Positions 1 through 52,321 of a DNA stretch of 52,321 nucleotides are shown one piece after another. Source of the stretch: a virus; IMG/VR virus record IMGVR_UViG_3300030046_000016, positions 1 through 52,321 of that record, one strand, 5' to 3'. The notes below the pieces were generated by a model. That model was not told the origin of the DNA. It saw only the letters and a program-made list of their open reading frames with translations, and did no database searches. Within the stretch, counting starts at the first letter, position 1. Every line of letters starts with the position of its first letter. A program made the position numbers and the translations under genes.

Positions 1-180
1 ACCGCTCAGGTTGGCACCGCTCAGGTTGGCACCGCTCAGGTTGGCACCGCTCAGGTTGGCACCGCTCAGGTTGGCACCGCTCAGGTTGGCACCGCTCAGG
101 TTGGCACCGCACAGGTAGGCACCGCTCAGGTTGGCACCGCACAGGTAGGCACCGCTCAGGTTGGCACCGCGCAGGTTGGC
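1..180. repeat. 12 x 15-bp tandem repeat coding for pentapeptides
   Basis: Twelve head-to-tail 15-bp units, accgctcaggttggc on the plus strand, with no spacer. Nine are identical; the units at 106-120 and 136-150 share the variant ...cacaggtaggc, and the unit at 166-180 has one change. The unit length equals one pentapeptide. The array continues beyond the left edge. Confidence 0.95.
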
Positions 181-270
181 ACCGGCTTTTACTGCAGCGA
201 CGACCAAATCTTTTATGGTCCCTACTGCGGCGGCGAACAATACACTTCCAGTCATGCTAAGTAAGTCCAT
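1..270 (-). CDS. Pentapeptide-repeat protein, C-terminus cut by window edge
   Basis: The frame opens at ATG 270 behind a good ribosome site (AAGGAGAT) and stays open to the left edge, so the C-terminus is missing. Residues 1-30 form a hydrophobic/Ala-rich leader, followed by twelve perfect five-residue units: ANLRG, then ANLSG and AYLCG alternating, then a run of ANLSG. This A(N/D)LxG pattern is the hallmark of pentapeptide-repeat proteins, which fold as a right-handed quadrilateral beta-helix; some mimic DNA and protect gyrase, but most have no known role. The start overlaps the end of the upstream gene by 14 bases, so it is the promoter-distal member of the leftward operon. Family call firm, function unknown. 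Confidence 0.85.
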
Positions 271-688
271 GTTTGAATATCTCCTTAGTTATTTCTTGGG
301 CATCTTCTTCTACTACGGTAGGGGCAGGACACGCTTGCGAAAGAATGAGCTTGTTTTTTACTTCAACGCACTGCCCCGGATTTGTTAGCTTGGCGGCAAT
401 TGGATTGCCTGCAAGATGTTCTTTCCAAGGGTCGATTGCGGCGGCACTCCTTGTTGCAGTCCTCCATCCACGCTCAAACTCTTTGGCTGGTATCCACTTA
501 CTTGCAGCTTCTAACTCCTCGTATGCGGACAAAAGTTCCAAGATTGCGTCAGGAGTGGCCGCGTCTTCAAACTTTGCTATATCGAAGTTGCGGCGGATGA
601 AACTCTGACCGTAGTCTGTCTCAGCGCGTTTGCCGGATTCTGCTGCGGCCTTTAGTGTTGCGAATCTCTCTGCGAATTGCTCTGTCAT
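257..688 (-). CDS. Hypothetical charged protein (143 aa)
   Basis: Starts at ATG 688 behind GGGAGGG and ends 14 bases inside the pentapeptide-repeat gene, so the two are translationally coupled. The product is soluble-looking and helical, with an Ala/Glu-rich first half. I see no membrane segment, metal-binding cysteine pair or recognisable domain. Operon position and codon style support a real gene of unknown function. Confidence 0.7.
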
Positions 689-755
689 TGCTTACCCTCC
701 CTATGGCTTGCAGAATTTTGCCGACAAATTGAGTGGCTTCGTTTTTCTGCTGGTT

Positions 756-1175
756 TTACTCGCTGTGGCAGTCCAAAAAACCCTTTTCGTAGATTGCGTT
801 TTTACCTTCGATGTGGCCGATGTAGCCCTTTGGGTTGTGGCGCAATTCCTCGTGAAACTTGCCATCAGGGGAGAACCAGGCGCGGATGCCCTCGCACTCT
901 GGCTGCGGGAGGCGCTTGGGGCGGAGTTGTTGTATTGTCTGGTACTCGAGGTCGTAGAGTTCTCGCTGAAGACCAGCCAAATTAGCCGCCGCCCCTGCGA
1001 TCTTCTTCGGATCGGCGTGGGTCTCCTGCAGCATTGTCAGCCATCGTTGTGCTTTCGAGACGTCGTTCGATGCAATATCGATGCGCATTATGTCAGTGCG
1101 GGTTAGTGGAACGACGACATTGCTGCCTTGCGAAACAACTAGAAAGACGGCGAGTAGAGGGGTTGCAAGGTTCAT
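756..1175 (-). CDS. Small exported or membrane-anchored protein (139 aa)
   Basis: ATG 1175 is chosen over the upstream in-frame start because AAGGAGA lies 8 bases before it and ATGA joins it to the stop of the HNH gene. Residues 1-24 are a hydrophobic leader (NLATPLLAVFLVVSQG) that could be a signal peptide or an N-terminal anchor. Residues 30-85 are Ala/Leu/Gln-rich and look helical or coiled. A leader plus coiled segment is also seen in spanin-type lysis proteins, but nothing here is specific to them. Function unknown. Confidence 0.65.
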   Translation of the reverse strand: MNLATPLLAVFLVVSQGSNVVVPLTRTDIMRIDIASNDVSKAQRWLTMLQETHADPKKIAGAAANLAGLQRELYDLEYQTIQQLRPKRLPQPECEGIRAWFSPDGKFHEELRHNPKGYIGHIEGKNAIYEKGFLDCHSE

Positions 1176-1510
1176 CGAGGATCTCCTTTGGGTGGTACGA
1201 CTTTTGGGGTGTGCTGGTCGATAATGTGGTGCTGGTAGCATCTAGTCTCTACGTTGGAGATAACGTCACTTCCGCCACGACCGAGCCCGATGATGTGGGC
1301 CATGTGCATCCTGGTCATTAGTGAACCCTCAAACGGTAACCACGCCTTGCAGACGACGCAGCGTTCGTTGTCTCTCGCGTAGCATTCTCGGCGTAGAGCG
1401 GTTTTTGCCTTCCCGTATAAGCGAATAATCCCGCACTTGCCTGGCTTGCCCGACCGGGCGCGTTTCTTCGGGCTAACCTTTGCGATCGGCTTACTCAATC
1501 GTCGAATCAT
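1172..1510 (-). CDS. HNH endonuclease
   Basis: About 112 aa from ATG 1510; a GTG at 1534 would add eight residues. After a basic N-terminus comes ALRRECYARDNERCVVCK, the usual lead-in of HNH nucleases with the first Cys pair, then MHMAHIIGLGRGGSDVISN and a final CYQHHIIDQH, which together supply the metal-binding and catalytic His/Asn residues of the beta-beta-alpha metal fold. Phage HNH proteins of this size nick or cut DNA, some as packaging partners and some as mobile homing elements. It overlaps genes on both sides in the leftward operon. A copy of the TTCTCGGCGTAGAA motif lies in its coding sequence at 1385-1398. Confidence 0.85.
   Translation of the reverse strand: MIRRLSKPIAKVSPKKRARSGKPGKCGIIRLYGKAKTALRRECYARDNERCVVCKAWLPFEGSLMTRMHMAHIIGLGRGGSDVISNVETRCYQHHIIDQHTPKVVPPKGDPR
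1385..1398. repeat. Dispersed 14-mer, copy TTCTCGGCGTAGAG
   Basis: 13/14 match to the dyad consensus TTCTMGGCGTAGAA. Lies inside the HNH gene, where it encodes LRRE on the minus strand. Confidence 0.75.
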
Positions 1511-1700
1511 AGCCAGCCTGCTTTCGACACTCACGAATGACGTGCGGGTGGAACTCTGGAAAAATTACGCCGAGAATCCGTACACGCCACATGGCACCAG
1601 CCCGTGCAAGTAGACCCACAAAGCGTTTCTCCGGCGTGCTGTAGAGGCTGTAGACGGCGACGACGTGGTGGTTGACGAGACGCTGTGCGAGACTACTCAT
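1491..1700 (-). CDS. Hypothetical protein (69 aa)
   Basis: ATG 1700 behind GAGGGGT is preferred to the longer frame starting at 1847, which lies inside the upstream gene. The start overlaps the upstream stop by 8 bases and the C-terminus overlaps the HNH gene. The product is small and basic, with aromatic patches and no recognised domain. A copy of the 14-mer at 1563-1576 is translated as RILGV. Confidence 0.6.
   Translation of the reverse strand: MSSLAQRLVNHHVVAVYSLYSTPEKRFVGLLARAGAMWRVRILGVIFPEFHPHVIRECRKQAGYDSTIE
1563..1576. repeat. Dispersed 14-mer, copy TTCTCGGCGTAATT (minus strand)
   Basis: Matches the left arm and centre of the consensus but has lost most of the right arm. Intragenic. 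Confidence 0.5.
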
Positions 1701-2418
1701 GTGACCCCTCCAAAAGCTTCTTGTTGATCTGCTCCAATAGGGGATTTTTTGGAGCTTCAATTTCTTTGTCTTCGTCGTCCCTTGAGTCTTCGTTCGGGAT
1801 GACGACCGTGTAGCCATCCGCCCACGCCCAAACGGTAGCGTCGGCACTCTCTGTCTTTTGCCCTGGAGAGCACATCCATGCGAGTGCTTTATAGGGAAGC
1901 ACGCAGAATGTCTGCGTTTGCAGGGTCACCGAGGATAGCCCTGCAGAGTACAGGCACACGTCCGACCAGCCCGCCGGCGCAGTGTGGCGACCTAAATTTT
2001 GTGGCTGCAAGGCGTGTTCGAGAAACCCAGGCAGGCGGCCGAGATCCCACGGCTTTCGATATGGAAATTGGCGAGAGAGAGATGCTCCCATGGTGACCGT
2101 GAGGTCTTTGTCGATAATTGCTTCGAGCAACGTCTTCTGAGACTCGCGAAACAGGGTGTCTTCATTGTAGGGAACCAGCGCCTCGATCGCGTTATGCCTC
2201 TGACCGGCGTGAATCCGCCGCAGCATCTCGATCGCCTCATGAATGACGCGGGGGCTTTTAGCCCACACATGTTTGGGCGGTTTCATGCCGAGCTTGGCGT
2301 AAAACTCGTTGAGGGCTTCCTGAGCTGCCCACTGATCCTCTACCCATGGTCGTACGTGGTCCAGCGCGTTAGGAGCGGTAGTTTGTAAAATGCGGTCCAG
2401 ATCGACGAAGTCACTCAT
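1693..2418 (-). CDS. Hypothetical protein (241 aa)
   Basis: ATG 2418 is chosen: AAGGAG sits 10 bases upstream, and the TTG three codons earlier would be too close to it. It overlaps the upstream homing-endonuclease stop by 8 bases. The N-terminal half is helical and charged; a central stretch has many aromatics and Cys residues; the tail is acidic then Lys-rich. No transmembrane segment or catalytic signature is recognised. Function unknown. Confidence 0.7.
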   Translation of the reverse strand: MSDFVDLDRILQTTAPNALDHVRPWVEDQWAAQEALNEFYAKLGMKPPKHVWAKSPRVIHEAIEMLRRIHAGQRHNAIEALVPYNEDTLFRESQKTLLEAIIDKDLTVTMGASLSRQFPYRKPWDLGRLPGFLEHALQPQNLGRHTAPAGWSDVCLYSAGLSSVTLQTQTFCVLPYKALAWMCSPGQKTESADATVWAWADGYTVVIPNEDSRDDEDKEIEAPKNPLLEQINKKLLEGSHE

Positions 2419-3100
2419 AGCAGGCAAACTCCTTATGTAATTCGGCGGCGGCTGTTCGGTAAAGTTGATGAGCTTCTTCTCGTGTATTGCGGTACCCCAA
2501 AAACCGCTGTTTTCCCTGATGGCAAATGGAAGCTCCCCATTTCTGCCACTGCTTGTTCCAAGAAGTGCCTTTCAATCCAGAGGTGTTATCGCGGCGCTTA
2601 CGTAGATTGCACGCGCTTTGCGTGGCGTTGACAACCCGCAAATTGTTTCCGGTGTAATCGAGGGTGTCATGGTTGTGGTGGTCTGCGATGCGCTTGTCGC
2701 CCCGCTCTAGTCCGGTGATCTGGCGCGACATTATGACGGTGCGCTGCTTCCCGTCAACCCTTTCTCCTCGGATTGAGTAAAAACTTCGCGTGGACTTGTG
2801 CCACCGAGCACACCATCGATATCCCATCAGCCAGTCGTATAAATGCGTGTCTATAATCGCGACTTGTCCTTGAGTCAAAGCTATGTAGCGAATTGAAGGA
2901 TCAACGGGTTGGGTGATGGCAGGGCGTTCATGCGTGGTCCCGTGGCCCGAGAGATAGCGCATAGGCTCGCCCCTGCGAACGTGTCGGCGGCGCTGTGTGA
3001 TTGTCGCGATCTTTGTTTTTTGACCGCACCCGCAGTGGCAGAATCCGTATGGTATGTTTTGAGGAAGGGGCACAACGTCCTGTTTGCGCAGGTCGGTCAT
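2411..3100 (-). CDS. HNH homing endonuclease with AP2-type DNA-binding tail
   Basis: From the N-terminus: a short zinc-knuckle-like PYGFCHCGCGQKTKIA; a middle domain; the HNH core ADHHNHDTLDYTGNNLRVV with catalytic His and the DN/N pattern of group-I-intron-type HNH enzymes; then a C-terminal AP2-like DNA-binding module (GLKGTSWNKQWQKWGASI). These free-standing nucleases cut genomes lacking them and spread by repair. ATG 3100 has GGAGGG 8 bases upstream; ATG 3157 would add 19 residues ending in EAHHKEPW, itself HNH-like, but would leave only 14 bp to the divergent regulator. It is a paralogue of the minus-strand gene at 25073-25756, with the same CHCGCG knuckle. Confidence 0.85.
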   Translation of the reverse strand: MTDLRKQDVVPLPQNIPYGFCHCGCGQKTKIATITQRRRHVRRGEPMRYLSGHGTTHERPAITQPVDPSIRYIALTQGQVAIIDTHLYDWLMGYRWCARWHKSTRSFYSIRGERVDGKQRTVIMSRQITGLERGDKRIADHHNHDTLDYTGNNLRVVNATQSACNLRKRRDNTSGLKGTSWNKQWQKWGASICHQGKQRFLGYRNTREEAHQLYRTAAAELHKEFACYE

Positions 3101-3171
3101 AGATAGAGCCCTCCACGGCTCTTTGTGATGTGCCTCTATTTTACCGTTACAGCGCATGATTTACTACCTCT

Positions 3172-3531
3172 ATGCTTTCATTGCTGGCCCTGCGAACTCT
3201 GACAAAACGATCCGAGGTCCACGAAGGCGCTCTCCGCTTCTTCCTCGAACTCATGTGCCTCTTCGATCTGACTGCATTTCGTATGCTCCCTGTAGCTGAA
3301 CTCTCTGACCGCCTGGGCATCAAGGAACGGGCGGTTCGTGACAATCTGGAAATTCTGTTGAAGGTTGGTCTTTTGGAGCGGGGCCCAATGGCGAAGCGGG
3401 TGGGTTCGGATATGAAGGAAACATCCTTTCGCATTCGTCCTGCCATGATTCTGAACCGGGTGGAACTGGCGGAGCACTTTGAAGCGCGGCACCGGGAGAC
3501 GGAGCGGATGGAGATTGCTCCCCGTAGCTAG
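3172..3531 (+). CDS. Winged-helix transcriptional regulator-like protein (119 aa)
   Basis: Residues about 38-75 form a helix-turn-helix and wing (FRMLPVAELSDRLGIKERAV, then a recognition helix and KVGLLERG), typical of small winged-helix repressors that test one condition and block a promoter. It is divergent from the leftward operon, the usual place for a local regulator. No good Shine-Dalgarno precedes ATG 3172, so the message may be leaderless or the start may differ. Minus-strand frames over this stretch are shadows. Regulatory role inferred from fold and position. Confidence 0.7.
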   Translation: MLSLLALRTLTKRSEVHEGALRFFLELMCLFDLTAFRMLPVAELSDRLGIKERAVRDNLEILLKVGLLERGPMAKRVGSDMKETSFRIRPAMILNRVELAEHFEARHRETERMEIAPRS

Positions 3532-3613
3532 TCCTCTCAAGGAAATTGACCGAATTAGTCATAGCACCCCGAATCGGTGAGCCAGTTGATGAAACGGAAC
3601 CAAAGGCGCTTTA

Positions 3614-4234
3614 TCATCGTCTCCTCCATGCTGCCAAAGTTAAAAGACCGGTTCCAAGGAGCAGCAGGGATGCCGGTTCGGGAACGCTGGAGGCTGGTGG
3701 CGGCGTCGATCCGCCTCCGGTGGTACCTCCGTACCCCCCAAAGCCTCCTACACCCCCTAGCTCTCCAAAATCACCCGTTTCGAGCGGGTAGTCCTCGTTT
3801 TGACCGACCTGGTCGGTTTCTATGCCGGGAATTTCGGGTGAGTCCTCGGTTTCGAGGAATCCCGGCTGAACCGGCACGATGTCGATTGGCAGCAAAGGGC
3901 TGGCGAACGGGATAAACGTAACGTTGCGCGAGAACTGGCTTATAGGGAAGTCAGAAATCAATTCAACCAGTGGCGTAGGCGGCGCGGTTTCAGCGGGGCA
4001 TGCGATCGGCTCCCAGTCCCACTTCACCCTTGGGTGAGTCTTCGGCGTGTAACCGGGATGGGTCTTTTGCTTCTCGACCAGCCATGCATTCCAGCCGGCA
4101 ATGGTCGCCTTGGTCGGTGGCGCCATAGCGTGCTGAGCCCATGTCAGGCAGTCGCCGGGCTTGATTCCCTTGTGCGCGACTTCGGCCGCCAGCAGGGTGC
4201 TAACTCCAATAACGGCGACAGCTAAACGCCTCAT
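3614..4234 (-). CDS. PEP-CTERM sorting-domain protein
   Basis: 206 aa, ATG 4234 with AAGGA upstream and an ATGA overlap with the preceding stop. Residues 1-20 are a signal peptide. The middle is Pro-rich and of low complexity, followed by a Gly-rich linker, then the C-terminal sorting signal: VPEP motif, hydrophobic helix (ASLLLLGTGLLTLAAW) and terminal RRR. In known bacteria this tripartite tail is recognised by exosortase, cleaved, and the protein released or anchored at the outer surface. The body resembles no enzyme. Such proteins are common in Acidobacteriota and unusual in a phage region, so it points to the host and may be a surface-modifying cargo gene. Confidence 0.85.
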   Translation of the reverse strand: MRRLAVAVIGVSTLLAAEVAHKGIKPGDCLTWAQHAMAPPTKATIAGWNAWLVEKQKTHPGYTPKTHPRVKWDWEPIACPAETAPPTPLVELISDFPISQFSRNVTFIPFASPLLPIDIVPVQPGFLETEDSPEIPGIETDQVGQNEDYPLETGDFGELGGVGGFGGYGGTTGGGSTPPPASSVPEPASLLLLGTGLLTLAAWRRR

Positions 4235-4605
4235 AGGGTTCCTTCCGCCTTTTTGATTGCAGTAATGGCAGCCATTTTCACGGCCCCATCGCCCTCGGTG
4301 ATAGAAACAAAATCTTTTAGCGCTTGCAGTAGATCCGGCGCGGCCACGATGAGGTTGGCGTTGGCCTGAGATCGTCGTCGAAAGAACTCAACAACATCAA
4401 CCTTCATTGGGTAGTGCGTATGGCCTAGCCAAAACTCGGAGACGCTAACGCGGTGAACCTTGCAAACCTCATTCAGCGAATTGCAGTCGGCTCCTTGAAA
4501 TTCAGCGTTGGCCGCAGTCTGCTCGATCGTGCCGTATCGGGGTGTGCCGTAGATGGTTCTGGTATTGCTGTCGAACTGCCAAGGTCCAAGTGTAAGGTCA
4601 TTCAT
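4231..4605 (-). CDS. Phage hypothetical protein with ANANLIVAAPDLLQAL motif
   Basis: 124 aa. The C-terminal ANANLIVAAPDLLQALK followed by an AAITAIKKAEG end is a motif I recognise as recurrent at the ends of small phage proteins of unknown function; the N-terminal half is a WQFD...RYG beta-type segment. Starts at ATG 4605; an ATGCTTGCAT element lies about 18 bases upstream on the coding strand, replacing a normal leader. Ends in an ATGA overlap with the PEP-CTERM gene. Confidence 0.7.
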   Translation of the reverse strand: MNDLTLGPWQFDSNTRTIYGTPRYGTIEQTAANAEFQGADCNSLNEVCKVHRVSVSEFWLGHTHYPMKVDVVEFFRRRSQANANLIVAAPDLLQALKDFVSITEGDGAVKMAAITAIKKAEGTL

Positions 4606-4622
4606 GGCGTCATTCTCTCTTC

Positions 4623-4632
4623 ATGCAAGCAT
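4623..4632. promoter_or_regulatory. Start-associated element ATGCAAGCAT
   Basis: One of six copies of the dyad ATGC-WW-GCAT; lies 17 bases before the minus-strand start at 4605. Confidence 0.55.
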
Positions 4633-4680
4633 GATGTAAAGGAAACTTTGGTAATGCGGTGTCTATCGGTTGCAACTCAT

Positions 4681-4807
4681 TTATTTCCGTGGTTTGCTGG
4701 TTTTGCCGCTGCCTTCGTACTCCTCGTCCGTTGGTTGCGTGCCTAGTGCCTCGCCATCTGCAGGGGTGGCGGGGCACTCCCTTTCGTCAGTGCAAAACGT
4801 ATTTCAT
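4681..4807 (-). pseudogene. Possible small gene needing a +1 shift
   Basis: ATG 4807 overlaps the upstream stop as ATGA, the usual coupling in this operon, but reads only MKYVLH before TGA. One base forward, a frame runs from 4803 to TAA 4681 and encodes an acidic, protein-like stretch (CTDERECPATPADGE, then a TDEEYEGSGKTSK tail) with no start of its own. Either a frameshift mutation broke a gene of about 45 aa, or a +1 shift at CAC-UGA-C is used. The same bases hold a strong stem-loop (4745-4778). Low certainty. Confidence 0.3.
4745..4778. other. Stem-loop, 12-bp arms
   Basis: AGTGCCTCGCCA and TGGCGGGGCACT flank a 10-base loop; one A/G position does not pair perfectly. There is no T-run on either side, so a classic terminator is not supported. 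Confidence 0.5.
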
Positions 4808-5424
4808 GGCGCTATCCCTTCATCCCACCCGTAAGTGTCGGGTCCGTCTTCGCCAGCCTTGGCGGCGGTCACGATGGCGTCGTAGTTATTCCCGGCAAGG
4901 ATGCGGACCATTTGGTCGATAACCCACGTTTTATGGTGGGCTCCGTCGATTCCCCCGTACCTGACGGCTAGATGGAGAGCTTCGACGACCGGGGATGGTT
5001 CGGGTTTTTCCTCTGGCTTCGGATAGAGACAGTGATTCCTCTCCGGCAGTTCGGCGCCTTCGGCGAGCAGGTCAGGCATCCAACGCTGCAGCATCTTGTT
5101 GAGGCGGAAGGTCGTTTGCTGCGCATCGTGGCAGGACTTCAAGGGAAAAATAATCGGTTCGTAGATCGGCGTTATGCCGGGCAGGTTGAACTTAATGCTT
5201 ACGGTGTAGGACTGGCTCTGGCTCCCGCCCCAAGTGAATTGAATCGTGCGGTGCGGCGGTAGGTATTCATCTAGAACTTCCATGATTTTCTCGGTGTAGA
5301 TGTGCCGCATAATCTTGGTTAGCATGTCGGCTTCCGGTTGCTGGCCGGGCCTTTTTGCAATGTAGGCCACGTCGCTAAAAAGCTTTTCGTAAATCGCGTC
5401 TGCTAGTTTTTCATTTGCTTTCAT
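4804..5424 (-). CDS. Phage hypothetical protein with GAHHKTWVIDQM motif
   Basis: 206 aa from ATG 5424, preceded by GAGGTG; a GTG two codons upstream is less likely. The N-terminal part is helical, the middle contains a β-rich FTWGGSQSQSYTVSIKF segment, and the C-terminus carries GGIDGAHHKTWVIDQMVR and ends AGEDGPDTYGWDEGIAP. That tail is familiar from many unrelated phages and prophages as a small conserved protein of unknown function. The motif copy at 5450-5463 lies in the leader, shared with the divergent gene at 5474. Confidence 0.75.
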   Translation of the reverse strand: MKANEKLADAIYEKLFSDVAYIAKRPGQQPEADMLTKIMRHIYTEKIMEVLDEYLPPHRTIQFTWGGSQSQSYTVSIKFNLPGITPIYEPIIFPLKSCHDAQQTTFRLNKMLQRWMPDLLAEGAELPERNHCLYPKPEEKPEPSPVVEALHLAVRYGGIDGAHHKTWVIDQMVRILAGNNYDAIVTAAKAGEDGPDTYGWDEGIAP

Positions 5425-5449
5425 ATCCACCTCGGCGTTCTTGTTGGTA

Positions 5450-5463
5450 TTCTCGGCGTAGAG
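5450..5463. repeat. Dispersed 14-mer between divergent genes, TTCTCGGCGTAGAG
   Basis: 13/14 match to the dyad consensus, centred in the 49-bp gap between the leftward start at 5424 and the rightward start at 5474, where an operator would be expected. Confidence 0.65.
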
Positions 5464-5473
5464 GAAAACGCCG

Positions 5474-5722
5474 ATGATCGGAAAAACCCTTTTACTTCTT
5501 GCGTGTGTCGCGACCGCCGCAGCTCAAACTACTACAGCCACGGCACCGTCGAACCGAAACGACCCCCCGAAAGACGGGAAGTACGAGATTAAGCGAATCC
5601 CGATGGACCACAAGCGGTATGTGCAACCGCCGCCGCCGCACGTTATTGCTCCGGTGCCTGGCGTGGACGTTCCAAAGGGAACGAAACTGCGAAGCAATAT
5701 CCATCCGCCTGAGCCAAAGTAA
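5474..5722 (+). CDS. Small secreted protein (82 aa)
   Basis: Rightward gene inside an otherwise leftward array. Residues 1-18 are a clean signal peptide (IGKTLLLLACVATAAAQ, cleavage after AAA). The mature part is short, Pro/Lys-rich, with PPPPHVIAPVPGVDVP. GAGGAAA precedes the start. The style, with cleavage before Gln, is typical of acidobacterial secretomes. No cysteine remains after cleavage, so it is not a lipoprotein. Function unknown. Confidence 0.6.
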   Translation: MIGKTLLLLACVATAAAQTTTATAPSNRNDPPKDGKYEIKRIPMDHKRYVQPPPPHVIAPVPGVDVPKGTKLRSNIHPPEPK

Positions 5723-5727
5723 ATCGC

Positions 5728-5979
5728 TCATATCCACCTCGGCATCTTCGAGACAGGGGCAAGCATGGGTTGAATTGGTCGATCCGGCACGCTGGCCGGT
5801 AGCGCTCGAGTCGAGAGGTTGGGCGGCGTAAAGCCTTCGTGAACCCAAAGGTAGACCCACACAATCGGACTTAGGGCGAATGCGCGGCTAACGTAACCGC
5901 AGTGCTTGAAGTGGAGATGGCTGAGCATCCCCCGGGTGTCGATCGGTCGTAGGCAGAACTTACATGGCTGCTTTGGCAT
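5728..5979 (-). CDS. Zinc-finger-like hypothetical protein (83 aa)
   Basis: The N-terminus PCKFCLRPIDTRGMLSHLHF followed by KHCG has a C-x2-C...H-x3-H-x-C arrangement resembling a C2H2-type finger. The rest is Trp/Pro-rich without a domain. It overlaps the end of the upstream gene by 20 bases, with AAGAAAG as a weak ribosome site. Plus-strand frames here are less convincing. Confidence 0.5.
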   Translation of the reverse strand: MPKQPCKFCLRPIDTRGMLSHLHFKHCGYVSRAFALSPIVWVYLWVHEGFTPPNLSTRALPASVPDRPIQPMLAPVSKMPRWI

Positions 5980-6154
5980 TGGCGGCTTTCTTGGCGCGAC
6001 GGCGCTGCGCGTTGCGCTTCTGCGACCTGGTGAGCTTCGGGGCTGCAGTTACCTTTGTCGGCCAAGAGTCGGCGTCGAAAGGGTCGTAATCCTCGGGCGA
6101 GCCTTTACAGTCGTTTTCCATCCATGCGTCTTCTTGTTCCTCGAAGTAGCTCAT
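5960..6154 (-). CDS. Hypothetical protein, acidic head and basic tail (64 aa)
   Basis: ATG 6154 follows GGAGGAAA, one of the best ribosome sites here, and overlaps the upstream stop as ATGA. The first half is strongly acidic; the last 25 residues are Lys/Arg/Ala-rich (RSQKRNAQRRRAKKAAN), as in nucleic-acid-binding tails. No fold recognised. Confidence 0.6.
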   Translation of the reverse strand: MSYFEEQEDAWMENDCKGSPEDYDPFDADSWPTKVTAAPKLTRSQKRNAQRRRAKKAANAKAAM

Positions 6155-6267
6155 TTTCCTCCGTGGGTGAATAATGCGATGAGTGCGAGGGCCAGCACGA
6201 GAAGCACTGGCCCAAGCAGGAGCCGCAGAGTCATCCAGCGACCCTGTTGGCGGTAGGTCTTAGACAT
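6151..6267 (-). CDS. One-helix membrane micro-protein (38 aa)
   Basis: ATG 6267 follows GGAGGGG; the longer in-frame start at 6333 would lie inside the upstream gene. A basic N-terminus (SKTYRQQGRW) is followed by one hydrophobic helix (LLLGPVLLVLALALIALF) and a short tail, so an inner-membrane protein is likely. ATGA coupling downstream and an 8-base overlap upstream support it. Confidence 0.6.
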   Translation of the reverse strand: MSKTYRQQGRWMTLRLLLGPVLLVLALALIALFTHGGK

Positions 6268-6445
6268 GACCCCTCCAATGGCAGGAGCACTCGCAGCAGT
6301 TGGCGTCAATGTCGGGGCATTCCTCGTGAACATCGTTGAGGCAGGCTGAGGTTATAACGCGGTCTGGGTCGTCCGCGTCTTCTTCGGGGTCGTCCCAGGG
6401 TCGCTCCGGTAGTGAGTCCATTCCGGGTGGATAGTTGCTAGCCAT
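6260..6445 (-). CDS. Acidic Cys-rich mini-protein (61 aa)
   Basis: ATG 6445 has GGAGG upstream. The middle is Asp/Glu-rich (DDPEEDADDPDR); the end has C-x8-C and CCECSCHW, a likely metal-binding cluster. One of several Cys-rich mini-proteins in this operon; no function is assigned. Confidence 0.55.
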   Translation of the reverse strand: MASNYPPGMDSLPERPWDDPEEDADDPDRVITSACLNDVHEECPDIDANCCECSCHWRGHV

Positions 6446-6617
6446 TGGAGCGCGCCTCCGATCCATAGCGCCGCGCATAGTCCAGCGCCGCATCCCAATC
6501 AGCGGGTTCGAGTGCGATGCGGTGGGCGTGGGCGTAGTCCATGGCTACAGACAAATTTCCATCGAAATTTATCAACAGGTCTAACGCCTTTATCTCCCCG
6601 AGGCGCGGGGCCTGCAT
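6438..6617 (-). CDS. Hypothetical protein (59 aa)
   Basis: ATG 6617 lies 5 bases after the stop of the upstream zinc-ribbon gene, so translation is probably coupled; the longer frame to 6731 would overlap that gene by 110 bases. The protein is helical with an EIKALDLLINFDGN segment. No domain recognised. Confidence 0.5.
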   Translation of the reverse strand: MQAPRLGEIKALDLLINFDGNLSVAMDYAHAHRIALEPADWDAALDYARRYGSEARSNG

Positions 6618-6621
6618 AGTT

Positions 6622-6792
6622 TCAAAGAACTTCGTTAGAGCTTGCGGGATTGGCACTTGGCACCTCCGATACGGTCTTGCGACCGCGGCATGTGGGACAT
6701 TTTGCGGTGATGACTGCGGTTTTGCAATCATAGAGAGAGCAGGGAACTTCTCGCCTTAGCCAGCCTCGGCCAAGGCACGTCTGGCAGGTCAT
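6622..6792 (-). CDS. DnaJ-type zinc-ribbon mini-protein (56 aa)
   Basis: ATG 6792 follows GGAG and overlaps the upstream stop as ATGA. Two half-sites, CQTCLGRGW and CPTCRGRKT, give the CxxCxGxG pattern of the DnaJ zinc domain, without any J-domain. Phages encode many such stand-alone ribbons, with no known role. A bigger protein at 38688 carries the same pattern. Confidence 0.65.
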   Translation of the reverse strand: MTCQTCLGRGWLRREVPCSLYDCKTAVITAKCPTCRGRKTVSEVPSANPASSNEVL

Positions 6793-7016
6793 GGCGTCAC
6801 GCTCCATTCTGAGGATGCTAGGCCGAGCTGTTCCTTCGCGCAGGTTGAACTGCATAAATGCCCGGTCTGGAAGTTTTCGGCCCGCGGTTTGAATTCCATG
6901 CGTAGGAAAATGATTCGGTCGGGCATTCTGACAAAGCGCATCCAGCCGATAGCGGGAGCATCGACGGGGAACACCTTAGTGCAGTTGTCGCAGGTGGTTG
7001 TTGTGATAGTGGCCAT
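6789..7016 (-). CDS. Zinc-finger-like hypothetical protein (75 aa)
   Basis: CDNC near residue 9 and CSSTC near residue 55 form a split Cys4 site around a β-rich centre, a common small treble-clef/ribbon pattern. The start lies 1 base after the upstream stop, with only GGAT as a weak ribosome site, so coupling is likely. Confidence 0.6.
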   Translation of the reverse strand: MATITTTTCDNCTKVFPVDAPAIGWMRFVRMPDRIIFLRMEFKPRAENFQTGHLCSSTCAKEQLGLASSEWSVTP

Positions 7017-7017
7017 G

Positions 7018-7254
7018 TCAGATCCAATCGGCGTAGCGGCTGGCGGGTGGGTTGTAGACGGTGGGCAGGTCGAGCAGGACGGCTGGCTGCTGCTTCAGGC
7101 TGCGTTGTGCGCGTCGGCCGGTGCTCCTGGACTTGGCGCGGCGTTGCCGGCTGGTCTCGCTGCGGCGAACGGTTGGCGGGGCTGCGGGGTCTCCAAGGTG
7201 CATAACCCGGTTTTTCGATGAGCGGTTAAAGTGTGCGACTAGAAACGAGTACAT
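7018..7254 (-). CDS. Basic hypothetical protein (78 aa)
   Basis: Arg/Ser/Lys-rich centre (RRSETSRQRRAKSRSTGRR), suggesting nucleic-acid binding or disorder. No domain. Its stop lies 1 base before the next start. Opposite-strand frames exist, but the operon spacing favours this one. Confidence 0.45.
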   Translation of the reverse strand: MYSFLVAHFNRSSKNRVMHLGDPAAPPTVRRSETSRQRRAKSRSTGRRAQRSLKQQPAVLLDLPTVYNPPASRYADWI

Positions 7255-7268
7255 GACGGGTTCCTTTT

Positions 7269-7279
7269 TATGCCTAGAA
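7269..7279. repeat. Partial dispersed motif TTCTAGGCATA (minus strand)
   Basis: Left arm and core of the 14-mer; it includes the TAG stop of the gene at 7274-7498. Confidence 0.4.
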
Positions 7280-7498
7280 AAGTGAGTACTGCGGTACGTA
7301 AACAGGTTTGACTTCTTCCGGCTCGGCGTCTACCAGTTCGAGGGTGAAGGCGTCGGGATCGGGCGCGGTGTATTCGATTGGTAGATCCGGCTGGTGGACC
7401 CGGTGCTCCGTTGGCAGACCGCAACCGGGCACAACACAACGTCCGGTCCAGTGATGGCGTTGCTCGAATGCGTGCGGGGTATGGCGTGGGTACATCAT
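7274..7498 (-). CDS. Hypothetical protein (74 aa)
   Basis: Begins with ATGATG at 7498, the first overlapping the upstream stop as ATGA. N-terminal His-rich segment with CVVPGCG (possible metal site), then an acidic Pro-rich tail. No domain recognised. The stop codon sits inside a partial copy of the dispersed 14-mer. Confidence 0.5.
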   Translation of the reverse strand: MMYPRHTPHAFEQRHHWTGRCVVPGCGLPTEHRVHQPDLPIEYTAPDPDAFTLELVDAEPEEVKPVYVPQYSLF

Positions 7499-7992
7499 TT
7501 TCGGCCTGCGATCTGGATGTTGTGGAAAGCGTCTTTTCCGTCGTAAGCGATATCGAAAGCGAGTGGCAACTTTGCTAACTGGTCGTGGTGCATGCGGTGG
7601 AGCAGGTACGCGGTGCCTGTGTAAAGTGCAACCACCCCTTCTGAGTAGAGAAACGCGCTGGTGTTGGTCTTCATCAGGCTGGGAACGTTCTCTTCTTTGT
7701 AGCAGTGGCAGGGGTTGGTTAGGTTGGCGCGGGTGCTGAAGGCGTCGACGGTGCGCACCAGACCGTCAGCACCGATCAAGCTGAGCATTACAGGGGTAAA
7801 AAATCGCGTCTGGCGGGCGGCTGGCGCCTTCGCTGGCTGAATCAGGGCGCTAGAGTATGCCTCAGACGGTTCCGGCGCGTCTGGGAGAGACGTAGAGACT
7901 TCGGTGGTGAAGTTGACGGGCTGAAGTTTCACATCCTGGGCGGCTGCGGATGCGGTAAGAGCGGCGAAGAGAATGAGCTTTGACGGGTTCAT
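7495..7992 (-). CDS. Exported membrane protein, host-like (165 aa)
   Basis: AAGGA precedes ATG 7992. Residues 1-19 are a signal peptide (NPSKLILFAALTASAAAQ). After a Pro/Ala-rich linker come two hydrophobic helices (FFTPVMLSLIGADGLVRTVD and YSEGVVALYTGTAYLLHRMH) separated by an NPCHCYKEEN loop with two Cys. The layout resembles small two-helix membrane proteins of Acidobacteria, but I cannot name a family. Inner-membrane or periplasmic location is inferred. Confidence 0.6.
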   Translation of the reverse strand: MNPSKLILFAALTASAAAQDVKLQPVNFTTEVSTSLPDAPEPSEAYSSALIQPAKAPAARQTRFFTPVMLSLIGADGLVRTVDAFSTRANLTNPCHCYKEENVPSLMKTNTSAFLYSEGVVALYTGTAYLLHRMHHDQLAKLPLAFDIAYDGKDAFHNIQIAGRK

Positions 7993-8053
7993 GGTGTCCT
8001 TTTCTTGCGGAGATCGACGCTTAAGGTGCCGTCTGGAGTCCGCGAGGTTGGGG

Positions 8054-9043
8054 CTATGCGCTTATGACAGCTTCGCGGATTCGGGCGATAGACTCGAACG
8101 GTACAACGTGACAACCTGCATACACTGTGCCGTCCTTGTCTATGTGGTCAATCTCGAAGTGACCGAGGCGGCAACGTACGCCGTTTTTCTGCCACGGTTC
8201 GCCGGATGCAACAACGGCATCAACCAGAACCAGACCGCGTTTAGCATCCTTGAGCGGGAACGATGCGCCCCGTGAGGTTTGCACCTCGTCCTCGGCGATT
8301 CGCAGAGCTGTAGCGAAAGCGTCAGACCATCCGTGGGTGGATACGTCTTCACCTGCAAGCCATGCGGCGAACCTGTCAGCGTATCGCGAACGACGCTCCT
8401 CCTCCGCTGCGAGTCTTGCCTTCTCCGCCTTCTTCACTTCGGCTGCGTCTGCCTTCGTTTTCTTTGCAATGAACTCGGAAAGTTCCTCGGGCGTGGATGC
8501 TACAACGGGGTACTTCACACCTTTGACGCCAAAAAAATCAACATACTCATGCATGGTTGCGAGGTCGGCGGCGGCTTCACCCATGAGGCGAGTTCGCTTT
8601 ACCTCTCGGCGGGCTTCTCCAGCTTCAACCAGTAGGCGGGTGATGCGCCTACGCCAATAGTCAAGATTCTCGGCGTGGTTTGCAGTGTGGCCGTCTTTCT
8701 TGTCCATCCATCCGTGTTTTTTTGCGTCATACTTTTTACCGTCTGGGACGGGGACATATTCACGGGTTGAAACCTCTGGCTTATCGACAAAGAAAACCTT
8801 TGCACCGTAGGGGATCGACTCACGAACGTTGCTTAGGTGGCGCGAGGTGGTTACGCTAAAGGTGTGGGCGGTGACCAGAAAGGCTTTCTGGCCCGTGCGG
8901 TTGATGGCAATACCGGCGATAACTTCGTTGTAGCTTTTGAAGTTTGGCCCATGAAAGCTCATGGCAGAAGTGGCGCGAGCGGATTCTTGTGTTTGGTGTG
9001 CCCATAAATGGGATATTTCGTCGGTTGTAACTACGTTTCGCAT
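8054..9043 (-). CDS. Conserved-looking phage protein with central coiled coil (329 aa)
   Basis: Strong AAAGGAG 9 bases before ATG 9043. Three parts: N-terminal domain beginning VVTTDEISHLWAHQTQESAR with β-rich FKSYNEVIAGIAINRTGQ; a central Lys/Glu/Ala coiled coil at about residues 190-225 (AEVKKAEKARLAAEEERR); and a C-terminal VRCRLGHFEIDHI...GCHVVPFESIARI segment. Related arrangements occur in phages of soil bacteria as proteins of unknown role. No catalytic signature is seen. Confidence 0.7.
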   Translation of the reverse strand: MRNVVTTDEISHLWAHQTQESARATSAMSFHGPNFKSYNEVIAGIAINRTGQKAFLVTAHTFSVTTSRHLSNVRESIPYGAKVFFVDKPEVSTREYVPVPDGKKYDAKKHGWMDKKDGHTANHAENLDYWRRRITRLLVEAGEARREVKRTRLMGEAAADLATMHEYVDFFGVKGVKYPVVASTPEELSEFIAKKTKADAAEVKKAEKARLAAEEERRSRYADRFAAWLAGEDVSTHGWSDAFATALRIAEDEVQTSRGASFPLKDAKRGLVLVDAVVASGEPWQKNGVRCRLGHFEIDHIDKDGTVYAGCHVVPFESIARIREAVISA

Positions 9044-9093
9044 GTCTTGCGCTCCTTTGAAGCGTGGATGGTTGGTTGATGATGCGCTTCGTT

Positions 9094-9222
9094 TTAGTGC
9101 CTGTCTAGAGTCTCTTTAGTAACCTTGCGGTCATGTTTCGCTATTGTTTTGTCCGTTAGCAGGGCTATCACGATCGGCGCGAAGATGATGAAGGCGATGA
9201 AGGCTAACCCGGCGTAGTTCAT
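9094..9222 (-). CDS. One-helix membrane micro-protein (42 aa)
   Basis: ATG 9222 overlaps the upstream stop as ATGA, the coupling used throughout the operon. One hydrophobic helix at the N-terminus (YAGLAFIAFIIFAPIVIALL) and a charged tail (DKTIAKHDRKVTKE) predict an inner-membrane anchor with a cytoplasmic tail. Function unknown. Confidence 0.6.
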   Translation of the reverse strand: MNYAGLAFIAFIIFAPIVIALLTDKTIAKHDRKVTKETLDRH

Positions 9223-9626
9223 TGGGTTATCTCGTCCAGCGCCGCGGCGGTTCCTATGGCGTCCCCTGCGTGGTCGCCTTCGACGGTGGTGTAAACCTCG
9301 AAGGTGCCTGCATGGAAGGCGCGGAGTAGAACCGGGTAGCCTCTGAGCGTGTAATGGTGGAAGCTTTCAAACTCGGTGCGGTCGATTCGTCCGGTGTGCC
9401 TGGCGCCGATCCTCACGAGTTCGTTTTGCATGGCGGCGACGGCTGCGCTGGCTGGCGTGTGGCTCTCCTTCTTCACTTCGTCCCATACGGCGGCGGCTGT
9501 GTTCTGGATCTGTTTCTCCCACTGGCCAATGAACTCGGCGCGGGTAACGGGCACGATTGCCCCCTTGGATCGTTGAGCGAGAATTGCGGCGACCTTGATA
9601 AAGTCGCGTGGTGTCATGTCTGGCAT
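9219..9626 (-). CDS. Hypothetical protein (135 aa)
   Basis: ATG 9626 follows AAAGGGG. Mostly helical N-terminal half, then FHHYTLRGYPVLLRAFHAG and an acidic end. No domain recognised. Upstream, at 9667-9680, is a perfect copy of the dispersed 14-mer, in position to act on this gene. Confidence 0.6.
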   Translation of the reverse strand: MPDMTPRDFIKVAAILAQRSKGAIVPVTRAEFIGQWEKQIQNTAAAVWDEVKKESHTPASAAVAAMQNELVRIGARHTGRIDRTEFESFHHYTLRGYPVLLRAFHAGTFEVYTTVEGDHAGDAIGTAAALDEITQ

Positions 9627-9666
9627 GGTGTCCCCTTTCGTTGGTCGAACTTTGCGACGGGTGAAA

Positions 9667-9680
9667 TTCTACGCCGAGAA
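9667..9680. repeat. Dispersed 14-mer, perfect copy (minus strand)
   Basis: TTCTACGCCGAGAA on plus, TTCTCGGCGTAGAA on minus; the dyad extends to 16 bases (ATTCT...AGAAT). It overlaps the TAG stop of the gene at 9669-10205 and lies 41 bases before the next start. Confidence 0.75.
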
Positions 9681-10205
9681 TGCAGCGCGTAGAGCGGCGG
9701 CGAGTTCGGCTTCTGACTGCTGAAACGGTGGAATGGTGTAGGAGACGAACGGCTCCCCTTGGCATTCTCGGCCTAGAATCTGCCACTGGCCCGAGCGGAA
9801 GATGTGAAGCTTGAAGGTTCCCTGTAGAAACTGAGCGACTTCGTTGACCCCTGCGCAAGCTTCGACGGCTACCTGATCCAGCACGGCGAAGAGGCGCTGT
9901 TGTTCGGCTTCGCCTGCGGCAAACAGCGGCGGCTTGTTGCTGAAATGCTTCTCAAGGGTAATTTCTTGGTCAAAAGTGAATGGAGTTGGGCGGCCTGATT
10001 GTTCTTTGATCGCTAGAACCACCCCGGCGGCTTTGTCTTCCATGAAACGGGCGGCGGCGTGGTTCACTCCTGCGATGAAGGCGGTTTCAAGGTAGTGCGT
10101 GAGTTCTCGCGCTGTCATGCTGGTATGACCCTGAAATGGGTTGCGCTCGTCCCATTGTTTCGCTACTTGGTCGGCGTATTCCTTGGCTGTGGTCTGGTTG
10201 TTCAT
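9669..10205 (-). CDS. Hypothetical protein (178 aa)
   Basis: ATG 10205 with AGGGA and an ATGA overlap upstream. N-terminal helices (TTAKEYADQVAKQWDERN), middle helical domain, β-type C-terminal segment. No domain recognised. It contains one 14-mer copy (9765-9778, read as ILGRE) and ends in another. Confidence 0.6.
   Translation of the reverse strand: MNNQTTAKEYADQVAKQWDERNPFQGHTSMTARELTHYLETAFIAGVNHAAARFMEDKAAGVVLAIKEQSGRPTPFTFDQEITLEKHFSNKPPLFAAGEAEQQRLFAVLDQVAVEACAGVNEVAQFLQGTFKLHIFRSGQWQILGRECQGEPFVSYTIPPFQQSEAELAAALRAAFSA
9765..9778. repeat. Dispersed 14-mer, copy TTCTCGGCCTAGAA
   Basis: Nearly perfect dyad, extended to ATTCTCGGCCTAGAAT at 9764-9779. Intragenic. Confidence 0.65.
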
Positions 10206-10294
10206 ACATTCCCTTTCGAGCCGAAGTAATCACGAAGGCCAAGGGCCAAGGCGACGACTAGGGCGGCTGCTGGTGCGATGAATAGCAGGGTCAT
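10202..10294 (-). CDS. One-helix membrane micro-protein (30 aa)
   Basis: Thirty residues that are almost one hydrophobic helix (LLFIAPAAALVVALALGL) with a short RDYFGSKG tail. ATG 10294 has AAAGGA about 10 bases upstream and ends in an ATGA overlap. An ATGCAAGCAT element lies 33 bases upstream on the coding strand. Confidence 0.55.
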   Translation of the reverse strand: MTLLFIAPAAALVVALALGLRDYFGSKGNV

Positions 10295-10326
10295 GATGGG
10301 TATTCCTTTCGGTTGGTGGTGCGTGG

Positions 10327-10336
10327 ATGCTTGCAT
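10327..10336. promoter_or_regulatory. Start-associated element ATGCTTGCAT
   Basis: Copy of the six-member element, in the gap between the genes at 10347 and 10294; reads ATGCAAGCAT on the coding strand. Confidence 0.55.
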
Positions 10337-10346
10337 GCTCGGTGCC

Positions 10347-10556
10347 TTAGATGTACTTGTCCTTGATGTCACGCAGCCAGAACAACTGTTTGACCGAGCA
10401 ATAGGAGCACTCAAACATCCGGTCGGTGAACTTTTGCTCAGCCTCAGTCATCATGTCCCTAGCGTGCTCTTTGAATAAAATCCTCCCGATACGAACCGCC
10501 TCATCTACTCTCTCGTCGGGTGTTAGGGTGCATTCACTTAGATCGTTGTAACCCAT
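10347..10556 (-). CDS. Hypothetical protein (69 aa)
   Basis: Very strong AAGGAGG before ATG 10556. The leader holds, in order on the coding strand, the motif TTCTAGGCATAG, the ATGCAAGCAT element and the ribosome site. Charged helical protein with CSYC near residue 50 and KEHARDMMTEAEQKF; no domain recognised. Confidence 0.6.
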   Translation of the reverse strand: MGYNDLSECTLTPDERVDEAVRIGRILFKEHARDMMTEAEQKFTDRMFECSYCSVKQLFWLRDIKDKYI

Positions 10557-10569
10557 AGTTGCCTCCTTG

Positions 10570-10579
10570 ATGCTTGCAT
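10570..10579. promoter_or_regulatory. Start-associated element ATGCTTGCAT
   Basis: Abuts the AAGGAGG of the gene starting at 10556; ATGCAAGCAT on the coding strand. Confidence 0.6.
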
Positions 10580-10580
10580 G

Positions 10581-10592
10581 CTATGCCTAGAA
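10581..10592. repeat. Partial dispersed motif TTCTAGGCATAG (minus strand)
   Basis: Directly next to an ATGCAAGCAT element in the same leader: the only place where the two dispersed elements touch. Confidence 0.5.
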
Positions 10593-10613
10593 TCTCAGCC
10601 CCAAAACGGTGCC

Positions 10614-11348
10614 TTAGTCGTGGTCAGCCTTTACACCTTCCAGCCCCGGCTCTCGTCGCAGCTCGTCTCTCATCGCGTCGGCTCGGTCTGGACGTTGGTA
10701 CAGGGCAAAATACCCACCTCGGTCTACCAGCCGATAGCAGTCAAAGGTAAACGTCTGCACCCGTTGCTTATGTGGCTGCTGGCTTACAACTACCTCGACC
10801 GCGTCGGCTGTAAGGCTCTTGATGAAGCCTGTCACCATGCCACCTTCGTAAACAATGGACGATCCCACAGCGGCGTTTTCGCGCCCTGAAACGGCGCCTT
10901 CGTCCTCGTCCTCTGCGTCGTCATCTGTACCCACTTCGGGCCTATTGCCGATAGCTAACCGCTCCTTCGCGCTAAATTCGCGCCCTGAAACGGTAGCAGC
11001 CTTCAACCCTTCCTCTTCTCTATCCCTCTCCGTCGTACAGCCTTTACAGGTGATTCTCCCAGCTTCGCGGCTTCCCCGGCCACAGATACCACACGGCAGC
11101 AATCCCTCTTCCGCCGCTGATTTTTGAGGCCCCTCTCCGTACGCCTCCTCCCAGCTTCGACTCAGCCCCAACACAATGCACTGCGCCCTCTCGTTCCTTA
11201 CCACCAGCATCGCCTCAAATCCCGCACGTCCAGCCTCGCCACCCTCCACATACCGCTCTACCGCTTCATTGTGGCTAATCCGCGCCTGCTGCAGCGCCCC
11301 TAACACCTTCGCCGCCTCGTTATGACTCAAGCTAATCGCTAATCCCAT
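10614..11348 (-). CDS. Hypothetical protein with zinc-ribbon centre (244 aa)
   Basis: ATG 11348 behind GAGGGTAAGGG is preferred to a GTG at 11378. N-terminal helical domain (SLSHNEAAKVLGALQQARIS), central C-x2-C...C-x2-C ribbon (PCGICGRG and ITCKGC), an acidic linker (DDDAEDEDEG) and a β-rich C-terminus. VSGRE appears twice, at DNA level a 17-bp direct repeat near 10878 and 10976, suggesting an internal duplication. No function assigned. Confidence 0.6.
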   Translation of the reverse strand: MGLAISLSHNEAAKVLGALQQARISHNEAVERYVEGGEAGRAGFEAMLVVRNERAQCIVLGLSRSWEEAYGEGPQKSAAEEGLLPCGICGRGSREAGRITCKGCTTERDREEEGLKAATVSGREFSAKERLAIGNRPEVGTDDDAEDEDEGAVSGRENAAVGSSIVYEGGMVTGFIKSLTADAVEVVVSQQPHKQRVQTFTFDCYRLVDRGGYFALYQRPDRADAMRDELRREPGLEGVKADHD

Positions 11349-11420
11349 CACCCTTACCCTCGCTTTCCTATACTCCACCTACACCACTTCCACACACATC
11401 CCATAAATGGAACGCGCAAC

Positions 11421-11630
11421 CTAATTCACGCCATTTGCCAATACTTGCATCGCGTTAGCCGCCGTCCGAGCCACCACCACCTCTCCAAAACCCACCAGCA
11501 CCAGCCACGTAACGCCATACTCCACAACGCGTTCCACTGAGAACACGCCATAGCATGCGGCCTCGACGTCGCGCCACGAGTAGAAAGCCTGTGAACTGTA
11601 GGAGATTGGGTTGTTTCCGAGTCGTTTCAT
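11421..11630 (-). CDS. Hypothetical protein (69 aa), first gene of the leftward array
   Basis: ATG 11630 with AAGGTG upstream; a GTG at 11708 would add 26 residues. Residues beginning MKRLGNNPISY look like a small β-type domain (GVFSVERVVEYGVTWLVLVGF). The repeats at 11751/11784 lie in the divergent gap before it. Function unknown. Confidence 0.5.
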   Translation of the reverse strand: MKRLGNNPISYSSQAFYSWRDVEAACYGVFSVERVVEYGVTWLVLVGFGEVVVARTAANAMQVLANGVN

Positions 11631-11750
11631 TGTGTTCACCTTGGTTGGCGTTGCCAACACAGGTAGATTCTCACCTTCTAGGCGGCTTGCATATCCCACG
11701 TTGGTCACATTCCAAGAGTCTTTGGTAACCGGCCGGCGCGTTACCTTTGG

Positions 11751-11797
11751 TGCTCATCTGTAATGCGCTCTATATACAGCTAGTGCTAATCTGTAAC
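11751..11797. promoter_or_regulatory. Direct repeats TGCTMATCTGTAA in divergent gap
   Basis: TGCTCATCTGTAAT at 11751-11764 and TGCTAATCTGTAAC at 11784-11797: 12 of 14 bases shared, start-to-start 33 bp (about three helix turns), between the leftward gene at 11630 and the rightward ATG at 11800. They look like paired operators for a regulator acting on both directions; the second abuts the start codon. Confidence 0.5.
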
Positions 11798-11799
11798 AC

Positions 11800-12255
11800 A
11801 TGATGCGGCGACAGGAATGTAACGTGTGGGTCTGTGAGCTTGAAGACTGCGGACATTGGTGGTTGGTGAAGGATGCGAACCGTAGACCGAGGCTGTGTGC
11901 CTCGTGTCGTCGGGCTGGCTGGCACAAGACAGCGACTACAGGCGAACTCCTCAGAGAGAAGTCGCCCGACTTCGACCAGCGCGTCCGCTCCATCGTCCTT
12001 GAGATCCTTGCAGCTCAGCAGCCAACTACTAGACCGACGCAGCTACAGCCCGAGATCCTGCCACCGGCAAAGCCTGACCTCGAAGCCTTGCGCGATATCT
12101 GCGTCGGCTTCACCGATGCACCTGCACCCGAACCCATCAGCCACTCGCAGCCATGCGCCTACACTGAGTACGATCAAGACACAGGCGAGACCTACGGCTG
12201 CCGCCTTGCCATCCATCCACCGAAGGTCAAGCACGTTCGAGGCGCACCAATCTAA
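11800..12255 (+). CDS. Zinc-ribbon protein (151 aa)
   Basis: Starts ATGATG at 11800, with no ribosome site and a repeat immediately upstream, so probably leaderless. Residues 8-45 form a ribbon (WVCELEDCGHWWLVKDANRR, then LCASCRRAGWH) of the type seen in small soil-phage proteins; the rest is Pro/Ala-rich with CAYTEYDQDTGETYGC near the end as a possible second Cys pair. First rightward gene of the central region. DNA binding is possible but unproven. Confidence 0.6.
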   Translation: MMRRQECNVWVCELEDCGHWWLVKDANRRPRLCASCRRAGWHKTATTGELLREKSPDFDQRVRSIVLEILAAQQPTTRPTQLQPEILPPAKPDLEALRDICVGFTDAPAPEPISHSQPCAYTEYDQDTGETYGCRLAIHPPKVKHVRGAPI

Positions 12256-12501
12256 CGACCCTGACCCACCACCGCAATCGCGTGAACTCGCTCGTCTCCC
12301 GCCTCCCCTCTGCCCACAACTCGCCCCCTCCCCCACCCCTGACCCACTCCCTCCCCCTACCCCGCCTGTACGCCACCCCTACGCCCACCCTCCCAGCCCC
12401 CGCCAAGGCTCGCGAACCAAGGGATACCCCCTCGCCGCATGCGTCGCCTTCGGCGACTACTTCTTCGTCCACGTTTTGGGTTTTTCTTCGCTCCCCCGCT
12501 A

Positions 12502-12513
12502 CGCAATTTTGCG
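12502..12513. promoter_or_regulatory. Operator-like dyad CGCAATTTTGCG (site 1)
   Basis: First of three CGCAA-N2-TTGCG sites. Confidence 0.6.
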
Positions 12514-12534
12514 GACTAAGGTGGTGGGGATATT

Positions 12535-12546
12535 CGCAATTTTGCG
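12535..12546. promoter_or_regulatory. Operator-like dyad CGCAATTTTGCG (site 2)
   Basis: Identical to site 1, 33 bp downstream, and followed like it by GA-YTA. Confidence 0.6.
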
Positions 12547-12580
12547 GATTAGTAATATGATTTTGGTTACTAAAGTTTGG

Positions 12581-12609
12581 TTGATTTGATTCGCAATGTT
12601 GCGTATTGT
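12581..12609 (+). promoter_or_regulatory. Predicted promoter with operator in spacer
   Basis: TTGATT (12581-12586), 17-bp spacer, TATTGT (12604-12609). The third dyad, CGCAATGTTGCG at 12592-12603, fills the spacer and touches the -10 box, so a bound dimer would block polymerase. It would drive the rightward gene at 12655. Confidence 0.55.
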
Positions 12610-12654
12610 GGTGGGGCGAAGGGTGTGGCGGAAAAAAATTTCGGAGGTGGGGTT

Positions 12655-13617
12655 ATGGACGAGGGGAAGAAGGCGATGGATAAGGCGGCTCATGGTCGAC
12701 CGTGGCCGAACATGGATGAGGACCTCAAAAAAATCGGGGAGATTGGGAGGGGTGCCTCTCCGGAGAAGGCGGTTCCGTTTAAGGTTCATCGTTGGCTCAA
12801 AAATCCTCCGGGGGCTGGGACGCTGTGCGGCGACTGTGGTGCTGGGTTCACCGGGATAGTTGGCGTGATGGACTGCGTTCCGTTTCAGGGGTCGAAAACG
12901 GCGGCATTTGACCTTGATCGGTTAGCGTGTGTTACGCGGTTCGATCTAAATCCGCACGTCGGCGAAGCAGGGATGGAGGCGTCGCCGACGGGGGAATGGA
13001 TTCGGCTTGCGGACGCGATGCGAGCCACTGTTCCGTTTCAGGCGGAGGATGCGGCGAAAATTCTTCATCGGTGGAGTACGGATGGCATCGGGCCCGCCAC
13101 GGTATGCGAAGTCTGCGGCGAGCCGTGGATGGGGATTCGTCCGTACTGCCCCGGTCCTGCGCCTGCGACCAATATCAACCACGCCGCCACGATGAACATC
13201 AACCAGCCTCTCGACTCCGATAAGCTTGCCCGTGCGGTGTGGGAAGACGGCAAGGCTACCTCCGCTCCTTATTTTTTTGGGTCGAAAGAGAAAACGCCAA
13301 TGACTTCTGAGGGAATCGAAATTTCGCTCCAGTTCGGCGAGCAGGGCACTGGCGCTGCTAATCCTGAGACCGGCTGCGTGTCGAACGAAGAGCAGCGACT
13401 ACGTGAGGTGGAAAGGTGTTTAGCCAATGATGCTTCGCGTCGTAAAAAAATTGGCGAACAGCAGGCCGCGATCCAGTTGCGCGACCAGTTCGCGATGGCT
13501 GCGCTGACGGGTTTGCTGGCAAGTTGCGATGGCCCCGCGTGGGGCAGGAACAAGTTTCCGCTTGGCGATACCGCGTATGAGTACGCCGATCAAATGTTGA
13601 AAGCGAGGGAGAAGTGA
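12655..13617 (+). CDS. Phage protein with two zinc-ribbon repeats and a conserved C-terminal motif (320 aa)
   Basis: ATG 12655 follows GGAGGT 6 bases upstream; the longer frame from 12577 would start in the promoter. Two internal repeats, each VPF(K/Q)...HRW followed by C-x2-C (TLCGDCGAGF and TVCEVCGEPW), at about residues 38-70 and 126-165. The C-terminus IQLRDQFAMAALTGLLA and a final TAYEYADQMLKARE is a motif I recognise from many phage proteins of unknown role. GTGA overlap with the next gene. Likely controlled by the three-dyad operator. Confidence 0.7.
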   Translation: MDEGKKAMDKAAHGRPWPNMDEDLKKIGEIGRGASPEKAVPFKVHRWLKNPPGAGTLCGDCGAGFTGIVGVMDCVPFQGSKTAAFDLDRLACVTRFDLNPHVGEAGMEASPTGEWIRLADAMRATVPFQAEDAAKILHRWSTDGIGPATVCEVCGEPWMGIRPYCPGPAPATNINHAATMNINQPLDSDKLARAVWEDGKATSAPYFFGSKEKTPMTSEGIEISLQFGEQGTGAANPETGCVSNEEQRLREVERCLANDASRRKKIGEQQAAIQLRDQFAMAALTGLLASCDGPAWGRNKFPLGDTAYEYADQMLKAREK

Positions 13618-13805
13618 AGTCGATCACGTTCGTTCCGTTTAATGACGGCACCACGTCAGTAACCAGGGGTGGGGAGTTCATTATTATTCCCGTCTCAAGC
13701 CTCGAGTTTCACGGAGTACCGTGCGACCCGGACCACGTCTTCCGCAGCATCCAGTCGCTTGCGCAGGCCTTCGACATAGCCAAACGTTTTGATGGGATGA
13801 GGTGA
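13614..13805 (+). CDS. Hypothetical protein (63 aa)
   Basis: GTG 13614 overlaps the upstream TGA and follows GAGGGAGAA. Small α/β protein (ITFVPFNDGTTSVTRGGEFI) with no recognised domain. Coupled to the gene before and 3 bases from the next. Confidence 0.6.
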   Translation: MKSITFVPFNDGTTSVTRGGEFIIIPVSSLEFHGVPCDPDHVFRSIQSLAQAFDIAKRFDGMR

Positions 13806-13808
13806 AGC

Positions 13809-14237
13809 ATGCTAGTACCTGGATGGAAGAGGCCGTTTGCGCCAGCCAACCCGCGAAAAACCGAAGTAGAGCGGCGCGAGCTTGTGGTCGAGCCGGAGTT
13901 AACCGTTTGCTGGCGATCAAGCGGCCAGCACTGCACCTGCTACTACCGGAGACTCCCATACGGTTGCTGCTACTGCGATAAGAAAGCTGAGGTGGACGAT
14001 GGCGATAATTGGGACATAACTTACTTGACGCACAAGGGCGAACAAGAGAAGAATGCCCTTGAAAAGTTATGTGGCCAATTCCCGAATTCTTTTATTGGTC
14101 GTCAAATAGCGCTTTGTTGTTGGCTTCTGTGCGCACGGCCTTCTCTCTCACCCTCGATAGCTTCAGCACTTCATTCATCGCCGTCTTCGCTGGCGTTCTC
14201 AGTTCCTTGGTCGATTTTTTCCGCGAGGGAGGTATGA
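13809..14237 (+). CDS. Cys-rich protein with hydrophobic tail (142 aa)
   Basis: GAGGTGAAGC precedes ATG 13809. A central CWRSSGQHCTCYYRRLPYGC segment plus CYC is strongly Cys-rich and may bind metal; the last 45 residues are hydrophobic and Ser-rich. The stop overlaps the next ATG as ATGA, which supports the frame over the longer overlapping one from 14069. Function unknown. Confidence 0.5.
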   Translation: MLVPGWKRPFAPANPRKTEVERRELVVEPELTVCWRSSGQHCTCYYRRLPYGCCYCDKKAEVDDGDNWDITYLTHKGEQEKNALEKLCGQFPNSFIGRQIALCCWLLCARPSLSPSIASALHSSPSSLAFSVPWSIFSAREV

Positions 14238-14986
14238 GCGACCTTCGGAGAAACATCAAAAGAGGGCTAAGAAGCATAGCAATCGGAATGGCGGGAGCAT
14301 CAATAGTTTGGGTATTTGTTTTTGTCCACAATTTTTGGGTGTCTCATCGCGTGTATGCTGACCCGCCGTGGCTGGCCTTCAACTGGATTCATCCAGACGG
14401 GATAGAGATTATGCCGGGAATGCAAGCTATCACCCCGGAGTTCTTACAATCCAGAAGCCAATACATTGTGGAGATCACCGCCAAGAGTGAAAACGGAGTC
14501 AACATCCCGTTATCAGCGAATGTGGTGTTTCAGTTTCCATACGTTGTCGAGAAATTCAGCGGAACTAAATTGGGTGATGAGGACTGGACCTTTGAACCCG
14601 TTAGACCCCCAATACCTTTCGTTGCGAGGGGTTATCTTAGGATTTTTGGCGACAAAGAATATAGAAACTATATGTTGGCCATAAAGAACATGCCTCCAAA
14701 TGGAAAGATAAGAATCGTCTTGCTATTGGACAAGAACCCGCACGATCGGGGGATTATTTCCGGAGCCGGAGCCTTCTCCGGTACTAACCCTCTGCTGGGT
14801 CCACCTCGTCCAATCGGTGGACCATTGCAGAATTACATACACCTCTATCAAGCATTTTCATACGGAGGGCAAGTCTCTCACATAGAGGCTTACGCGCCAT
14901 TTGTGGTGGATTGCAATGGGATGGTTCATATGGGGCAATTTGGTCCTGCACCCAAAAATCTGATGCGAGAGGCAGAGTTACCGTAA
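14234..14986 (+). CDS. Membrane-anchored protein (250 aa)
   Basis: Start taken at ATG 14234 because of GAGGGAGG and the ATGA overlap; a frame open from 14069 would add further hydrophobic residues. A basic N-terminus (SDLRRNIKRGLRS), one transmembrane helix (IAIGMAGASIVWVFVFVHNF), then a large β-rich domain, probably periplasmic, with FVARGYLRIFGDKEYRNY and GKIRIVLLLDKNPHD. No catalytic motif. It could sense or modify the envelope, but that is conjecture. Confidence 0.6.
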   Translation: MSDLRRNIKRGLRSIAIGMAGASIVWVFVFVHNFWVSHRVYADPPWLAFNWIHPDGIEIMPGMQAITPEFLQSRSQYIVEITAKSENGVNIPLSANVVFQFPYVVEKFSGTKLGDEDWTFEPVRPPIPFVARGYLRIFGDKEYRNYMLAIKNMPPNGKIRIVLLLDKNPHDRGIISGAGAFSGTNPLLGPPRPIGGPLQNYIHLYQAFSYGGQVSHIEAYAPFVVDCNGMVHMGQFGPAPKNLMREAELP

Positions 14987-14998
14987 GGAGATGTGGGC

Positions 14999-15166
14999 AT
15001 GAAGCACGAATACCATGAAGGCTCGGAAGCTCTAGAGCGTTTTGAAAAGGGAATGACTGCGCTGTTTCGTGCGCCGAAACCTGGATCGAAGCCAACACCT
15101 AAAAAGGCGAAGCGTCCTACCAAGGCTCAAAAAGGTTCAACTGCTCGGGGAGACGCGCAGCGATAG
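14999..15166 (+). CDS. Small phage protein, YHEGSEALERFE motif (55 aa)
   Basis: AAGGAG precedes ATG 14999. The N-terminus HEYHEGSEALERFEKGMTAL followed by FRAPKP is a recurrent short phage motif; the rest is Lys/Pro-rich (KPGSKPTPKKAKRPTKAQK). Unknown role, possibly nucleic-acid binding. Ends 32 bases before the transposase fragment. Confidence 0.6.
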   Translation: MKHEYHEGSEALERFEKGMTALFRAPKPGSKPTPKKAKRPTKAQKGSTARGDAQR

Positions 15167-15198
15167 CTTTGACGGCAAAGACGTGTTTATGGCCTCTC

Positions 15199-15640
15199 TT
15201 ACCACGTCCCTGCCGATTCTGAATGTGAGGTAGCACTGCCAGTGCCGGTAAGCTCTGTGTACGTCAAACGGTGTCCTGCGACGTTTCTCATCGCCTTCTC
15301 AAAGCGAAGAGTATCGTTCATCTTCTTGCCGCTGTTGTTGAAGCGAAATACTTGTTCGTTGAGGTAAGCATCCAGATGAAACGGTTCCACCGCAACATAC
15401 GTGCCCTTCAGAGTCCGCTTCAACAGACTCCAAAAGTTCTCGATGCCTTGCGTGTGTACCTCGCCGCGTACATATTCCTGCATGTGATTCACCGTCTGGT
15501 GAACAAACAGACGGGTCGCATTTAGACCCTCGTAGCCGACGTGCTGATCGGTATAGATGCGCGAACCCCAACCAACATTTTCCAGAATCTTGTTTTGCAA
15601 CGTCTCACGCTTTGCATTCGGGATTACCATAGCCCGAACC
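15199..15640 (-). pseudogene. 5'-truncated IS1595/ISXO2-type transposase
   Basis: The frame carries the C-terminal half of an ISXO2-like DDE transposase: VIPNAKRETLQNKI, then IYTDQHVGYEGL (second catalytic Asp), VNHMQEYVRGEVHT, and QGIENFWSLLKRTLKGTYV (catalytic Glu), then LNEQVFRFNNSG. The usual protein is about 300 aa with an N-terminal zinc ribbon and the first Asp; here both are missing. Homology seems to continue without a start for some codons upstream of ATG 15630 (LHLREVRAMVIPN), then the neighbouring gene begins at 15663. No terminal inverted repeats were identified. An inactive relic in the rightward accessory genes. Confidence 0.85.
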
Positions 15641-15662
15641 TCACGAAGATGGAGTCCAGGAA

Positions 15663-15881
15663 GTGAACGTCTACGCCATCAAAGGCACGAAGGTGGTCTG
15701 CACCCACCCCGAGCGAGGCTTCGCCATCCACCAGGAGGCTGCGATGAAGTTCCTCGACCTTGGATCCACCTACACCGTCCAGCGCACGGCCAGCTCGATG
15801 CTGTACACCCGCGTCTGGCTCCAGGAGGTTCCGCTGGTGGAGTTCAACACGATGCAGTTTGACGATGCAGAAAGTTCTTGA
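15663..15881 (+). CDS. Hypothetical protein (72 aa)
   Basis: GTG 15663 with GGAG about 8 bases upstream; the region 5' of it is transposase remnant, so the original start or promoter may have been changed by the insertion. β-type N-terminus (NVYAIKGTKVVCTHPERGFA) and helical centre. No domain recognised. Confidence 0.5.
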   Translation: MNVYAIKGTKVVCTHPERGFAIHQEAAMKFLDLGSTYTVQRTASSMLYTRVWLQEVPLVEFNTMQFDDAESS

Positions 15882-15907
15882 TTCTGATACGCAGATTAGC
15901 GTACTGT
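15878..15907 (+). promoter_or_regulatory. Predicted promoter TTGATT-18-TACTGT
   Basis: TTGATT at 15878-15883, TACTGT at 15902-15907, same -35 box as at 12581. ACGC-AGATTA-GCGT in the spacer is a small dyad. ATG 15914 is only 7 bases past the -10 box, so the transcript would be leaderless. Confidence 0.35.
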
Positions 15908-15913
15908 AGCGAC

Positions 15914-16075
15914 ATGAAGGGGTCGGTTCAACCCGAGGTAGTACGCGATATCAAACTCTACCTTGCCGCGCATAAGTGGCGTGGAGCGAAGCATGCTATC
16001 GCAAAAAAGTACGGGATCTCAATTAGTATCGTGTGTTCGATTTACTACGGCAGGGCTTATAGGGGAGTGAAATGA
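15914..16075 (+). CDS. Small HTH-like protein (53 aa)
   Basis: From ATG 15914 (no ribosome site). Basic, with VVRDIKLYLAAHKWRGAKHA, then IAKKYGISISIVCSIYYGR, which fits a short helix-turn-helix of the type attached to homing nucleases or resolvases. The stop overlaps the next ATG. DNA binding inferred. Confidence 0.55.
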   Translation: MKGSVQPEVVRDIKLYLAAHKWRGAKHAIAKKYGISISIVCSIYYGRAYRGVK

Positions 16076-16311
16076 AGCACCGATGTCCATGCTGTGGTCA
16101 GCCGACCGAGAAGCCCGTGAAGAAGGTGCGGACGTGCGTGTCGTGCCGAGTCCCGATAGGGTCGCACGACAAATGGTTTTTCAACGACAACAACCAGTGT
16201 CAGCACAGGGTATGTGCCTACCCAACTTTCTACACTCTCGAAGATGCCATCCGGCCAAAAGAGCCGGCGCCCACACCGCTGTTTGATGGAGAGTTTCATG
16301 TCAATGCCTAA
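16072..16311 (+). CDS. Zinc-finger protein (79 aa)
   Basis: AGGGGAG before ATG 16072, ATGA overlap upstream. KHRCPCCGQPTEKPVKKVRT followed by CVSC gives a Cys4 ribbon at residues 4-25; CQHRVC may be a second site. Small phage metal-binding protein without assigned role. Confidence 0.65.
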   Translation: MKHRCPCCGQPTEKPVKKVRTCVSCRVPIGSHDKWFFNDNNQCQHRVCAYPTFYTLEDAIRPKEPAPTPLFDGEFHVNA

Positions 16312-16549
16312 GAAGTCGGTGCTTGAGGTTGCGCAAGGTTTGGTCGGATCGTTCCTGCGAATCAAGAAGGTGATCGTCCTGATGGAGATGGAGGACGGCA
16401 CCTTCATGAGCGATGGCAACGGGATCACGGTCAACGACGCAAGGCATATGGTGAGGGCGTTCCACAGCGCCGTCGAGAGCAACATGGTGAAGCATCAGGC
16501 TGATAAGAAATTGTCAAAGAAGGAATTGCAAAAGCCCTACGTGATGTGA
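16298..16549 (+). CDS. Hypothetical protein (83 aa)
   Basis: ATG 16298 follows GGAG by 6 bases and overlaps the upstream gene by 14. Small α/β protein with IKKVIVLMEMEDGTFMSDGN and a basic tail (KHQADKKLSKKELQK). No domain recognised. Confidence 0.6.
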   Translation: MSMPKKSVLEVAQGLVGSFLRIKKVIVLMEMEDGTFMSDGNGITVNDARHMVRAFHSAVESNMVKHQADKKLSKKELQKPYVM

Positions 16550-16556
16550 GGTTGCT

Positions 16557-16640
16557 ATGGCGGAGTTTGTTTGGAGTCTTGCCGGACTGGTTCTGTTTGG
16601 CGCGATGTTGATTGGAAGCTGCGTAAAGAGGAGCGACTGA
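16557..16640 (+). CDS. One-helix membrane micro-protein (27 aa)
   Basis: GAGG 5 bases before ATG. The product is one hydrophobic helix (FVWSLAGLVLFGAMLIGSC) with a KRSD end, fitting an inner-membrane micro-protein. The neighbouring start follows 1 base after its stop. Confidence 0.5.
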   Translation: MAEFVWSLAGLVLFGAMLIGSCVKRSD

Positions 16641-16641
16641 A

Positions 16642-17073
16642 GTGAGTAGACCGACCGTAGGACAAATGCAGCGGGCCGCAGCGAAGAAGGCTGGTAAGGT
16701 TTGGACAGCGTTCACACAGATCGCCATCACCGAAAAGATGCGCAACGATAATCTGCTCCTGCAGAACTGCTATGCCATATACGCAAACTCGCGGTACGAA
16801 GTGCATTTATTTATGCAGCCGAGTGCGGTTGGAGCGTGGATGCAGTGCGCAGTGCGATCACACGCGGATATGTGGCCGATCGACTGGAGCATTCTCCAGC
16901 GCATTAAGAATGAAATTTTTAGCCCTGGCGCGCTCGCTCTTGAGCTCTACCCCGAGCAGGCAAATGAGTGGCCAGCAAAAATTAACGTGAGGATCTTCTA
17001 TGTAGCGCCGACTACCTTTGAAATTCCGTTTGGACTTCACCTTCCGGGAGCTTGGGGCCGCTCAGATGGCTAA
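16642..17073 (+). CDS. Conserved phage protein, DUF7694-like (143 aa)
   Basis: GTG 16642 behind AGGAG. The C-terminal half, MWPIDWSILQRIKNEIF followed by LALELYPEQANEW, matches my memory of a widespread short phage family (DUF7694) of unknown function; the N-terminal third is basic and helical. Family name uncertain. Overlaps the HTH gene by 8 bases. Confidence 0.6.
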   Translation: MSRPTVGQMQRAAAKKAGKVWTAFTQIAITEKMRNDNLLLQNCYAIYANSRYEVHLFMQPSAVGAWMQCAVRSHADMWPIDWSILQRIKNEIFSPGALALELYPEQANEWPAKINVRIFYVAPTTFEIPFGLHLPGAWGRSDG

Positions 17074-17293
17074 AGCGAAGTCGGTGCTCTATCTTTCGGA
17101 GGAGCAGGTGCTCGACCTTCTGAAGCAGCGTATGGGGGTGAAGATGCAAATGGAGTTCGCCGCGGAGTTGGAGGTGTCGACATCGATGCTGTCCGACATT
17201 CTCAAGGGCCGGCGGCATCCTGGGGCGAGCGTGTTGAAGTTTCTCGGCGTGGAACGGTGTGTGATGTACAAACTGGACGATGGAGGAAAGTGA
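17066..17293 (+). CDS. XRE-like HTH protein (75 aa)
   Basis: ATG 17066. After a helix (LSEEQVLDLLKQRMG) comes an XRE/Cro-type helix-turn-helix, QMEFAAELEVSTSMLSDILK, followed by GRRHPG, the loop typical of this family. The short length suits a Cro-like repressor; it is a candidate reader of the CGCAA-N2-TTGCG or 14-mer dyads. That pairing is a guess. KFLGVER near the end is coded by a near-copy of the 14-mer (17241-17254). Confidence 0.7.
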   Translation: MAKAKSVLYLSEEQVLDLLKQRMGVKMQMEFAAELEVSTSMLSDILKGRRHPGASVLKFLGVERCVMYKLDDGGK

Positions 17294-17712
17294 TGAAACT
17301 TAGCGAGGCCGCCGACATGGGGCGAACGATCACAACAATGTGTGTTGGTGACTGGATGGGTTGCTACCTCGGATCGGCCGCCAATGCTTTAGGGATGCCT
17401 GAGCCAAAAAGGACGGACCGCAATCCTAGCCAGCCGGGAGTGTATGGCGAAACGATTGACTCGACAGATCGCGTCGATGCTCTACTCAACTACTTTCCAT
17501 GGTTGGAATCGAACGAGGAACATTATCTAGTGGCCATCACTTCACTGTACGATCAAACCGAAGATTTCGACCGGGTCAGCGGGTTCGTCAAAGCGGTAGA
17601 GCCACCGTGCGGGTCGTGCAATACCTTTGACTGCTGCTGTGAGCGGACCAAGGGGATGTACGACGAACTGACGGCGACTACCCTCGCCGTCTCCACCCTC
17701 AGCCTTCCATAA
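17293..17712 (+). CDS. Phage hypothetical protein (139 aa)
   Basis: GGAGGAAAGTG before ATG 17293, which shares one base with the upstream stop. Begins MKLSEAADMGRTITT and continues YLGSAANALGM, reminiscent of short phage proteins starting LSEAI...CALGAA; C-terminal C-x2-C and CCCER may bind metal. It converges with the next leftward gene and overlaps its end by 14 bases. Confidence 0.6.
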   Translation: MKLSEAADMGRTITTMCVGDWMGCYLGSAANALGMPEPKRTDRNPSQPGVYGETIDSTDRVDALLNYFPWLESNEEHYLVAITSLYDQTEDFDRVSGFVKAVEPPCGSCNTFDCCCERTKGMYDELTATTLAVSTLSLP

Positions 17713-18328
17713 GCCGCACCAGCACTTTGCGTATGTAACCTTCCGCGGCGATTTGTGGGATTGTCGCGGACATGAGGACGTCGCCACCCTTAGTGATGGG
17801 GATGATGATGACATCTTCATACTTCTCGACATTGTCGATAGCGTGCATCAACAGGTCGCTGGGGGTTGGCCGTCCAGTGCGCGACCCCGACAGCATGGAG
17901 GCGGTGATGGGCGCGTCTGGGTCGCCCTTATCGACCTTGTCGGCCTTAAACCACGGCGTCTCCGCAATCTGCTCGAACTCGCTCTTCTGTGCGGCTGCAC
18001 CGTCGCCACGCGCCTTCATGATGTCGCGCAGCCAGTTCGGATTCTGGTTGTTTGTGCGCACCGCAACCTGATCGCAGGGAAGCATCTCGTTCTCGACGAG
18101 AGGGACTCCCAGGATGGTGAACACAGTGTTTTCGACCGTGGGCTCCGGTCGCGGGTTGCGCATGCGATCGAGCAGGGATCGCCGGTCTTCGACCTTAGCC
18201 TTACCTTCGTCGATGATGGCCTGCTTCACCTCGTCGAGCGTCTGCTTGCAGAAGTGGATCTCGGCGACCATATTGCCCTGGCTTCGAGCCATCATCACGA
18301 TACTTTGGATTGCGTTCAGGTTGACCAT
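17699..18328 (-). CDS. Hypothetical protein (209 aa)
   Basis: ATG 18328 behind GGAGGAG; the longer frame to 18394 would enter the RNase H gene. The C-terminus LLMHAIDNVEKYEDVIIIPI is an α/β segment seen in uncharacterised phage proteins; the middle is Lys/Asp-rich. Forms a leftward pair with the RNase H-like gene. Function unknown. Confidence 0.6.
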   Translation of the reverse strand: MVNLNAIQSIVMMARSQGNMVAEIHFCKQTLDEVKQAIIDEGKAKVEDRRSLLDRMRNPRPEPTVENTVFTILGVPLVENEMLPCDQVAVRTNNQNPNWLRDIMKARGDGAAAQKSEFEQIAETPWFKADKVDKGDPDAPITASMLSGSRTGRPTPSDLLMHAIDNVEKYEDVIIIPITKGGDVLMSATIPQIAAEGYIRKVLVRLMEG

Positions 18329-18350
18329 GTACTCCTCCGGTTGTTTGAGT

Positions 18351-18785
18351 TTACTGCCGAGTTGCGAGGGTTGCTTCAGAAATTTCCAGGTCACACATGG
18401 CGTCGCACTCGTCGTTGCTCAGCCGTGGTTGCCATTCGAAATTTACTTTCCCGTAGGGAAGCCAAGATTTCATCTGCAAGCAGTCGTTGGCTGATTCTGC
18501 GCAAATCCCAGCCACGGGCTTGCGGTACTTCCCTAGCATCCTCCAGATGACAACCTGCGAGTCGCCAACGATCGTCATCGCGTCGGTCGATTTTGTTGCC
18601 AGATACCATCCAAGGATCATCTTGATTCCTTCGAACTCGGCAACGTTGTTGGTCATTTTGGAACCGTGTCCAAGGTACTTACTGCACCGAAAAATCTCTT
18701 CTTCTCCGCGAGTAATCAAACATGCGCACGATGCATGTCCACCCGGATTAGGCCAGCATCCTCCATCGAATCTTGCTATTAGCAT
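18351..18785 (-). CDS. RNase HI-like protein
   Basis: 144 aa from ATG 18785; earlier in-frame starts add a non-homologous leader. The RNase HI core is readable: FDGGCWPNPGG with Asp7, TNNVAEFEG with Glu50, IVGDSQVV with Asp75, and NDECDAM with Asp128 as the probable fourth acid. The family cleaves the RNA strand of RNA:DNA hybrids; in phages it can remove primers or R-loops. Sequence style (NPGG, TNNVAEFEG) resembles the bacterial/plant RnhA-like branch rather than phage T4 RNase H. No linked polymerase is visible. Confidence 0.8.
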   Translation of the reverse strand: MLIARFDGGCWPNPGGHASCACLITRGEEEIFRCSKYLGHGSKMTNNVAEFEGIKMILGWYLATKSTDAMTIVGDSQVVIWRMLGKYRKPVAGICAESANDCLQMKSWLPYGKVNFEWQPRLSNDECDAMCDLEISEATLATRQ

Positions 18786-19153
18786 TGGATATATCCTTTC
18801 TGGTAGTTGTATTTGCTTTTGCTTTAAGTTGTTGCTTCTAAAACTAATCGGACAATGGTGAACGCTCAGGGCGAAGAAAAACCGGACGCCAACCCCAAAA
18901 AGGAAGGCCCGGTCTTTTCTCCATACTCGGCATAAAGGAGCCACGACGAGGTATGAAGCCTATACAGGATCACTTTGACTAAGCGACTGATCGAATGTTC
19001 TGCCTCAGCCAACCGTACCTAACGAGGCATCTCCGGGCGTATAGAGCCCAACCCTTAACCCCGATCGACCCTGACGCAACAATGCGCTTTGGCTCGACAG
19101 CTAGATATGCATGACCAAATGGTCGGGTCATGGGAATTGTTTTTTGCTTGGCT

Positions 19154-19299
19154 TTCCACGGTCAAGCGTGAAAACGAAAGTAAATGAGGTAAAAAAATAA
19201 TGCAAGTTAAATCGTAAAACATGAGAAACTACATGTGGGTTCGCGGCCGAACCTTTTTCCGGCTGGCGCGTCTCCCCTATCCTCCTTCCACGGTCGAGC
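19154..19299. repeat. Direct-repeat pair TTCCACGGTCRAGC
   Basis: Copies at 19154-19167 and 19286-19299 differ in one base, 132 bp apart, upstream of the structural operon. Confidence 0.45.
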
Positions 19300-19337
19300 T
19301 AGGGTTGAGACCGTCAGCCGTTCTACTTTCAGCTTGC

Positions 19338-19347
19338 ATGCTTGCAT
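19338..19347. promoter_or_regulatory. Start-associated element ATGCTTGCAT
   Basis: Overlaps a second half (GCTTGCATGC at 19332-19341), about 20 bases before the first structural-operon start. Confidence 0.55.
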
Positions 19348-19368
19348 GAATCGGTTTACGCTTGCCCA

Positions 19369-20037
19369 ATGCAAAGCGCTGGAATGGTTGCGTTGGCCCT
19401 GCTTGCCGGTGTGGTCTTGGTGGTCGTATTCGCCGGGATGGTGATCTTGGGCTTTTTCATGTGGAAGGCAAAAGCCGTTTTCGAGGCGAACAACGCCAAA
19501 CTGGCCGGCATCCTCGAAGTTCACCGAGAGAAGCTGGGTACAACCTGCGACTACTTCGAAGGCACCGCGTACACGTGGAAAGACGAAACGACGGAGATGC
19601 TCAACGAGAGCGCCACCGCCAACGCTGAATTTATCAAGGCAATCAACGTCGTACTCGAAAACCATAAGAACGCCGCGACCAGCGCCCGAGCGGAGCAGCG
19701 CGCCGCAAATGAAGCCTTCCTGAAGGAAGCCAGGGCCATCCTGACGACTCACCACGACGAGATGAAGGCGATCACCAACTCGATCAACGGCGAGGCGCTG
19801 ATGACGGCGTCAGCCCGTGCAATCAGCGCTTGCATCCGTATCGAGAAGATCACGTCGATACTCAGTAAGCTGCTTCAGTTGCATAATGAAAGGGAAGAGT
19901 CGCCGTCGGGACTCGGAGCCGAAGAGTATGCCCCAGACAACGCTGGAACTATCTACGACCAAACCCCAACTGCCAAGCAGGACCTCATCGACTTCCGCGA
20001 AGAGGTCGAGGGGCTCGAAGGCGCTCTCTCAGACTGA
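19369..20037 (+). CDS. Membrane-anchored coiled-coil protein (222 aa)
   Basis: Start uncertain: ATG 19369, or TTG 19342 (nine residues more); neither has a clear ribosome site. N-terminal transmembrane helix (VALALLAGVVLVVVFAGMVI, extending to LGFFMW), then a long helical, Ala/Glu/Asn-rich part, likely a coiled coil, and an acidic tail. The shape resembles phage or plasmid membrane-tethered coiled-coil proteins, with no enzymatic motif. First gene of the rightward structural operon; it overlaps the next frame. Confidence 0.6.
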   Translation: MQSAGMVALALLAGVVLVVVFAGMVILGFFMWKAKAVFEANNAKLAGILEVHREKLGTTCDYFEGTAYTWKDETTEMLNESATANAEFIKAINVVLENHKNAATSARAEQRAANEAFLKEARAILTTHHDEMKAITNSINGEALMTASARAISACIRIEKITSILSKLLQLHNEREESPSGLGAEEYAPDNAGTIYDQTPTAKQDLIDFREEVEGLEGALSD

Positions 20038-20638
20038 CAAGTTTAGGGCGTACCTCAAGCGTAAAGGGTTCTCGCCTGACGAGATTGCCATCAAGACCGG
20101 CGGGTCGCTCGTGCAAGTGCAGGATAGCCTCGACCGCTACGATTCGGCTCGAGCCGAGGTGTCGAACGAGGAGGTAGACTTCGCCGTCAACCAGGTCATC
20201 CTCAAAAGCATGACCGAAGTGGGTACGGTACTCAAGACCGGGCTTCGAGCGAAGATCAGCGAAAATATCCACATCGGCAAGGACAAGAAGGGGAAAGATA
20301 AGTACCGCCGCGTCACCCGCCCTGACACCACCACGCAACTCAAAACCATCGACACCATGAAAAACCTGATGGATTCGATCCGCCCCAAGGGTGGCGGGAT
20401 CGCTATCACCAGCAACACCCAGGTAAACAATCCGGGGTCTGGTACGACGGGTGGCCGCCCACAAGGGTTGAGCTTCGAAGATCGCGTCCGCCGTAACCGG
20501 CAGAGAAAAATTGACGAAGGCGAAGTGGTCGATGCAGAGGTGATCGAGGAGCAAACGCTGGAGGAAGAGTTATCCGACATCGGGATTGACATCGAAGACG
20601 ACGAAGAGGGCGACGACGATGATATCCAGGAAGGATAA
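19928..20638 (+). CDS. Terminase small subunit-like protein
   Basis: Called from position and architecture. An N-terminal helix-turn-helix-like domain (KFRAYLKRKGFSPDEIAIKT followed by GGSLVQVQDSLDRY), a helical centre (VDFAVNQVILKSMTEVGTVL), and a strongly acidic C-terminus (IDIEDDEEGDDDDI). The small subunit recognises the packaging site and forms a ring that hands DNA to the large subunit, whose gene overlaps the end of this one. Start uncertain: ATG 19928 overlaps the previous gene by 110 bases. Confidence 0.6.
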   Translation: MPQTTLELSTTKPQLPSRTSSTSAKRSRGSKALSQTDKFRAYLKRKGFSPDEIAIKTGGSLVQVQDSLDRYDSARAEVSNEEVDFAVNQVILKSMTEVGTVLKTGLRAKISENIHIGKDKKGKDKYRRVTRPDTTTQLKTIDTMKNLMDSIRPKGGGIAITSNTQVNNPGSGTTGGRPQGLSFEDRVRRNRQRKIDEGEVVDAEVIEEQTLEEELSDIGIDIEDDEEGDDDDIQEG

Positions 20639-22745
20639 TACCCTCAACGATGCCATCGACGTGCTCGACGAGGTGTTTATCCGCGCCGGCAACGATGTCA
20701 ACACTGCGTTGAGTATGCTCAGCGATGAAGAGATGGACTTCGTCGACACTGAGACTGACAAGTGTTTTGACCGCCGCTACTTTCTAGAAAACTACTACTG
20801 CATCCGGACTGAGCAAGGCCAGTGGCGAACTCTCTACCCATGGTGGGACCATCAGGAGATGGTGTACGAAGCCATCGAGGAAGAGTTCGACGAGAACGGA
20901 TTCTGCAATCTGATCGTTTTGAAGCCGCGGCAGACAGGCCTGACCGTGTGGACGTCAGCGGCGATGTTCCACCGCACCATCTTCCTTGCCCACAGCTACA
21001 CGATGGCGATCGCGCAGAACCCGAAGACGTCGGCAATGATTCACGCGATGGTGGTCAACGCTTACAAATCTCTGCCGTGGTGGCTGCGGCCAGAGTGCCA
21101 GTACGAAACTAAGGGCGACGCCATCGAATTCCAACGCAAGGACGAAATGGAGCGTCTTGTCAGGCCCGGCTTGGGATCAACCTTCCAGACCGCGCACGCG
21201 CAGCAGATGTCGGGCGTCGCCATTGGGCGCACGATTCGAAACCTGCATTGCAGTGAGGCCTCTCGTTGGCCATCCGCCGACGTGTTCCACGCCGATATTC
21301 TCCCGTCTGCCCGAAGCGCTCGCGATGGATTCCGCGTGATGGAGTCCACGGGCTACGGCCGCAATGGTTTGATGTACGACTGGTGGCAGGGCTCGGTTGA
21401 AGGTGACACCGGCTGGCGCGCTCTCTTCATACCGGTTTACAAAGTGAAAAAGTACTACATGCCGGTGAAGAAGATTTTCACCCTAACCGAAGAGGAGATG
21501 GCGTTCACGGCGCGCATCAAGCGCGAAGAGCAGTTCGATATCCCTCTGGGCTTCTGGAAGTTCCGCCGTGCTGGCATGAAGGCCTCCAAGTACGGGCAGG
21601 GCGTGTCAGGCTTCAAAGAGTCGTACCCGCTGACGCCGGCCGAGTCGTTCCAGGCGTCAGGCATGTGTGCGTTTGATCGGGACAAGCTCGAAGAGCAGGA
21701 GATGAAGTTTTCGTGCCGGCCGCTTTGGGTCGGACACGTCACGCTGCAGGCCGACAACTTCACATCGAACATCATCACTCGCGAGGTTGGCGACGACGAA
21801 GTTTTGTCGAAGCGTAAAGGAGCGAATGCGTCCGATCCACTGCACATCTGGCTGCAGCCCGAGCAGGGGCGAACGTACTATCTCGGCGTTGACTCGGCGC
21901 TCGGCGTCAAAGATGGCGACTTCAGCGCGTGCGCCGTATGGCGCGTCGGTATCGGAATGGAGCCGGACGAGCTCGCGGCTTCATGGTTGGGCCACGCACC
22001 ACCGGGAGTCTATGCTCGGGCGGTAGCCGCGCTTGGGTTTTACTACAACGGGGCTGAGATTGCCTGCGAATATCAGGGGCCAGGCATCAGTGTTGGCGAC
22101 AAGCTGAAGGACATGGACTACCCCACACTTTACCGGCCGCAGCATCATGATCGCGTTGGGAGCACGATGGGAGTCCACCTCCACTGGCTGACGACGATCA
22201 AGACTCGCGACCAGATCATCGGCACGCTGAACGAGGCTCTACTTGAGGAGTCGGTCATTATCCACGACCAAGACCTGCTCGATGAGTGCATCGACTTCAG
22301 TTCGTTGAACGGAGGCATGCGGTTCGAAGGCCAGGATAATAACGACGACCTGGTCATGGGGTCGATGATTGGACTCTACTGCGCTCGCGAGACGAATAAG
22401 CACATCAAGGCTGCGGCGACGCCGGGCCAGCCACGGCACAGCAAGAACGACATCAACCAGTACGGGGTCTACGACGATATAGGACGCCAGCGCGGCCAGT
22501 ACATCAAGAAGGAAGATGCCGAGAAGGCGATGAAGGGACTGGCTGGGTGGATGGTGATGCCGATTCTGGTGTGCAAAGCGAACACGCTTTACAGCCCGAT
22601 CTTTGACGGGAATGGAGCCGAGCACGAACTATTTTCTAGGCATGGAATGGATTCCACGAGAATCCTTCCCGACGTGGTAAATTCGTACAAATCGGCGATG
22701 GCTGGAGTTGGTCGCGGAACGAGCGATCAGAGTGACGACTGGTAA
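20619..22745 (+). CDS. terL: Terminase large subunit
   Basis: 708 aa from ATG 20619 (AGAGGG about 9 bases upstream). ATPase part: LIVLKPRQTGLTVW near residue 100 is the Walker-A-like KxRQxG motif of large terminases; NLHCSEASRW near residue 210 supplies the Walker B acid; MESTGYG follows as the coupling motif. Nuclease part: YYLGVDSALG near 420, ACEYQGPG near 482 and GQDNNDDLVMGSM near 570 give the three acidic residues of the RNase H-like nuclease. It pumps DNA into the prohead and cuts the concatemer. The C-terminus is longer than usual and contains a partial 14-mer copy at 22634. Confidence 0.92.
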   Translation: MISRKDNTLNDAIDVLDEVFIRAGNDVNTALSMLSDEEMDFVDTETDKCFDRRYFLENYYCIRTEQGQWRTLYPWWDHQEMVYEAIEEEFDENGFCNLIVLKPRQTGLTVWTSAAMFHRTIFLAHSYTMAIAQNPKTSAMIHAMVVNAYKSLPWWLRPECQYETKGDAIEFQRKDEMERLVRPGLGSTFQTAHAQQMSGVAIGRTIRNLHCSEASRWPSADVFHADILPSARSARDGFRVMESTGYGRNGLMYDWWQGSVEGDTGWRALFIPVYKVKKYYMPVKKIFTLTEEEMAFTARIKREEQFDIPLGFWKFRRAGMKASKYGQGVSGFKESYPLTPAESFQASGMCAFDRDKLEEQEMKFSCRPLWVGHVTLQADNFTSNIITREVGDDEVLSKRKGANASDPLHIWLQPEQGRTYYLGVDSALGVKDGDFSACAVWRVGIGMEPDELAASWLGHAPPGVYARAVAALGFYYNGAEIACEYQGPGISVGDKLKDMDYPTLYRPQHHDRVGSTMGVHLHWLTTIKTRDQIIGTLNEALLEESVIIHDQDLLDECIDFSSLNGGMRFEGQDNNDDLVMGSMIGLYCARETNKHIKAAATPGQPRHSKNDINQYGVYDDIGRQRGQYIKKEDAEKAMKGLAGWMVMPILVCKANTLYSPIFDGNGAEHELFSRHGMDSTRILPDVVNSYKSAMAGVGRGTSDQSDDW

Positions 22746-22760
22746 GACGAGGAGACGACA

Positions 22761-23249
22761 ATGGCTGGAGAGCGAGCGTTTATGTGGTGCCCCACCTGCG
22801 ATAAGAACGGGGCCAACAATGAGGTAGTCAAGGAAGACAACGTGATGTTCAAGTGCGTTATCGGTCACCAGTTGGGAAATTATGCCCAGGTGATGTCGAT
22901 GAACCCGCGAATGATAAAGCTTGAAGTCATCCGCAAGGCGAACGCCGGCGATGTAAAGGTCGATGTCTTCGTGAACGGGAGCGCGCTCGAAAAGTTCAAT
23001 AACATGCACCCCGGCCAGCTCGATGCCACGGTTGACAACATTATCCGGCTGCACACTGACGGCGACCTGATTATCGTCGACGGCATGCAGGCGCGGGAAA
23101 TGCGGTCTCTTGGGGTGATGACGGGCACTCAGATGCTTGCAGCCATCAAGAACGCCAAAGAACTTGAAGTCCAGATCGCCTCCCAGACGGCGGCGCTCGA
23201 ACTCGTGCAGGGCATGTTCGCCAAAGCTGGCGTAGAATCTCCTGTCTAA
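22761..23249 (+). CDS. Zinc-ribbon hypothetical protein (162 aa)
   Basis: GAGGAGACGACA before ATG. MWCPTC near residue 8 with FKCVIGHQLG later forms a ribbon, followed by a β-rich centre (VIRKANAGDVKVDVFVNGSA) and a C-terminal helix. It lies between terminase and portal, so a packaging or head-assembly accessory role is possible. Confidence 0.6.
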   Translation: MAGERAFMWCPTCDKNGANNEVVKEDNVMFKCVIGHQLGNYAQVMSMNPRMIKLEVIRKANAGDVKVDVFVNGSALEKFNNMHPGQLDATVDNIIRLHTDGDLIIVDGMQAREMRSLGVMTGTQMLAAIKNAKELEVQIASQTAALELVQGMFAKAGVESPV

Positions 23250-23289
23250 TCGTGGAATGCAACCATGACTTCGTGCTAGGCTCGGCGAT

Positions 23290-25071
23290 ATGAGTGCTCC
23301 AAATGAACGGCCGGAGCTGAGCCTCGAGCGTGAGGTCGTCCATTGGTGCGACTCCGTCTACGGCGAAGCCGAAGACGATCTCACTGGTTCCAGCGACTTC
23401 AAACTGGTCTCACGCTGCATCGACTACATTGAAGGTCGGCAGTGGACAGCGAAATCGCGGTTTGGCCGCTCGCGCCCCACGAAAAACCGGCTATTCCGCC
23501 AGTTTATCGAGACAGTTGGCCTGCTCACCGACATCCAGCCAGACTTCCAGGTGAAGATTCACGACCGCTTTGACGGCTACTCCGAGCTCCAGGAACTCCT
23601 CAACCACATGATCGTCGAATGGGCGGAGACGATGAACTTCGAGGACGAGCTTACTCAGGTCGTGATGTGGGGTTTGATCCACACGGGGTATGCAAAAATC
23701 CAGTGGAACTCATCCTTGAACGGCGGTTTGGGCGATGTGGAGTTTCAGCCGATATCCCCAGTCAACCTCATGCAGATCGGGGCGTCGACCAAACTTCAAG
23801 AGGCGGAATGTGTCATCGCTCGCCGGGTAGTGAATCTCGCGTACCTCAAGCGCAAGTACGGTGCGGTTGCCGACGGCGTGAAGCCCGACAGTTCATACTC
23901 TGAGATGCCGGGCATGACGATCCGCCCGACCCGCATCGCCAAGGGTACATGGAACCACATGCCGGGGCCGCTCAAGGCGCTGCTGGGGACCAAGACTGAA
24001 GGTGTCCAGTCGAAGTATCCACAGGTGATGCTCAAAGACTTCTGGTTCAAAGATGACCGCATCCTGCGCGGGTCGACGTCGGTTTTCGTTGGCAAAGAGA
24101 ACACCAACTGGGGCTACTGGGTTGAGCCGGGAATGCCACTATTTCCGCGTGGGCGCGTCGTTACTGTTGCCGGCGGCAAGGTACTTGAAGACACCTGCAA
24201 CCCGTACTGGGATGGAAAATTTCCGTTTGTACAGTATCGACCCTACCGGGTGCCGTGGAAGTTCAACGGTTTGTCGATGCTGGAGCCGCAGATCGCGCTG
24301 CAGAACATTATCAACCGAATCAACGGCGGCGTGATGGACACGATCATGGCGGCGATCGAGCCGTCGATCATCGGGCCGGTTGGTGCGATGAGCCAGGGAA
24401 ACTGGGACTCCCTCGACCCCGGCGCACCAGGCTCGAAGATTGTTTGGAACAACAATGCGCGTGAGGCACCGAAGTTCCGCGAACCGCCACAGCTCGGCAA
24501 CTACGTGCTTCCGTTCGAGCAGGGCATCGAGGCGGAGCAGGATTTGACTTCGGGCGCCGCGGCGATGAATCAGGCGCTCCAGAAGAAGCAGGTGCCGGGC
24601 GGCGACTCGATCGAGAAGATCCTGTCGAGCCGTTCGACCAACATCCGTTTTGCCGGACGGTCGCTGAAGACTTTCCTCAACGAATCCGGCACGATGACTA
24701 TCTCGCGCTTCCTCCAGTTCGCCGATACGCGCTATCGTATTGCCAAGTTTGGTTCCGATGCGGTGGTTGCAAACGACTTTGAGCCGATTTACGGCAGCAC
24801 GATCCCAAAGGGGATGTCGGGCGAAGACTTCGTTTCGAAGGTTGGTTTTGGGGTTCGAAAGGGAAGCCTTTTGTCGATCGAGAAAGAAGACAAAATCGGC
24901 GTGGCGTTCGGTCTGCGCAAGGCGGGAGACATGTCCAGACGTGGACTTTATCGCATTCTGGACGAGAATGTCGACGTCAACCTCATCGAGAAAGAACTCA
25001 AGGAAGAGGCGGCGGAGAAGATTGCTTTGGCCGGGGCGGCTGGAGCTATGCAGCATAAGGGCAAAAAATAA
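23290..25071 (+). CDS. Portal protein
   Basis: 593 aa. Starts with a helical segment, then a long stretch (DYIEGRQWTAKSRFGRSRPT, TKNRLFRQFIETVGLLTDIQ, VEWAETMNFEDELTQVVMWG) that matches podovirus and other 'portal' layouts; PFVQYRPYRVPWKFNGLSML, followed by EPQIALQNIINRINGGVMDT, is the characteristic portal stem region. Forms the dodecameric DNA gate at one head vertex. Directly downstream of terminase and upstream of scaffold and capsid. Followed 1 base later by an opposite-strand homing endonuclease. Confidence 0.85.
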   Translation: MSAPNERPELSLEREVVHWCDSVYGEAEDDLTGSSDFKLVSRCIDYIEGRQWTAKSRFGRSRPTKNRLFRQFIETVGLLTDIQPDFQVKIHDRFDGYSELQELLNHMIVEWAETMNFEDELTQVVMWGLIHTGYAKIQWNSSLNGGLGDVEFQPISPVNLMQIGASTKLQEAECVIARRVVNLAYLKRKYGAVADGVKPDSSYSEMPGMTIRPTRIAKGTWNHMPGPLKALLGTKTEGVQSKYPQVMLKDFWFKDDRILRGSTSVFVGKENTNWGYWVEPGMPLFPRGRVVTVAGGKVLEDTCNPYWDGKFPFVQYRPYRVPWKFNGLSMLEPQIALQNIINRINGGVMDTIMAAIEPSIIGPVGAMSQGNWDSLDPGAPGSKIVWNNNAREAPKFREPPQLGNYVLPFEQGIEAEQDLTSGAAAMNQALQKKQVPGGDSIEKILSSRSTNIRFAGRSLKTFLNESGTMTISRFLQFADTRYRIAKFGSDAVVANDFEPIYGSTIPKGMSGEDFVSKVGFGVRKGSLLSIEKEDKIGVAFGLRKAGDMSRRGLYRILDENVDVNLIEKELKEEAAEKIALAGAAGAMQHKGKK

Positions 25072-25072
25072 A

Positions 25073-25756
25073 TCAGCGGCGACGTGTTTTTGGCGTGTAC
25101 TCGCCGTGGTACTTTTTCTCTGCTTTGCGGCGGGCCTGGATGGCTTGATGCTTCAGGCGAAAGGCTCCGAGATAGATCAGCTTCCCCTGGAAGCCAATGC
25201 TGGCCGTCCATTGTCCCGTCTTTTCGATTAGGTAAACACCTGTGTATCCGGTCTTATTTCTCTTACTGAGTCGATGATTGTGGAAGTTTTGAGCCCGCGT
25301 GCAGACGCGCAGGTTGTCCTTGCGATTGTCGAGGGTGTCCCCGTTGCGGTGGTCTACCATCTTTCCGGGGGGAGATCCCATAACGTCGCGGTGCAGGCCA
25401 ATTGAGCCACCCTCGGGAAGATGCCTCATTGCGTAGCCATTGCTCAGGGCGTAGTAGAAGTTACTGAACTTCTCGTAATCGTCGGCATCGACGATTGTGA
25501 AATACTGTCCGCCAAGGTGAATGAGGCGGAATGAACAATTAGCTCTGACAGGAGGGTCGACGCGCCGAACCCTTTTTCCATGGCCGTAAACACGAAGTTT
25601 AGGCATTCCCATGACGTGATTTAGGCAAGATTGCGATTGTTTCGCTATCCCTGTTTTCTCGCCGCAGCCGCAATGGCAAAGGCCGAACGGAATATCACAC
25701 TCGGGTTTTCTACAAATGCAAATACCAGCGGGTAATTCTATCTTCCTACGGGGCAT
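25073..25756 (-). CDS. HNH homing endonuclease with AP2-type tail
   Basis: Opposite strand to all neighbours, filling the gap after portal. ATG 25756 gives 227 aa; earlier in-frame starts exist to 25867. N-terminal Cys cluster (ICICRKPECD and FGLCHCGCGEKTGIA), then an HNH core (MVDHRNGDTLDNRKDNLRVC with the His/Asn residues), then an AP2-like part (KTGYTGVYLIEKTGQWTASI). It is a clear paralogue of the gene at 2411-3100. Its site suggests homing into the portal-scaffold junction. Confidence 0.85.
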   Translation of the reverse strand: MPRRKIELPAGICICRKPECDIPFGLCHCGCGEKTGIAKQSQSCLNHVMGMPKLRVYGHGKRVRRVDPPVRANCSFRLIHLGGQYFTIVDADDYEKFSNFYYALSNGYAMRHLPEGGSIGLHRDVMGSPPGKMVDHRNGDTLDNRKDNLRVCTRAQNFHNHRLSKRNKTGYTGVYLIEKTGQWTASIGFQGKLIYLGAFRLKHQAIQARRKAEKKYHGEYTPKTRRR

Positions 25757-25939
25757 ACCGTATTTTATCGGGGGCCACGAACCAACGCTATAAAATAAAT
25801 CAAACTTTTTCGATCTTTTTGCTTGCGCATGTGTTGCAAAGTTTCTCCATTTCAGTAAATCTCTCAATCAGGCAAGGGCGACCAAGCCTGACAGCGGTGA
25901 AGGCCGCTATAACAAACCGATCCGAAAGGAGTACTCATT

Positions 25940-26002
25940 ATGCGCCATAAGGGCCGTAAGGGTGGCCGCAAGCACAAGCGCGGCGGGAAGCGCAGCAAGT
26001 AG
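25940..26002 (+). CDS. 20-residue strongly basic peptide
   Basis: AAGGAG about 8 bases before ATG 25940. The whole product has 11 Lys/Arg and 2 His of 20 residues, no acid, plus Gly and Ser (pattern RHKGRKGGRKHKRGGKRSK). Its good ribosome site, place between portal and capsid genes and composition support a real peptide, perhaps a DNA-condensing or packaged protein. Composition also recalls histone tails; that is only an analogy. Confidence 0.55.
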   Translation: MRHKGRKGGRKHKRGGKRSK

Positions 26003-26092
26003 TTTGCTGCAAGTCAGGCGGGGGAATAATCCCACCGAGAAAAACAATCAGGGGCCGGAGCAATCCGGCCTCAGATCAAAAGAGAGGGCATC

Positions 26093-26263
26093 ATGGCAAA
26101 TCTGCCAGTTTCCAAAGAGAGTTTCGGTGAGCCGGTAAAGTCTCCTTCGCTGAAGAAGGGTTCGATCACCACCTTTGGCCATCTCGCCAACGACGCGGTT
26201 GTTCCTGATCGCGGCCTGAGCGTCAACGTGAAGACGGGCTACCCGTCCTCGAACAAAGGATAA
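26093..26263 (+). CDS. Hypothetical protein (56 aa)
   Basis: GAGAGGG before ATG 26093. Soluble Ser/Lys/Gly-rich product, KSPSLKKGSITTFGHLANDA then SVNVKTGYPSSN. No domain. Spaced 2 bases from the next start, so co-transcribed with the head genes. Confidence 0.6.
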   Translation: MANLPVSKESFGEPVKSPSLKKGSITTFGHLANDAVVPDRGLSVNVKTGYPSSNKG

Positions 26264-26265
26264 TT

Positions 26266-26646
26266 GTGGCCGCTGCGAGCACACCACCGAGTTTCTACGA
26301 CGGCATGGCAGGTCAGCCAGGCGGCGGAGCACCCCCACCGGGTGCAGCACCCGCTCCAGGTGGTGCGCCGGGCGGCGCTGACGGTGGTAAGCCTGAAGAT
26401 GAAATATTTCAGGCTGTTGCGAAAGTCATGAGCGTGCTGAAGAAGGTTCCAAAGATGAAGGACGGAACCCAGACGTACATCGACCGCGCACTGGCTCCAC
26501 TCAAGGAGATGGTGGTCGACGTTCTCAAGAAAGATCCCAAAGACTTGGATTCAGCTTCACCCGCGCCTTCGGCTTCGACCGATCCCGCGGCTGCACCACC
26601 AGCACCACCGACCCCAAAGCCCGGTGAGGCTGTCCCTGCGACGTAA
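26266..26646 (+). CDS. Pro/Ala-rich hypothetical head-region protein (126 aa)
   Basis: GTG 26266 behind AAAGGATAATT. Low-complexity Gly/Ala/Pro N-terminus, a helical core (EIFQAVAKVMSVLKKVPKMK, LKEMVVDVLKKDP) and a Pro/Ala/Ser tail. Such short proteins often sit before scaffold genes in tailed phages. No function named. Confidence 0.6.
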   Translation: MAAASTPPSFYDGMAGQPGGGAPPPGAAPAPGGAPGGADGGKPEDEIFQAVAKVMSVLKKVPKMKDGTQTYIDRALAPLKEMVVDVLKKDPKDLDSASPAPSASTDPAAAPPAPPTPKPGEAVPAT

Positions 26647-26678
26647 ACCAAAGTTTTGACGAGGAGAGGTAAAAAGTT

Positions 26679-27410
26679 ATGGCACTCATGGATGAACTCG
26701 AAGGCTTGCTCGGAGCGGACGTAGTCGCTAAGTTGACACCGGAGGTGCGCTCGAGAGTGCAGTTCGGCGAAGAGCTTACCCACTACTACGAAGGCACAAC
26801 CGACATCGTGCCTGTTCGCCAGCCTGCGCGGGCTCCTGTAGTCACCCCGCCCACAACTATCACCACCGAGCCGCCCGTCGGCACAACCGGGTTGTCCGCT
26901 GGACTTGACGACATCGCAAAACTACTGGATTCGCGTATCGGCAATCTCGACGAGCGTATCAACACCGCGATTACTGCGGCCATCAAGCCGGAAGGCGACA
27001 AGCTCTTCAATAACTCGGTAGCGCGCTCAGTCGAACTTAGCCGCGAACTCCAGCGGATCGATCGCGAGTACCACGATCTTACCGGCGAGAACTTCGATGA
27101 CGCGAAGTTGAATACCTTCATTACCGAACAGGGTGGCTTCACAAAGTTTGGCAGTGTCCGCGCAGCCTACGACGCTTTCATTGCTCCGGTGAAGCAGCAG
27201 AAGGCTATTGACACGGGCATTCGCGAGGGACTGAAGCAGCGCAACTCTGGCGCTTCTCTGCCGGGAGTTACCCCTAGTGGTTCGAAGGGTCCAGTTTCGA
27301 TTTTGACCGCACGGCGTCGGGATGGTTCGACGGCGGACGGTGGTGTCAAGACAGCCGTGCAGAAGGCCGCCGAGGCGCTCGACGCACGGATGTCTGCGGT
27401 AAACGAGTAA
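26679..27410 (+). CDS. Scaffolding-like protein
   Basis: 243 aa, strong GAGGAGAGG before ATG. Helical throughout: N-terminal ELEGLLGADVVAKL, a Pro-rich linker, a central coiled coil (LDDIAKLLDSRIGNLDERIN), and a basic C-terminus (TAVQKAAEALDARM). Position directly before the major capsid gene, size and helical composition fit a scaffold, which organises capsid subunits and leaves or is cleaved later. No sequence signature exists for such proteins, so the call is contextual. Confidence 0.65.
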   Translation: MALMDELEGLLGADVVAKLTPEVRSRVQFGEELTHYYEGTTDIVPVRQPARAPVVTPPTTITTEPPVGTTGLSAGLDDIAKLLDSRIGNLDERINTAITAAIKPEGDKLFNNSVARSVELSRELQRIDREYHDLTGENFDDAKLNTFITEQGGFTKFGSVRAAYDAFIAPVKQQKAIDTGIREGLKQRNSGASLPGVTPSGSKGPVSILTARRRDGSTADGGVKTAVQKAAEALDARMSAVNE

Positions 27411-27431
27411 TTATTTTCAGGGGGAACTACC

Positions 27432-28400
27432 ATGGGACTACCGTATAACGACATCACCGCGGTCACCAACGCATATATCGTCAACGAAATTGTTGACGAA
27501 TACTACAAGGTGTCGCCGGTATTCGCGCTCATCTTCAAGGGTGAGACCACTCGCACGTTCCCCGGTGGGACGCAGATTCAACAGCCGATTCAGTACGCGC
27601 CTCTGAAGGCGGGTCCATTCGCCCCCGGCGGCACGTTCGACATCAGCTACGTGCAGACTGACACCGCCATGGTGTTCAATCCCAAGTACTACTACGCGAA
27701 CGTGACCATTCAGGGCACTCAACTCGTCCTGAACCGCGGCACGGAAGCGATCATGTCCTTCGTTGAAGAGAAGATGGTCAACGGCTCACAGGCCTTGGCT
27801 CAATCTCTTGCGTCCGACATCTATGGCGACGGACAGGGCACCGTCACCAGCCAGATCGCCCTCGATGGGTTGCTTGCCGGTTACGACGACGGCACCAACT
27901 ACCCGAGCTACGGCCAGTTGTCGCGTGCGGCTATCGGCGTTGGCGCCAACGCCGGCATCAACGGCTTCTACCAGAACGTTGCCGGTCCTCTACCGCTAAC
28001 CACACTGCAGAAGGCTCAGGGTCAGGCGACCTTCGGCAACCGCTGCCCGAACCTGCTGGCCACTACCCAGTCGATTTATAACTCGATCTGGAACAAGCTG
28101 GTTCCCGCGCAGCGCGTCATGGACACTTCGAGCGACCTCTTCTCGGTCGGTTTCCGTGCCATCCGCTTCAACAATGAGCGGTTGGTAGTTGACCAGTACG
28201 TCCCGAGCGGCTACGTCTTCGGCATGAACACGGACTTTCTCAACGTGTACATCTCCGACCAGGAGCTCTTTGGATTTGGCTTCACCGGCTTCAAGGAGCT
28301 TCCGAACTCGGTTGATGCTGCTGGCCAGCTTTGCTTTGGCGGCGACATCGTGGTCTCGGCTCCGCGTCTTGGCTTCATCCTGGCCGGCATCACCTCCTAA
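27432..28400 (+). CDS. Major capsid protein
   Basis: 322 aa behind AGGGGGAACTACC. HK97-type elements: N-terminal arm (GLPYNDITAVTNAYIVNEIV), E-loop-like TFPGGTQIQQPIQYA, and a long helical P-domain segment (EEKMVNGSQALAQSLASDIY), then PNLLATTQSIYNSIWNKLVP and a C-terminal FGGDIVVSAPRLGFILAG strand. It forms the icosahedral shell. Preceded by the scaffold-like gene and followed at 28414 by a perfect 14-mer copy. Confidence 0.85.
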   Translation: MGLPYNDITAVTNAYIVNEIVDEYYKVSPVFALIFKGETTRTFPGGTQIQQPIQYAPLKAGPFAPGGTFDISYVQTDTAMVFNPKYYYANVTIQGTQLVLNRGTEAIMSFVEEKMVNGSQALAQSLASDIYGDGQGTVTSQIALDGLLAGYDDGTNYPSYGQLSRAAIGVGANAGINGFYQNVAGPLPLTTLQKAQGQATFGNRCPNLLATTQSIYNSIWNKLVPAQRVMDTSSDLFSVGFRAIRFNNERLVVDQYVPSGYVFGMNTDFLNVYISDQELFGFGFTGFKELPNSVDAAGQLCFGGDIVVSAPRLGFILAGITS

Positions 28401-28413
28401 TCGGGGGTGATGC

Positions 28414-28427
28414 TTCTAGGCGTAGAA
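28414..28427. repeat. Dispersed 14-mer, perfect copy TTCTAGGCGTAGAA
   Basis: Intergenic, between the capsid stop and the next ribosome site; the capsid gene is the most highly expressed gene here. Confidence 0.75.
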
Positions 28428-28456
28428 ATTCATTTGGCTGCAAAGGGAGACGCATC

Positions 28457-29068
28457 ATGGGATTCATGGGATTGAATTTTCCGGTAATCGATAGCGGCAG
28501 CGCGCTGACGACCATCGACAGCTACGTGACGACCAATACCAACGGCAACAACTCGTTGACCAATGGTGCGATGAACACTCCCGGCGGGATCTACATGACC
28601 CAGCCGAGCCCCGCCACGATCTCGACTAATGGCGTTGGGTCTCCGCGATTTCTGAAATACGTTCGGTACAACCCGACCGCGTCGCAGGCGATCCTCGCTG
28701 GCCCAGCCATCGTCTACTGGAAGGATGAGACCTTCACCGTGGTCACCGGTCTTCTTTCCGAGTCCTTCGGTGGCGCAAGTGGTATCAACAATGTTGCCGG
28801 CTGGCTGCTTCCTAACACCACCTCGGTGCCGAGCCTGTCGACTGCCACCAACATCAACGGCAACTGGTGCTTCATCCATATTGGCGGGTTTTTGCCAAAT
28901 GCGGCTCCAACCGCCTGCACTGTTGGCGACTCGATCTACGGCGCGACCGGAGCTTTCACCACCGGCCACACCGTGACCGCGACCGCGTCTCCTCAGCGCG
29001 TGGCTGCTTACGCACTTACTACGCTGGCAAGTGGGCTGGCCGACCTCTACGTACCATTCCTCAACTAA
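28457..29068 (+). CDS. Head-associated structural protein (203 aa)
   Basis: GGGAGACGCATC before ATG 28457; the longer frame from 28331 lies inside the capsid gene. Thr/Asn/Gly-rich β-protein (NNSLTNGAMNTPGGIYMTQP, VTGLLSESFGGASGINNVAG) directly after capsid. Likely a decoration or head-completion protein; no family recognised. Confidence 0.6.
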   Translation: MGFMGLNFPVIDSGSALTTIDSYVTTNTNGNNSLTNGAMNTPGGIYMTQPSPATISTNGVGSPRFLKYVRYNPTASQAILAGPAIVYWKDETFTVVTGLLSESFGGASGINNVAGWLLPNTTSVPSLSTATNINGNWCFIHIGGFLPNAAPTACTVGDSIYGATGAFTTGHTVTATASPQRVAAYALTTLASGLADLYVPFLN

Positions 29069-29104
29069 TCGAGGACGTAGCGACTTCAATAAGGGAGCAT
29101 CACC

Positions 29105-29443
29105 ATGGCAGCTACGGCAGGACGAGCGGGAGACAATTTCAATCTGTTTGGGACGGTGCCGGTTGCGGTCGACACGCTCAGTCTCGGAGTCTACGCCACT
29201 GGCGGTATTGCCGTGACTGGTGCGCTTTGGGGTTTGGCTGCAACTGGTGGTCCAGGAGCCACGAGTAACGGCATCATTGGTATAAGTCAGATTTCAGTCA
29301 ACACGGCTGGCGCTGGTTATACCATTGTCTACAACGAGCAGACTGGTAAGGTCCAGGCCTATATCGCTGGTGCTGAAGTTGCAAACGCAGTCGATATGAC
29401 CACCTTCATCTTCGGTGTCATCGTTTACGCCTCTGGCGAGTAA
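29105..29443 (+). CDS. Small head protein (112 aa)
   Basis: AAGGGAGCATCACC before ATG. Hydrophobic, Gly/Ala/Thr-rich β-protein (TLSLGVYATGGIAVTGALWG). Without a signal peptide, so probably a virion component. Unknown function. Confidence 0.55.
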   Translation: MAATAGRAGDNFNLFGTVPVAVDTLSLGVYATGGIAVTGALWGLAATGGPGATSNGIIGISQISVNTAGAGYTIVYNEQTGKVQAYIAGAEVANAVDMTTFIFGVIVYASGE

Positions 29444-29473
29444 TCTAATCCGGAAGGAAGGGAGAGTCGTTCT

Positions 29474-30487
29474 ATGCCGATAATCCCTTCCACCTCCGTC
29501 CAAATCCCAAACCAAGTTCTTCCAACTCAGGGCGTAAATCCTTACGTCAACCAGATGAACTTCGGCCAGATGATCGGGCGAATCAATTCTGTGAATCCAG
29601 ATGCGACGGCGATCGCCGGCCAATGGATCAACGACGCCGTCAGGACGATCTACGATCGCAAGACGTGGTACGGGCTATTCACTAAAGGCCAGGTTGTTTG
29701 CCCTGCCGCGATTGTTGGCGGTACTGCGGCGACGACGCTGGGATCGGCTTCAGTGGTGGGGACGAACACCGCATGGACAGCCGATGTAGTCGGTCGGCAG
29801 TTCCGTATCGGCTACAACAATCCTATCTACACGATCATCGGCGTGGACACAGTGAACCAGGTGTTGACGCTGGAGATGCCGTGGGGTTCGCCATCGGTTT
29901 CGAGCGGCTACTTCATCGCGCAGTACTATTTCAATATCGGGCCGAACATCAAGTACATCAAGACGATGGTGAATATGATTCAGGCGATCAAGATTCGCCT
30001 GAATCTGACCCAGGACCTCCTCAACAATATTGACCCATGGAGGCAGTCGGGCGGAGTTTTTCCGTGGGGCGTCGCTGCGGTGCCACCAGACTCAAACGGA
30101 AACTACATCATCGAACTCTACCCGTTGTCGTGGATTCAGCAGGCGCTTCCGTTTTTGGCGTACACGCAGCCGCCGAATCTGGTCAACGATTCGGATGCGC
30201 TCCCGCCTTATATACGGGCGGACGTGGTCATCAAGCACGCGATTGCCGAGGCTCTGATCTGGCGTGGCCCGAGGCAGAATCCGTACTACGATGCGGCGGA
30301 GTCTGCGCGCAAACGTGCTGACTTTGAGGCTGAGCTATTGAAGATGGCCGACAATGATGAGAACCTGTATCGAACGAATCTTATATATCCAGGCGAAGGT
30401 TTGCCGTACTATACCCCTGGCGGCGGTCTATGGGATGCGATGCATCCGATCATGGCCGGCGGAGGTGGTGGATGGGACGACTATTAA
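29474..30487 (+). CDS. Head-tail connector/adaptor-like protein
   Basis: 337 aa. The frame has a helical core around a β-insert: MIGRINSVNPDATAIAGQWI and NDAVRTIYDRKTWY early, then ATTLGSASVVGTNTAWTAD with YTIIGVDTVNQVLTLEMPWG, and a C-terminal YIRADVVIKHAIAEALIWRG with a helix of SARKRADFEAELLKMAD. This helix/β-hairpin insert organisation matches podovirus head-tail adaptor proteins that dock beneath the portal. Two similar proteins follow at 37996 and 39393. Confidence 0.7.
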   Translation: MPIIPSTSVQIPNQVLPTQGVNPYVNQMNFGQMIGRINSVNPDATAIAGQWINDAVRTIYDRKTWYGLFTKGQVVCPAAIVGGTAATTLGSASVVGTNTAWTADVVGRQFRIGYNNPIYTIIGVDTVNQVLTLEMPWGSPSVSSGYFIAQYYFNIGPNIKYIKTMVNMIQAIKIRLNLTQDLLNNIDPWRQSGGVFPWGVAAVPPDSNGNYIIELYPLSWIQQALPFLAYTQPPNLVNDSDALPPYIRADVVIKHAIAEALIWRGPRQNPYYDAAESARKRADFEAELLKMADNDENLYRTNLIYPGEGLPYYTPGGGLWDAMHPIMAGGGGGWDDY

Positions 30488-30488
30488 T

Positions 30489-30827
30489 ATGGGCGCGTTG
30501 ACGTGTGATGAGTGCGGGGAGATCGTTTTTCGAGTTCGCTTTACGGCGGGTCGTTTTCTAGGCGTAGACTGCAGGTGCGTCCGCGAGAAGGTGGAAGCTA
30601 CCTGCACCAACCCCTATGCCGACCTGACGATTCAGCATGTACACGACGAGCACGGGAAACCCATCCGAGTCACGAGTGCGCGTCAGCTCGGCGAGGCGGA
30701 GCAGCGTTATAACTTTGCGAGTGTTGTCCGCAACATGGACGCGAAGAATTTCAATGCTCCGCCCCAGGCGAGAAAACAGGGGATCAAGGAGACGTACCGA
30801 AGAAAGTTTCACTACAACGGGAGGTAG
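30489..30827 (+). CDS. Zinc-binding hypothetical protein (112 aa)
   Basis: Starts at ATG 30489, 1 base after the connector stop, so probably coupled. TCDECGE and DCRCVRE form a Cys4 site at residues 5-32, followed by a basic helical tail (NAPPQARKQGIKETYRRKF). It contains one 14-mer copy (30556-30569, read as FLGVD). No family. Confidence 0.6.
   Translation: MGALTCDECGEIVFRVRFTAGRFLGVDCRCVREKVEATCTNPYADLTIQHVHDEHGKPIRVTSARQLGEAEQRYNFASVVRNMDAKNFNAPPQARKQGIKETYRRKFHYNGR
30556..30569. repeat. Dispersed 14-mer, copy TTCTAGGCGTAGAC
   Basis: 13/14 match, intragenic. Confidence 0.65.
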
Positions 30828-30829
30828 CC

Positions 30830-31174
30830 ATGGCATATCAGCCATTTCGCAAGTTGGATGCAGGTAACGGCGTTGAGATTCCGGTGAACACGCACTCCGC
30901 GACGGATAACTTCTTCGTTGATCGCAGCCGTCTGCGGACAAAGGATTGCGTCGACTACGTCCCGAGCGAGAATCCGATGAAGATGGGAAAGTACGTGAAG
31001 CGCGTCGAGACTGCCTCGATTATGGACAACGTGCGAGCTTCGGTGGGGGATATCCGCGCTGTAGGCTCGTTCGAAAATCGGAAAGAGGGTGAGCGCCAAT
31101 CCGACCTCGGCGACTGCTGCGCTCCTATGAGCTACGGTCGCAACCCGATTACCCGCCGGAGAGGTGATGACTAA
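30830..31174 (+). CDS. Basic hypothetical structural-region protein (114 aa)
   Basis: GGGAGG before ATG. Charged, soluble, without domain: VDRSRLRTKDCVDYVPSENP and a basic end (GRNPITRRRGDD). Shares one base (TAATG) with the next gene. Probably a virion or assembly protein by position. Confidence 0.55.
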   Translation: MAYQPFRKLDAGNGVEIPVNTHSATDNFFVDRSRLRTKDCVDYVPSENPMKMGKYVKRVETASIMDNVRASVGDIRAVGSFENRKEGERQSDLGDCCAPMSYGRNPITRRRGDD

Positions 31175-31737
31175 TGATTCGTCCATATAGGGGAATTCAG
31201 GCACTTGGGGCAGCGTCGCAACCAGTCTTCGGCACCACCATGAACGGGGCTGGGGTGCAGACACTCGACCCATACTCTCAAAATACGAATCCAGGCAGCA
31301 ACCCGTCGCAGACCGTTCTGCCGGTGGTGTCGATCGTCGGCATGAAGACGGGCGATCATGTGCTTGTTGGGTTAAAGGCGGCCTTTGTTCCCGGCGGCGC
31401 GCTTGACCTCGGCATCATCGCTTCGATCAATACGGTAACCCCGTCGATCACAGTATCCGGCCTACTAAAGAATCACGCCAGCGGCGAGTATGTTGTGGTC
31501 AACGAAGACGCGATGAAGGTTTGGGTAGAGCCAGTGACGTCGACCAGCCCGATGTATCTGGGCAACGCCTCTACGGTCGCAGTTGGCGACTCGTCCGTTT
31601 TCTGGGTAGTCAACCTTCCGACAGGAGCAAACCCGTACCTCTCGGCAACTGACTTGGCGGACACGCTCAAGACGAGCGAGTTCTGGATTGACGGCACCAG
31701 TGGAGATACGTTTGTAGCAGGGTTCATGCAAGCTTGA
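31174..31737 (+). CDS. β-rich structural protein (187 aa)
   Basis: GGAGAGG before ATG. Val/Thr/Gly-rich, β-strand pattern (TVLPVVSIVGMKTGDHVLVG, SITVSGLLKNHASGEYVVVN) as in head or neck decoration proteins. No signal peptide, unlike the three following proteins. Function unknown. Confidence 0.55.
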   Translation: MIRPYRGIQALGAASQPVFGTTMNGAGVQTLDPYSQNTNPGSNPSQTVLPVVSIVGMKTGDHVLVGLKAAFVPGGALDLGIIASINTVTPSITVSGLLKNHASGEYVVVNEDAMKVWVEPVTSTSPMYLGNASTVAVGDSSVFWVVNLPTGANPYLSATDLADTLKTSEFWIDGTSGDTFVAGFMQA

Positions 31738-31747
31738 GGTGATTCAA

Positions 31748-33904
31748 ATGAAGGCGCTTCGAAAACTGTTTTGGTTCATAATCCTAGCGATTACCCCTGC
31801 AGTCTTCGCGGCGACAACGACTCTCTCTGCTACCGTAACCGACTCCGATAGTCAGGCGTGGGCGAACGGCACTTACGTGCTCACCTTTGTCTACAACCCG
31901 GCTGGCGGTGTCCCCGTAGTCGCGGGCCAGGCATTTACGCTCACCTTCTCCGGCACCCTCGATGGAACCGGGTCGTTTTCGCAAGTGGTGACGTCGACCA
32001 CCGGAACGACTCCAGCGACGAACCCTCCGGCAAGCGGCTGGTCCCTCAAAGTCTGTCCTCAGATGGCGAACACGCCCTGCTACTCAACGACTCCCCTGGC
32101 GGTGACAGGGGCGTCTCAGAGCATCACAACCCAAATCAACGCAGTCATCGTGGCGCCGCGCATCGCTGTCAACAGTTTGGCTGGCGCGTACAACGACACT
32201 GAAGTCCCAGGCGTAGGCGGGAGCCAGTACTTCCGGGTCACTGACAACACCTTCCGATGCTTTACGACTGCGTGGGGATCTTGCGGTGGAACCGGAACCT
32301 TCAACCAGTTGTCCGGAGACGCGATCAGCGGCTCGACCGGTGGGGCGACCGAGGTCGTTGGACTAATCAATCACCTTTTGCCGTCTCTAACGACCGGCTA
32401 CTTGAACTGGACGGGTACAGCATGGGCGCTATCGACGGTCACGGGCGGCCTAACGAGTTTCACCACTGGTAACCTATCCCCACTCTTCACGGCAGCTCTG
32501 GGGGCCAATCCGACGACCGCGCCGGCCTTGGCATTCACGGCTTCGACCGCGGTTCAAAATTCGGTGCTTGCGGGGCCTGCCACTGGCGGGACGGGGGCTT
32601 ATAGCTTCCGTGCTCTTGTCTCATCCGACATCCCGAACAACGCTGCGAACACGTCAGGGAGCGCCGGCAGCCTCAGTGCAGCCCTAAGCTTGAGCGGCCT
32701 AGCATCGCAGGCGGCTAACACGGTTGTAGGCGCGATCGCCAGCGGGTCTCCATCTGCGCTGCCTATGCCGTCCTGCTCGACGGCTGGGAGTAGTGCCCTT
32801 ATCTGGACGACGGGCACCGGTTTTGGCTGCAACTCGATTACTGGCGGCTCCATCAGTTTCCCGCAGACCGTGGCTGGCACGACCAACTCCGGCGGCATCC
32901 CATATTTCTCGAGCGCGACCGTGCTGACCTCATCGGCCGTACTTGCGGCAGGGCACCTTCTTCTTGGTGGTGGGGCTGGTGCAGCTCCAACTTCGGACGC
33001 CAACCTCGACGACAGCCAGACGACAGCAAACACGCTGACCTACGGTGGTGCCGGCGGTATCGCTTCGGCTGGCGGGTTTGCGTCGACGGGCAGCACGCAG
33101 GGAGCATTTGCTCTTGGCGTGGGATCGGGTACGGTTCCAACTACCCTTTTGCCGACCGCGTACAACGGCTGGATTGGCACCACTACTGGCACGCAAACCT
33201 ACTTTCAGCAGATGTGTGCAGCCAGCCCGACAGCGGGGCAGGTGATGGCGTTTGCGGTTCCCGGTACGGTCAATGGAGTCACGCAGTCCGTATGTTCGTG
33301 GATCACTCCGGTTACAGCCTTCTCTGGACTGACGGGCAATCTCGGGACAACTCAGGGACCATCATCTTTGACCGGACTACTAAAGGATGCCGCTGGAAGC
33401 CTCTCGGCGGCCACGGCAGGTACGGATTACGTCATCCCTTCGGGCAGCATCTCTGGAACTGCGGCCAACCTTTCGGGAACGCCAGCTCTACCCAACGGCG
33501 TGACCGCAACCACTCAGACTGCTGGCGACAACTCAACCAAACTAGCGACGACAGCCTACACGAACATTACGCCGACAATAGTATCGACGAGCGGATCACC
33601 GCTAACGCTGACGGGAGTATCTGGCGTTTACGTCAATAATAGTGGGGGGGCTTTCAATTGGGTCGTCGATGCTCCCGTTTTAGGAAAGACGTATTGCTTT
33701 ACAAATTATCCCGGTCAGACTGGTGTTCTAACGATCACGTCAACCACCAGCGTCTTTATCGCTTATGGGGGAACTAACGGAACGGTGACGACGGGAACGC
33801 TGGTTTCGGGCGGTGCAAAAGGTGATGCGCTTTGCATCGAAGGTCTTGACTCAACTCACTACAGCGCATTTGGGGCGGGATTTGGCGTATGGATAAACCA
33901 CTAG
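31748..33904 (+). CDS. Tail-fibre-like protein with signal peptide
   Basis: 718 aa from ATG 31748 (GAGGTG 8 bases upstream). Residues 1-21 are a textbook signal peptide: KALRK, then LFWFIILAITPAVFA, cleavage after VFA. The mature protein is Thr/Ser/Gly-rich β-repeat sequence, with an early VTDSDSQAWANGTYVLTFVY fibre-type domain and a late fibre signature, TAGTDYVIPSG then TATTQTAGDNSTKLATTAYT. Fibres bind the host surface. Phage fibres normally fold in the cytoplasm, so the leader is unexpected. A degenerate ATGCAAGC element precedes the start. Overlaps the next gene by 16 bases. Confidence 0.75.
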   Translation: MKALRKLFWFIILAITPAVFAATTTLSATVTDSDSQAWANGTYVLTFVYNPAGGVPVVAGQAFTLTFSGTLDGTGSFSQVVTSTTGTTPATNPPASGWSLKVCPQMANTPCYSTTPLAVTGASQSITTQINAVIVAPRIAVNSLAGAYNDTEVPGVGGSQYFRVTDNTFRCFTTAWGSCGGTGTFNQLSGDAISGSTGGATEVVGLINHLLPSLTTGYLNWTGTAWALSTVTGGLTSFTTGNLSPLFTAALGANPTTAPALAFTASTAVQNSVLAGPATGGTGAYSFRALVSSDIPNNAANTSGSAGSLSAALSLSGLASQAANTVVGAIASGSPSALPMPSCSTAGSSALIWTTGTGFGCNSITGGSISFPQTVAGTTNSGGIPYFSSATVLTSSAVLAAGHLLLGGGAGAAPTSDANLDDSQTTANTLTYGGAGGIASAGGFASTGSTQGAFALGVGSGTVPTTLLPTAYNGWIGTTTGTQTYFQQMCAASPTAGQVMAFAVPGTVNGVTQSVCSWITPVTAFSGLTGNLGTTQGPSSLTGLLKDAAGSLSAATAGTDYVIPSGSISGTAANLSGTPALPNGVTATTQTAGDNSTKLATTAYTNITPTIVSTSGSPLTLTGVSGVYVNNSGGAFNWVVDAPVLGKTYCFTNYPGQTGVLTITSTTSVFIAYGGTNGTVTTGTLVSGGAKGDALCIEGLDSTHYSAFGAGFGVWINH

Positions 33905-35871
33905 TTCTTATCATATTGCTGGCGCTCTGCCTCCCCGCGAGAGCGCAGATGCTCTCCTACATTGTGAATATGCAGGGGGTTACCGGCATCGGCCTGATTG
34001 CGAATACCTCCTGCAACAACACGTCGAGCGGAGGAAACTGCACTACGAGCGCGGTCAACACTACTGGCGCAAATATCTGTATATGGACGGTCTCTGACTT
34101 CGGTTCGAACGGAACTGCCGGATCGGTTGCCGATCTCGCGGGCAACATCTGGTATGGACCCTACCTGCAATGCGATACGACCTGCGGCGGAGGAACCGAA
34201 AACAACCGCGTCTACTACGCCCCAAACCTAATCACAAATGCTTCCGAGACCTTTACATGGACTGGAACTACCTTTGCATCGAGCGCCATTGCCTGTTTCT
34301 CCGGGGTGGCTCACTCGGCTCCCATAGGCCAGTTCACGCAGGCTGGAGCGGCTACAAGTGTCAGCACCCTTGCAGCAGGTTCGATGACTCCGGTAAGCGC
34401 CAATAACCTTATCGTAACTAGTTGGGCGAATGGTTCGGCCACGGCAGGACCGACAGTCTCCTCTCCCTATACCATTACTAATTCACACTTCAATGTGTCG
34501 AACACGACCGCTTACGGGCTTGCCTATGATGTGCAGACTACCGCTGCGGCAATCAACGGAACATGGTCGTGGACTACGGGGGGTGTGGCGGCGGTGAACC
34601 AAGTTGGATTTCTGCCTGCGTCAGTTGGAAATACCTTCGATCTGTTCTTCAACTTCGAGACTTCAACTAGTGGTACGGCAATCACACAGCCTATTGCGGT
34701 AGCGAGTGCGGTGAGCGCGGGACAGTTGAATGGCGCATCGGGCAATTTTACAGTTCCAGCAACTACACCGGGGACACAAGAGATTTTATCGGCATGTCAA
34801 TCGCCACCACAGATAACAGGAAAGAATATTGCTGGAACCTCGAACACCGACTCCTCCGGCACGAGAGGGCTGGCGAATATCACGGCAGCAGCCAACCTCT
34901 CCGCGCAGATGAAATACGTGATGCCGCTGGCGCTCCCGGCCAACCCTAATGTAATGCTGATTGCGGCATGGGATCTGCCCTTCATCGCTGCTGGCGAAAC
35001 GGGAACGTTCTATTCGATGTTCGGGCCTAATAACGGCGGTGACTTTTCCTCGTTGATGCACCACAACGGGACGCTCTATGTCGAGACCCACCTGAACCTG
35101 AACGGGAATGATGACTTCGCAAACCCGGCTACAAGTCTGGGCGGAACGATCCCCAACGGGGCCTTCCAGTGGACGACCGGCTCCTCGACCACTTCGAACA
35201 CGGTGGGGACGGGGGCACTGACCTTTACCACTGCGACATCATTAGGCCTCGCTGCTGGCACTTGGGTGGAGATTGCAACCAGCAACAACCTTGGCACAGC
35301 GTCTGGGGCGATGCTGGCACAAGTCACGTCTGATACCGGAACGACGCTAGTAGTCAACTCGCATAAGGCTTACGGCAGCGGTACGGCGACAAGCTGGGTC
35401 ATCATCCCCTGGTATTACATCAACGAGCAGTTTGTTGGCTATAATGTTGCGACCACAGGCACATCATCCTGCACGGCGGTCACGGGATCGTGCACGATCA
35501 CGACTGCCACCGCGCTAGGCCTAGCTGCCAATACCGTAGTCAGTTTCTTCAACGGGACGACGAACGGCATAACCGGAATCGTGACGTCCAACGTGGGAAC
35601 AAATTTGACCATGACTGGCATCAACTCCTTCGGCAGCGGATCGCTATCGACCGGAAACGTATCAACCTCGGCGCATACACAAGAGATTTACGACTCTCTC
35701 GGCAACCTGCTTTCGACCCAGCAGAAAGCCTCTAACCCGGCGCAATCCGGATCACCGACCAACTTCGCCTTTGGGTTCGGTGGTGATAACGGCGATGCCG
35801 GAAACACGATCTGCATCGACGGTGTAGCAGTGCAGTGGTCGGGCGCAGCAGAATACCCGGTGACGCCATGA
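33889..35871 (+). CDS. Fibre/adhesin-like protein with signal peptide
   Basis: 660 aa. Signal peptide DKPLVLIILLALCLPARAQ, cleavage after ARA. Long Thr/Ser/Asn/Gly-rich β-sequence with Cys pairs (CNNTSSGGNC, QCDTTCGGGTE); two internal segments share the pattern ALTFTTATSLGLAAGTWVEI / SCTITTATALGLAANTVVSF, an internal duplication. The last 100 residues (AFGFGGDNGDAGNTICIDGV) look like a jelly-roll receptor-binding end. Extracellular or virion-surface role inferred. ATGA overlap with the next gene. Confidence 0.65.
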   Translation: MDKPLVLIILLALCLPARAQMLSYIVNMQGVTGIGLIANTSCNNTSSGGNCTTSAVNTTGANICIWTVSDFGSNGTAGSVADLAGNIWYGPYLQCDTTCGGGTENNRVYYAPNLITNASETFTWTGTTFASSAIACFSGVAHSAPIGQFTQAGAATSVSTLAAGSMTPVSANNLIVTSWANGSATAGPTVSSPYTITNSHFNVSNTTAYGLAYDVQTTAAAINGTWSWTTGGVAAVNQVGFLPASVGNTFDLFFNFETSTSGTAITQPIAVASAVSAGQLNGASGNFTVPATTPGTQEILSACQSPPQITGKNIAGTSNTDSSGTRGLANITAAANLSAQMKYVMPLALPANPNVMLIAAWDLPFIAAGETGTFYSMFGPNNGGDFSSLMHHNGTLYVETHLNLNGNDDFANPATSLGGTIPNGAFQWTTGSSTTSNTVGTGALTFTTATSLGLAAGTWVEIATSNNLGTASGAMLAQVTSDTGTTLVVNSHKAYGSGTATSWVIIPWYYINEQFVGYNVATTGTSSCTAVTGSCTITTATALGLAANTVVSFFNGTTNGITGIVTSNVGTNLTMTGINSFGSGSLSTGNVSTSAHTQEIYDSLGNLLSTQQKASNPAQSGSPTNFAFGFGGDNGDAGNTICIDGVAVQWSGAAEYPVTP

Positions 35872-37991
35872 GAAAATTTATCTGCTTCCTCCTCCTATCG
35901 CTTCCGTGCGCAGCGCAACTAACCTCCGGAGTCATTGATTCAAGCCGCACTATAGACTGGACATCTGCCGGTGTAGTTGGCGGTATTCCTACACGTAGCA
36001 CAATCTGCTCAACCCTGGGAACGGCTGGCCAAGCACCAAGCTTTGCGCAGTCGGTGACTGCCGCTAACATCAACTCAGCGATCACTGGATGCGCATCGAA
36101 TGAAGTAGTGTTACTGAATCCTGGAACCTATAGCATCACGGCGTCGATCAATCTGAAGTCAAATGTGACCCTAAGGGGCTCCGGCGCGAACCAGACCCTT
36201 TTGGTCGTCCCTGCGGGCGGGTATTCGGGTGGTGCATGTTCAGCCATTGTCTGCTTTACATCGGATTCGAACACGTTTTCCGGTGCGTCTACGGTCCAAC
36301 CGGGTGGCTCGAATGCAGCGACTTGGACGGCAGGATTCACGCAGGGGACTACCAATATAACCCTCACCTCTGTGGGCAGCAACGGACTCAGCGTCGGCAA
36401 ATATATCATCCTCGACCAAGCCAACGTAGCCTCGCCTACGGGCAACATGTTCTTTTGTGACACGAACCCTACAACGTGCTCCATACAGCCCGGTAATGGG
36501 TTCCGCGTGGTTAGCGGAGTAGATCACGGTATTGCGCAGATGGTGCAGATTACCGCGTGCTCCCCGTCGTGTACGTCAGGATCGACCTTCACCATATCAC
36601 CCGGATTGTACGGACAGAACTGGTCTAGCAGTAACAATCCGGGCGCGTGGTGGCCTTCATCTACCGTGCAGAACGCCGGAATAGAAAACCTGACCATCGA
36701 TGACCGCCTGGATACGGGAAATTCCAGTTCGCTCAATATTTCATTCTTCAATTCCGCGAATGATTGGGCTACTGGACTAGCGACTTACCTACCCGGAAGA
36801 TCACATATCCAGCTTGCCGACGCTGCGCACATCACGATTATGAACAACTATGCTTGGGGCACCAAGAACGCGCTCAGTTCAAGTTACGGGCATGAGAGCT
36901 TTCTGACCTCGGACAATCTGATCGTCAACAACATCTACCAGCAGGTTTCCTCGCCACAGATGACCCAACTGGATACGGGAACGGTCAGGGCCTACAACTA
37001 CGACATTCTCGACCTGTTCTGCCAGAACGGGACGCAGTGCAATTCACCTTCAGGCGCACCGAATACAACACCCGGTGGGCCTCTAGGGCTAACGACTACA
37101 AACCACAATCCCGGAGTGATGGACGTTCTCTGGGAAGGCAATATAACCCCCGGCTACAAGTCCGACGACGTACACGGCTCTGGCGGTATGTCTACCTACT
37201 TCCGCAATCAGGTTTATGGGTGGTCTGCTGGCTCGGCAAATGCGAATAATGACGGTTTCTGGAACTGGGCTTTTGCTGCACTAAGCTATAACCGTGCGCT
37301 GAGCATCGTGGGCAACGTAATCGGGAAGCCGGGATTCGCTTCGGTGTATCAGGGTACCGACACTACATCTAATACCACCGGTGAAATATACGACCTCGGC
37401 TGGGGCGATGGCGTAACCAACGACACGACCGCTCCAAGTGTGGCCTCAACCCTTCTACGGTGGGGCAACTGGGATGCTAAGACGAACGCGGTCAGATGGT
37501 GCGGCAACTCATCCGATACCGGCTGGTCTACGACCTGCTCCTCTACCTCTGAGATTCCCACAGCAATCGGAACCTATCAGAGTGCAGTCCCGACCCTGGG
37601 TGACACCGGAGCAGGTCAGAGCGCAATGCCTGCATCGTTTGCATTCTCATCGAAACCATCATTTATCCCAGCCGCAAAGCCTTGGCCGTTGATCGGCCCC
37701 GACGTGACCGGTGGAAACCTGCTGGTCTGTACGAGCGGAACCTATAACGGTTATTTGGTGGTCAATAACAGCCAGTGCGCAGGCGGAACCTCAGCGATGG
37801 CGCTGGGTGGCATGGTCAACAGCATCCCGGCGATGGACTGCTATCTGAACACGATGAGTGGAACTCCAGACGGTAGTGGCACGACGCCGAATACTGCATT
37901 CAACGCTTCAGATTGTTATGCGGTCACCATATCGCCACCTCTCAACGTATCAGGCAGGGCTGTTACGATAGGTAGCGCGGCGTCCCGCTAA
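35868..37991 (+). CDS. Right-handed β-helix (pectate-lyase-like) protein with signal peptide
   Basis: 707 aa from ATG 35868 (ATGA overlap). Signal peptide RKFICFLLLSLPCAAQ. Then the parallel β-helix entry typical of depolymerase spikes: ANINSAITGCASNEVVLLNP, YSITASINLKSNVTLRGSGA, followed by rungs (AGIENLTIDDRLDTGNSSSL; HIQLADAAHITIMNNYAWGT; DNLIVNNIYQQV). Such folds cut or bind polysaccharide at phage tailspikes, or act as secreted lyases. Here the presence of a leader leaves open which. No catalytic residues assigned. Confidence 0.75.
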   Translation: MRKFICFLLLSLPCAAQLTSGVIDSSRTIDWTSAGVVGGIPTRSTICSTLGTAGQAPSFAQSVTAANINSAITGCASNEVVLLNPGTYSITASINLKSNVTLRGSGANQTLLVVPAGGYSGGACSAIVCFTSDSNTFSGASTVQPGGSNAATWTAGFTQGTTNITLTSVGSNGLSVGKYIILDQANVASPTGNMFFCDTNPTTCSIQPGNGFRVVSGVDHGIAQMVQITACSPSCTSGSTFTISPGLYGQNWSSSNNPGAWWPSSTVQNAGIENLTIDDRLDTGNSSSLNISFFNSANDWATGLATYLPGRSHIQLADAAHITIMNNYAWGTKNALSSSYGHESFLTSDNLIVNNIYQQVSSPQMTQLDTGTVRAYNYDILDLFCQNGTQCNSPSGAPNTTPGGPLGLTTTNHNPGVMDVLWEGNITPGYKSDDVHGSGGMSTYFRNQVYGWSAGSANANNDGFWNWAFAALSYNRALSIVGNVIGKPGFASVYQGTDTTSNTTGEIYDLGWGDGVTNDTTAPSVASTLLRWGNWDAKTNAVRWCGNSSDTGWSTTCSSTSEIPTAIGTYQSAVPTLGDTGAGQSAMPASFAFSSKPSFIPAAKPWPLIGPDVTGGNLLVCTSGTYNGYLVVNNSQCAGGTSAMALGGMVNSIPAMDCYLNTMSGTPDGSGTTPNTAFNASDCYAVTISPPLNVSGRAVTIGSAASR

Positions 37992-37995
37992 AATT

Positions 37996-38682
37996 ATGGC
38001 AACCATCGCTTCACTCGCGGCCGACGTTCAGAATCGTTTAGAGGAGCCCGTGGGGCCAGGCGTATTCTGGAAGCTCGCGACCGAAATTTACCCCGGCCTG
38101 GTCGAGGCATGCAACGAACTGATGCTTCTGGTGGGACGACCAACGCAGATCGTCAGCCAGCCATTCTCGATCGTGCCGAATACCCCGTGGCAACTCGTCC
38201 CCAAAGGGATGCTCTGCATCACCAACGTTCAAGGTGCGGCTTCGGAGGCGTGGAAGTATACGCTTGAAGACCTCGACTATCTCCAAAACTCATGGGGATC
38301 GGACTGGGAGCAGGATATGGGCGATGTCATCGAGCATTGGGCTCCGCTCGGCTTCAATATGTTTGTGGTGCATCCCTCGGTCTACACGGGCCAAACAGTG
38401 CTCCTCACTGGAATTCAGTACCCTTCGACCGAGACTTGGCCTTATGATGGAGCGCAGACGGTGCCGTTTGAGGACCAATTCTTTTCGGCGCTTCAGGAGT
38501 ATGCCGCGCACTACGCACGGTTCAAGGAGGCTGGAAATGAATTCAGCGAGAGCAATAAAATGCTCCAATCGTTTTTAGACCAGGCGGCGCGCATGACGCA
38601 GATTCAGGACCGCCGCGATATTTACATTTGGTCTCGCGCTACCGGGGCACCCATGCAGGTCAATCCAATCAAACGAAGGTGA
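37996..38682 (+). CDS. Connector/adaptor-like protein (228 aa)
   Basis: ATG 37996, without a clear ribosome site, 4 bases after the spike gene. Helical N-terminus (SLAADVQNRLEEPVGPGVFW then LATEIYPGLVEACNELMLLV), β middle (QPFSIVPNTPWQLVPKGMLC) and helical C-terminus (FFSALQEYAAHYARFKEAGN). This α-β-α layout recurs in phage adaptor proteins; 29474 and 39393 share it. Confidence 0.6.
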   Translation: MATIASLAADVQNRLEEPVGPGVFWKLATEIYPGLVEACNELMLLVGRPTQIVSQPFSIVPNTPWQLVPKGMLCITNVQGAASEAWKYTLEDLDYLQNSWGSDWEQDMGDVIEHWAPLGFNMFVVHPSVYTGQTVLLTGIQYPSTETWPYDGAQTVPFEDQFFSALQEYAAHYARFKEAGNEFSESNKMLQSFLDQAARMTQIQDRRDIYIWSRATGAPMQVNPIKRR

Positions 38683-38687
38683 CGAGG

Positions 38688-39368
38688 ATGAAACTAACCG
38701 ATTTTCACGGAGTTGTATCGAGATGCCACTGCACCAATCCAGACGTACCCATGGGCTGCAAGAACTGTTTCTCCCGAGGTTTTGTGGCAGTATGCCTCGC
38801 ATGCTCAGGCACCGGCCAGACAACCGTCCCGGTAGCTGGAGCGGCGGCCGGCGATATGAAGTCTACCTGCGACAAGTGTGGCGGAAGCGGAACCTTCTCC
38901 GTTCGGAAGCCTGACAATTGGGACGAGGAGCACGCACCTGTAGTTGAGACTGTTGCCGTGGTCGAAGAGGATGACGACGACGCGGAGAAGCTCTTCAAGG
39001 AGATCACTGCCGGCGCCACGGCGGAACCGGAAATTCTCGGCGTAGAAATTAACGTAATCGGTCTGTCGCAAGGATTCACCCCTGAGTCGACCGTTGGCGA
39101 GGTCTTTGGCGGCGAGATCACAATTACGGCCGGGCCGGGACTGGTTGAAAAATCTGGTCTTCAACTCGCGATCGAGGAGATGAACTCCAAGGCCGTAGTC
39201 GTTGTAGATCCGAAATCCATCGACCTCACCACACTGAAGAAGCCGAAGGGTTTTGCGTGGAGAATCTGGGATACGATGGGCGTTACAGAGAAGGTTGAGA
39301 CCATGGCAAAGTACGGGATGAAGCCGGAGCCTGCAAAGGTGGAGACCGAAGAACTGGCGTCGGTGTAA
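38688..39368 (+). CDS. Protein with DnaJ-type zinc ribbon (226 aa)
   Basis: GAAGGTGACGAGG before ATG. Residues 12-70 hold C-x-C, CKNC, CLACSGTG and CDKCGGSG, the CxxCxGxG ribbon. A linker of acidic residues (VEEDDDDAEKLF) leads to a C-terminal α/β domain. Compared with the 56-aa ribbon at 6622 this is an extended version. A perfect 14-mer copy (39034-39047) encodes ILGVE. Possible assembly chaperone; unproven. Confidence 0.6.
   Translation: MKLTDFHGVVSRCHCTNPDVPMGCKNCFSRGFVAVCLACSGTGQTTVPVAGAAAGDMKSTCDKCGGSGTFSVRKPDNWDEEHAPVVETVAVVEEDDDDAEKLFKEITAGATAEPEILGVEINVIGLSQGFTPESTVGEVFGGEITITAGPGLVEKSGLQLAIEEMNSKAVVVVDPKSIDLTTLKKPKGFAWRIWDTMGVTEKVETMAKYGMKPEPAKVETEELASV
39034..39047. repeat. Dispersed 14-mer, perfect copy TTCTCGGCGTAGAA
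   Basis: Extended to AATTCTCGGCGTAGAAATT at 39032-39050. Intragenic. Confidence 0.75.
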
Positions 39369-39392
39369 GCTAGGCGACGGGAGATAATTTCG

Positions 39393-40565
39393 ATGGCAAC
39401 GACGGGCGTCGGGTACAGAACTGCAAACGACGTCCTCATCGAAATCAGTCTCCGACTGTGTGAAAACTACGTCAGCACCACCCTGGCCGCGGACGTATCC
39501 ACCGGACTGCAAACCGTACCTTTAGCCTCTTTCGACAACGCCGTCTACGCTGGCGCGATGCTTGTGGTGGGAACCGGCGCCGACCTCGAAATCATCACGG
39601 TCGTAACCGCCAACCCGGAGACCAACGAGATTCAGGCAAACTTCGGTTTTGGCCACGCATCGGGCGAGACGGTTACTGCAGCAACCTTTCCATCGCAGCA
39701 GCCGACCGACCCGTACTTCACCCAGGCGGAGATACTTGATTATCTGGCGCGAGCTCAAAACGAGTTTCTGTCGAAGGTGCCAGCCTTCTACACCATCTAC
39801 GAGCAGAACGCGCTCTACGGAAACATCTTTCAATCACTGCCCGACACGGCAACCCAAATCGACCGCGTCGCCATCTCCACCGTTTACATCCCAACGGTAT
39901 CGCTGACTCGCACGGGCGGCGTAGTGACCGCGGTAACGAACGACCCAAGCGTACTGGTCGTCGGCAGCACCTTCTTCGTCTACGTGGCGCCCAGTTCGTC
40001 AGGCGAGGGCTATGGCGAAGGCGGATTCGGCGAGGGCGGGTACGGCGGAAGTACCTTTGCCGACACGTCGTTTACCGGAGTCTTTCAGGTTGCCAGCGTT
40101 ATCAACTCCACAACGTTTACCTACAACCAGATTGGCCCCGATTCGACCACTGACACGGCGCTCATTTACTACTGGGTCCGGCTGTACGAGATCACGATGG
40201 CTGAACTCACTATGCAGAACCGGAACTGGCGAAACGACTACGCGAACAACCCCACTGCTTTTTTCGAAGATCGCTCCGGACTCTACCAGTTTGGACTTAA
40301 CGCGCCACCGTCGAGCAACTTCCCGATTGAGATCCTGACCGCCACTCGGGACTCCGACACCCTGCTGCTGACCGATGGCTTCCTTGTCCCCGACGTCTGC
40401 CTCCACTACGTCATCTACAAAACGATGGAGTACATGTTTACCAAGGAAGGCGTTCGCATTCAGCCGATGCTTGCGAACTACTGCAAAGGGAGGTTCGACC
40501 GTGGGGTGGATACGACCAACCGGTACATCGACAATATGCTGGCGATGAAGAGCGGGAGGCGCTAA
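39393..40565 (+). CDS. Connector/tail-tube-like structural protein (390 aa)
   Basis: GGGAGA before ATG. N-terminal helices (NDVLIEISLRLCENYV), β-type inserts (SLTRTGGVVTAVTNDPSVLV), a Gly-rich loop (SSSGEGYGEGGFGEGGYGGS), and a C-terminal helical end (VCLHYVIYKTMEYMFTKEGV, MLANYCKGRFDRGVD). The C-terminus resembles head-tail adaptor proteins of podoviruses. TAATG overlap with the next gene. Confidence 0.6.
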   Translation: MATTGVGYRTANDVLIEISLRLCENYVSTTLAADVSTGLQTVPLASFDNAVYAGAMLVVGTGADLEIITVVTANPETNEIQANFGFGHASGETVTAATFPSQQPTDPYFTQAEILDYLARAQNEFLSKVPAFYTIYEQNALYGNIFQSLPDTATQIDRVAISTVYIPTVSLTRTGGVVTAVTNDPSVLVVGSTFFVYVAPSSSGEGYGEGGFGEGGYGGSTFADTSFTGVFQVASVINSTTFTYNQIGPDSTTDTALIYYWVRLYEITMAELTMQNRNWRNDYANNPTAFFEDRSGLYQFGLNAPPSSNFPIEILTATRDSDTLLLTDGFLVPDVCLHYVIYKTMEYMFTKEGVRIQPMLANYCKGRFDRGVDTTNRYIDNMLAMKSGRR

Positions 40566-41533
40566 TGGCTAACAAGCCTGCCCCTGTTCAATTCAGCAAC
40601 TTCACCAAGGCAGATTTTGACGACCCCAATATGGGGTACTTCAACACGGTGATGCAGCAGTTCGCCAATGCGATCAACGCAGGCAACGGATCAGCCGGAA
40701 AGACTGCGCTGCCAGCGGGAATCGACATGCAAGGTGCGACGGTGAGCGGGGTTGGGGAGCCACAATCTCCGACTGACGCCATCAGCAAGGGTCATGCCGA
40801 GAAAAACTACTCTGCGCAGGCTCTTGCTCCTCAACTTGAGGCTGGGACAAAAACTGGTCCTGGCCTCAAGACGTATCGGGCGCTCAATTCGAAGACACAG
40901 CAGGAGAGCTACAGCACCTTCCTCAATGGCGTGACCAACACCGCACCGACCACCAATACCTCGATTGTCTCGGCTGGAGCACCATCAGGTGGATCAGTAA
41001 CTTTCACTATCAGCGCAGGCTTCCACCTCTATGTCGATGGCTCGATCGTCCCTTACGGCACGTTCTCCGACACGGTTCCATTACCAAGCTCACAGGCGAT
41101 TACGTCGATGACGCGGACATCGGGCGTAGTCACGGCCACAGGCGTATTTACTGGACTGTCGGCGGGTGAGTCGATCTATGAACTGGGTGCGCTGGACTCG
41201 TCGTTTGATGGAACCTTCGAACTTATTAGCGCTTCAGGTACGACGCTGACGTGGGCCCAGCCCGGTTTTGCCGATGGGACAACTACCGGAGGCGCGGCTT
41301 CAACAGGCGGGTGTTACTACGTGTACCTCAAGAATCCAAGCCACACCTTAGCGGTTTCAGGACCCTTTAGCAGCGATAGCCAACAGAATCGTCTTGCAGC
41401 TAACGTAGACGGGCAAGTGCTGATCGCGGTCGTCGTCATCAACGCCGGCGGCGTGGTGACGACGCAGAGTGCCGCCGGAGCTACCGTGCCCGCCGCGCAG
41501 AATAACGGGAATCGTATCGTCGCCAGATTGTAG
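40565..41533 (+). CDS. β-rich tail-region protein (322 aa)
   Basis: Coupled by TAATG. N-terminus FTKADFDDPNMGYFNTVMQQ and ATVSGVGEPQSPTDAISKGH: the latter type of segment is common where fibre or collar proteins attach. Then Thr/Ser/Gly-rich β-strands. No signal peptide. Probably virion, no precise role. Confidence 0.6.
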   Translation: MANKPAPVQFSNFTKADFDDPNMGYFNTVMQQFANAINAGNGSAGKTALPAGIDMQGATVSGVGEPQSPTDAISKGHAEKNYSAQALAPQLEAGTKTGPGLKTYRALNSKTQQESYSTFLNGVTNTAPTTNTSIVSAGAPSGGSVTFTISAGFHLYVDGSIVPYGTFSDTVPLPSSQAITSMTRTSGVVTATGVFTGLSAGESIYELGALDSSFDGTFELISASGTTLTWAQPGFADGTTTGGAASTGGCYYVYLKNPSHTLAVSGPFSSDSQQNRLAANVDGQVLIAVVVINAGGVVTTQSAAGATVPAAQNNGNRIVARL

Positions 41534-41550
41534 ATTAGAATGAGGTTGCC

Positions 41551-41844
41551 ATGGCCATCCAGATCGTGAAGTCGGACGTCGACGGTATGACCGGACACTT
41601 TCAGGTCACGTTTCGCGTAAGGGATGGCGACACCTTTGGCCCTGAAGAAACTCATGGACTCTGGCCGCACGCGTTGTTTCGTACCTACCACGGCGATGGG
41701 CCGCGAACGCCGGAGAGCATAAAGGCAGCGATGTCGAAGTGGCTGAAAGAGCGTCACGCGGAGGCTTTGGCGCGGAAGCAGCACATCGACCTAATGACAA
41801 ACGTCGCTCATAGTTTCAAAGGCCAGGTGGTGACCTTCGAATGA
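41551..41844 (+). CDS. Hypothetical protein (97 aa)
   Basis: GAGG before ATG; ATGA overlap with the nozzle-like gene. Small α/β protein (MTGHFQVTFRVRDGDTFGPE) with a helical, charged C-terminus. Position suggests a tail accessory. Confidence 0.55.
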   Translation: MAIQIVKSDVDGMTGHFQVTFRVRDGDTFGPEETHGLWPHALFRTYHGDGPRTPESIKAAMSKWLKERHAEALARKQHIDLMTNVAHSFKGQVVTFE

Positions 41845-44800
41845 GCCAGGACACTCAATACAAACCAGTAGAGATGGTGTACGAGAGCAAGGGGATTATA
41901 GCCCGCGCTGTCACTGACGAATGCCCGCCGGGAACTTTTCTGAATCTAATGAATGCGTACGAGCGCGCCGAGAACTCCATGTCTTCGCGCTATGGCACCC
42001 AGATCATCAACCGCGACCCGGTTGGCGTGGGGACCAGTAATTACTTCTTCCCTGACCCGATCACCACGCTGGCGCGCCTGACTTACAAGACGAATGCATA
42101 TCGCTATGCAGGCGACTCCGAAGGCAACCTCTATCGAAGGACTGGCAATACGCAGGGGCAGTACACCAACATCTTCACTGGCCTATCAGGGTCTCCGTTT
42201 GGCTGGCTGGATGGCAGCACCTTCGAGTCGAGCCTCCCTTACCTCTTCATCTACGACGCCAACACTTCAATCAAGGACTCCGGTACTGGAACGCCGGAAC
42301 TTACCGGAATTGATTCCTCGCCGTACACGCTCAACACTGTACCCTACTCGCCCCTGCTAACCCTGATCGATAACTTTGCCCCTGGCAACGCCTACACCAC
42401 GAGCGGATTCTCGGGCGGATGGGCCTATAGCGCGGTGACCAAGCTGCAAGCCTCTTCCGGCCAGACCGTCACCGATTTCACCGACTTTTTTGGAGTGCAG
42501 CCATTTGGGGCAGGCACCTTCTCGATTGCCGGAGGCGCGAACAACGCGAGCGTTACAGCTCCAGGCTCGACAAGCAACGTGCAGATTTACTCCGGCTTCG
42601 CGTCCGCTCCGGTTACCGGGACTGAGACCGTATCGCTGTCGATGTTCGTCAACGTTCCCACTGGTGGGATCCCCGGCAATTCCGGCTCGCGCACAATTTC
42701 ACTCGACTATTCCATCAACTCTGGTGTGACATGGACTAACTTCTTCAGCCAGACCGGTAGCTCCAATCAACAGATTGGCGGCAGCCCCAGCCTCAATATC
42801 CCCGGACTCAGCAATATCGACACCCTCCAGATCAGGTCGACGATGTCGGTTATCGCCACAGCCGGGACAGTTGGCGGCACTGCGACTACCTTCGACATCA
42901 ACGCGGTCATCACCGCACCCGACGTCTTCAATCAGATCACCAACGGGATGCTGAGCGTCCTTAATACGAACACTGTTGTGCAAGTGCCAATCTCGTCGAT
43001 CGTGACCAGTGGATTTGCGTTTGGCATGTACACCGCACTCCTGATTACGACACAGGAGCCGCATGGACTGACGGGCACCACCAGCATCTCCATCTATGGA
43101 AGCTCAAACGATCTGTTGGATGGGTTCTATACAGCTACCGTTTCGAGCGCGACCACGCTAACGGTTCCCTACAAGTCAGGCGCACTGCTGAGCGCGACGG
43201 GCGGAACCCTCAACGGCGGAGCAGCCGCACCGAATACATGCGTTTTGACGGCAGAATATTCGAATCCCTACCCGCCGCAGATGTCGGCATGGGGCTTCTA
43301 TCAGCAGGTGCCGACCACAGAGACGGCGTTTCAGGTTGGCTCGTTCGTTGGCACGGTTGCGCAGAATACAACTGCGACGGTTGGTGTTACCGTTCCAATC
43401 AATTTAAACATCAATAATCAGGCGACCGATGATGACCTCATTGTGCTCACGCTCGCAGTGGGCGATCCAGCGGCAATCTCAAATATCCGCATCCAGTTTG
43501 ACGTCAACGGATCGGGCTATACCTCGGCCTACTACTACAAGGATATCTCGCCAGTTTTCTATCAGGCAGGGGTTCAGCAGCTCCAGGATGCCTACACCAC
43601 GACTGAGCAGCAGATTTTCGCCGATACCCTCGGACTCCTGACGGGGCAAGTGCCTAACTCAACGACAGCGCAGTTGCAGCCTGGCAACATCTCGACTGGT
43701 CAGGGGTCGTGGCAAACGATCTATCTGCGCAGGGGGGATTTCACGCCGATTGGGAACGCCGGAGAGTCTGGCTCTGACTGGACAGCGGTCACTGGATGGC
43801 AACTCGTTATCACCACCAACACGGTTGGCTCGTCGACGGTCGCATGCAACGGCCTCTATTTCCAGTGGGGCTACGGGCCAAGCTCTTTCGGGGGGACAGG
43901 ATACGACTATCGGGCCACATACTACGACGCGAACACCGGCACTGAGTCGAACGGAACTCCGGAGCAGGAGTTCAATACACAGTTCGGCTACCTCGCGTCG
44001 CTAGCGGCACCCTTCTTTTTGCGTCAGGCCGCGCAGGTCAACGGATTTTACTCAAATGACCCGCAGGTGACTCACGTCCGCATCTACCGCCGCGGCGGTA
44101 TCTACCCAAACAACTGGCTCAATATTGACCAAATCCCGAACGTAATCAACGCTGTCGCGAGGTTCAATCCATTCAGCTACAAGGACGTCATCCCCGACGC
44201 GGCTCTGGCGCAAGCGCCGGGACTCATTCTGGATAACGACCCCCCGGTGACGAGCTCACTCGAAGACCCGATCGCGACGACGCTATCGTTGCCGACAAGT
44301 TCGCCGGGAAGCTCTCTCTACAGCGCCTTCGTCCCGCAACTCATCAGTGTCGCGCAAGCGTCGGCAGTCTTCGTTGCAAATCAAACCGTCGTTATTGGCA
44401 ACGCGGTGAACCTTGAAGAGATTCAGGTCATCACGGGTGGTACAGGATCGTTCACCGGGATACTGAGGCTTCAGCACAACGCAGGCGAACCAGTGTATGC
44501 ATTTTCTACGCCGAGAACGCCATGCGACCAGTGCGCGTTCGCTTACGGCCAGGTGTGGCTGGCGGGCGATAAGAACAATCCGAACTTCCTTTACTACTCT
44601 AAGCCAGGATATCCGGAGAACTTTGGGCCGGAGGACTATCTCGAGGTTGGAAGCTCCAGCGACATCATCAATGCGGTCGTCAACTGGCGCGGGACGCTCT
44701 ACGTAGGTACTCAGCTATCGTGGTACGTCATCACAGGGGGTGCAACGCCGGGATGGCAGCCCACTGGGTCAATCCACGGCATCGTGGCCAACAAGGGCTG

Positions 44801-45890
44801 GACGCAGGCCGAGGGTGGCATCTGGTATCAGGCAGCGGATGGTCAAAGACTCTTCCGTGGGTCTGAAGGCACGTACATGACGCTGGAGGTGGAGTGGCTC
44901 TATCGTCTCCCATCGGCTACGCAGGTGACGCCGATTCCGCTTGTCGACACCACACAGCTTTCGCAGGTGGTTATGGCGTTCTGGAACAACGATGTCTACT
45001 TGTCGTATGTCAGCCTGAATAACAGCGGCCAGCGGTATCGCCTCATCTACAACACAAGCTACAACCGGTTCCGCGATGACGATATCCCGGCAACTGCGAT
45101 GCTCTGGGAGCAGGACACCAACCTTTTGCTGACGGCGAAGCAGTTGGGTACGTCAGCCAACTACGTCATTGTGCAGGAGGGTGTAGGCGACTCTGACGAT
45201 GGCGGGTGGGCTGGCACACAGCTAACGACCCTGCCGATCGCCCTGGACATTCAAACGCCGTATCGCGGAAGCTCTCACTTCCCAAACCAGTTCAACGTGC
45301 TTGAGACCGATGCAAGTACCGCGAGTCAGGATATGGCGACGACGCTGCTCTTCGACACGGAGCCTCCGGTATCGCTTGTTCTGGACACCTTCAACACTGA
45401 GGGCGTGCGCCAAAAGAATCAACTCCAGATCAACGATGGCGACGGGCAGCAAGCGTACTCGATGAGCATTCAGCACACCATGAACGTGTTCAACGCGCCG
45501 GTTCTCTATCAGGAGAATATCTACGTCGCGGTGCTCGCAGGCTATCGGACCAGCCGCGATACGTATTGGATCAAGTTTGGGACGGATGCCTCGAAGCTGG
45601 TGAAGCAGGGCTACTTCGATTACCAGTCGACCGCGCCGATTATCTACAACCTCTACGCGGATGGGAGCGATGTACCGTATTACACCTTCACCTTGCCTGC
45701 GGCTCCAAATCGGGCAGTGGTGCGCGTGAGGTTTGGCCAGAATGACGGCGTGAATTCGGCGGTCATCCTGCGCACCTTCCGCATGATCGGCACGAGCACG
45801 GCGCCCTACCAAGACTGGGCAAACCCGAGAGTTGAATTCAAGGCGGTTGCCGAAGGGGCGAGCTACGCGATAGGAGAACTGAATCCATGA
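41841..45890 (+). CDS. Giant tail nozzle/stabilisation-like protein (1349 aa)
   Basis: Largest gene in the window. N-terminal segment GIIARAVTDECPPGTFLNLM, then RYGTQIINRDPVGVGTSNYF; a mid region of β-sandwich inserts; and a C-terminal β-propeller-like half: ENFGPEDYLEVGSSSDIINA, RGTLYVGTQLSWYVITGG, VANKGWTQAEGGIWYQAADG, RYRLIYNTSYNRFRDDD. Podovirus nozzle proteins (gp12-like) are β-propellers with inserted domains that close the tail, and are located beside connectors. Function from size, place and fold pattern, not signature. A reverse 14-mer copy lies at 44504. Confidence 0.65.
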   Translation: MSQDTQYKPVEMVYESKGIIARAVTDECPPGTFLNLMNAYERAENSMSSRYGTQIINRDPVGVGTSNYFFPDPITTLARLTYKTNAYRYAGDSEGNLYRRTGNTQGQYTNIFTGLSGSPFGWLDGSTFESSLPYLFIYDANTSIKDSGTGTPELTGIDSSPYTLNTVPYSPLLTLIDNFAPGNAYTTSGFSGGWAYSAVTKLQASSGQTVTDFTDFFGVQPFGAGTFSIAGGANNASVTAPGSTSNVQIYSGFASAPVTGTETVSLSMFVNVPTGGIPGNSGSRTISLDYSINSGVTWTNFFSQTGSSNQQIGGSPSLNIPGLSNIDTLQIRSTMSVIATAGTVGGTATTFDINAVITAPDVFNQITNGMLSVLNTNTVVQVPISSIVTSGFAFGMYTALLITTQEPHGLTGTTSISIYGSSNDLLDGFYTATVSSATTLTVPYKSGALLSATGGTLNGGAAAPNTCVLTAEYSNPYPPQMSAWGFYQQVPTTETAFQVGSFVGTVAQNTTATVGVTVPINLNINNQATDDDLIVLTLAVGDPAAISNIRIQFDVNGSGYTSAYYYKDISPVFYQAGVQQLQDAYTTTEQQIFADTLGLLTGQVPNSTTAQLQPGNISTGQGSWQTIYLRRGDFTPIGNAGESGSDWTAVTGWQLVITTNTVGSSTVACNGLYFQWGYGPSSFGGTGYDYRATYYDANTGTESNGTPEQEFNTQFGYLASLAAPFFLRQAAQVNGFYSNDPQVTHVRIYRRGGIYPNNWLNIDQIPNVINAVARFNPFSYKDVIPDAALAQAPGLILDNDPPVTSSLEDPIATTLSLPTSSPGSSLYSAFVPQLISVAQASAVFVANQTVVIGNAVNLEEIQVITGGTGSFTGILRLQHNAGEPVYAFSTPRTPCDQCAFAYGQVWLAGDKNNPNFLYYSKPGYPENFGPEDYLEVGSSSDIINAVVNWRGTLYVGTQLSWYVITGGATPGWQPTGSIHGIVANKGWTQAEGGIWYQAADGQRLFRGSEGTYMTLEVEWLYRLPSATQVTPIPLVDTTQLSQVVMAFWNNDVYLSYVSLNNSGQRYRLIYNTSYNRFRDDDIPATAMLWEQDTNLLLTAKQLGTSANYVIVQEGVGDSDDGGWAGTQLTTLPIALDIQTPYRGSSHFPNQFNVLETDASTASQDMATTLLFDTEPPVSLVLDTFNTEGVRQKNQLQINDGDGQQAYSMSIQHTMNVFNAPVLYQENIYVAVLAGYRTSRDTYWIKFGTDASKLVKQGYFDYQSTAPIIYNLYADGSDVPYYTFTLPAAPNRAVVRVRFGQNDGVNSAVILRTFRMIGTSTAPYQDWANPRVEFKAVAEGASYAIGELNP
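44504..44517. repeat. Dispersed 14-mer, perfect copy (minus strand)
   Basis: TTCTACGCCGAGAA on plus, inside the nozzle-like gene. Confidence 0.75.
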
Positions 45891-46114
45891 GTGACTGTGC
45901 CGGTAAGAGATGTAAAAAACTGAAGGGCAGGCAGGTGGCGGGTAAGCCGGTCTGGAAGGCCGACGACACGTTGATGTGTCAAACCTGCTTCGACTTATGG
46001 ATCGAAGACCACGCGCTTGACGAGCACAAAGTTCGGAGGCTCTCAGAGGATGAGAGGGACTTCGAACTGGCCGGCCGACAGCGGCGACAACCGACCATGG
46101 CGGTGGCACACTAA
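45887..46114 (+). CDS. Cys-containing hypothetical protein (75 aa)
   Basis: ATGA overlap. Basic N-terminus with C-x4-C, later CQTC, giving a probable Cys4 site; charged C-terminus (VRRLSEDERDFELAGRQRR). No domain recognised. Confidence 0.55.
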   Translation: MSDCAGKRCKKLKGRQVAGKPVWKADDTLMCQTCFDLWIEDHALDEHKVRRLSEDERDFELAGRQRRQPTMAVAH

Positions 46115-46129
46115 AAATCCTTGCCGAGC

Positions 46130-46160
46130 ATGCAAGCATGTTGTACATTCATGCAAGCAT
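46130..46160. promoter_or_regulatory. Two start-associated elements ATGCAAGCAT
   Basis: Copies at 46130-46139 and 46151-46160, start-to-start 21 bp (two helix turns), in the gap before the gene at 46177; the second is followed by the ribosome site GAGGAG. Confidence 0.6.
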
Positions 46161-46176
46161 CACGACGAGGAGAAAC

Positions 46177-46461
46177 ATGGCAGAGACCGAGTTCAAAGAT
46201 ATCAAACTGGAAGCGATCAGTTTCCGTGGAGCACCCACCGAAAGCCAACTGGCAAACGCCCTGCACGACATCAAGGTTTTTCTCAACAAGTCCTTCGGAG
46301 CCATGCTGCTTGAAGGATTGACCGAGATCAACAATCCGAAGGCGATTTCGACCGCCAACGCGATCGGTCACGTCACGGCGGCCGAAGCTGGCTGGAAGGG
46401 CGAGAGCGGACTCGCCGTACCGCAGCAAGGGCAGCGTCCGCAGATGGTGCCACGGGGATGA
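46177..46461 (+). CDS. Hypothetical protein (94 aa)
   Basis: GAGGAG before ATG 46177, and two ATGCAAGCAT elements upstream. Helical-looking, with LANALHDIKVFLNKSFGAML and a Pro/Gln tail. No domain. ATGA overlap with the membrane protein. Confidence 0.6.
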   Translation: MAETEFKDIKLEAISFRGAPTESQLANALHDIKVFLNKSFGAMLLEGLTEINNPKAISTANAIGHVTAAEAGWKGESGLAVPQQGQRPQMVPRG

Positions 46462-46895
46462 TGACAACCCTCGCGATCGTCCTGACGCCATTTTTAATGG
46501 CCTTCCTGATTGCTCGGGTCAGCTTCCCGAACGTGAGGTTCGAGTTCGACTTCGACACGTCGCACGGAACCTTTAGCTTCATCTACGATCGGTATGCCAA
46601 GATCGCGTGGATGATCTTCGGTTTCGGCATGGCTGGGAGCCTCCTGTTTTCCAGGTTTGGCGATGGCATGTCGACGGTATTTTTGCTGTCGGCATCCATC
46701 TACGCGCTGCTTTATAACCTATGGCTAACCCTCTCGTATGAGAGTTACCTGCATTCGCGCTACCCGCGTGATGGATCGCCGGGGCGGAGCACATACACGC
46801 TCAATCGTTACTGCCTGACGTGGGCGCTGGGCGTTTCGGCGGTAGTACTTTTCATCTTTGGTTCGATCAGCGCAATGATCTTCATGAGGATGTAA
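46458..46895 (+). CDS. Four-helix membrane protein (145 aa)
   Basis: ATGATG at 46458 in an ATGA overlap. Four hydrophobic segments: TTLAIVLTPFLMAFLIARVS, IAWMIFGFGMAGSLLFSRFG, STVFLLSASIYALLYNLWLT, WALGVSAVVLFIFGSISAMI. A holin is possible in a late operon, but four helices and no adjacent lysin make that weak. Otherwise unknown inner-membrane protein. Confidence 0.6.
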   Translation: MMTTLAIVLTPFLMAFLIARVSFPNVRFEFDFDTSHGTFSFIYDRYAKIAWMIFGFGMAGSLLFSRFGDGMSTVFLLSASIYALLYNLWLTLSYESYLHSRYPRDGSPGRSTYTLNRYCLTWALGVSAVVLFIFGSISAMIFMRM

Positions 46896-47522
46896 ATGTC
46901 GATACTCGACGCTTTCACCGAAGACAAGTATAGGGTCGGGGATCTCCATGCGCGGGGCTATCTGCGCACGGATTTCCCTGAAGGCTATCTGGGGCTCATC
47001 TATCAAAAGCTGAAGGGCGATCGCTACTCGAATCGCAACCCAAATGGCACGGGGATACTCGAATCGCTGTTTTTCGGCATGGACATCTCATGGGACTCAA
47101 TCACCTCCTACCTAAGCAAGACGCCGCTGGTTATTATGGGCCGGTGGGACGGTGAGGAGTTCACGCCGGCTGGCATTATCTTCCGGACTGTGACCGTGGC
47201 CGGCGGCAAAGGTATCATGGCGGGGTATGCCTTCTTTCGCGAGTACTGGGGGTCGGTTGACGCTGAGGCGCTGGGGCTGCTGGGTCTGGCTTTCATGTTT
47301 CAAGAACTCAAGCTCGAGGTGGTACACGGCATCCGCTATGAGGACAACCACCAGACAAAGCACTTTCTGACACGTTTCGGCTTCAAAGACACCGGATTTC
47401 ACCCTCGATGGGAGATGAAAAAAGGCGTTCTCGTGCCCTGCGTAACGTCCTGCCTCCTCCGCGAAGACTTCGAAGCCTATGTCGAGAAAGTTCTAATCGA
47501 GGCCTATTCCCAAAAAAAGTAG
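46896..47522 (+). CDS. GNAT-like acetyltransferase (208 aa)
   Basis: GAGGATG before ATG. The pattern is GNAT-like: AGIIFRTVTVAGGKGIMAGY (β4-β5 region), LGLLGLAFMFQELKLEVVHG, then RYEDNHQTKHFLTRFGFKDT matching the N..(S/T)..(F)..GF motif at the end of the fold. GNAT enzymes move acetyl from acetyl-CoA to an amine. Enzymes are rare among structural genes. The gene ends in A_AAA_AAG directly before TAG, with an open -1 frame continuing, so the product could also be longer. Substrate unknown. Confidence 0.65.
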   Translation: MSILDAFTEDKYRVGDLHARGYLRTDFPEGYLGLIYQKLKGDRYSNRNPNGTGILESLFFGMDISWDSITSYLSKTPLVIMGRWDGEEFTPAGIIFRTVTVAGGKGIMAGYAFFREYWGSVDAEALGLLGLAFMFQELKLEVVHGIRYEDNHQTKHFLTRFGFKDTGFHPRWEMKKGVLVPCVTSCLLREDFEAYVEKVLIEAYSQKK

Positions 47523-47575
47523 ACTCGGAACTCCTTGTTGGCTCGTCCGAAGAGCCGGTCGTCGAGGAGTCCGTT
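47513..47575 (+). promoter_or_regulatory. Possible -1 ribosomal frameshift signal
   Basis: Slippery heptamer A AAA AAG at 47513-47519 in the zero frame, stop TAG at 47520, GAGG about 10 bases upstream, and a possible two-part stem-loop (GGCTC/GAGCC inside ACTCC/GGAGT) beginning about 8 bases downstream: the layout of the dnaX signal. Confidence 0.45.
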
Positions 47576-47593
47576 GCCACGATAGATGCGCAG

Positions 47594-48031
47594 ATGGACT
47601 CACTGCGTTCGGGCAGCATCGACGTGGTTATGCTCCCAGCGCGCTCCCGCTACACGCCAGCTATTCCTGAAGGCATGGAATCTGTTGAAGTTGGAGGGCG
47701 CGGCGCGGGAACGTACATCTTTAGACCCTCGAAAATATCGGCGGCGACCATCGCCAAAGAGGCGCTACACGGTCGGCATGGCAGTCTATTGGGCCACATC
47801 TACACGAAGGATCAAATCAGGGACAAGTACGTCGTCGTGCTTCAGGCAATTCTCCCTAATGGAACCCCAGTTCAGGAGTCGGTAGTGCTGGCCGGAGACC
47901 CCGTGGGACTCGAAAAGCAGAGGGCGATTCTACAGGCTCGGCATCCCAAAGCGGTTGTTGCCTTTGTCGATCCGGCCACTACGTCTCGCAACAGGATTCT
48001 CAGCCGAGAAAATAGCTTGCACATCCCTTGA
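47594..48031 (+). CDS. Hypothetical protein, or C-terminal part of a frameshift product
   Basis: ATG 47594 gives 145 aa but has no ribosome site; ATG 47408 would overlap the GNAT gene by 115 bases. In this frame coding-like sequence already begins at the GNAT stop (VDSELLVGSSEEPVVEE), which is what -1 frameshifting would translate. The core is α/β: IFRPSKISAATIAKEALHGR, YVVVLQAILPNGTPVQESVV, ending in a AVVAFVDP segment. No domain recognised. Confidence 0.55.
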   Translation: MDSLRSGSIDVVMLPARSRYTPAIPEGMESVEVGGRGAGTYIFRPSKISAATIAKEALHGRHGSLLGHIYTKDQIRDKYVVVLQAILPNGTPVQESVVLAGDPVGLEKQRAILQARHPKAVVAFVDPATTSRNRILSRENSLHIP

Positions 48032-48125
48032 TGATTATCTGTTCTGCCTCTAGGATGCAGGGAAGACTGCGTTTTGGGGAAGGAGCGGTAGCGATACGGG
48101 AAAATCCAGCGGCCTCTCTCCAGCA

Positions 48126-48656
48126 GTGCAAGCGGGCGAACTATCCAACTCTAACGCTCTAACGGCAATCGCTCAGCAGCAGGCCGGTAACGCAGATCAG
48201 CTTTACCAGGCGGCGTTTCCCGGATTCCAGTCTGCAGAAAATTTCTACTCCACAATCGCGACAGGTGACCCAGGCAAGATCGCCACGGCGATCGCTCCAG
48301 CAACGCAGCAGATTCAAACGGCATCGGACCAGGCGAAGGCTAACATCCTGCGCACAGGCCCGGCTGGCGGTGAAAAAAATCTTGCACTCGAGCAGGTTGA
48401 CGTCAATCAGGGCGCAGAGGTAGGCAAGGCCGCTTCTGGAAGCTATCTGAATTCCTTCAACGCACTCGCGCAGCTATCCGGTCAAGGGGTGGGAGAATCC
48501 ACCGCTGCAGCCGGAACCGGCATCTCGGGCTACAACAGTGCAAACTCGGGTCTTGGAGCTTTGGGTCAGCAGCAGATCCAGCAAAAAGGTGCCCAACTCG
48601 GTGCGCTGACGTCGCTGGGCACGGATGCTGCCACAGTGGGCGCAGCGTTTATATGA
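48126..48656 (+). CDS. Ala/Gln-rich internal virion-like protein (176 aa)
   Basis: GTG 48126 is the only normal start, but the frame is open and coding-like back to 48054 (TAFWGRSGSDTGKSSGLSPA), and AAGGAG at 48080-48085 points to a start near 48093-48098 where only GAT and ACG stand. Composition Ala/Gln/Gly/Ser (TAIAQQQAGNADQLYQAAFP, TQQIQTASDQAKANILRTGP) suits DNA-ejection or internal head proteins. Ends in ATGA overlap. True N-terminus uncertain. Confidence 0.65.
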   Translation: MQAGELSNSNALTAIAQQQAGNADQLYQAAFPGFQSAENFYSTIATGDPGKIATAIAPATQQIQTASDQAKANILRTGPAGGEKNLALEQVDVNQGAEVGKAASGSYLNSFNALAQLSGQGVGESTAAAGTGISGYNSANSGLGALGQQQIQQKGAQLGALTSLGTDAATVGAAFI

Positions 48657-48811
48657 CACCCCCTAACGCTCCACCTCCGTCCAATCCTAACGCGGGCGCC
48701 GACCCTCTTGGCCTCAACTTTGGAGCGGGTAATCCGATGGGACTTAGTAGCGCACCATATAATCCAGCTACTATTGATTTCTCGGCATGGAATCCCACGC
48801 CGACTTTCTAG
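48653..48811 (+). CDS. Pro/Asn-rich small protein (52 aa)
   Basis: ATGA overlap upstream; low-complexity Pro/Asn/Gly/Ala product (TPPNAPPPSNPNAGADPLGL) ending in SAWNPTPTF. Located between two ejection-type proteins; unknown. Confidence 0.6.
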   Translation: MTPPNAPPPSNPNAGADPLGLNFGAGNPMGLSSAPYNPATIDFSAWNPTPTF

Positions 48812-48820
48812 GAGGACTGA

Positions 48821-50494
48821 GTGCCGCAAGCTTATGATCCAACCACCTCAACCCCCTATCAGGCTCCAGTGTTGCCGGACGTGTCTCCGGTGGCGATGCC
48901 ATCTCCTATCCCGACACAGGCTCCAGAAGCCAATGGAGCGGTAAAGCACTCGGGCGCGATCGCAACCATTGCGGACGGGCTGCTGCGCGGCGTCATGGCC
49001 GGTCGTGCGTACAAGCAAGCCGCCGACGTGATGAAGTTCAAAAAGAAGGACGACAACCTCCAGGCGTCCTACAATCAGGATGCGACGCGGCTCTTCCAAC
49101 TTAGTCAGGCCGGAGTTGACCCAAAGAGTCCCGAGTACGTCTCGGCCAAGAATGCGGTGGATGGTAGCTGGGGAGCGTTGCAAGACTTCCGGCGTCCGTT
49201 CATTGTCCAAGAGCAAAAGGGTAAGGGTGGAAAGAAGGCGCAGCAGGCCGCTCAGGAGCCCCTGATGAACCGGCTGAATAGTCCTGACCCGCACGTCAAG
49301 ACGCAGGCATTATTCGAACTCAGTCAGAAGGCTGGCCCACCAGTTTACGGGCAGATTGCGATGGGACAGCGGCAGGCGCAGCAGCGCGCAGCCGATCCCT
49401 CGGTACAGGCGAAGACACTCAAAGATCAGAACGACCTCAGCCATCAACAGGCGGTGGCCGAGCGTGACAAGCTTTTGCAGATTCCGGCAGGCCAGCGCAC
49501 GGCAGATCAGAACACGCGGCTCACGTCTCTCGAAGAGCGTATCGCGCCCGTCGCGAAGCCTGTGGCGGAAAAGCCAGGGGACGAGGCGAAGCGCGCTCTC
49601 GATGATGTTTTTGGGCGTTTGGAAAAAGACCCAAACTACAAGCTCACCGACCAAGACAAACAGATCCTCGAACTCAACAAGGTCCCTACCGGGCCGAAGA
49701 CAAAGCTGACGGTCACCCGCGAGGGTGAAATCCTCATGGACAATGGGGATGGAACGTACAAGCAACTGCGCGGACCACAGAAGGAGTACGCAGCTAAGGG
49801 GAGGAGCGGCGGTGGCCGCGGCGGTAGCGGCACCGGATCTAATCGCTACGAAAAAGCGTATGGTCAGGCACGCTCGTATCTGAAAGAACATAACCCCGGT
49901 TGGGATGACGACAAGCTTGATCGTGAAGCTGATAAGATGGCGATCAAGAAGTCGATCTCGGATGACGAGGGTCAGTCGTACAGCGCGACTCAGGAGCCAG
50001 TTCAGTTTGACAACAAGGTGCTCAGTTCGGCGATCGAGCGCCTGCAGTCGCTTCCTCAGTACCGCGACGACAAAGACTTCAGCGACAAGCTCGCCAACTT
50101 CGTTCCGCGTGACGGCGACGGGATGCGGTCGTACGGTAAATACCTTGGACAACCGGATAAAAACGGGAAATACTCGGGAAACCTCGACAAGAAACCGGCT
50201 CAAAAGTTTGAGATGGATCTGCAGCAGCAGATCAAAGATGTTCTCAACGACCCCAAGGTGGGCGGGGGGATATCACCGGAGGATCGTAAGGTAGTGCTTG
50301 GCCGCATGAAGCCTTACGCTCATACCGATGCTAAGCCCCCGGAGAACCCCAAAACGGAGACCGCCAAGCACGAAGACGGCGGGCTGCCGGAGGTGCAGGG
50401 GCACAAGCCGCCGAAGGGCGCATCTGCCCCCGTGTACGACGACAAGCAGCATTTGATCGGATGGGCGGTCAACGGAGAATTTCAAGCGCTGTAG
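48821..50494 (+). CDS. Internal virion / DNA-ejection-like protein (557 aa)
   Basis: GTG 48821 behind GGAGGACTGA. Pro-rich N-terminus, one hydrophobic helix-like stretch (IATIADGLLRGVMAG), then Lys/Gln/Asp-rich helical sequence without cysteines, and Gly/Arg-rich patch (GRSGGGRGGSGTG). Long charged helical proteins at this place in podovirus late operons are ejected with DNA to make a channel through the envelope. Contextual call. Confidence 0.6.
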   Translation: MPQAYDPTTSTPYQAPVLPDVSPVAMPSPIPTQAPEANGAVKHSGAIATIADGLLRGVMAGRAYKQAADVMKFKKKDDNLQASYNQDATRLFQLSQAGVDPKSPEYVSAKNAVDGSWGALQDFRRPFIVQEQKGKGGKKAQQAAQEPLMNRLNSPDPHVKTQALFELSQKAGPPVYGQIAMGQRQAQQRAADPSVQAKTLKDQNDLSHQQAVAERDKLLQIPAGQRTADQNTRLTSLEERIAPVAKPVAEKPGDEAKRALDDVFGRLEKDPNYKLTDQDKQILELNKVPTGPKTKLTVTREGEILMDNGDGTYKQLRGPQKEYAAKGRSGGGRGGSGTGSNRYEKAYGQARSYLKEHNPGWDDDKLDREADKMAIKKSISDDEGQSYSATQEPVQFDNKVLSSAIERLQSLPQYRDDKDFSDKLANFVPRDGDGMRSYGKYLGQPDKNGKYSGNLDKKPAQKFEMDLQQQIKDVLNDPKVGGGISPEDRKVVLGRMKPYAHTDAKPPENPKTETAKHEDGGLPEVQGHKPPKGASAPVYDDKQHLIGWAVNGEFQAL

Positions 50495-50522
50495 TACAAG
50501 CTTCCGATTATGATTGGCGTAC

Positions 50523-52321
50523 ATGGCAGACGAGCAAGTAAACCCGCCCGCAGTGAAGGGACTTCCACCGGGAGCCGTTGTCGGCTCATTCTCAAAGCCG
50601 CAGCCTAAACCAAAGCACACCGACGCGCCGAAGATCAAGGGTCTTCCAGCCGGCGCTGTCGTCGGTTCATTCGACAAGCCTGCCGAGAAACCGAAAACTG
50701 AAGCTCCGACTGCGTCGATCAGCGCCTATAACCCGACATGGTGGGAGCGTGTAAAGAACACGGTGGGCTACTCCGGAGCCAGCGGCGCTGTTAGTGAAGC
50801 GAAGCAGGCTGCGCAGGTTACCGGCGATTATACCGCGGCATTTCGCAACTTTGTCAACCACCCGCTCGTAGCGGTGGAAGAGCTATTCCCAGTCAACCCG
50901 AAGACGAAGCTGGGGCAACTTTCGAAGGGAGCATCCCGCGCTGTATCTGGGATGACGTCGCCCACACAAGTCGCGATGATGGCCGCTCCGGGCGCTGCGG
51001 TGGTCAAGGGTGGCGAGTATGTTGCGTCCGCGATGCACGCCGTTGGTTTGGCGATGATGCCGACTATGGGCGAGGGTATCGTCGATACCGCGCACCAGAT
51101 CCACGAAGCTCGTCAGCGTGGGGACGATGCCGGAGAAAACGAAGCTTGGGGCGAGATGGCGGCAAACGTCGCCATGATCGTCGTTCCGCACGTTGGTGGC
51201 AAGATCGCCGAGGGCGGCGAGAATACCGCTCGACTCAACGATAAAGCGAAGGACCTCTATAAGAAGCCATTTAAACAGCTTACCGACCCCGAGAAGGCGC
51301 ATACACTCTACTCCTCAGTAGAGGATCAAAGTCCAGGGTTTCGCAAGCGCGTGGACCAGGAGACGGACAAGATTCGCAAGTCGCAGACTCGCGGCGACGC
51401 TCAGGCTGATATCGAGTGGATGAACGACCGAGCAAAAGCCAACTCCGCCAGATTGCAGGCGGCCAAAACTGTTCTAGGCCAAGAATTACAGCGTCAGCGG
51501 GCGGCGGAGCAGTACAAGCAGGCGCAGGCGGCGGCTGAGGCTAAAGTCAAAGCCAACGAAGAAGCCCAGCGACGCACACAGTATCAGGCTGCTAAGGCCG
51601 ACGAGATTACCCCGGCCGCTGAAGAGCGCGGATTCGGTGTCAACGATCAGCGACGCAACACCCGTGGTGATCGAGGATTGGTCAAGACGACCGAAAAGGA
51701 AACGGAACCCGTCCACGCTCCCAGTCCCGAGCCGATGGAGGGTGGCGTCAAAGTGGTGGACAAGCGCACCGCTCCAGGATCGGTCGAAATTCAGACTGCT
51801 TCCGAACTGGAGCGGCCAGTGCAGGAGTATGCCGAAGAGAACGCTGGGGCCTCATTCTCGAGCTTGCCGCTTGATCGCCAGCGCGAGGTTGCATCGAAGT
51901 TTGAGCGCGAGCAGCCGGAGAAGTGGGACGCCTTCAAAGCGACGCCAGCCTACGATGCGTATCGCCGTCACGCCGATATGGTCGAAGCTTCGAGGCCAGC
52001 CGTCACGCGCTGGATGAACCGCAACGAAGGTACAGGCGAACCCCTGGCGCCGGGAGCGGATGAGACTGCTGGCTTGGCACGAGTCATCCTCGAGCACTCA
52101 AACATTGCAGCTTCGATGAAGGCCGCACCCGACATCTACCGGGCACTTTCGGAGTACTCGGAGAAAAACTTCGGCAAGAGCTTCGACGCCATCGAAAAGA
52201 GCGATCAGGTGTCCGCGCTGGCTGGCTTCCTCAATGAAGATCCGGCACGCGCCAAAGCGTTTACCACGCCAGAGATTGCTGACCGTCTCTCTCGCGGTGA
52301 GCATATCGACGTTGCCAACTA
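50523..52321 (+). CDS. Internal virion / DNA-ejection-like protein, C-terminus cut by window edge
   Basis: Starts at ATG 50523; at least 599 codons, open to the right edge. N-terminus has a duplicated motif, KGLPPGAVVGSF and KGLPAGAVVGSF about 32 residues apart, of the LPxG type common at the front of phage ejection proteins. Then a hydrophobic Ala/Met/Val segment (TQVAMMAAPGAAVVKGGEYV), a Gln/Lys coiled coil (LQRQRAAEQYKQAQAAAEAK) and charged helices. Probably the largest ejection protein, possibly with an enzyme domain beyond the edge. Confidence 0.65.
   Translation, partial: MADEQVNPPAVKGLPPGAVVGSFSKPQPKPKHTDAPKIKGLPAGAVVGSFDKPAEKPKTEAPTASISAYNPTWWERVKNTVGYSGASGAVSEAKQAAQVTGDYTAAFRNFVNHPLVAVEELFPVNPKTKLGQLSKGASRAVSGMTSPTQVAMMAAPGAAVVKGGEYVASAMHAVGLAMMPTMGEGIVDTAHQIHEARQRGDDAGENEAWGEMAANVAMIVVPHVGGKIAEGGENTARLNDKAKDLYKKPFKQLTDPEKAHTLYSSVEDQSPGFRKRVDQETDKIRKSQTRGDAQADIEWMNDRAKANSARLQAAKTVLGQELQRQRAAEQYKQAQAAAEAKVKANEEAQRRTQYQAAKADEITPAAEERGFGVNDQRRNTRGDRGLVKTTEKETEPVHAPSPEPMEGGVKVVDKRTAPGSVEIQTASELERPVQEYAEENAGASFSSLPLDRQREVASKFEREQPEKWDAFKATPAYDAYRRHADMVEASRPAVTRWMNRNEGTGEPLAPGADETAGLARVILEHSNIAASMKAAPDIYRALSEYSEKNFGKSFDAIEKSDQVSALAGFLNEDPARAKAFTTPEIADRLSRGEHIDVAN

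Follow-up and report, generated by a model that had tools for sequence, protein, structure and literature searches.

Predicted Sec leaders on exchangeable fibre-like proteins in the tail-fibre slot of an SU10-like soil podophage

Introduction

Conventional tail fibres and tailspikes of phages fold and assemble in the cytoplasm. At one locus of IMG/VR virus record IMGVR_UViG_3300030046_000016, three consecutive genes for fibre-like proteins were predicted to begin with Sec signal peptides. This raises the question of where such proteins act: on the particle or as free proteins outside the cytoplasm. Here we analyze the locus within the whole stretch of 52,321 nucleotides, which we call the window.

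Results

Leaders on the three genes

We confirmed the three open reading frames at their predicted positions and lengths (Table 1). Each opens with a leader of the Sec/signal peptidase I (SPI) type: MKALRKLFWFIILAITPAVFA followed by ATTT in gene 1, MDKPLVLIILLALCLPARA followed by QMLS in gene 2, and MRKFICFLLLSLPCAA followed by QLTS in gene 3. The signal peptides were checked with a home-made mechanical Sec/SPI test, which asks for a positive n-region, an uncharged hydrophobic core, and small residues at -3 and -1 and which some real leaders escape. All three genes passed, with scores of 5.97, 6.68, and 4.90. The original prediction had given all three an A-x-A cleavage site; the strict motif is present in gene 2 only, because the residues at -3 and -1 are V/A in gene 1, A/A in gene 2, and C/A in gene 3. 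The n-region of gene 2 (MDK) has a net charge of 0. A lipoprotein reading of gene 3 (LSLPC) was rejected, as the lipobox is absent and Pro stands at -1.

Shuffled N-termini passed the test at rates of 5.5, 3.9, and 2.3% for genes 1, 2, and 3 (20,000 trials), and among 585 proteins from the loci collected at that stage, 61 real versus 8 shuffled N-termini passed. A leader was also found on all eight tested homologues of the gene 1 N-domain and, for gene 3, on seven viral homologues out of eight; in the remaining one (L003), the start resembles a leader but does not pass the test. These shuffle controls and homologues rule out chance leaders. Wrong start codons were rejected as well, since a Shine-Dalgarno-like site (GAGGTGA) lies upstream of the gene 1 leader start and all three genes have leaders in frame. 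The starts of genes 2 and 3 lie within the preceding gene. Gene 2 has an alternative ATG directly after its leader, and this later start is unlikely because of the in-frame leaders on three genes and the homologues of genes 1 and 3. None of the remaining structural genes of the window passed. Judged from their sequences, the leaders on the three genes look functional for export.

Elsewhere in the window, two early minus-strand genes (3614-4234 and 7495-7992) also pass the Sec/SPI test.

The slot and its contents across the lineage

The phage of the window is an SU10-like podophage, and its relatives indicate that the host probably belongs to the Acidobacteriota. The block (31748-37991) fills a slot between two genes that both match SU10_adaptor (E values of 3.5e-7 and 1.8e-6), which bears out the expectation that connector genes flank it. 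Three small genes separate the first adaptor-type gene from the block. The small conserved protein 5' of the slot has homologues in relatives, where they lie immediately 5' of the slot or of the second adaptor gene. Each gene was thought to overlap the next; this holds for the first two junctions (16 and 4 bp), whereas gene 3 stops 4 bp before the second adaptor-type gene. The leaderless fibre-like protein downstream is retained in several phages with an empty slot. A family search with the nozzle-type protein gave no match.

Table 1. Features of the slot region in the window
Feature	Coordinates	Strand	Content or basis
Adaptor-type protein 1, left border of slot region	29474..30487	+	SU10_adaptor PF24175
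Small conserved protein directly 5' of slot	31174..31737	+	Homologues in relatives
Gene 1, P0001, 718 aa	31748..33904	+	Leader 1-21, N-domain, phage-fibre repeats, C-terminal domain
Gene 1 leader, predicted cleavage between VFA and A	31748..31810	+	Sec/SPI test; GAGGTGA upstream
Gene 2, P0002, 660 aa	33889..35871	+	Sec leader 1-19
Gene 2 leader, predicted cleavage between ARA and Q	33889..33945	+	Sec/SPI test
Gene 3, P0003, 707 aa	35868..37991	+	Sec leader 1-16, putative right-handed beta-helix
Gene 3 leader, predicted cleavage between CAA and Q	35868..35915	+	Sec/SPI test
Adaptor-type protein 2, right border of slot	37996..38682	+	SU10_adaptor PF24175
Leaderless fibre-like protein adjoining nozzle-type gene	40565..41533	+	Putative role, from sequence and position
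Nozzle-type tail protein, 1349 aa, leaderless	41841..45890	+	Putative role, from position and size

In relatives, the slot is either empty, with its flanks joined within 1-10 bp, or occupied by other proteins. Thus, the block is an insert, as had been supposed. The adaptor tree requires five changes of slot state. In 39 loci of the lineage, a leader is present on 19 of 19 slot proteins that reach 350 aa or more. The same relaxed test finds one on 0 of 128 core proteins in this size class, and on 4 of 394 when the size limit is lowered to 150 aa (Fisher p 3e-24, an optimistic value because the underlying sequences are partly related). Our first, stricter test passed 15 long slot proteins and none of 394 core proteins; four long slot proteins were negative, their leaders were spotted by eye, and one relaxed rule was then applied to slot and core alike. 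Closely related phages without the feature were to count against the original prediction: some do lack the whole block, but no long slot protein in the 39 loci is leaderless. The bodies of the slot proteins are mostly unrelated to one another and have little in common past the leader. Therefore, what is conserved is the leader and the slot. A phage homologue carries choice-of-anchor D, a secreted-protein domain.

In coliphage SU10 (Kuravirus), the long tail fibres gp12 and gp13 are encoded after the adaptor gp11 and before gp16/gp17 (PMC9509320). The block of the window likewise encodes long fibre-type proteins and occupies the same genomic slot, between adaptor and nozzle genes. However, SU10 gp12 and gp13 are leaderless and have 2 and 3 cysteines, whereas the window proteins have Sec leaders, are rich in cysteine, and share no common docking domain.

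The closest cultured comparison is with the Tunturiibacter phages Tunturi_1 (PP887698) and Tunturi_2 (PP885685), whose capsid protein is related to that of the window (25% identity, E 6e-16). They have the same slot, and of its five leadered genes (gp12, 13, 14, 16, and 17) three overlap, although the protein bodies are unrelated to those of the window except for a short repeat in gp13. The paper describing these isolates mentions neither signal peptides nor mass spectrometry. A rule for all Acidobacteriota phages was rejected, since the first 50 kb of Tunturi_3 contain no fibre gene with a leader. A literature search that was thin in subscription journals turned up no description of leaders in tail-fibre slots.

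Export signatures behind the leaders

Gln stands at +1 in 36 of 75 phage leaders and makes up 6% of the ten residues that follow (p 3e-24), and cysteine makes up 1.7% of the leadered proteins versus 0.6% of core virion proteins (p 8e-25), both p values being optimistic for the reason given above. Cysteines are even in number in 57 of 68 leadered proteins; the mature products of genes 2 and 3 have 10 and 16. The Q-rule, Gln at +1 in most exported proteins, has been described as specific to Bacteroidetes (PMC5837995). Here Gln follows about half of the leaders in phages of probable Acidobacteriota, and in sampled stretches of Acidobacteriota DNA it follows 10 of 36 leaders.

What the three proteins resemble

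Gene 1 has an N-terminal beta-type domain (about residues 22-185) and a C-terminal domain that contains a Cys pair; its repeat module occurs in both leadered and leaderless phage fibres. For gene 2, we found no relatives beyond one identical contig. Neither gene 1 nor gene 3 had a tblastn match in INPHARED, and searches of genes 2 and 3 against the sequences of solved structures gave nothing convincing. A search of 199 Acidobacteriota genomes, run without a positive control, gave no match to gene 1 or gene 2. The gene 1 N-domain alone gave weak matches only.

Gene 3 matches PF12708 (E 1.8e-4, under the curated cut-off of the family). An earlier structure prediction from four sequences was unusable (pLDDT 29). 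The present model is partial (mean pLDDT 52), and its Foldseek probability against tailspikes and lyases is 1.00, with TM-scores mostly of 0.2-0.3. Its N-terminal half matches the tailspike depolymerases K1 capsule lyase 7w1c (the top match, E 6.8e-12), LKA1 gp49 4ru4, and phi297 gp61 4ru5, with E values from 6.8e-12 to 1.7e-8 and about 11-16% identity. The model thus points to a right-handed parallel beta-helix, as in tailspikes and polysaccharide lyases. The three depolymerases are virion-borne and, unlike gene 3, are not known to have leaders.

Relatives of gene 3 with leaders are present in chromosomes among the 199 Acidobacteriota genomes searched, and the two with a clear context both sit in exopolysaccharide clusters. 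A comparable case is WceF of Pantoea stewartii, an exopolysaccharide-cluster enzyme with a tailspike-like beta-helix that is exported (PMC7949094). WceF, however, is a bacterial protein exported through Tat, whereas gene 3 is phage-borne with a Sec leader and a putative activity. Of the roles first suggested, action on surface polysaccharide is therefore the best reading for gene 3. Capture of the block as a whole from a host adhesin cluster was not supported: genes 1 and 2 are unmatched in the Acidobacteriota genomes, gene 1 has fibre repeats in common with other phages, and other leadered proteins fill the slot in related phages, which argues against any single host cluster as its origin.

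Discussion

We propose that the block is an exchangeable cassette whose fibre-like products are exported by Sec, are rich in disulfides, bind or cut glycans, and act outside the cytoplasm, a reading to which we give a probability of roughly 0.55. Since related soil phages, cultured ones included, have leaders on fibre-like genes of unrelated sequence in this position, these proteins appear to be sent out of the host cytoplasm and not built onto the particle there. Leaders, slot, exchange, and homology can be read directly from the genomes, and the following steps would build on them. The cassette occupies the long-tail-fibre slot of an SU10-like podophage, and late in infection its proteins would be made alongside the structural proteins. 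They would cross the inner membrane via Sec, signal peptidase I would remove the leader, and the mature proteins would fold in the periplasm with disulfide bonds. We infer that they would be free of the virion and act in the periplasm, on the surface of the cell, or, after lysis, in the medium. The probable target of gene 3 is host exopolysaccharide, which it would bind or cut, its predicted beta-helix being related to exported proteins of host exopolysaccharide clusters. The products of genes 1 and 2 are probably fibres that bind glycan or serve in adhesion. The likely benefit would be that surface glycan is stripped or masked, so that progeny could escape the matrix and would not re-adsorb to debris or infected cells.

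Three observations suggest virion fibres and speak against free proteins: the block has the position of the long-tail-fibre genes in SU10, PHROGs for tail fibres or tailspikes are among the matches of some leadered slot proteins, and the gene 1 repeat is shared with leaderless fibres. These would fit exported virion fibres or spikes that acquire disulfide bonds as they mature in the periplasm and are added to tails only when lysis mixes periplasm with cytoplasm. Such late decoration is possible, though we think it rather unlikely. It is also favored by Tunturi_1, in which every large fibre or spike candidate between adaptor and endolysin is leadered and gp17 is 50% identical over 664 aa to gp114 of the siphophage Tunturi_4, both being deposited as virion structural proteins. 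However, SU10 gp12 docks on the adaptor through its N-terminus (PMC9509320), and we found no N-terminal docking segment common to the slot proteins after their leaders despite the conserved adaptor. Nor did any adaptor indel beyond one column track slot content, and related phages manage with the slot empty. No tailed phage is known to add exported fibres at lysis. As a wider statement, that tailed phages of soil bacteria have part of their fibre set exported by Sec, disulfide-bonded in the periplasm, and attached to tails at lysis, we hold the idea to be doubtful.

An improbable explanation is that genes of the host secretome were captured and that the leader is now tolerated, or serves as a hydrophobic anchor, while folding and assembly remain cytoplasmic. 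The leadered chromosomal relatives of gene 3 and the cytoplasmic assembly of conventional fibres are in its favor. A relic would be expected to decay; instead, leaders are kept in all long slot proteins of the lineage while the bodies turn over, and in remote homologues and cultured phages, and in cysteine pattern and Gln at +1 the proteins match exported ones. Very improbable is a role as exported receptor-binding domains that block superinfection or re-adsorption by binding the receptor from inside, in the manner of the T5 lipoprotein Llp. Such a role would fit the export signals, the fibre-type repeats, the exchangeable content of the slot, and the lack of these genes in some relatives, but the proteins are very large for such a task, gene 3 looks enzymatic or glycan-binding, and there is no known receptor.

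The exported-cassette reading and its strongest competitor would each matter for phage biology. In a soil phage lineage with cultured relatives, every long protein of the tail-fibre slot has a Sec-type leader while the bodies are swapped. If the proteins are secreted, a large and fast-changing set of glycan-acting proteins would be released during infection, and the reading of "carbohydrate-active" genes in soil viruses would change. If they are bound to virions, fibre assembly would include a periplasmic stage, a second assembly compartment for tailed virions. The annotations "tail spike" and "virion structural protein" may be wrong in such phages. The cultured Tunturi phages put both readings within experimental reach now.

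A probably exported protein block between the adaptor-type genes

The window is a single linear IMG/VR virus record, marked as an SU10-like short-tailed phage by its portal (PF23899), two SU10_adaptor genes, phrog_2 terminase and phrog_9953 capsid protein. Between the adaptor-type genes lie three long genes, each with a Sec-type leader at its start, and the open reading frames and our leader test bore out the original prediction of this block with small corrections. The capsid profile matched a contig of an uncultured Acidobacteria MAG with 78% identity; among cultured phages, the best matches were Tunturi_1 and Tunturi_2 of Tunturiibacter (25% identity, E 6e-16), and one weaker MAG match carries the name Alphaproteobacteria. 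We infer that the host is likely a member of the Acidobacteriota.

Coordinates of the features discussed
Feature	Sequence	Position	Remark
PEP-CTERM gene	window	3614-4234 (-)	
Second early leadered gene	window	7495-7992 (-)	
HNH-type gene (HNH_3)	window	25073-25756 (-)	after portal gene
SU10_adaptor PF24175 gene	window	29474-30487	family match
Gene 1	window	31748-33904	718 aa
Gene 2	window	33889-35871	660 aa
Gene 3	window	35868-37991	707 aa
SU10_adaptor PF24175 gene	window	37996-38682	family match
Short slot filler	L072	15652-16335	
Short slot filler	L108	15064-15747	
gp111 tail fiber, Tunturi_4	L159	30076-33171	record 80076-83171

Among capsid relatives, the slot between the adaptor-type genes is closed within 1 to 10 bp in L069, L079, L082, L091, L107, L111, and L116 and is occupied by a short, unrelated gene in L072 and L108; in others it holds long proteins. 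The N-terminus of the two short fillers (PYG[FY]CHC.CGQKT) is similar to that of the window's HNH-type gene product.

In a first scan, we found leaders on 15 long slot proteins versus 0 of 394 core proteins. Because the long slot proteins of L070, L077, L097, and L141 were negative but had leaders visible by eye, we ran the test again under a single relaxed rule with a wider start choice, identical for both groups. All 19 long slot proteins in the 39 lineage loci then scored. Of the core proteins, none of the 128 with at least 350 aa did, and among the 394 with at least 150 aa, 4 did. In the remote loci L121, L125, and L126, none of the six long proteins in the slot region had a leader. Thus, the leadered slot is a feature of this lineage rather than of capsid relatives in general. 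By sequence, export of the slot proteins is a well-supported prediction. Their bodies have almost nothing in common. A glycine-rich stretch follows shortly after the leader in slot proteins of L094, L101, L105, L092, and L141 (e.g., QQGGGGGPGGGG).

Two early genes of the window are also leadered. One has a Sec-type leader and carries a PEP-CTERM sorting motif at its C-terminus (PF07589, 30.8 bits, cut-off 20.7; TIGR02595 also above cut-off), as if its product were a substrate for sorting by host exosortase; in a pattern scan, the other phage loci compared lacked this motif. The second has the leader MNPSKLILFAALTASAAA, with Q after the cleavage site, and no match in a family search.

Leaders in cultured phages and the Gln preference

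In Tunturi_1, leaders are present on gp12, gp13, gp14 (a tail spike in the deposited record), gp16, and gp17 (a virion structural protein there) and absent from the terminase, portal, capsid, gp30, and gp31. Tunturi_2 has the same pattern (gp13 scored from its deposited start). In the siphophage Tunturi_4, gp113 and gp114 are leadered, and gp114 shares 50% identity over 664 aa with Tunturi_1 gp17. Thus, unrelated phages of a single host genus exchange leadered genes. No leadered fiber was found within the 50 kb read of Tunturi_3, and signal peptides go unmentioned in the Tunturi isolate paper. The deposited start of Tunturi_4 gp111 (GTG 80433) lies 119 codons into an open frame; starting that frame at its TTG gives a gp113-like leader, which the deposited start probably misses.

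In 36 of 75 leaders, Gln is the first residue past the cleavage site, versus 6% at the next ten positions; cysteine makes up 1.7% of mature parts versus 0.6% of core virion proteins, and its count is even in 57 of 68 mature parts. The p-values are optimistic, since the predictor behind these counts is home-made and the sequences are partly related. Homologues at 26 to 45% identity retain leaders. A preference for Gln at +1 is the Q-rule of Bacteroidetes (PMC5837995). In sampled Acidobacteriota genome stretches (L181 to L215), 10 of 36 leaders had Gln at +1; the sample is small and the gene calls crude. A preference resembling the Q-rule may exist outside Bacteroidetes as well.

Possible functions and fate after predicted export

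Gene 3 has a weak pectate-lyase-like Pfam match. Its model from nine sequences is confident in parts only (mean pLDDT 52, pTM 0.61), and Foldseek with the partial model matched capsule lyases and tailspikes. Searched with its profile, 8 of 199 Acidobacteriota genomes yielded relatives; several of these begin with a leader or a leader-like sequence and have the same motif after it. In the two clear gene contexts (L208 from genome G151; L200 from G155, 7.48 Mb contig), they adjoin Wzy_C and sugar-nucleotide or polysaccharide genes; a third, L211, is unclear. Phage homologues can have secreted-protein domains C-terminally, such as choice-of-anchor D in L217. Pantoea WceF provides a precedent: this enzyme has a tailspike fold, is exported, and belongs to an exopolysaccharide cluster (PMC7949094). 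The gene 1 fiber repeat occurs in 21 phage proteins with a scored leader and 22 without, of which at least 5 have leader-looking N-termini apparently missed by the test. We found no informative relative of gene 2. Our guess is that genes 1 and 2 are glycan binding or adhesive.

In SU10, the long-tail-fiber genes gp12 and gp13 occupy the same slot, and their products are fibers docked on adaptor gp11 (PMC9509320). However, these lack a leader, whereas the window's slot proteins have one. Late decoration, in which slot proteins join the virion after export, is a live alternative that fits their position and tail-family matches. The adaptor tree has five changes of slot state, at least four of them forced. 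We favor free or surface-bound action of the exported proteins over decoration because they have no common docking domain, the adaptor does not track slot content, and relatives live without slot proteins.
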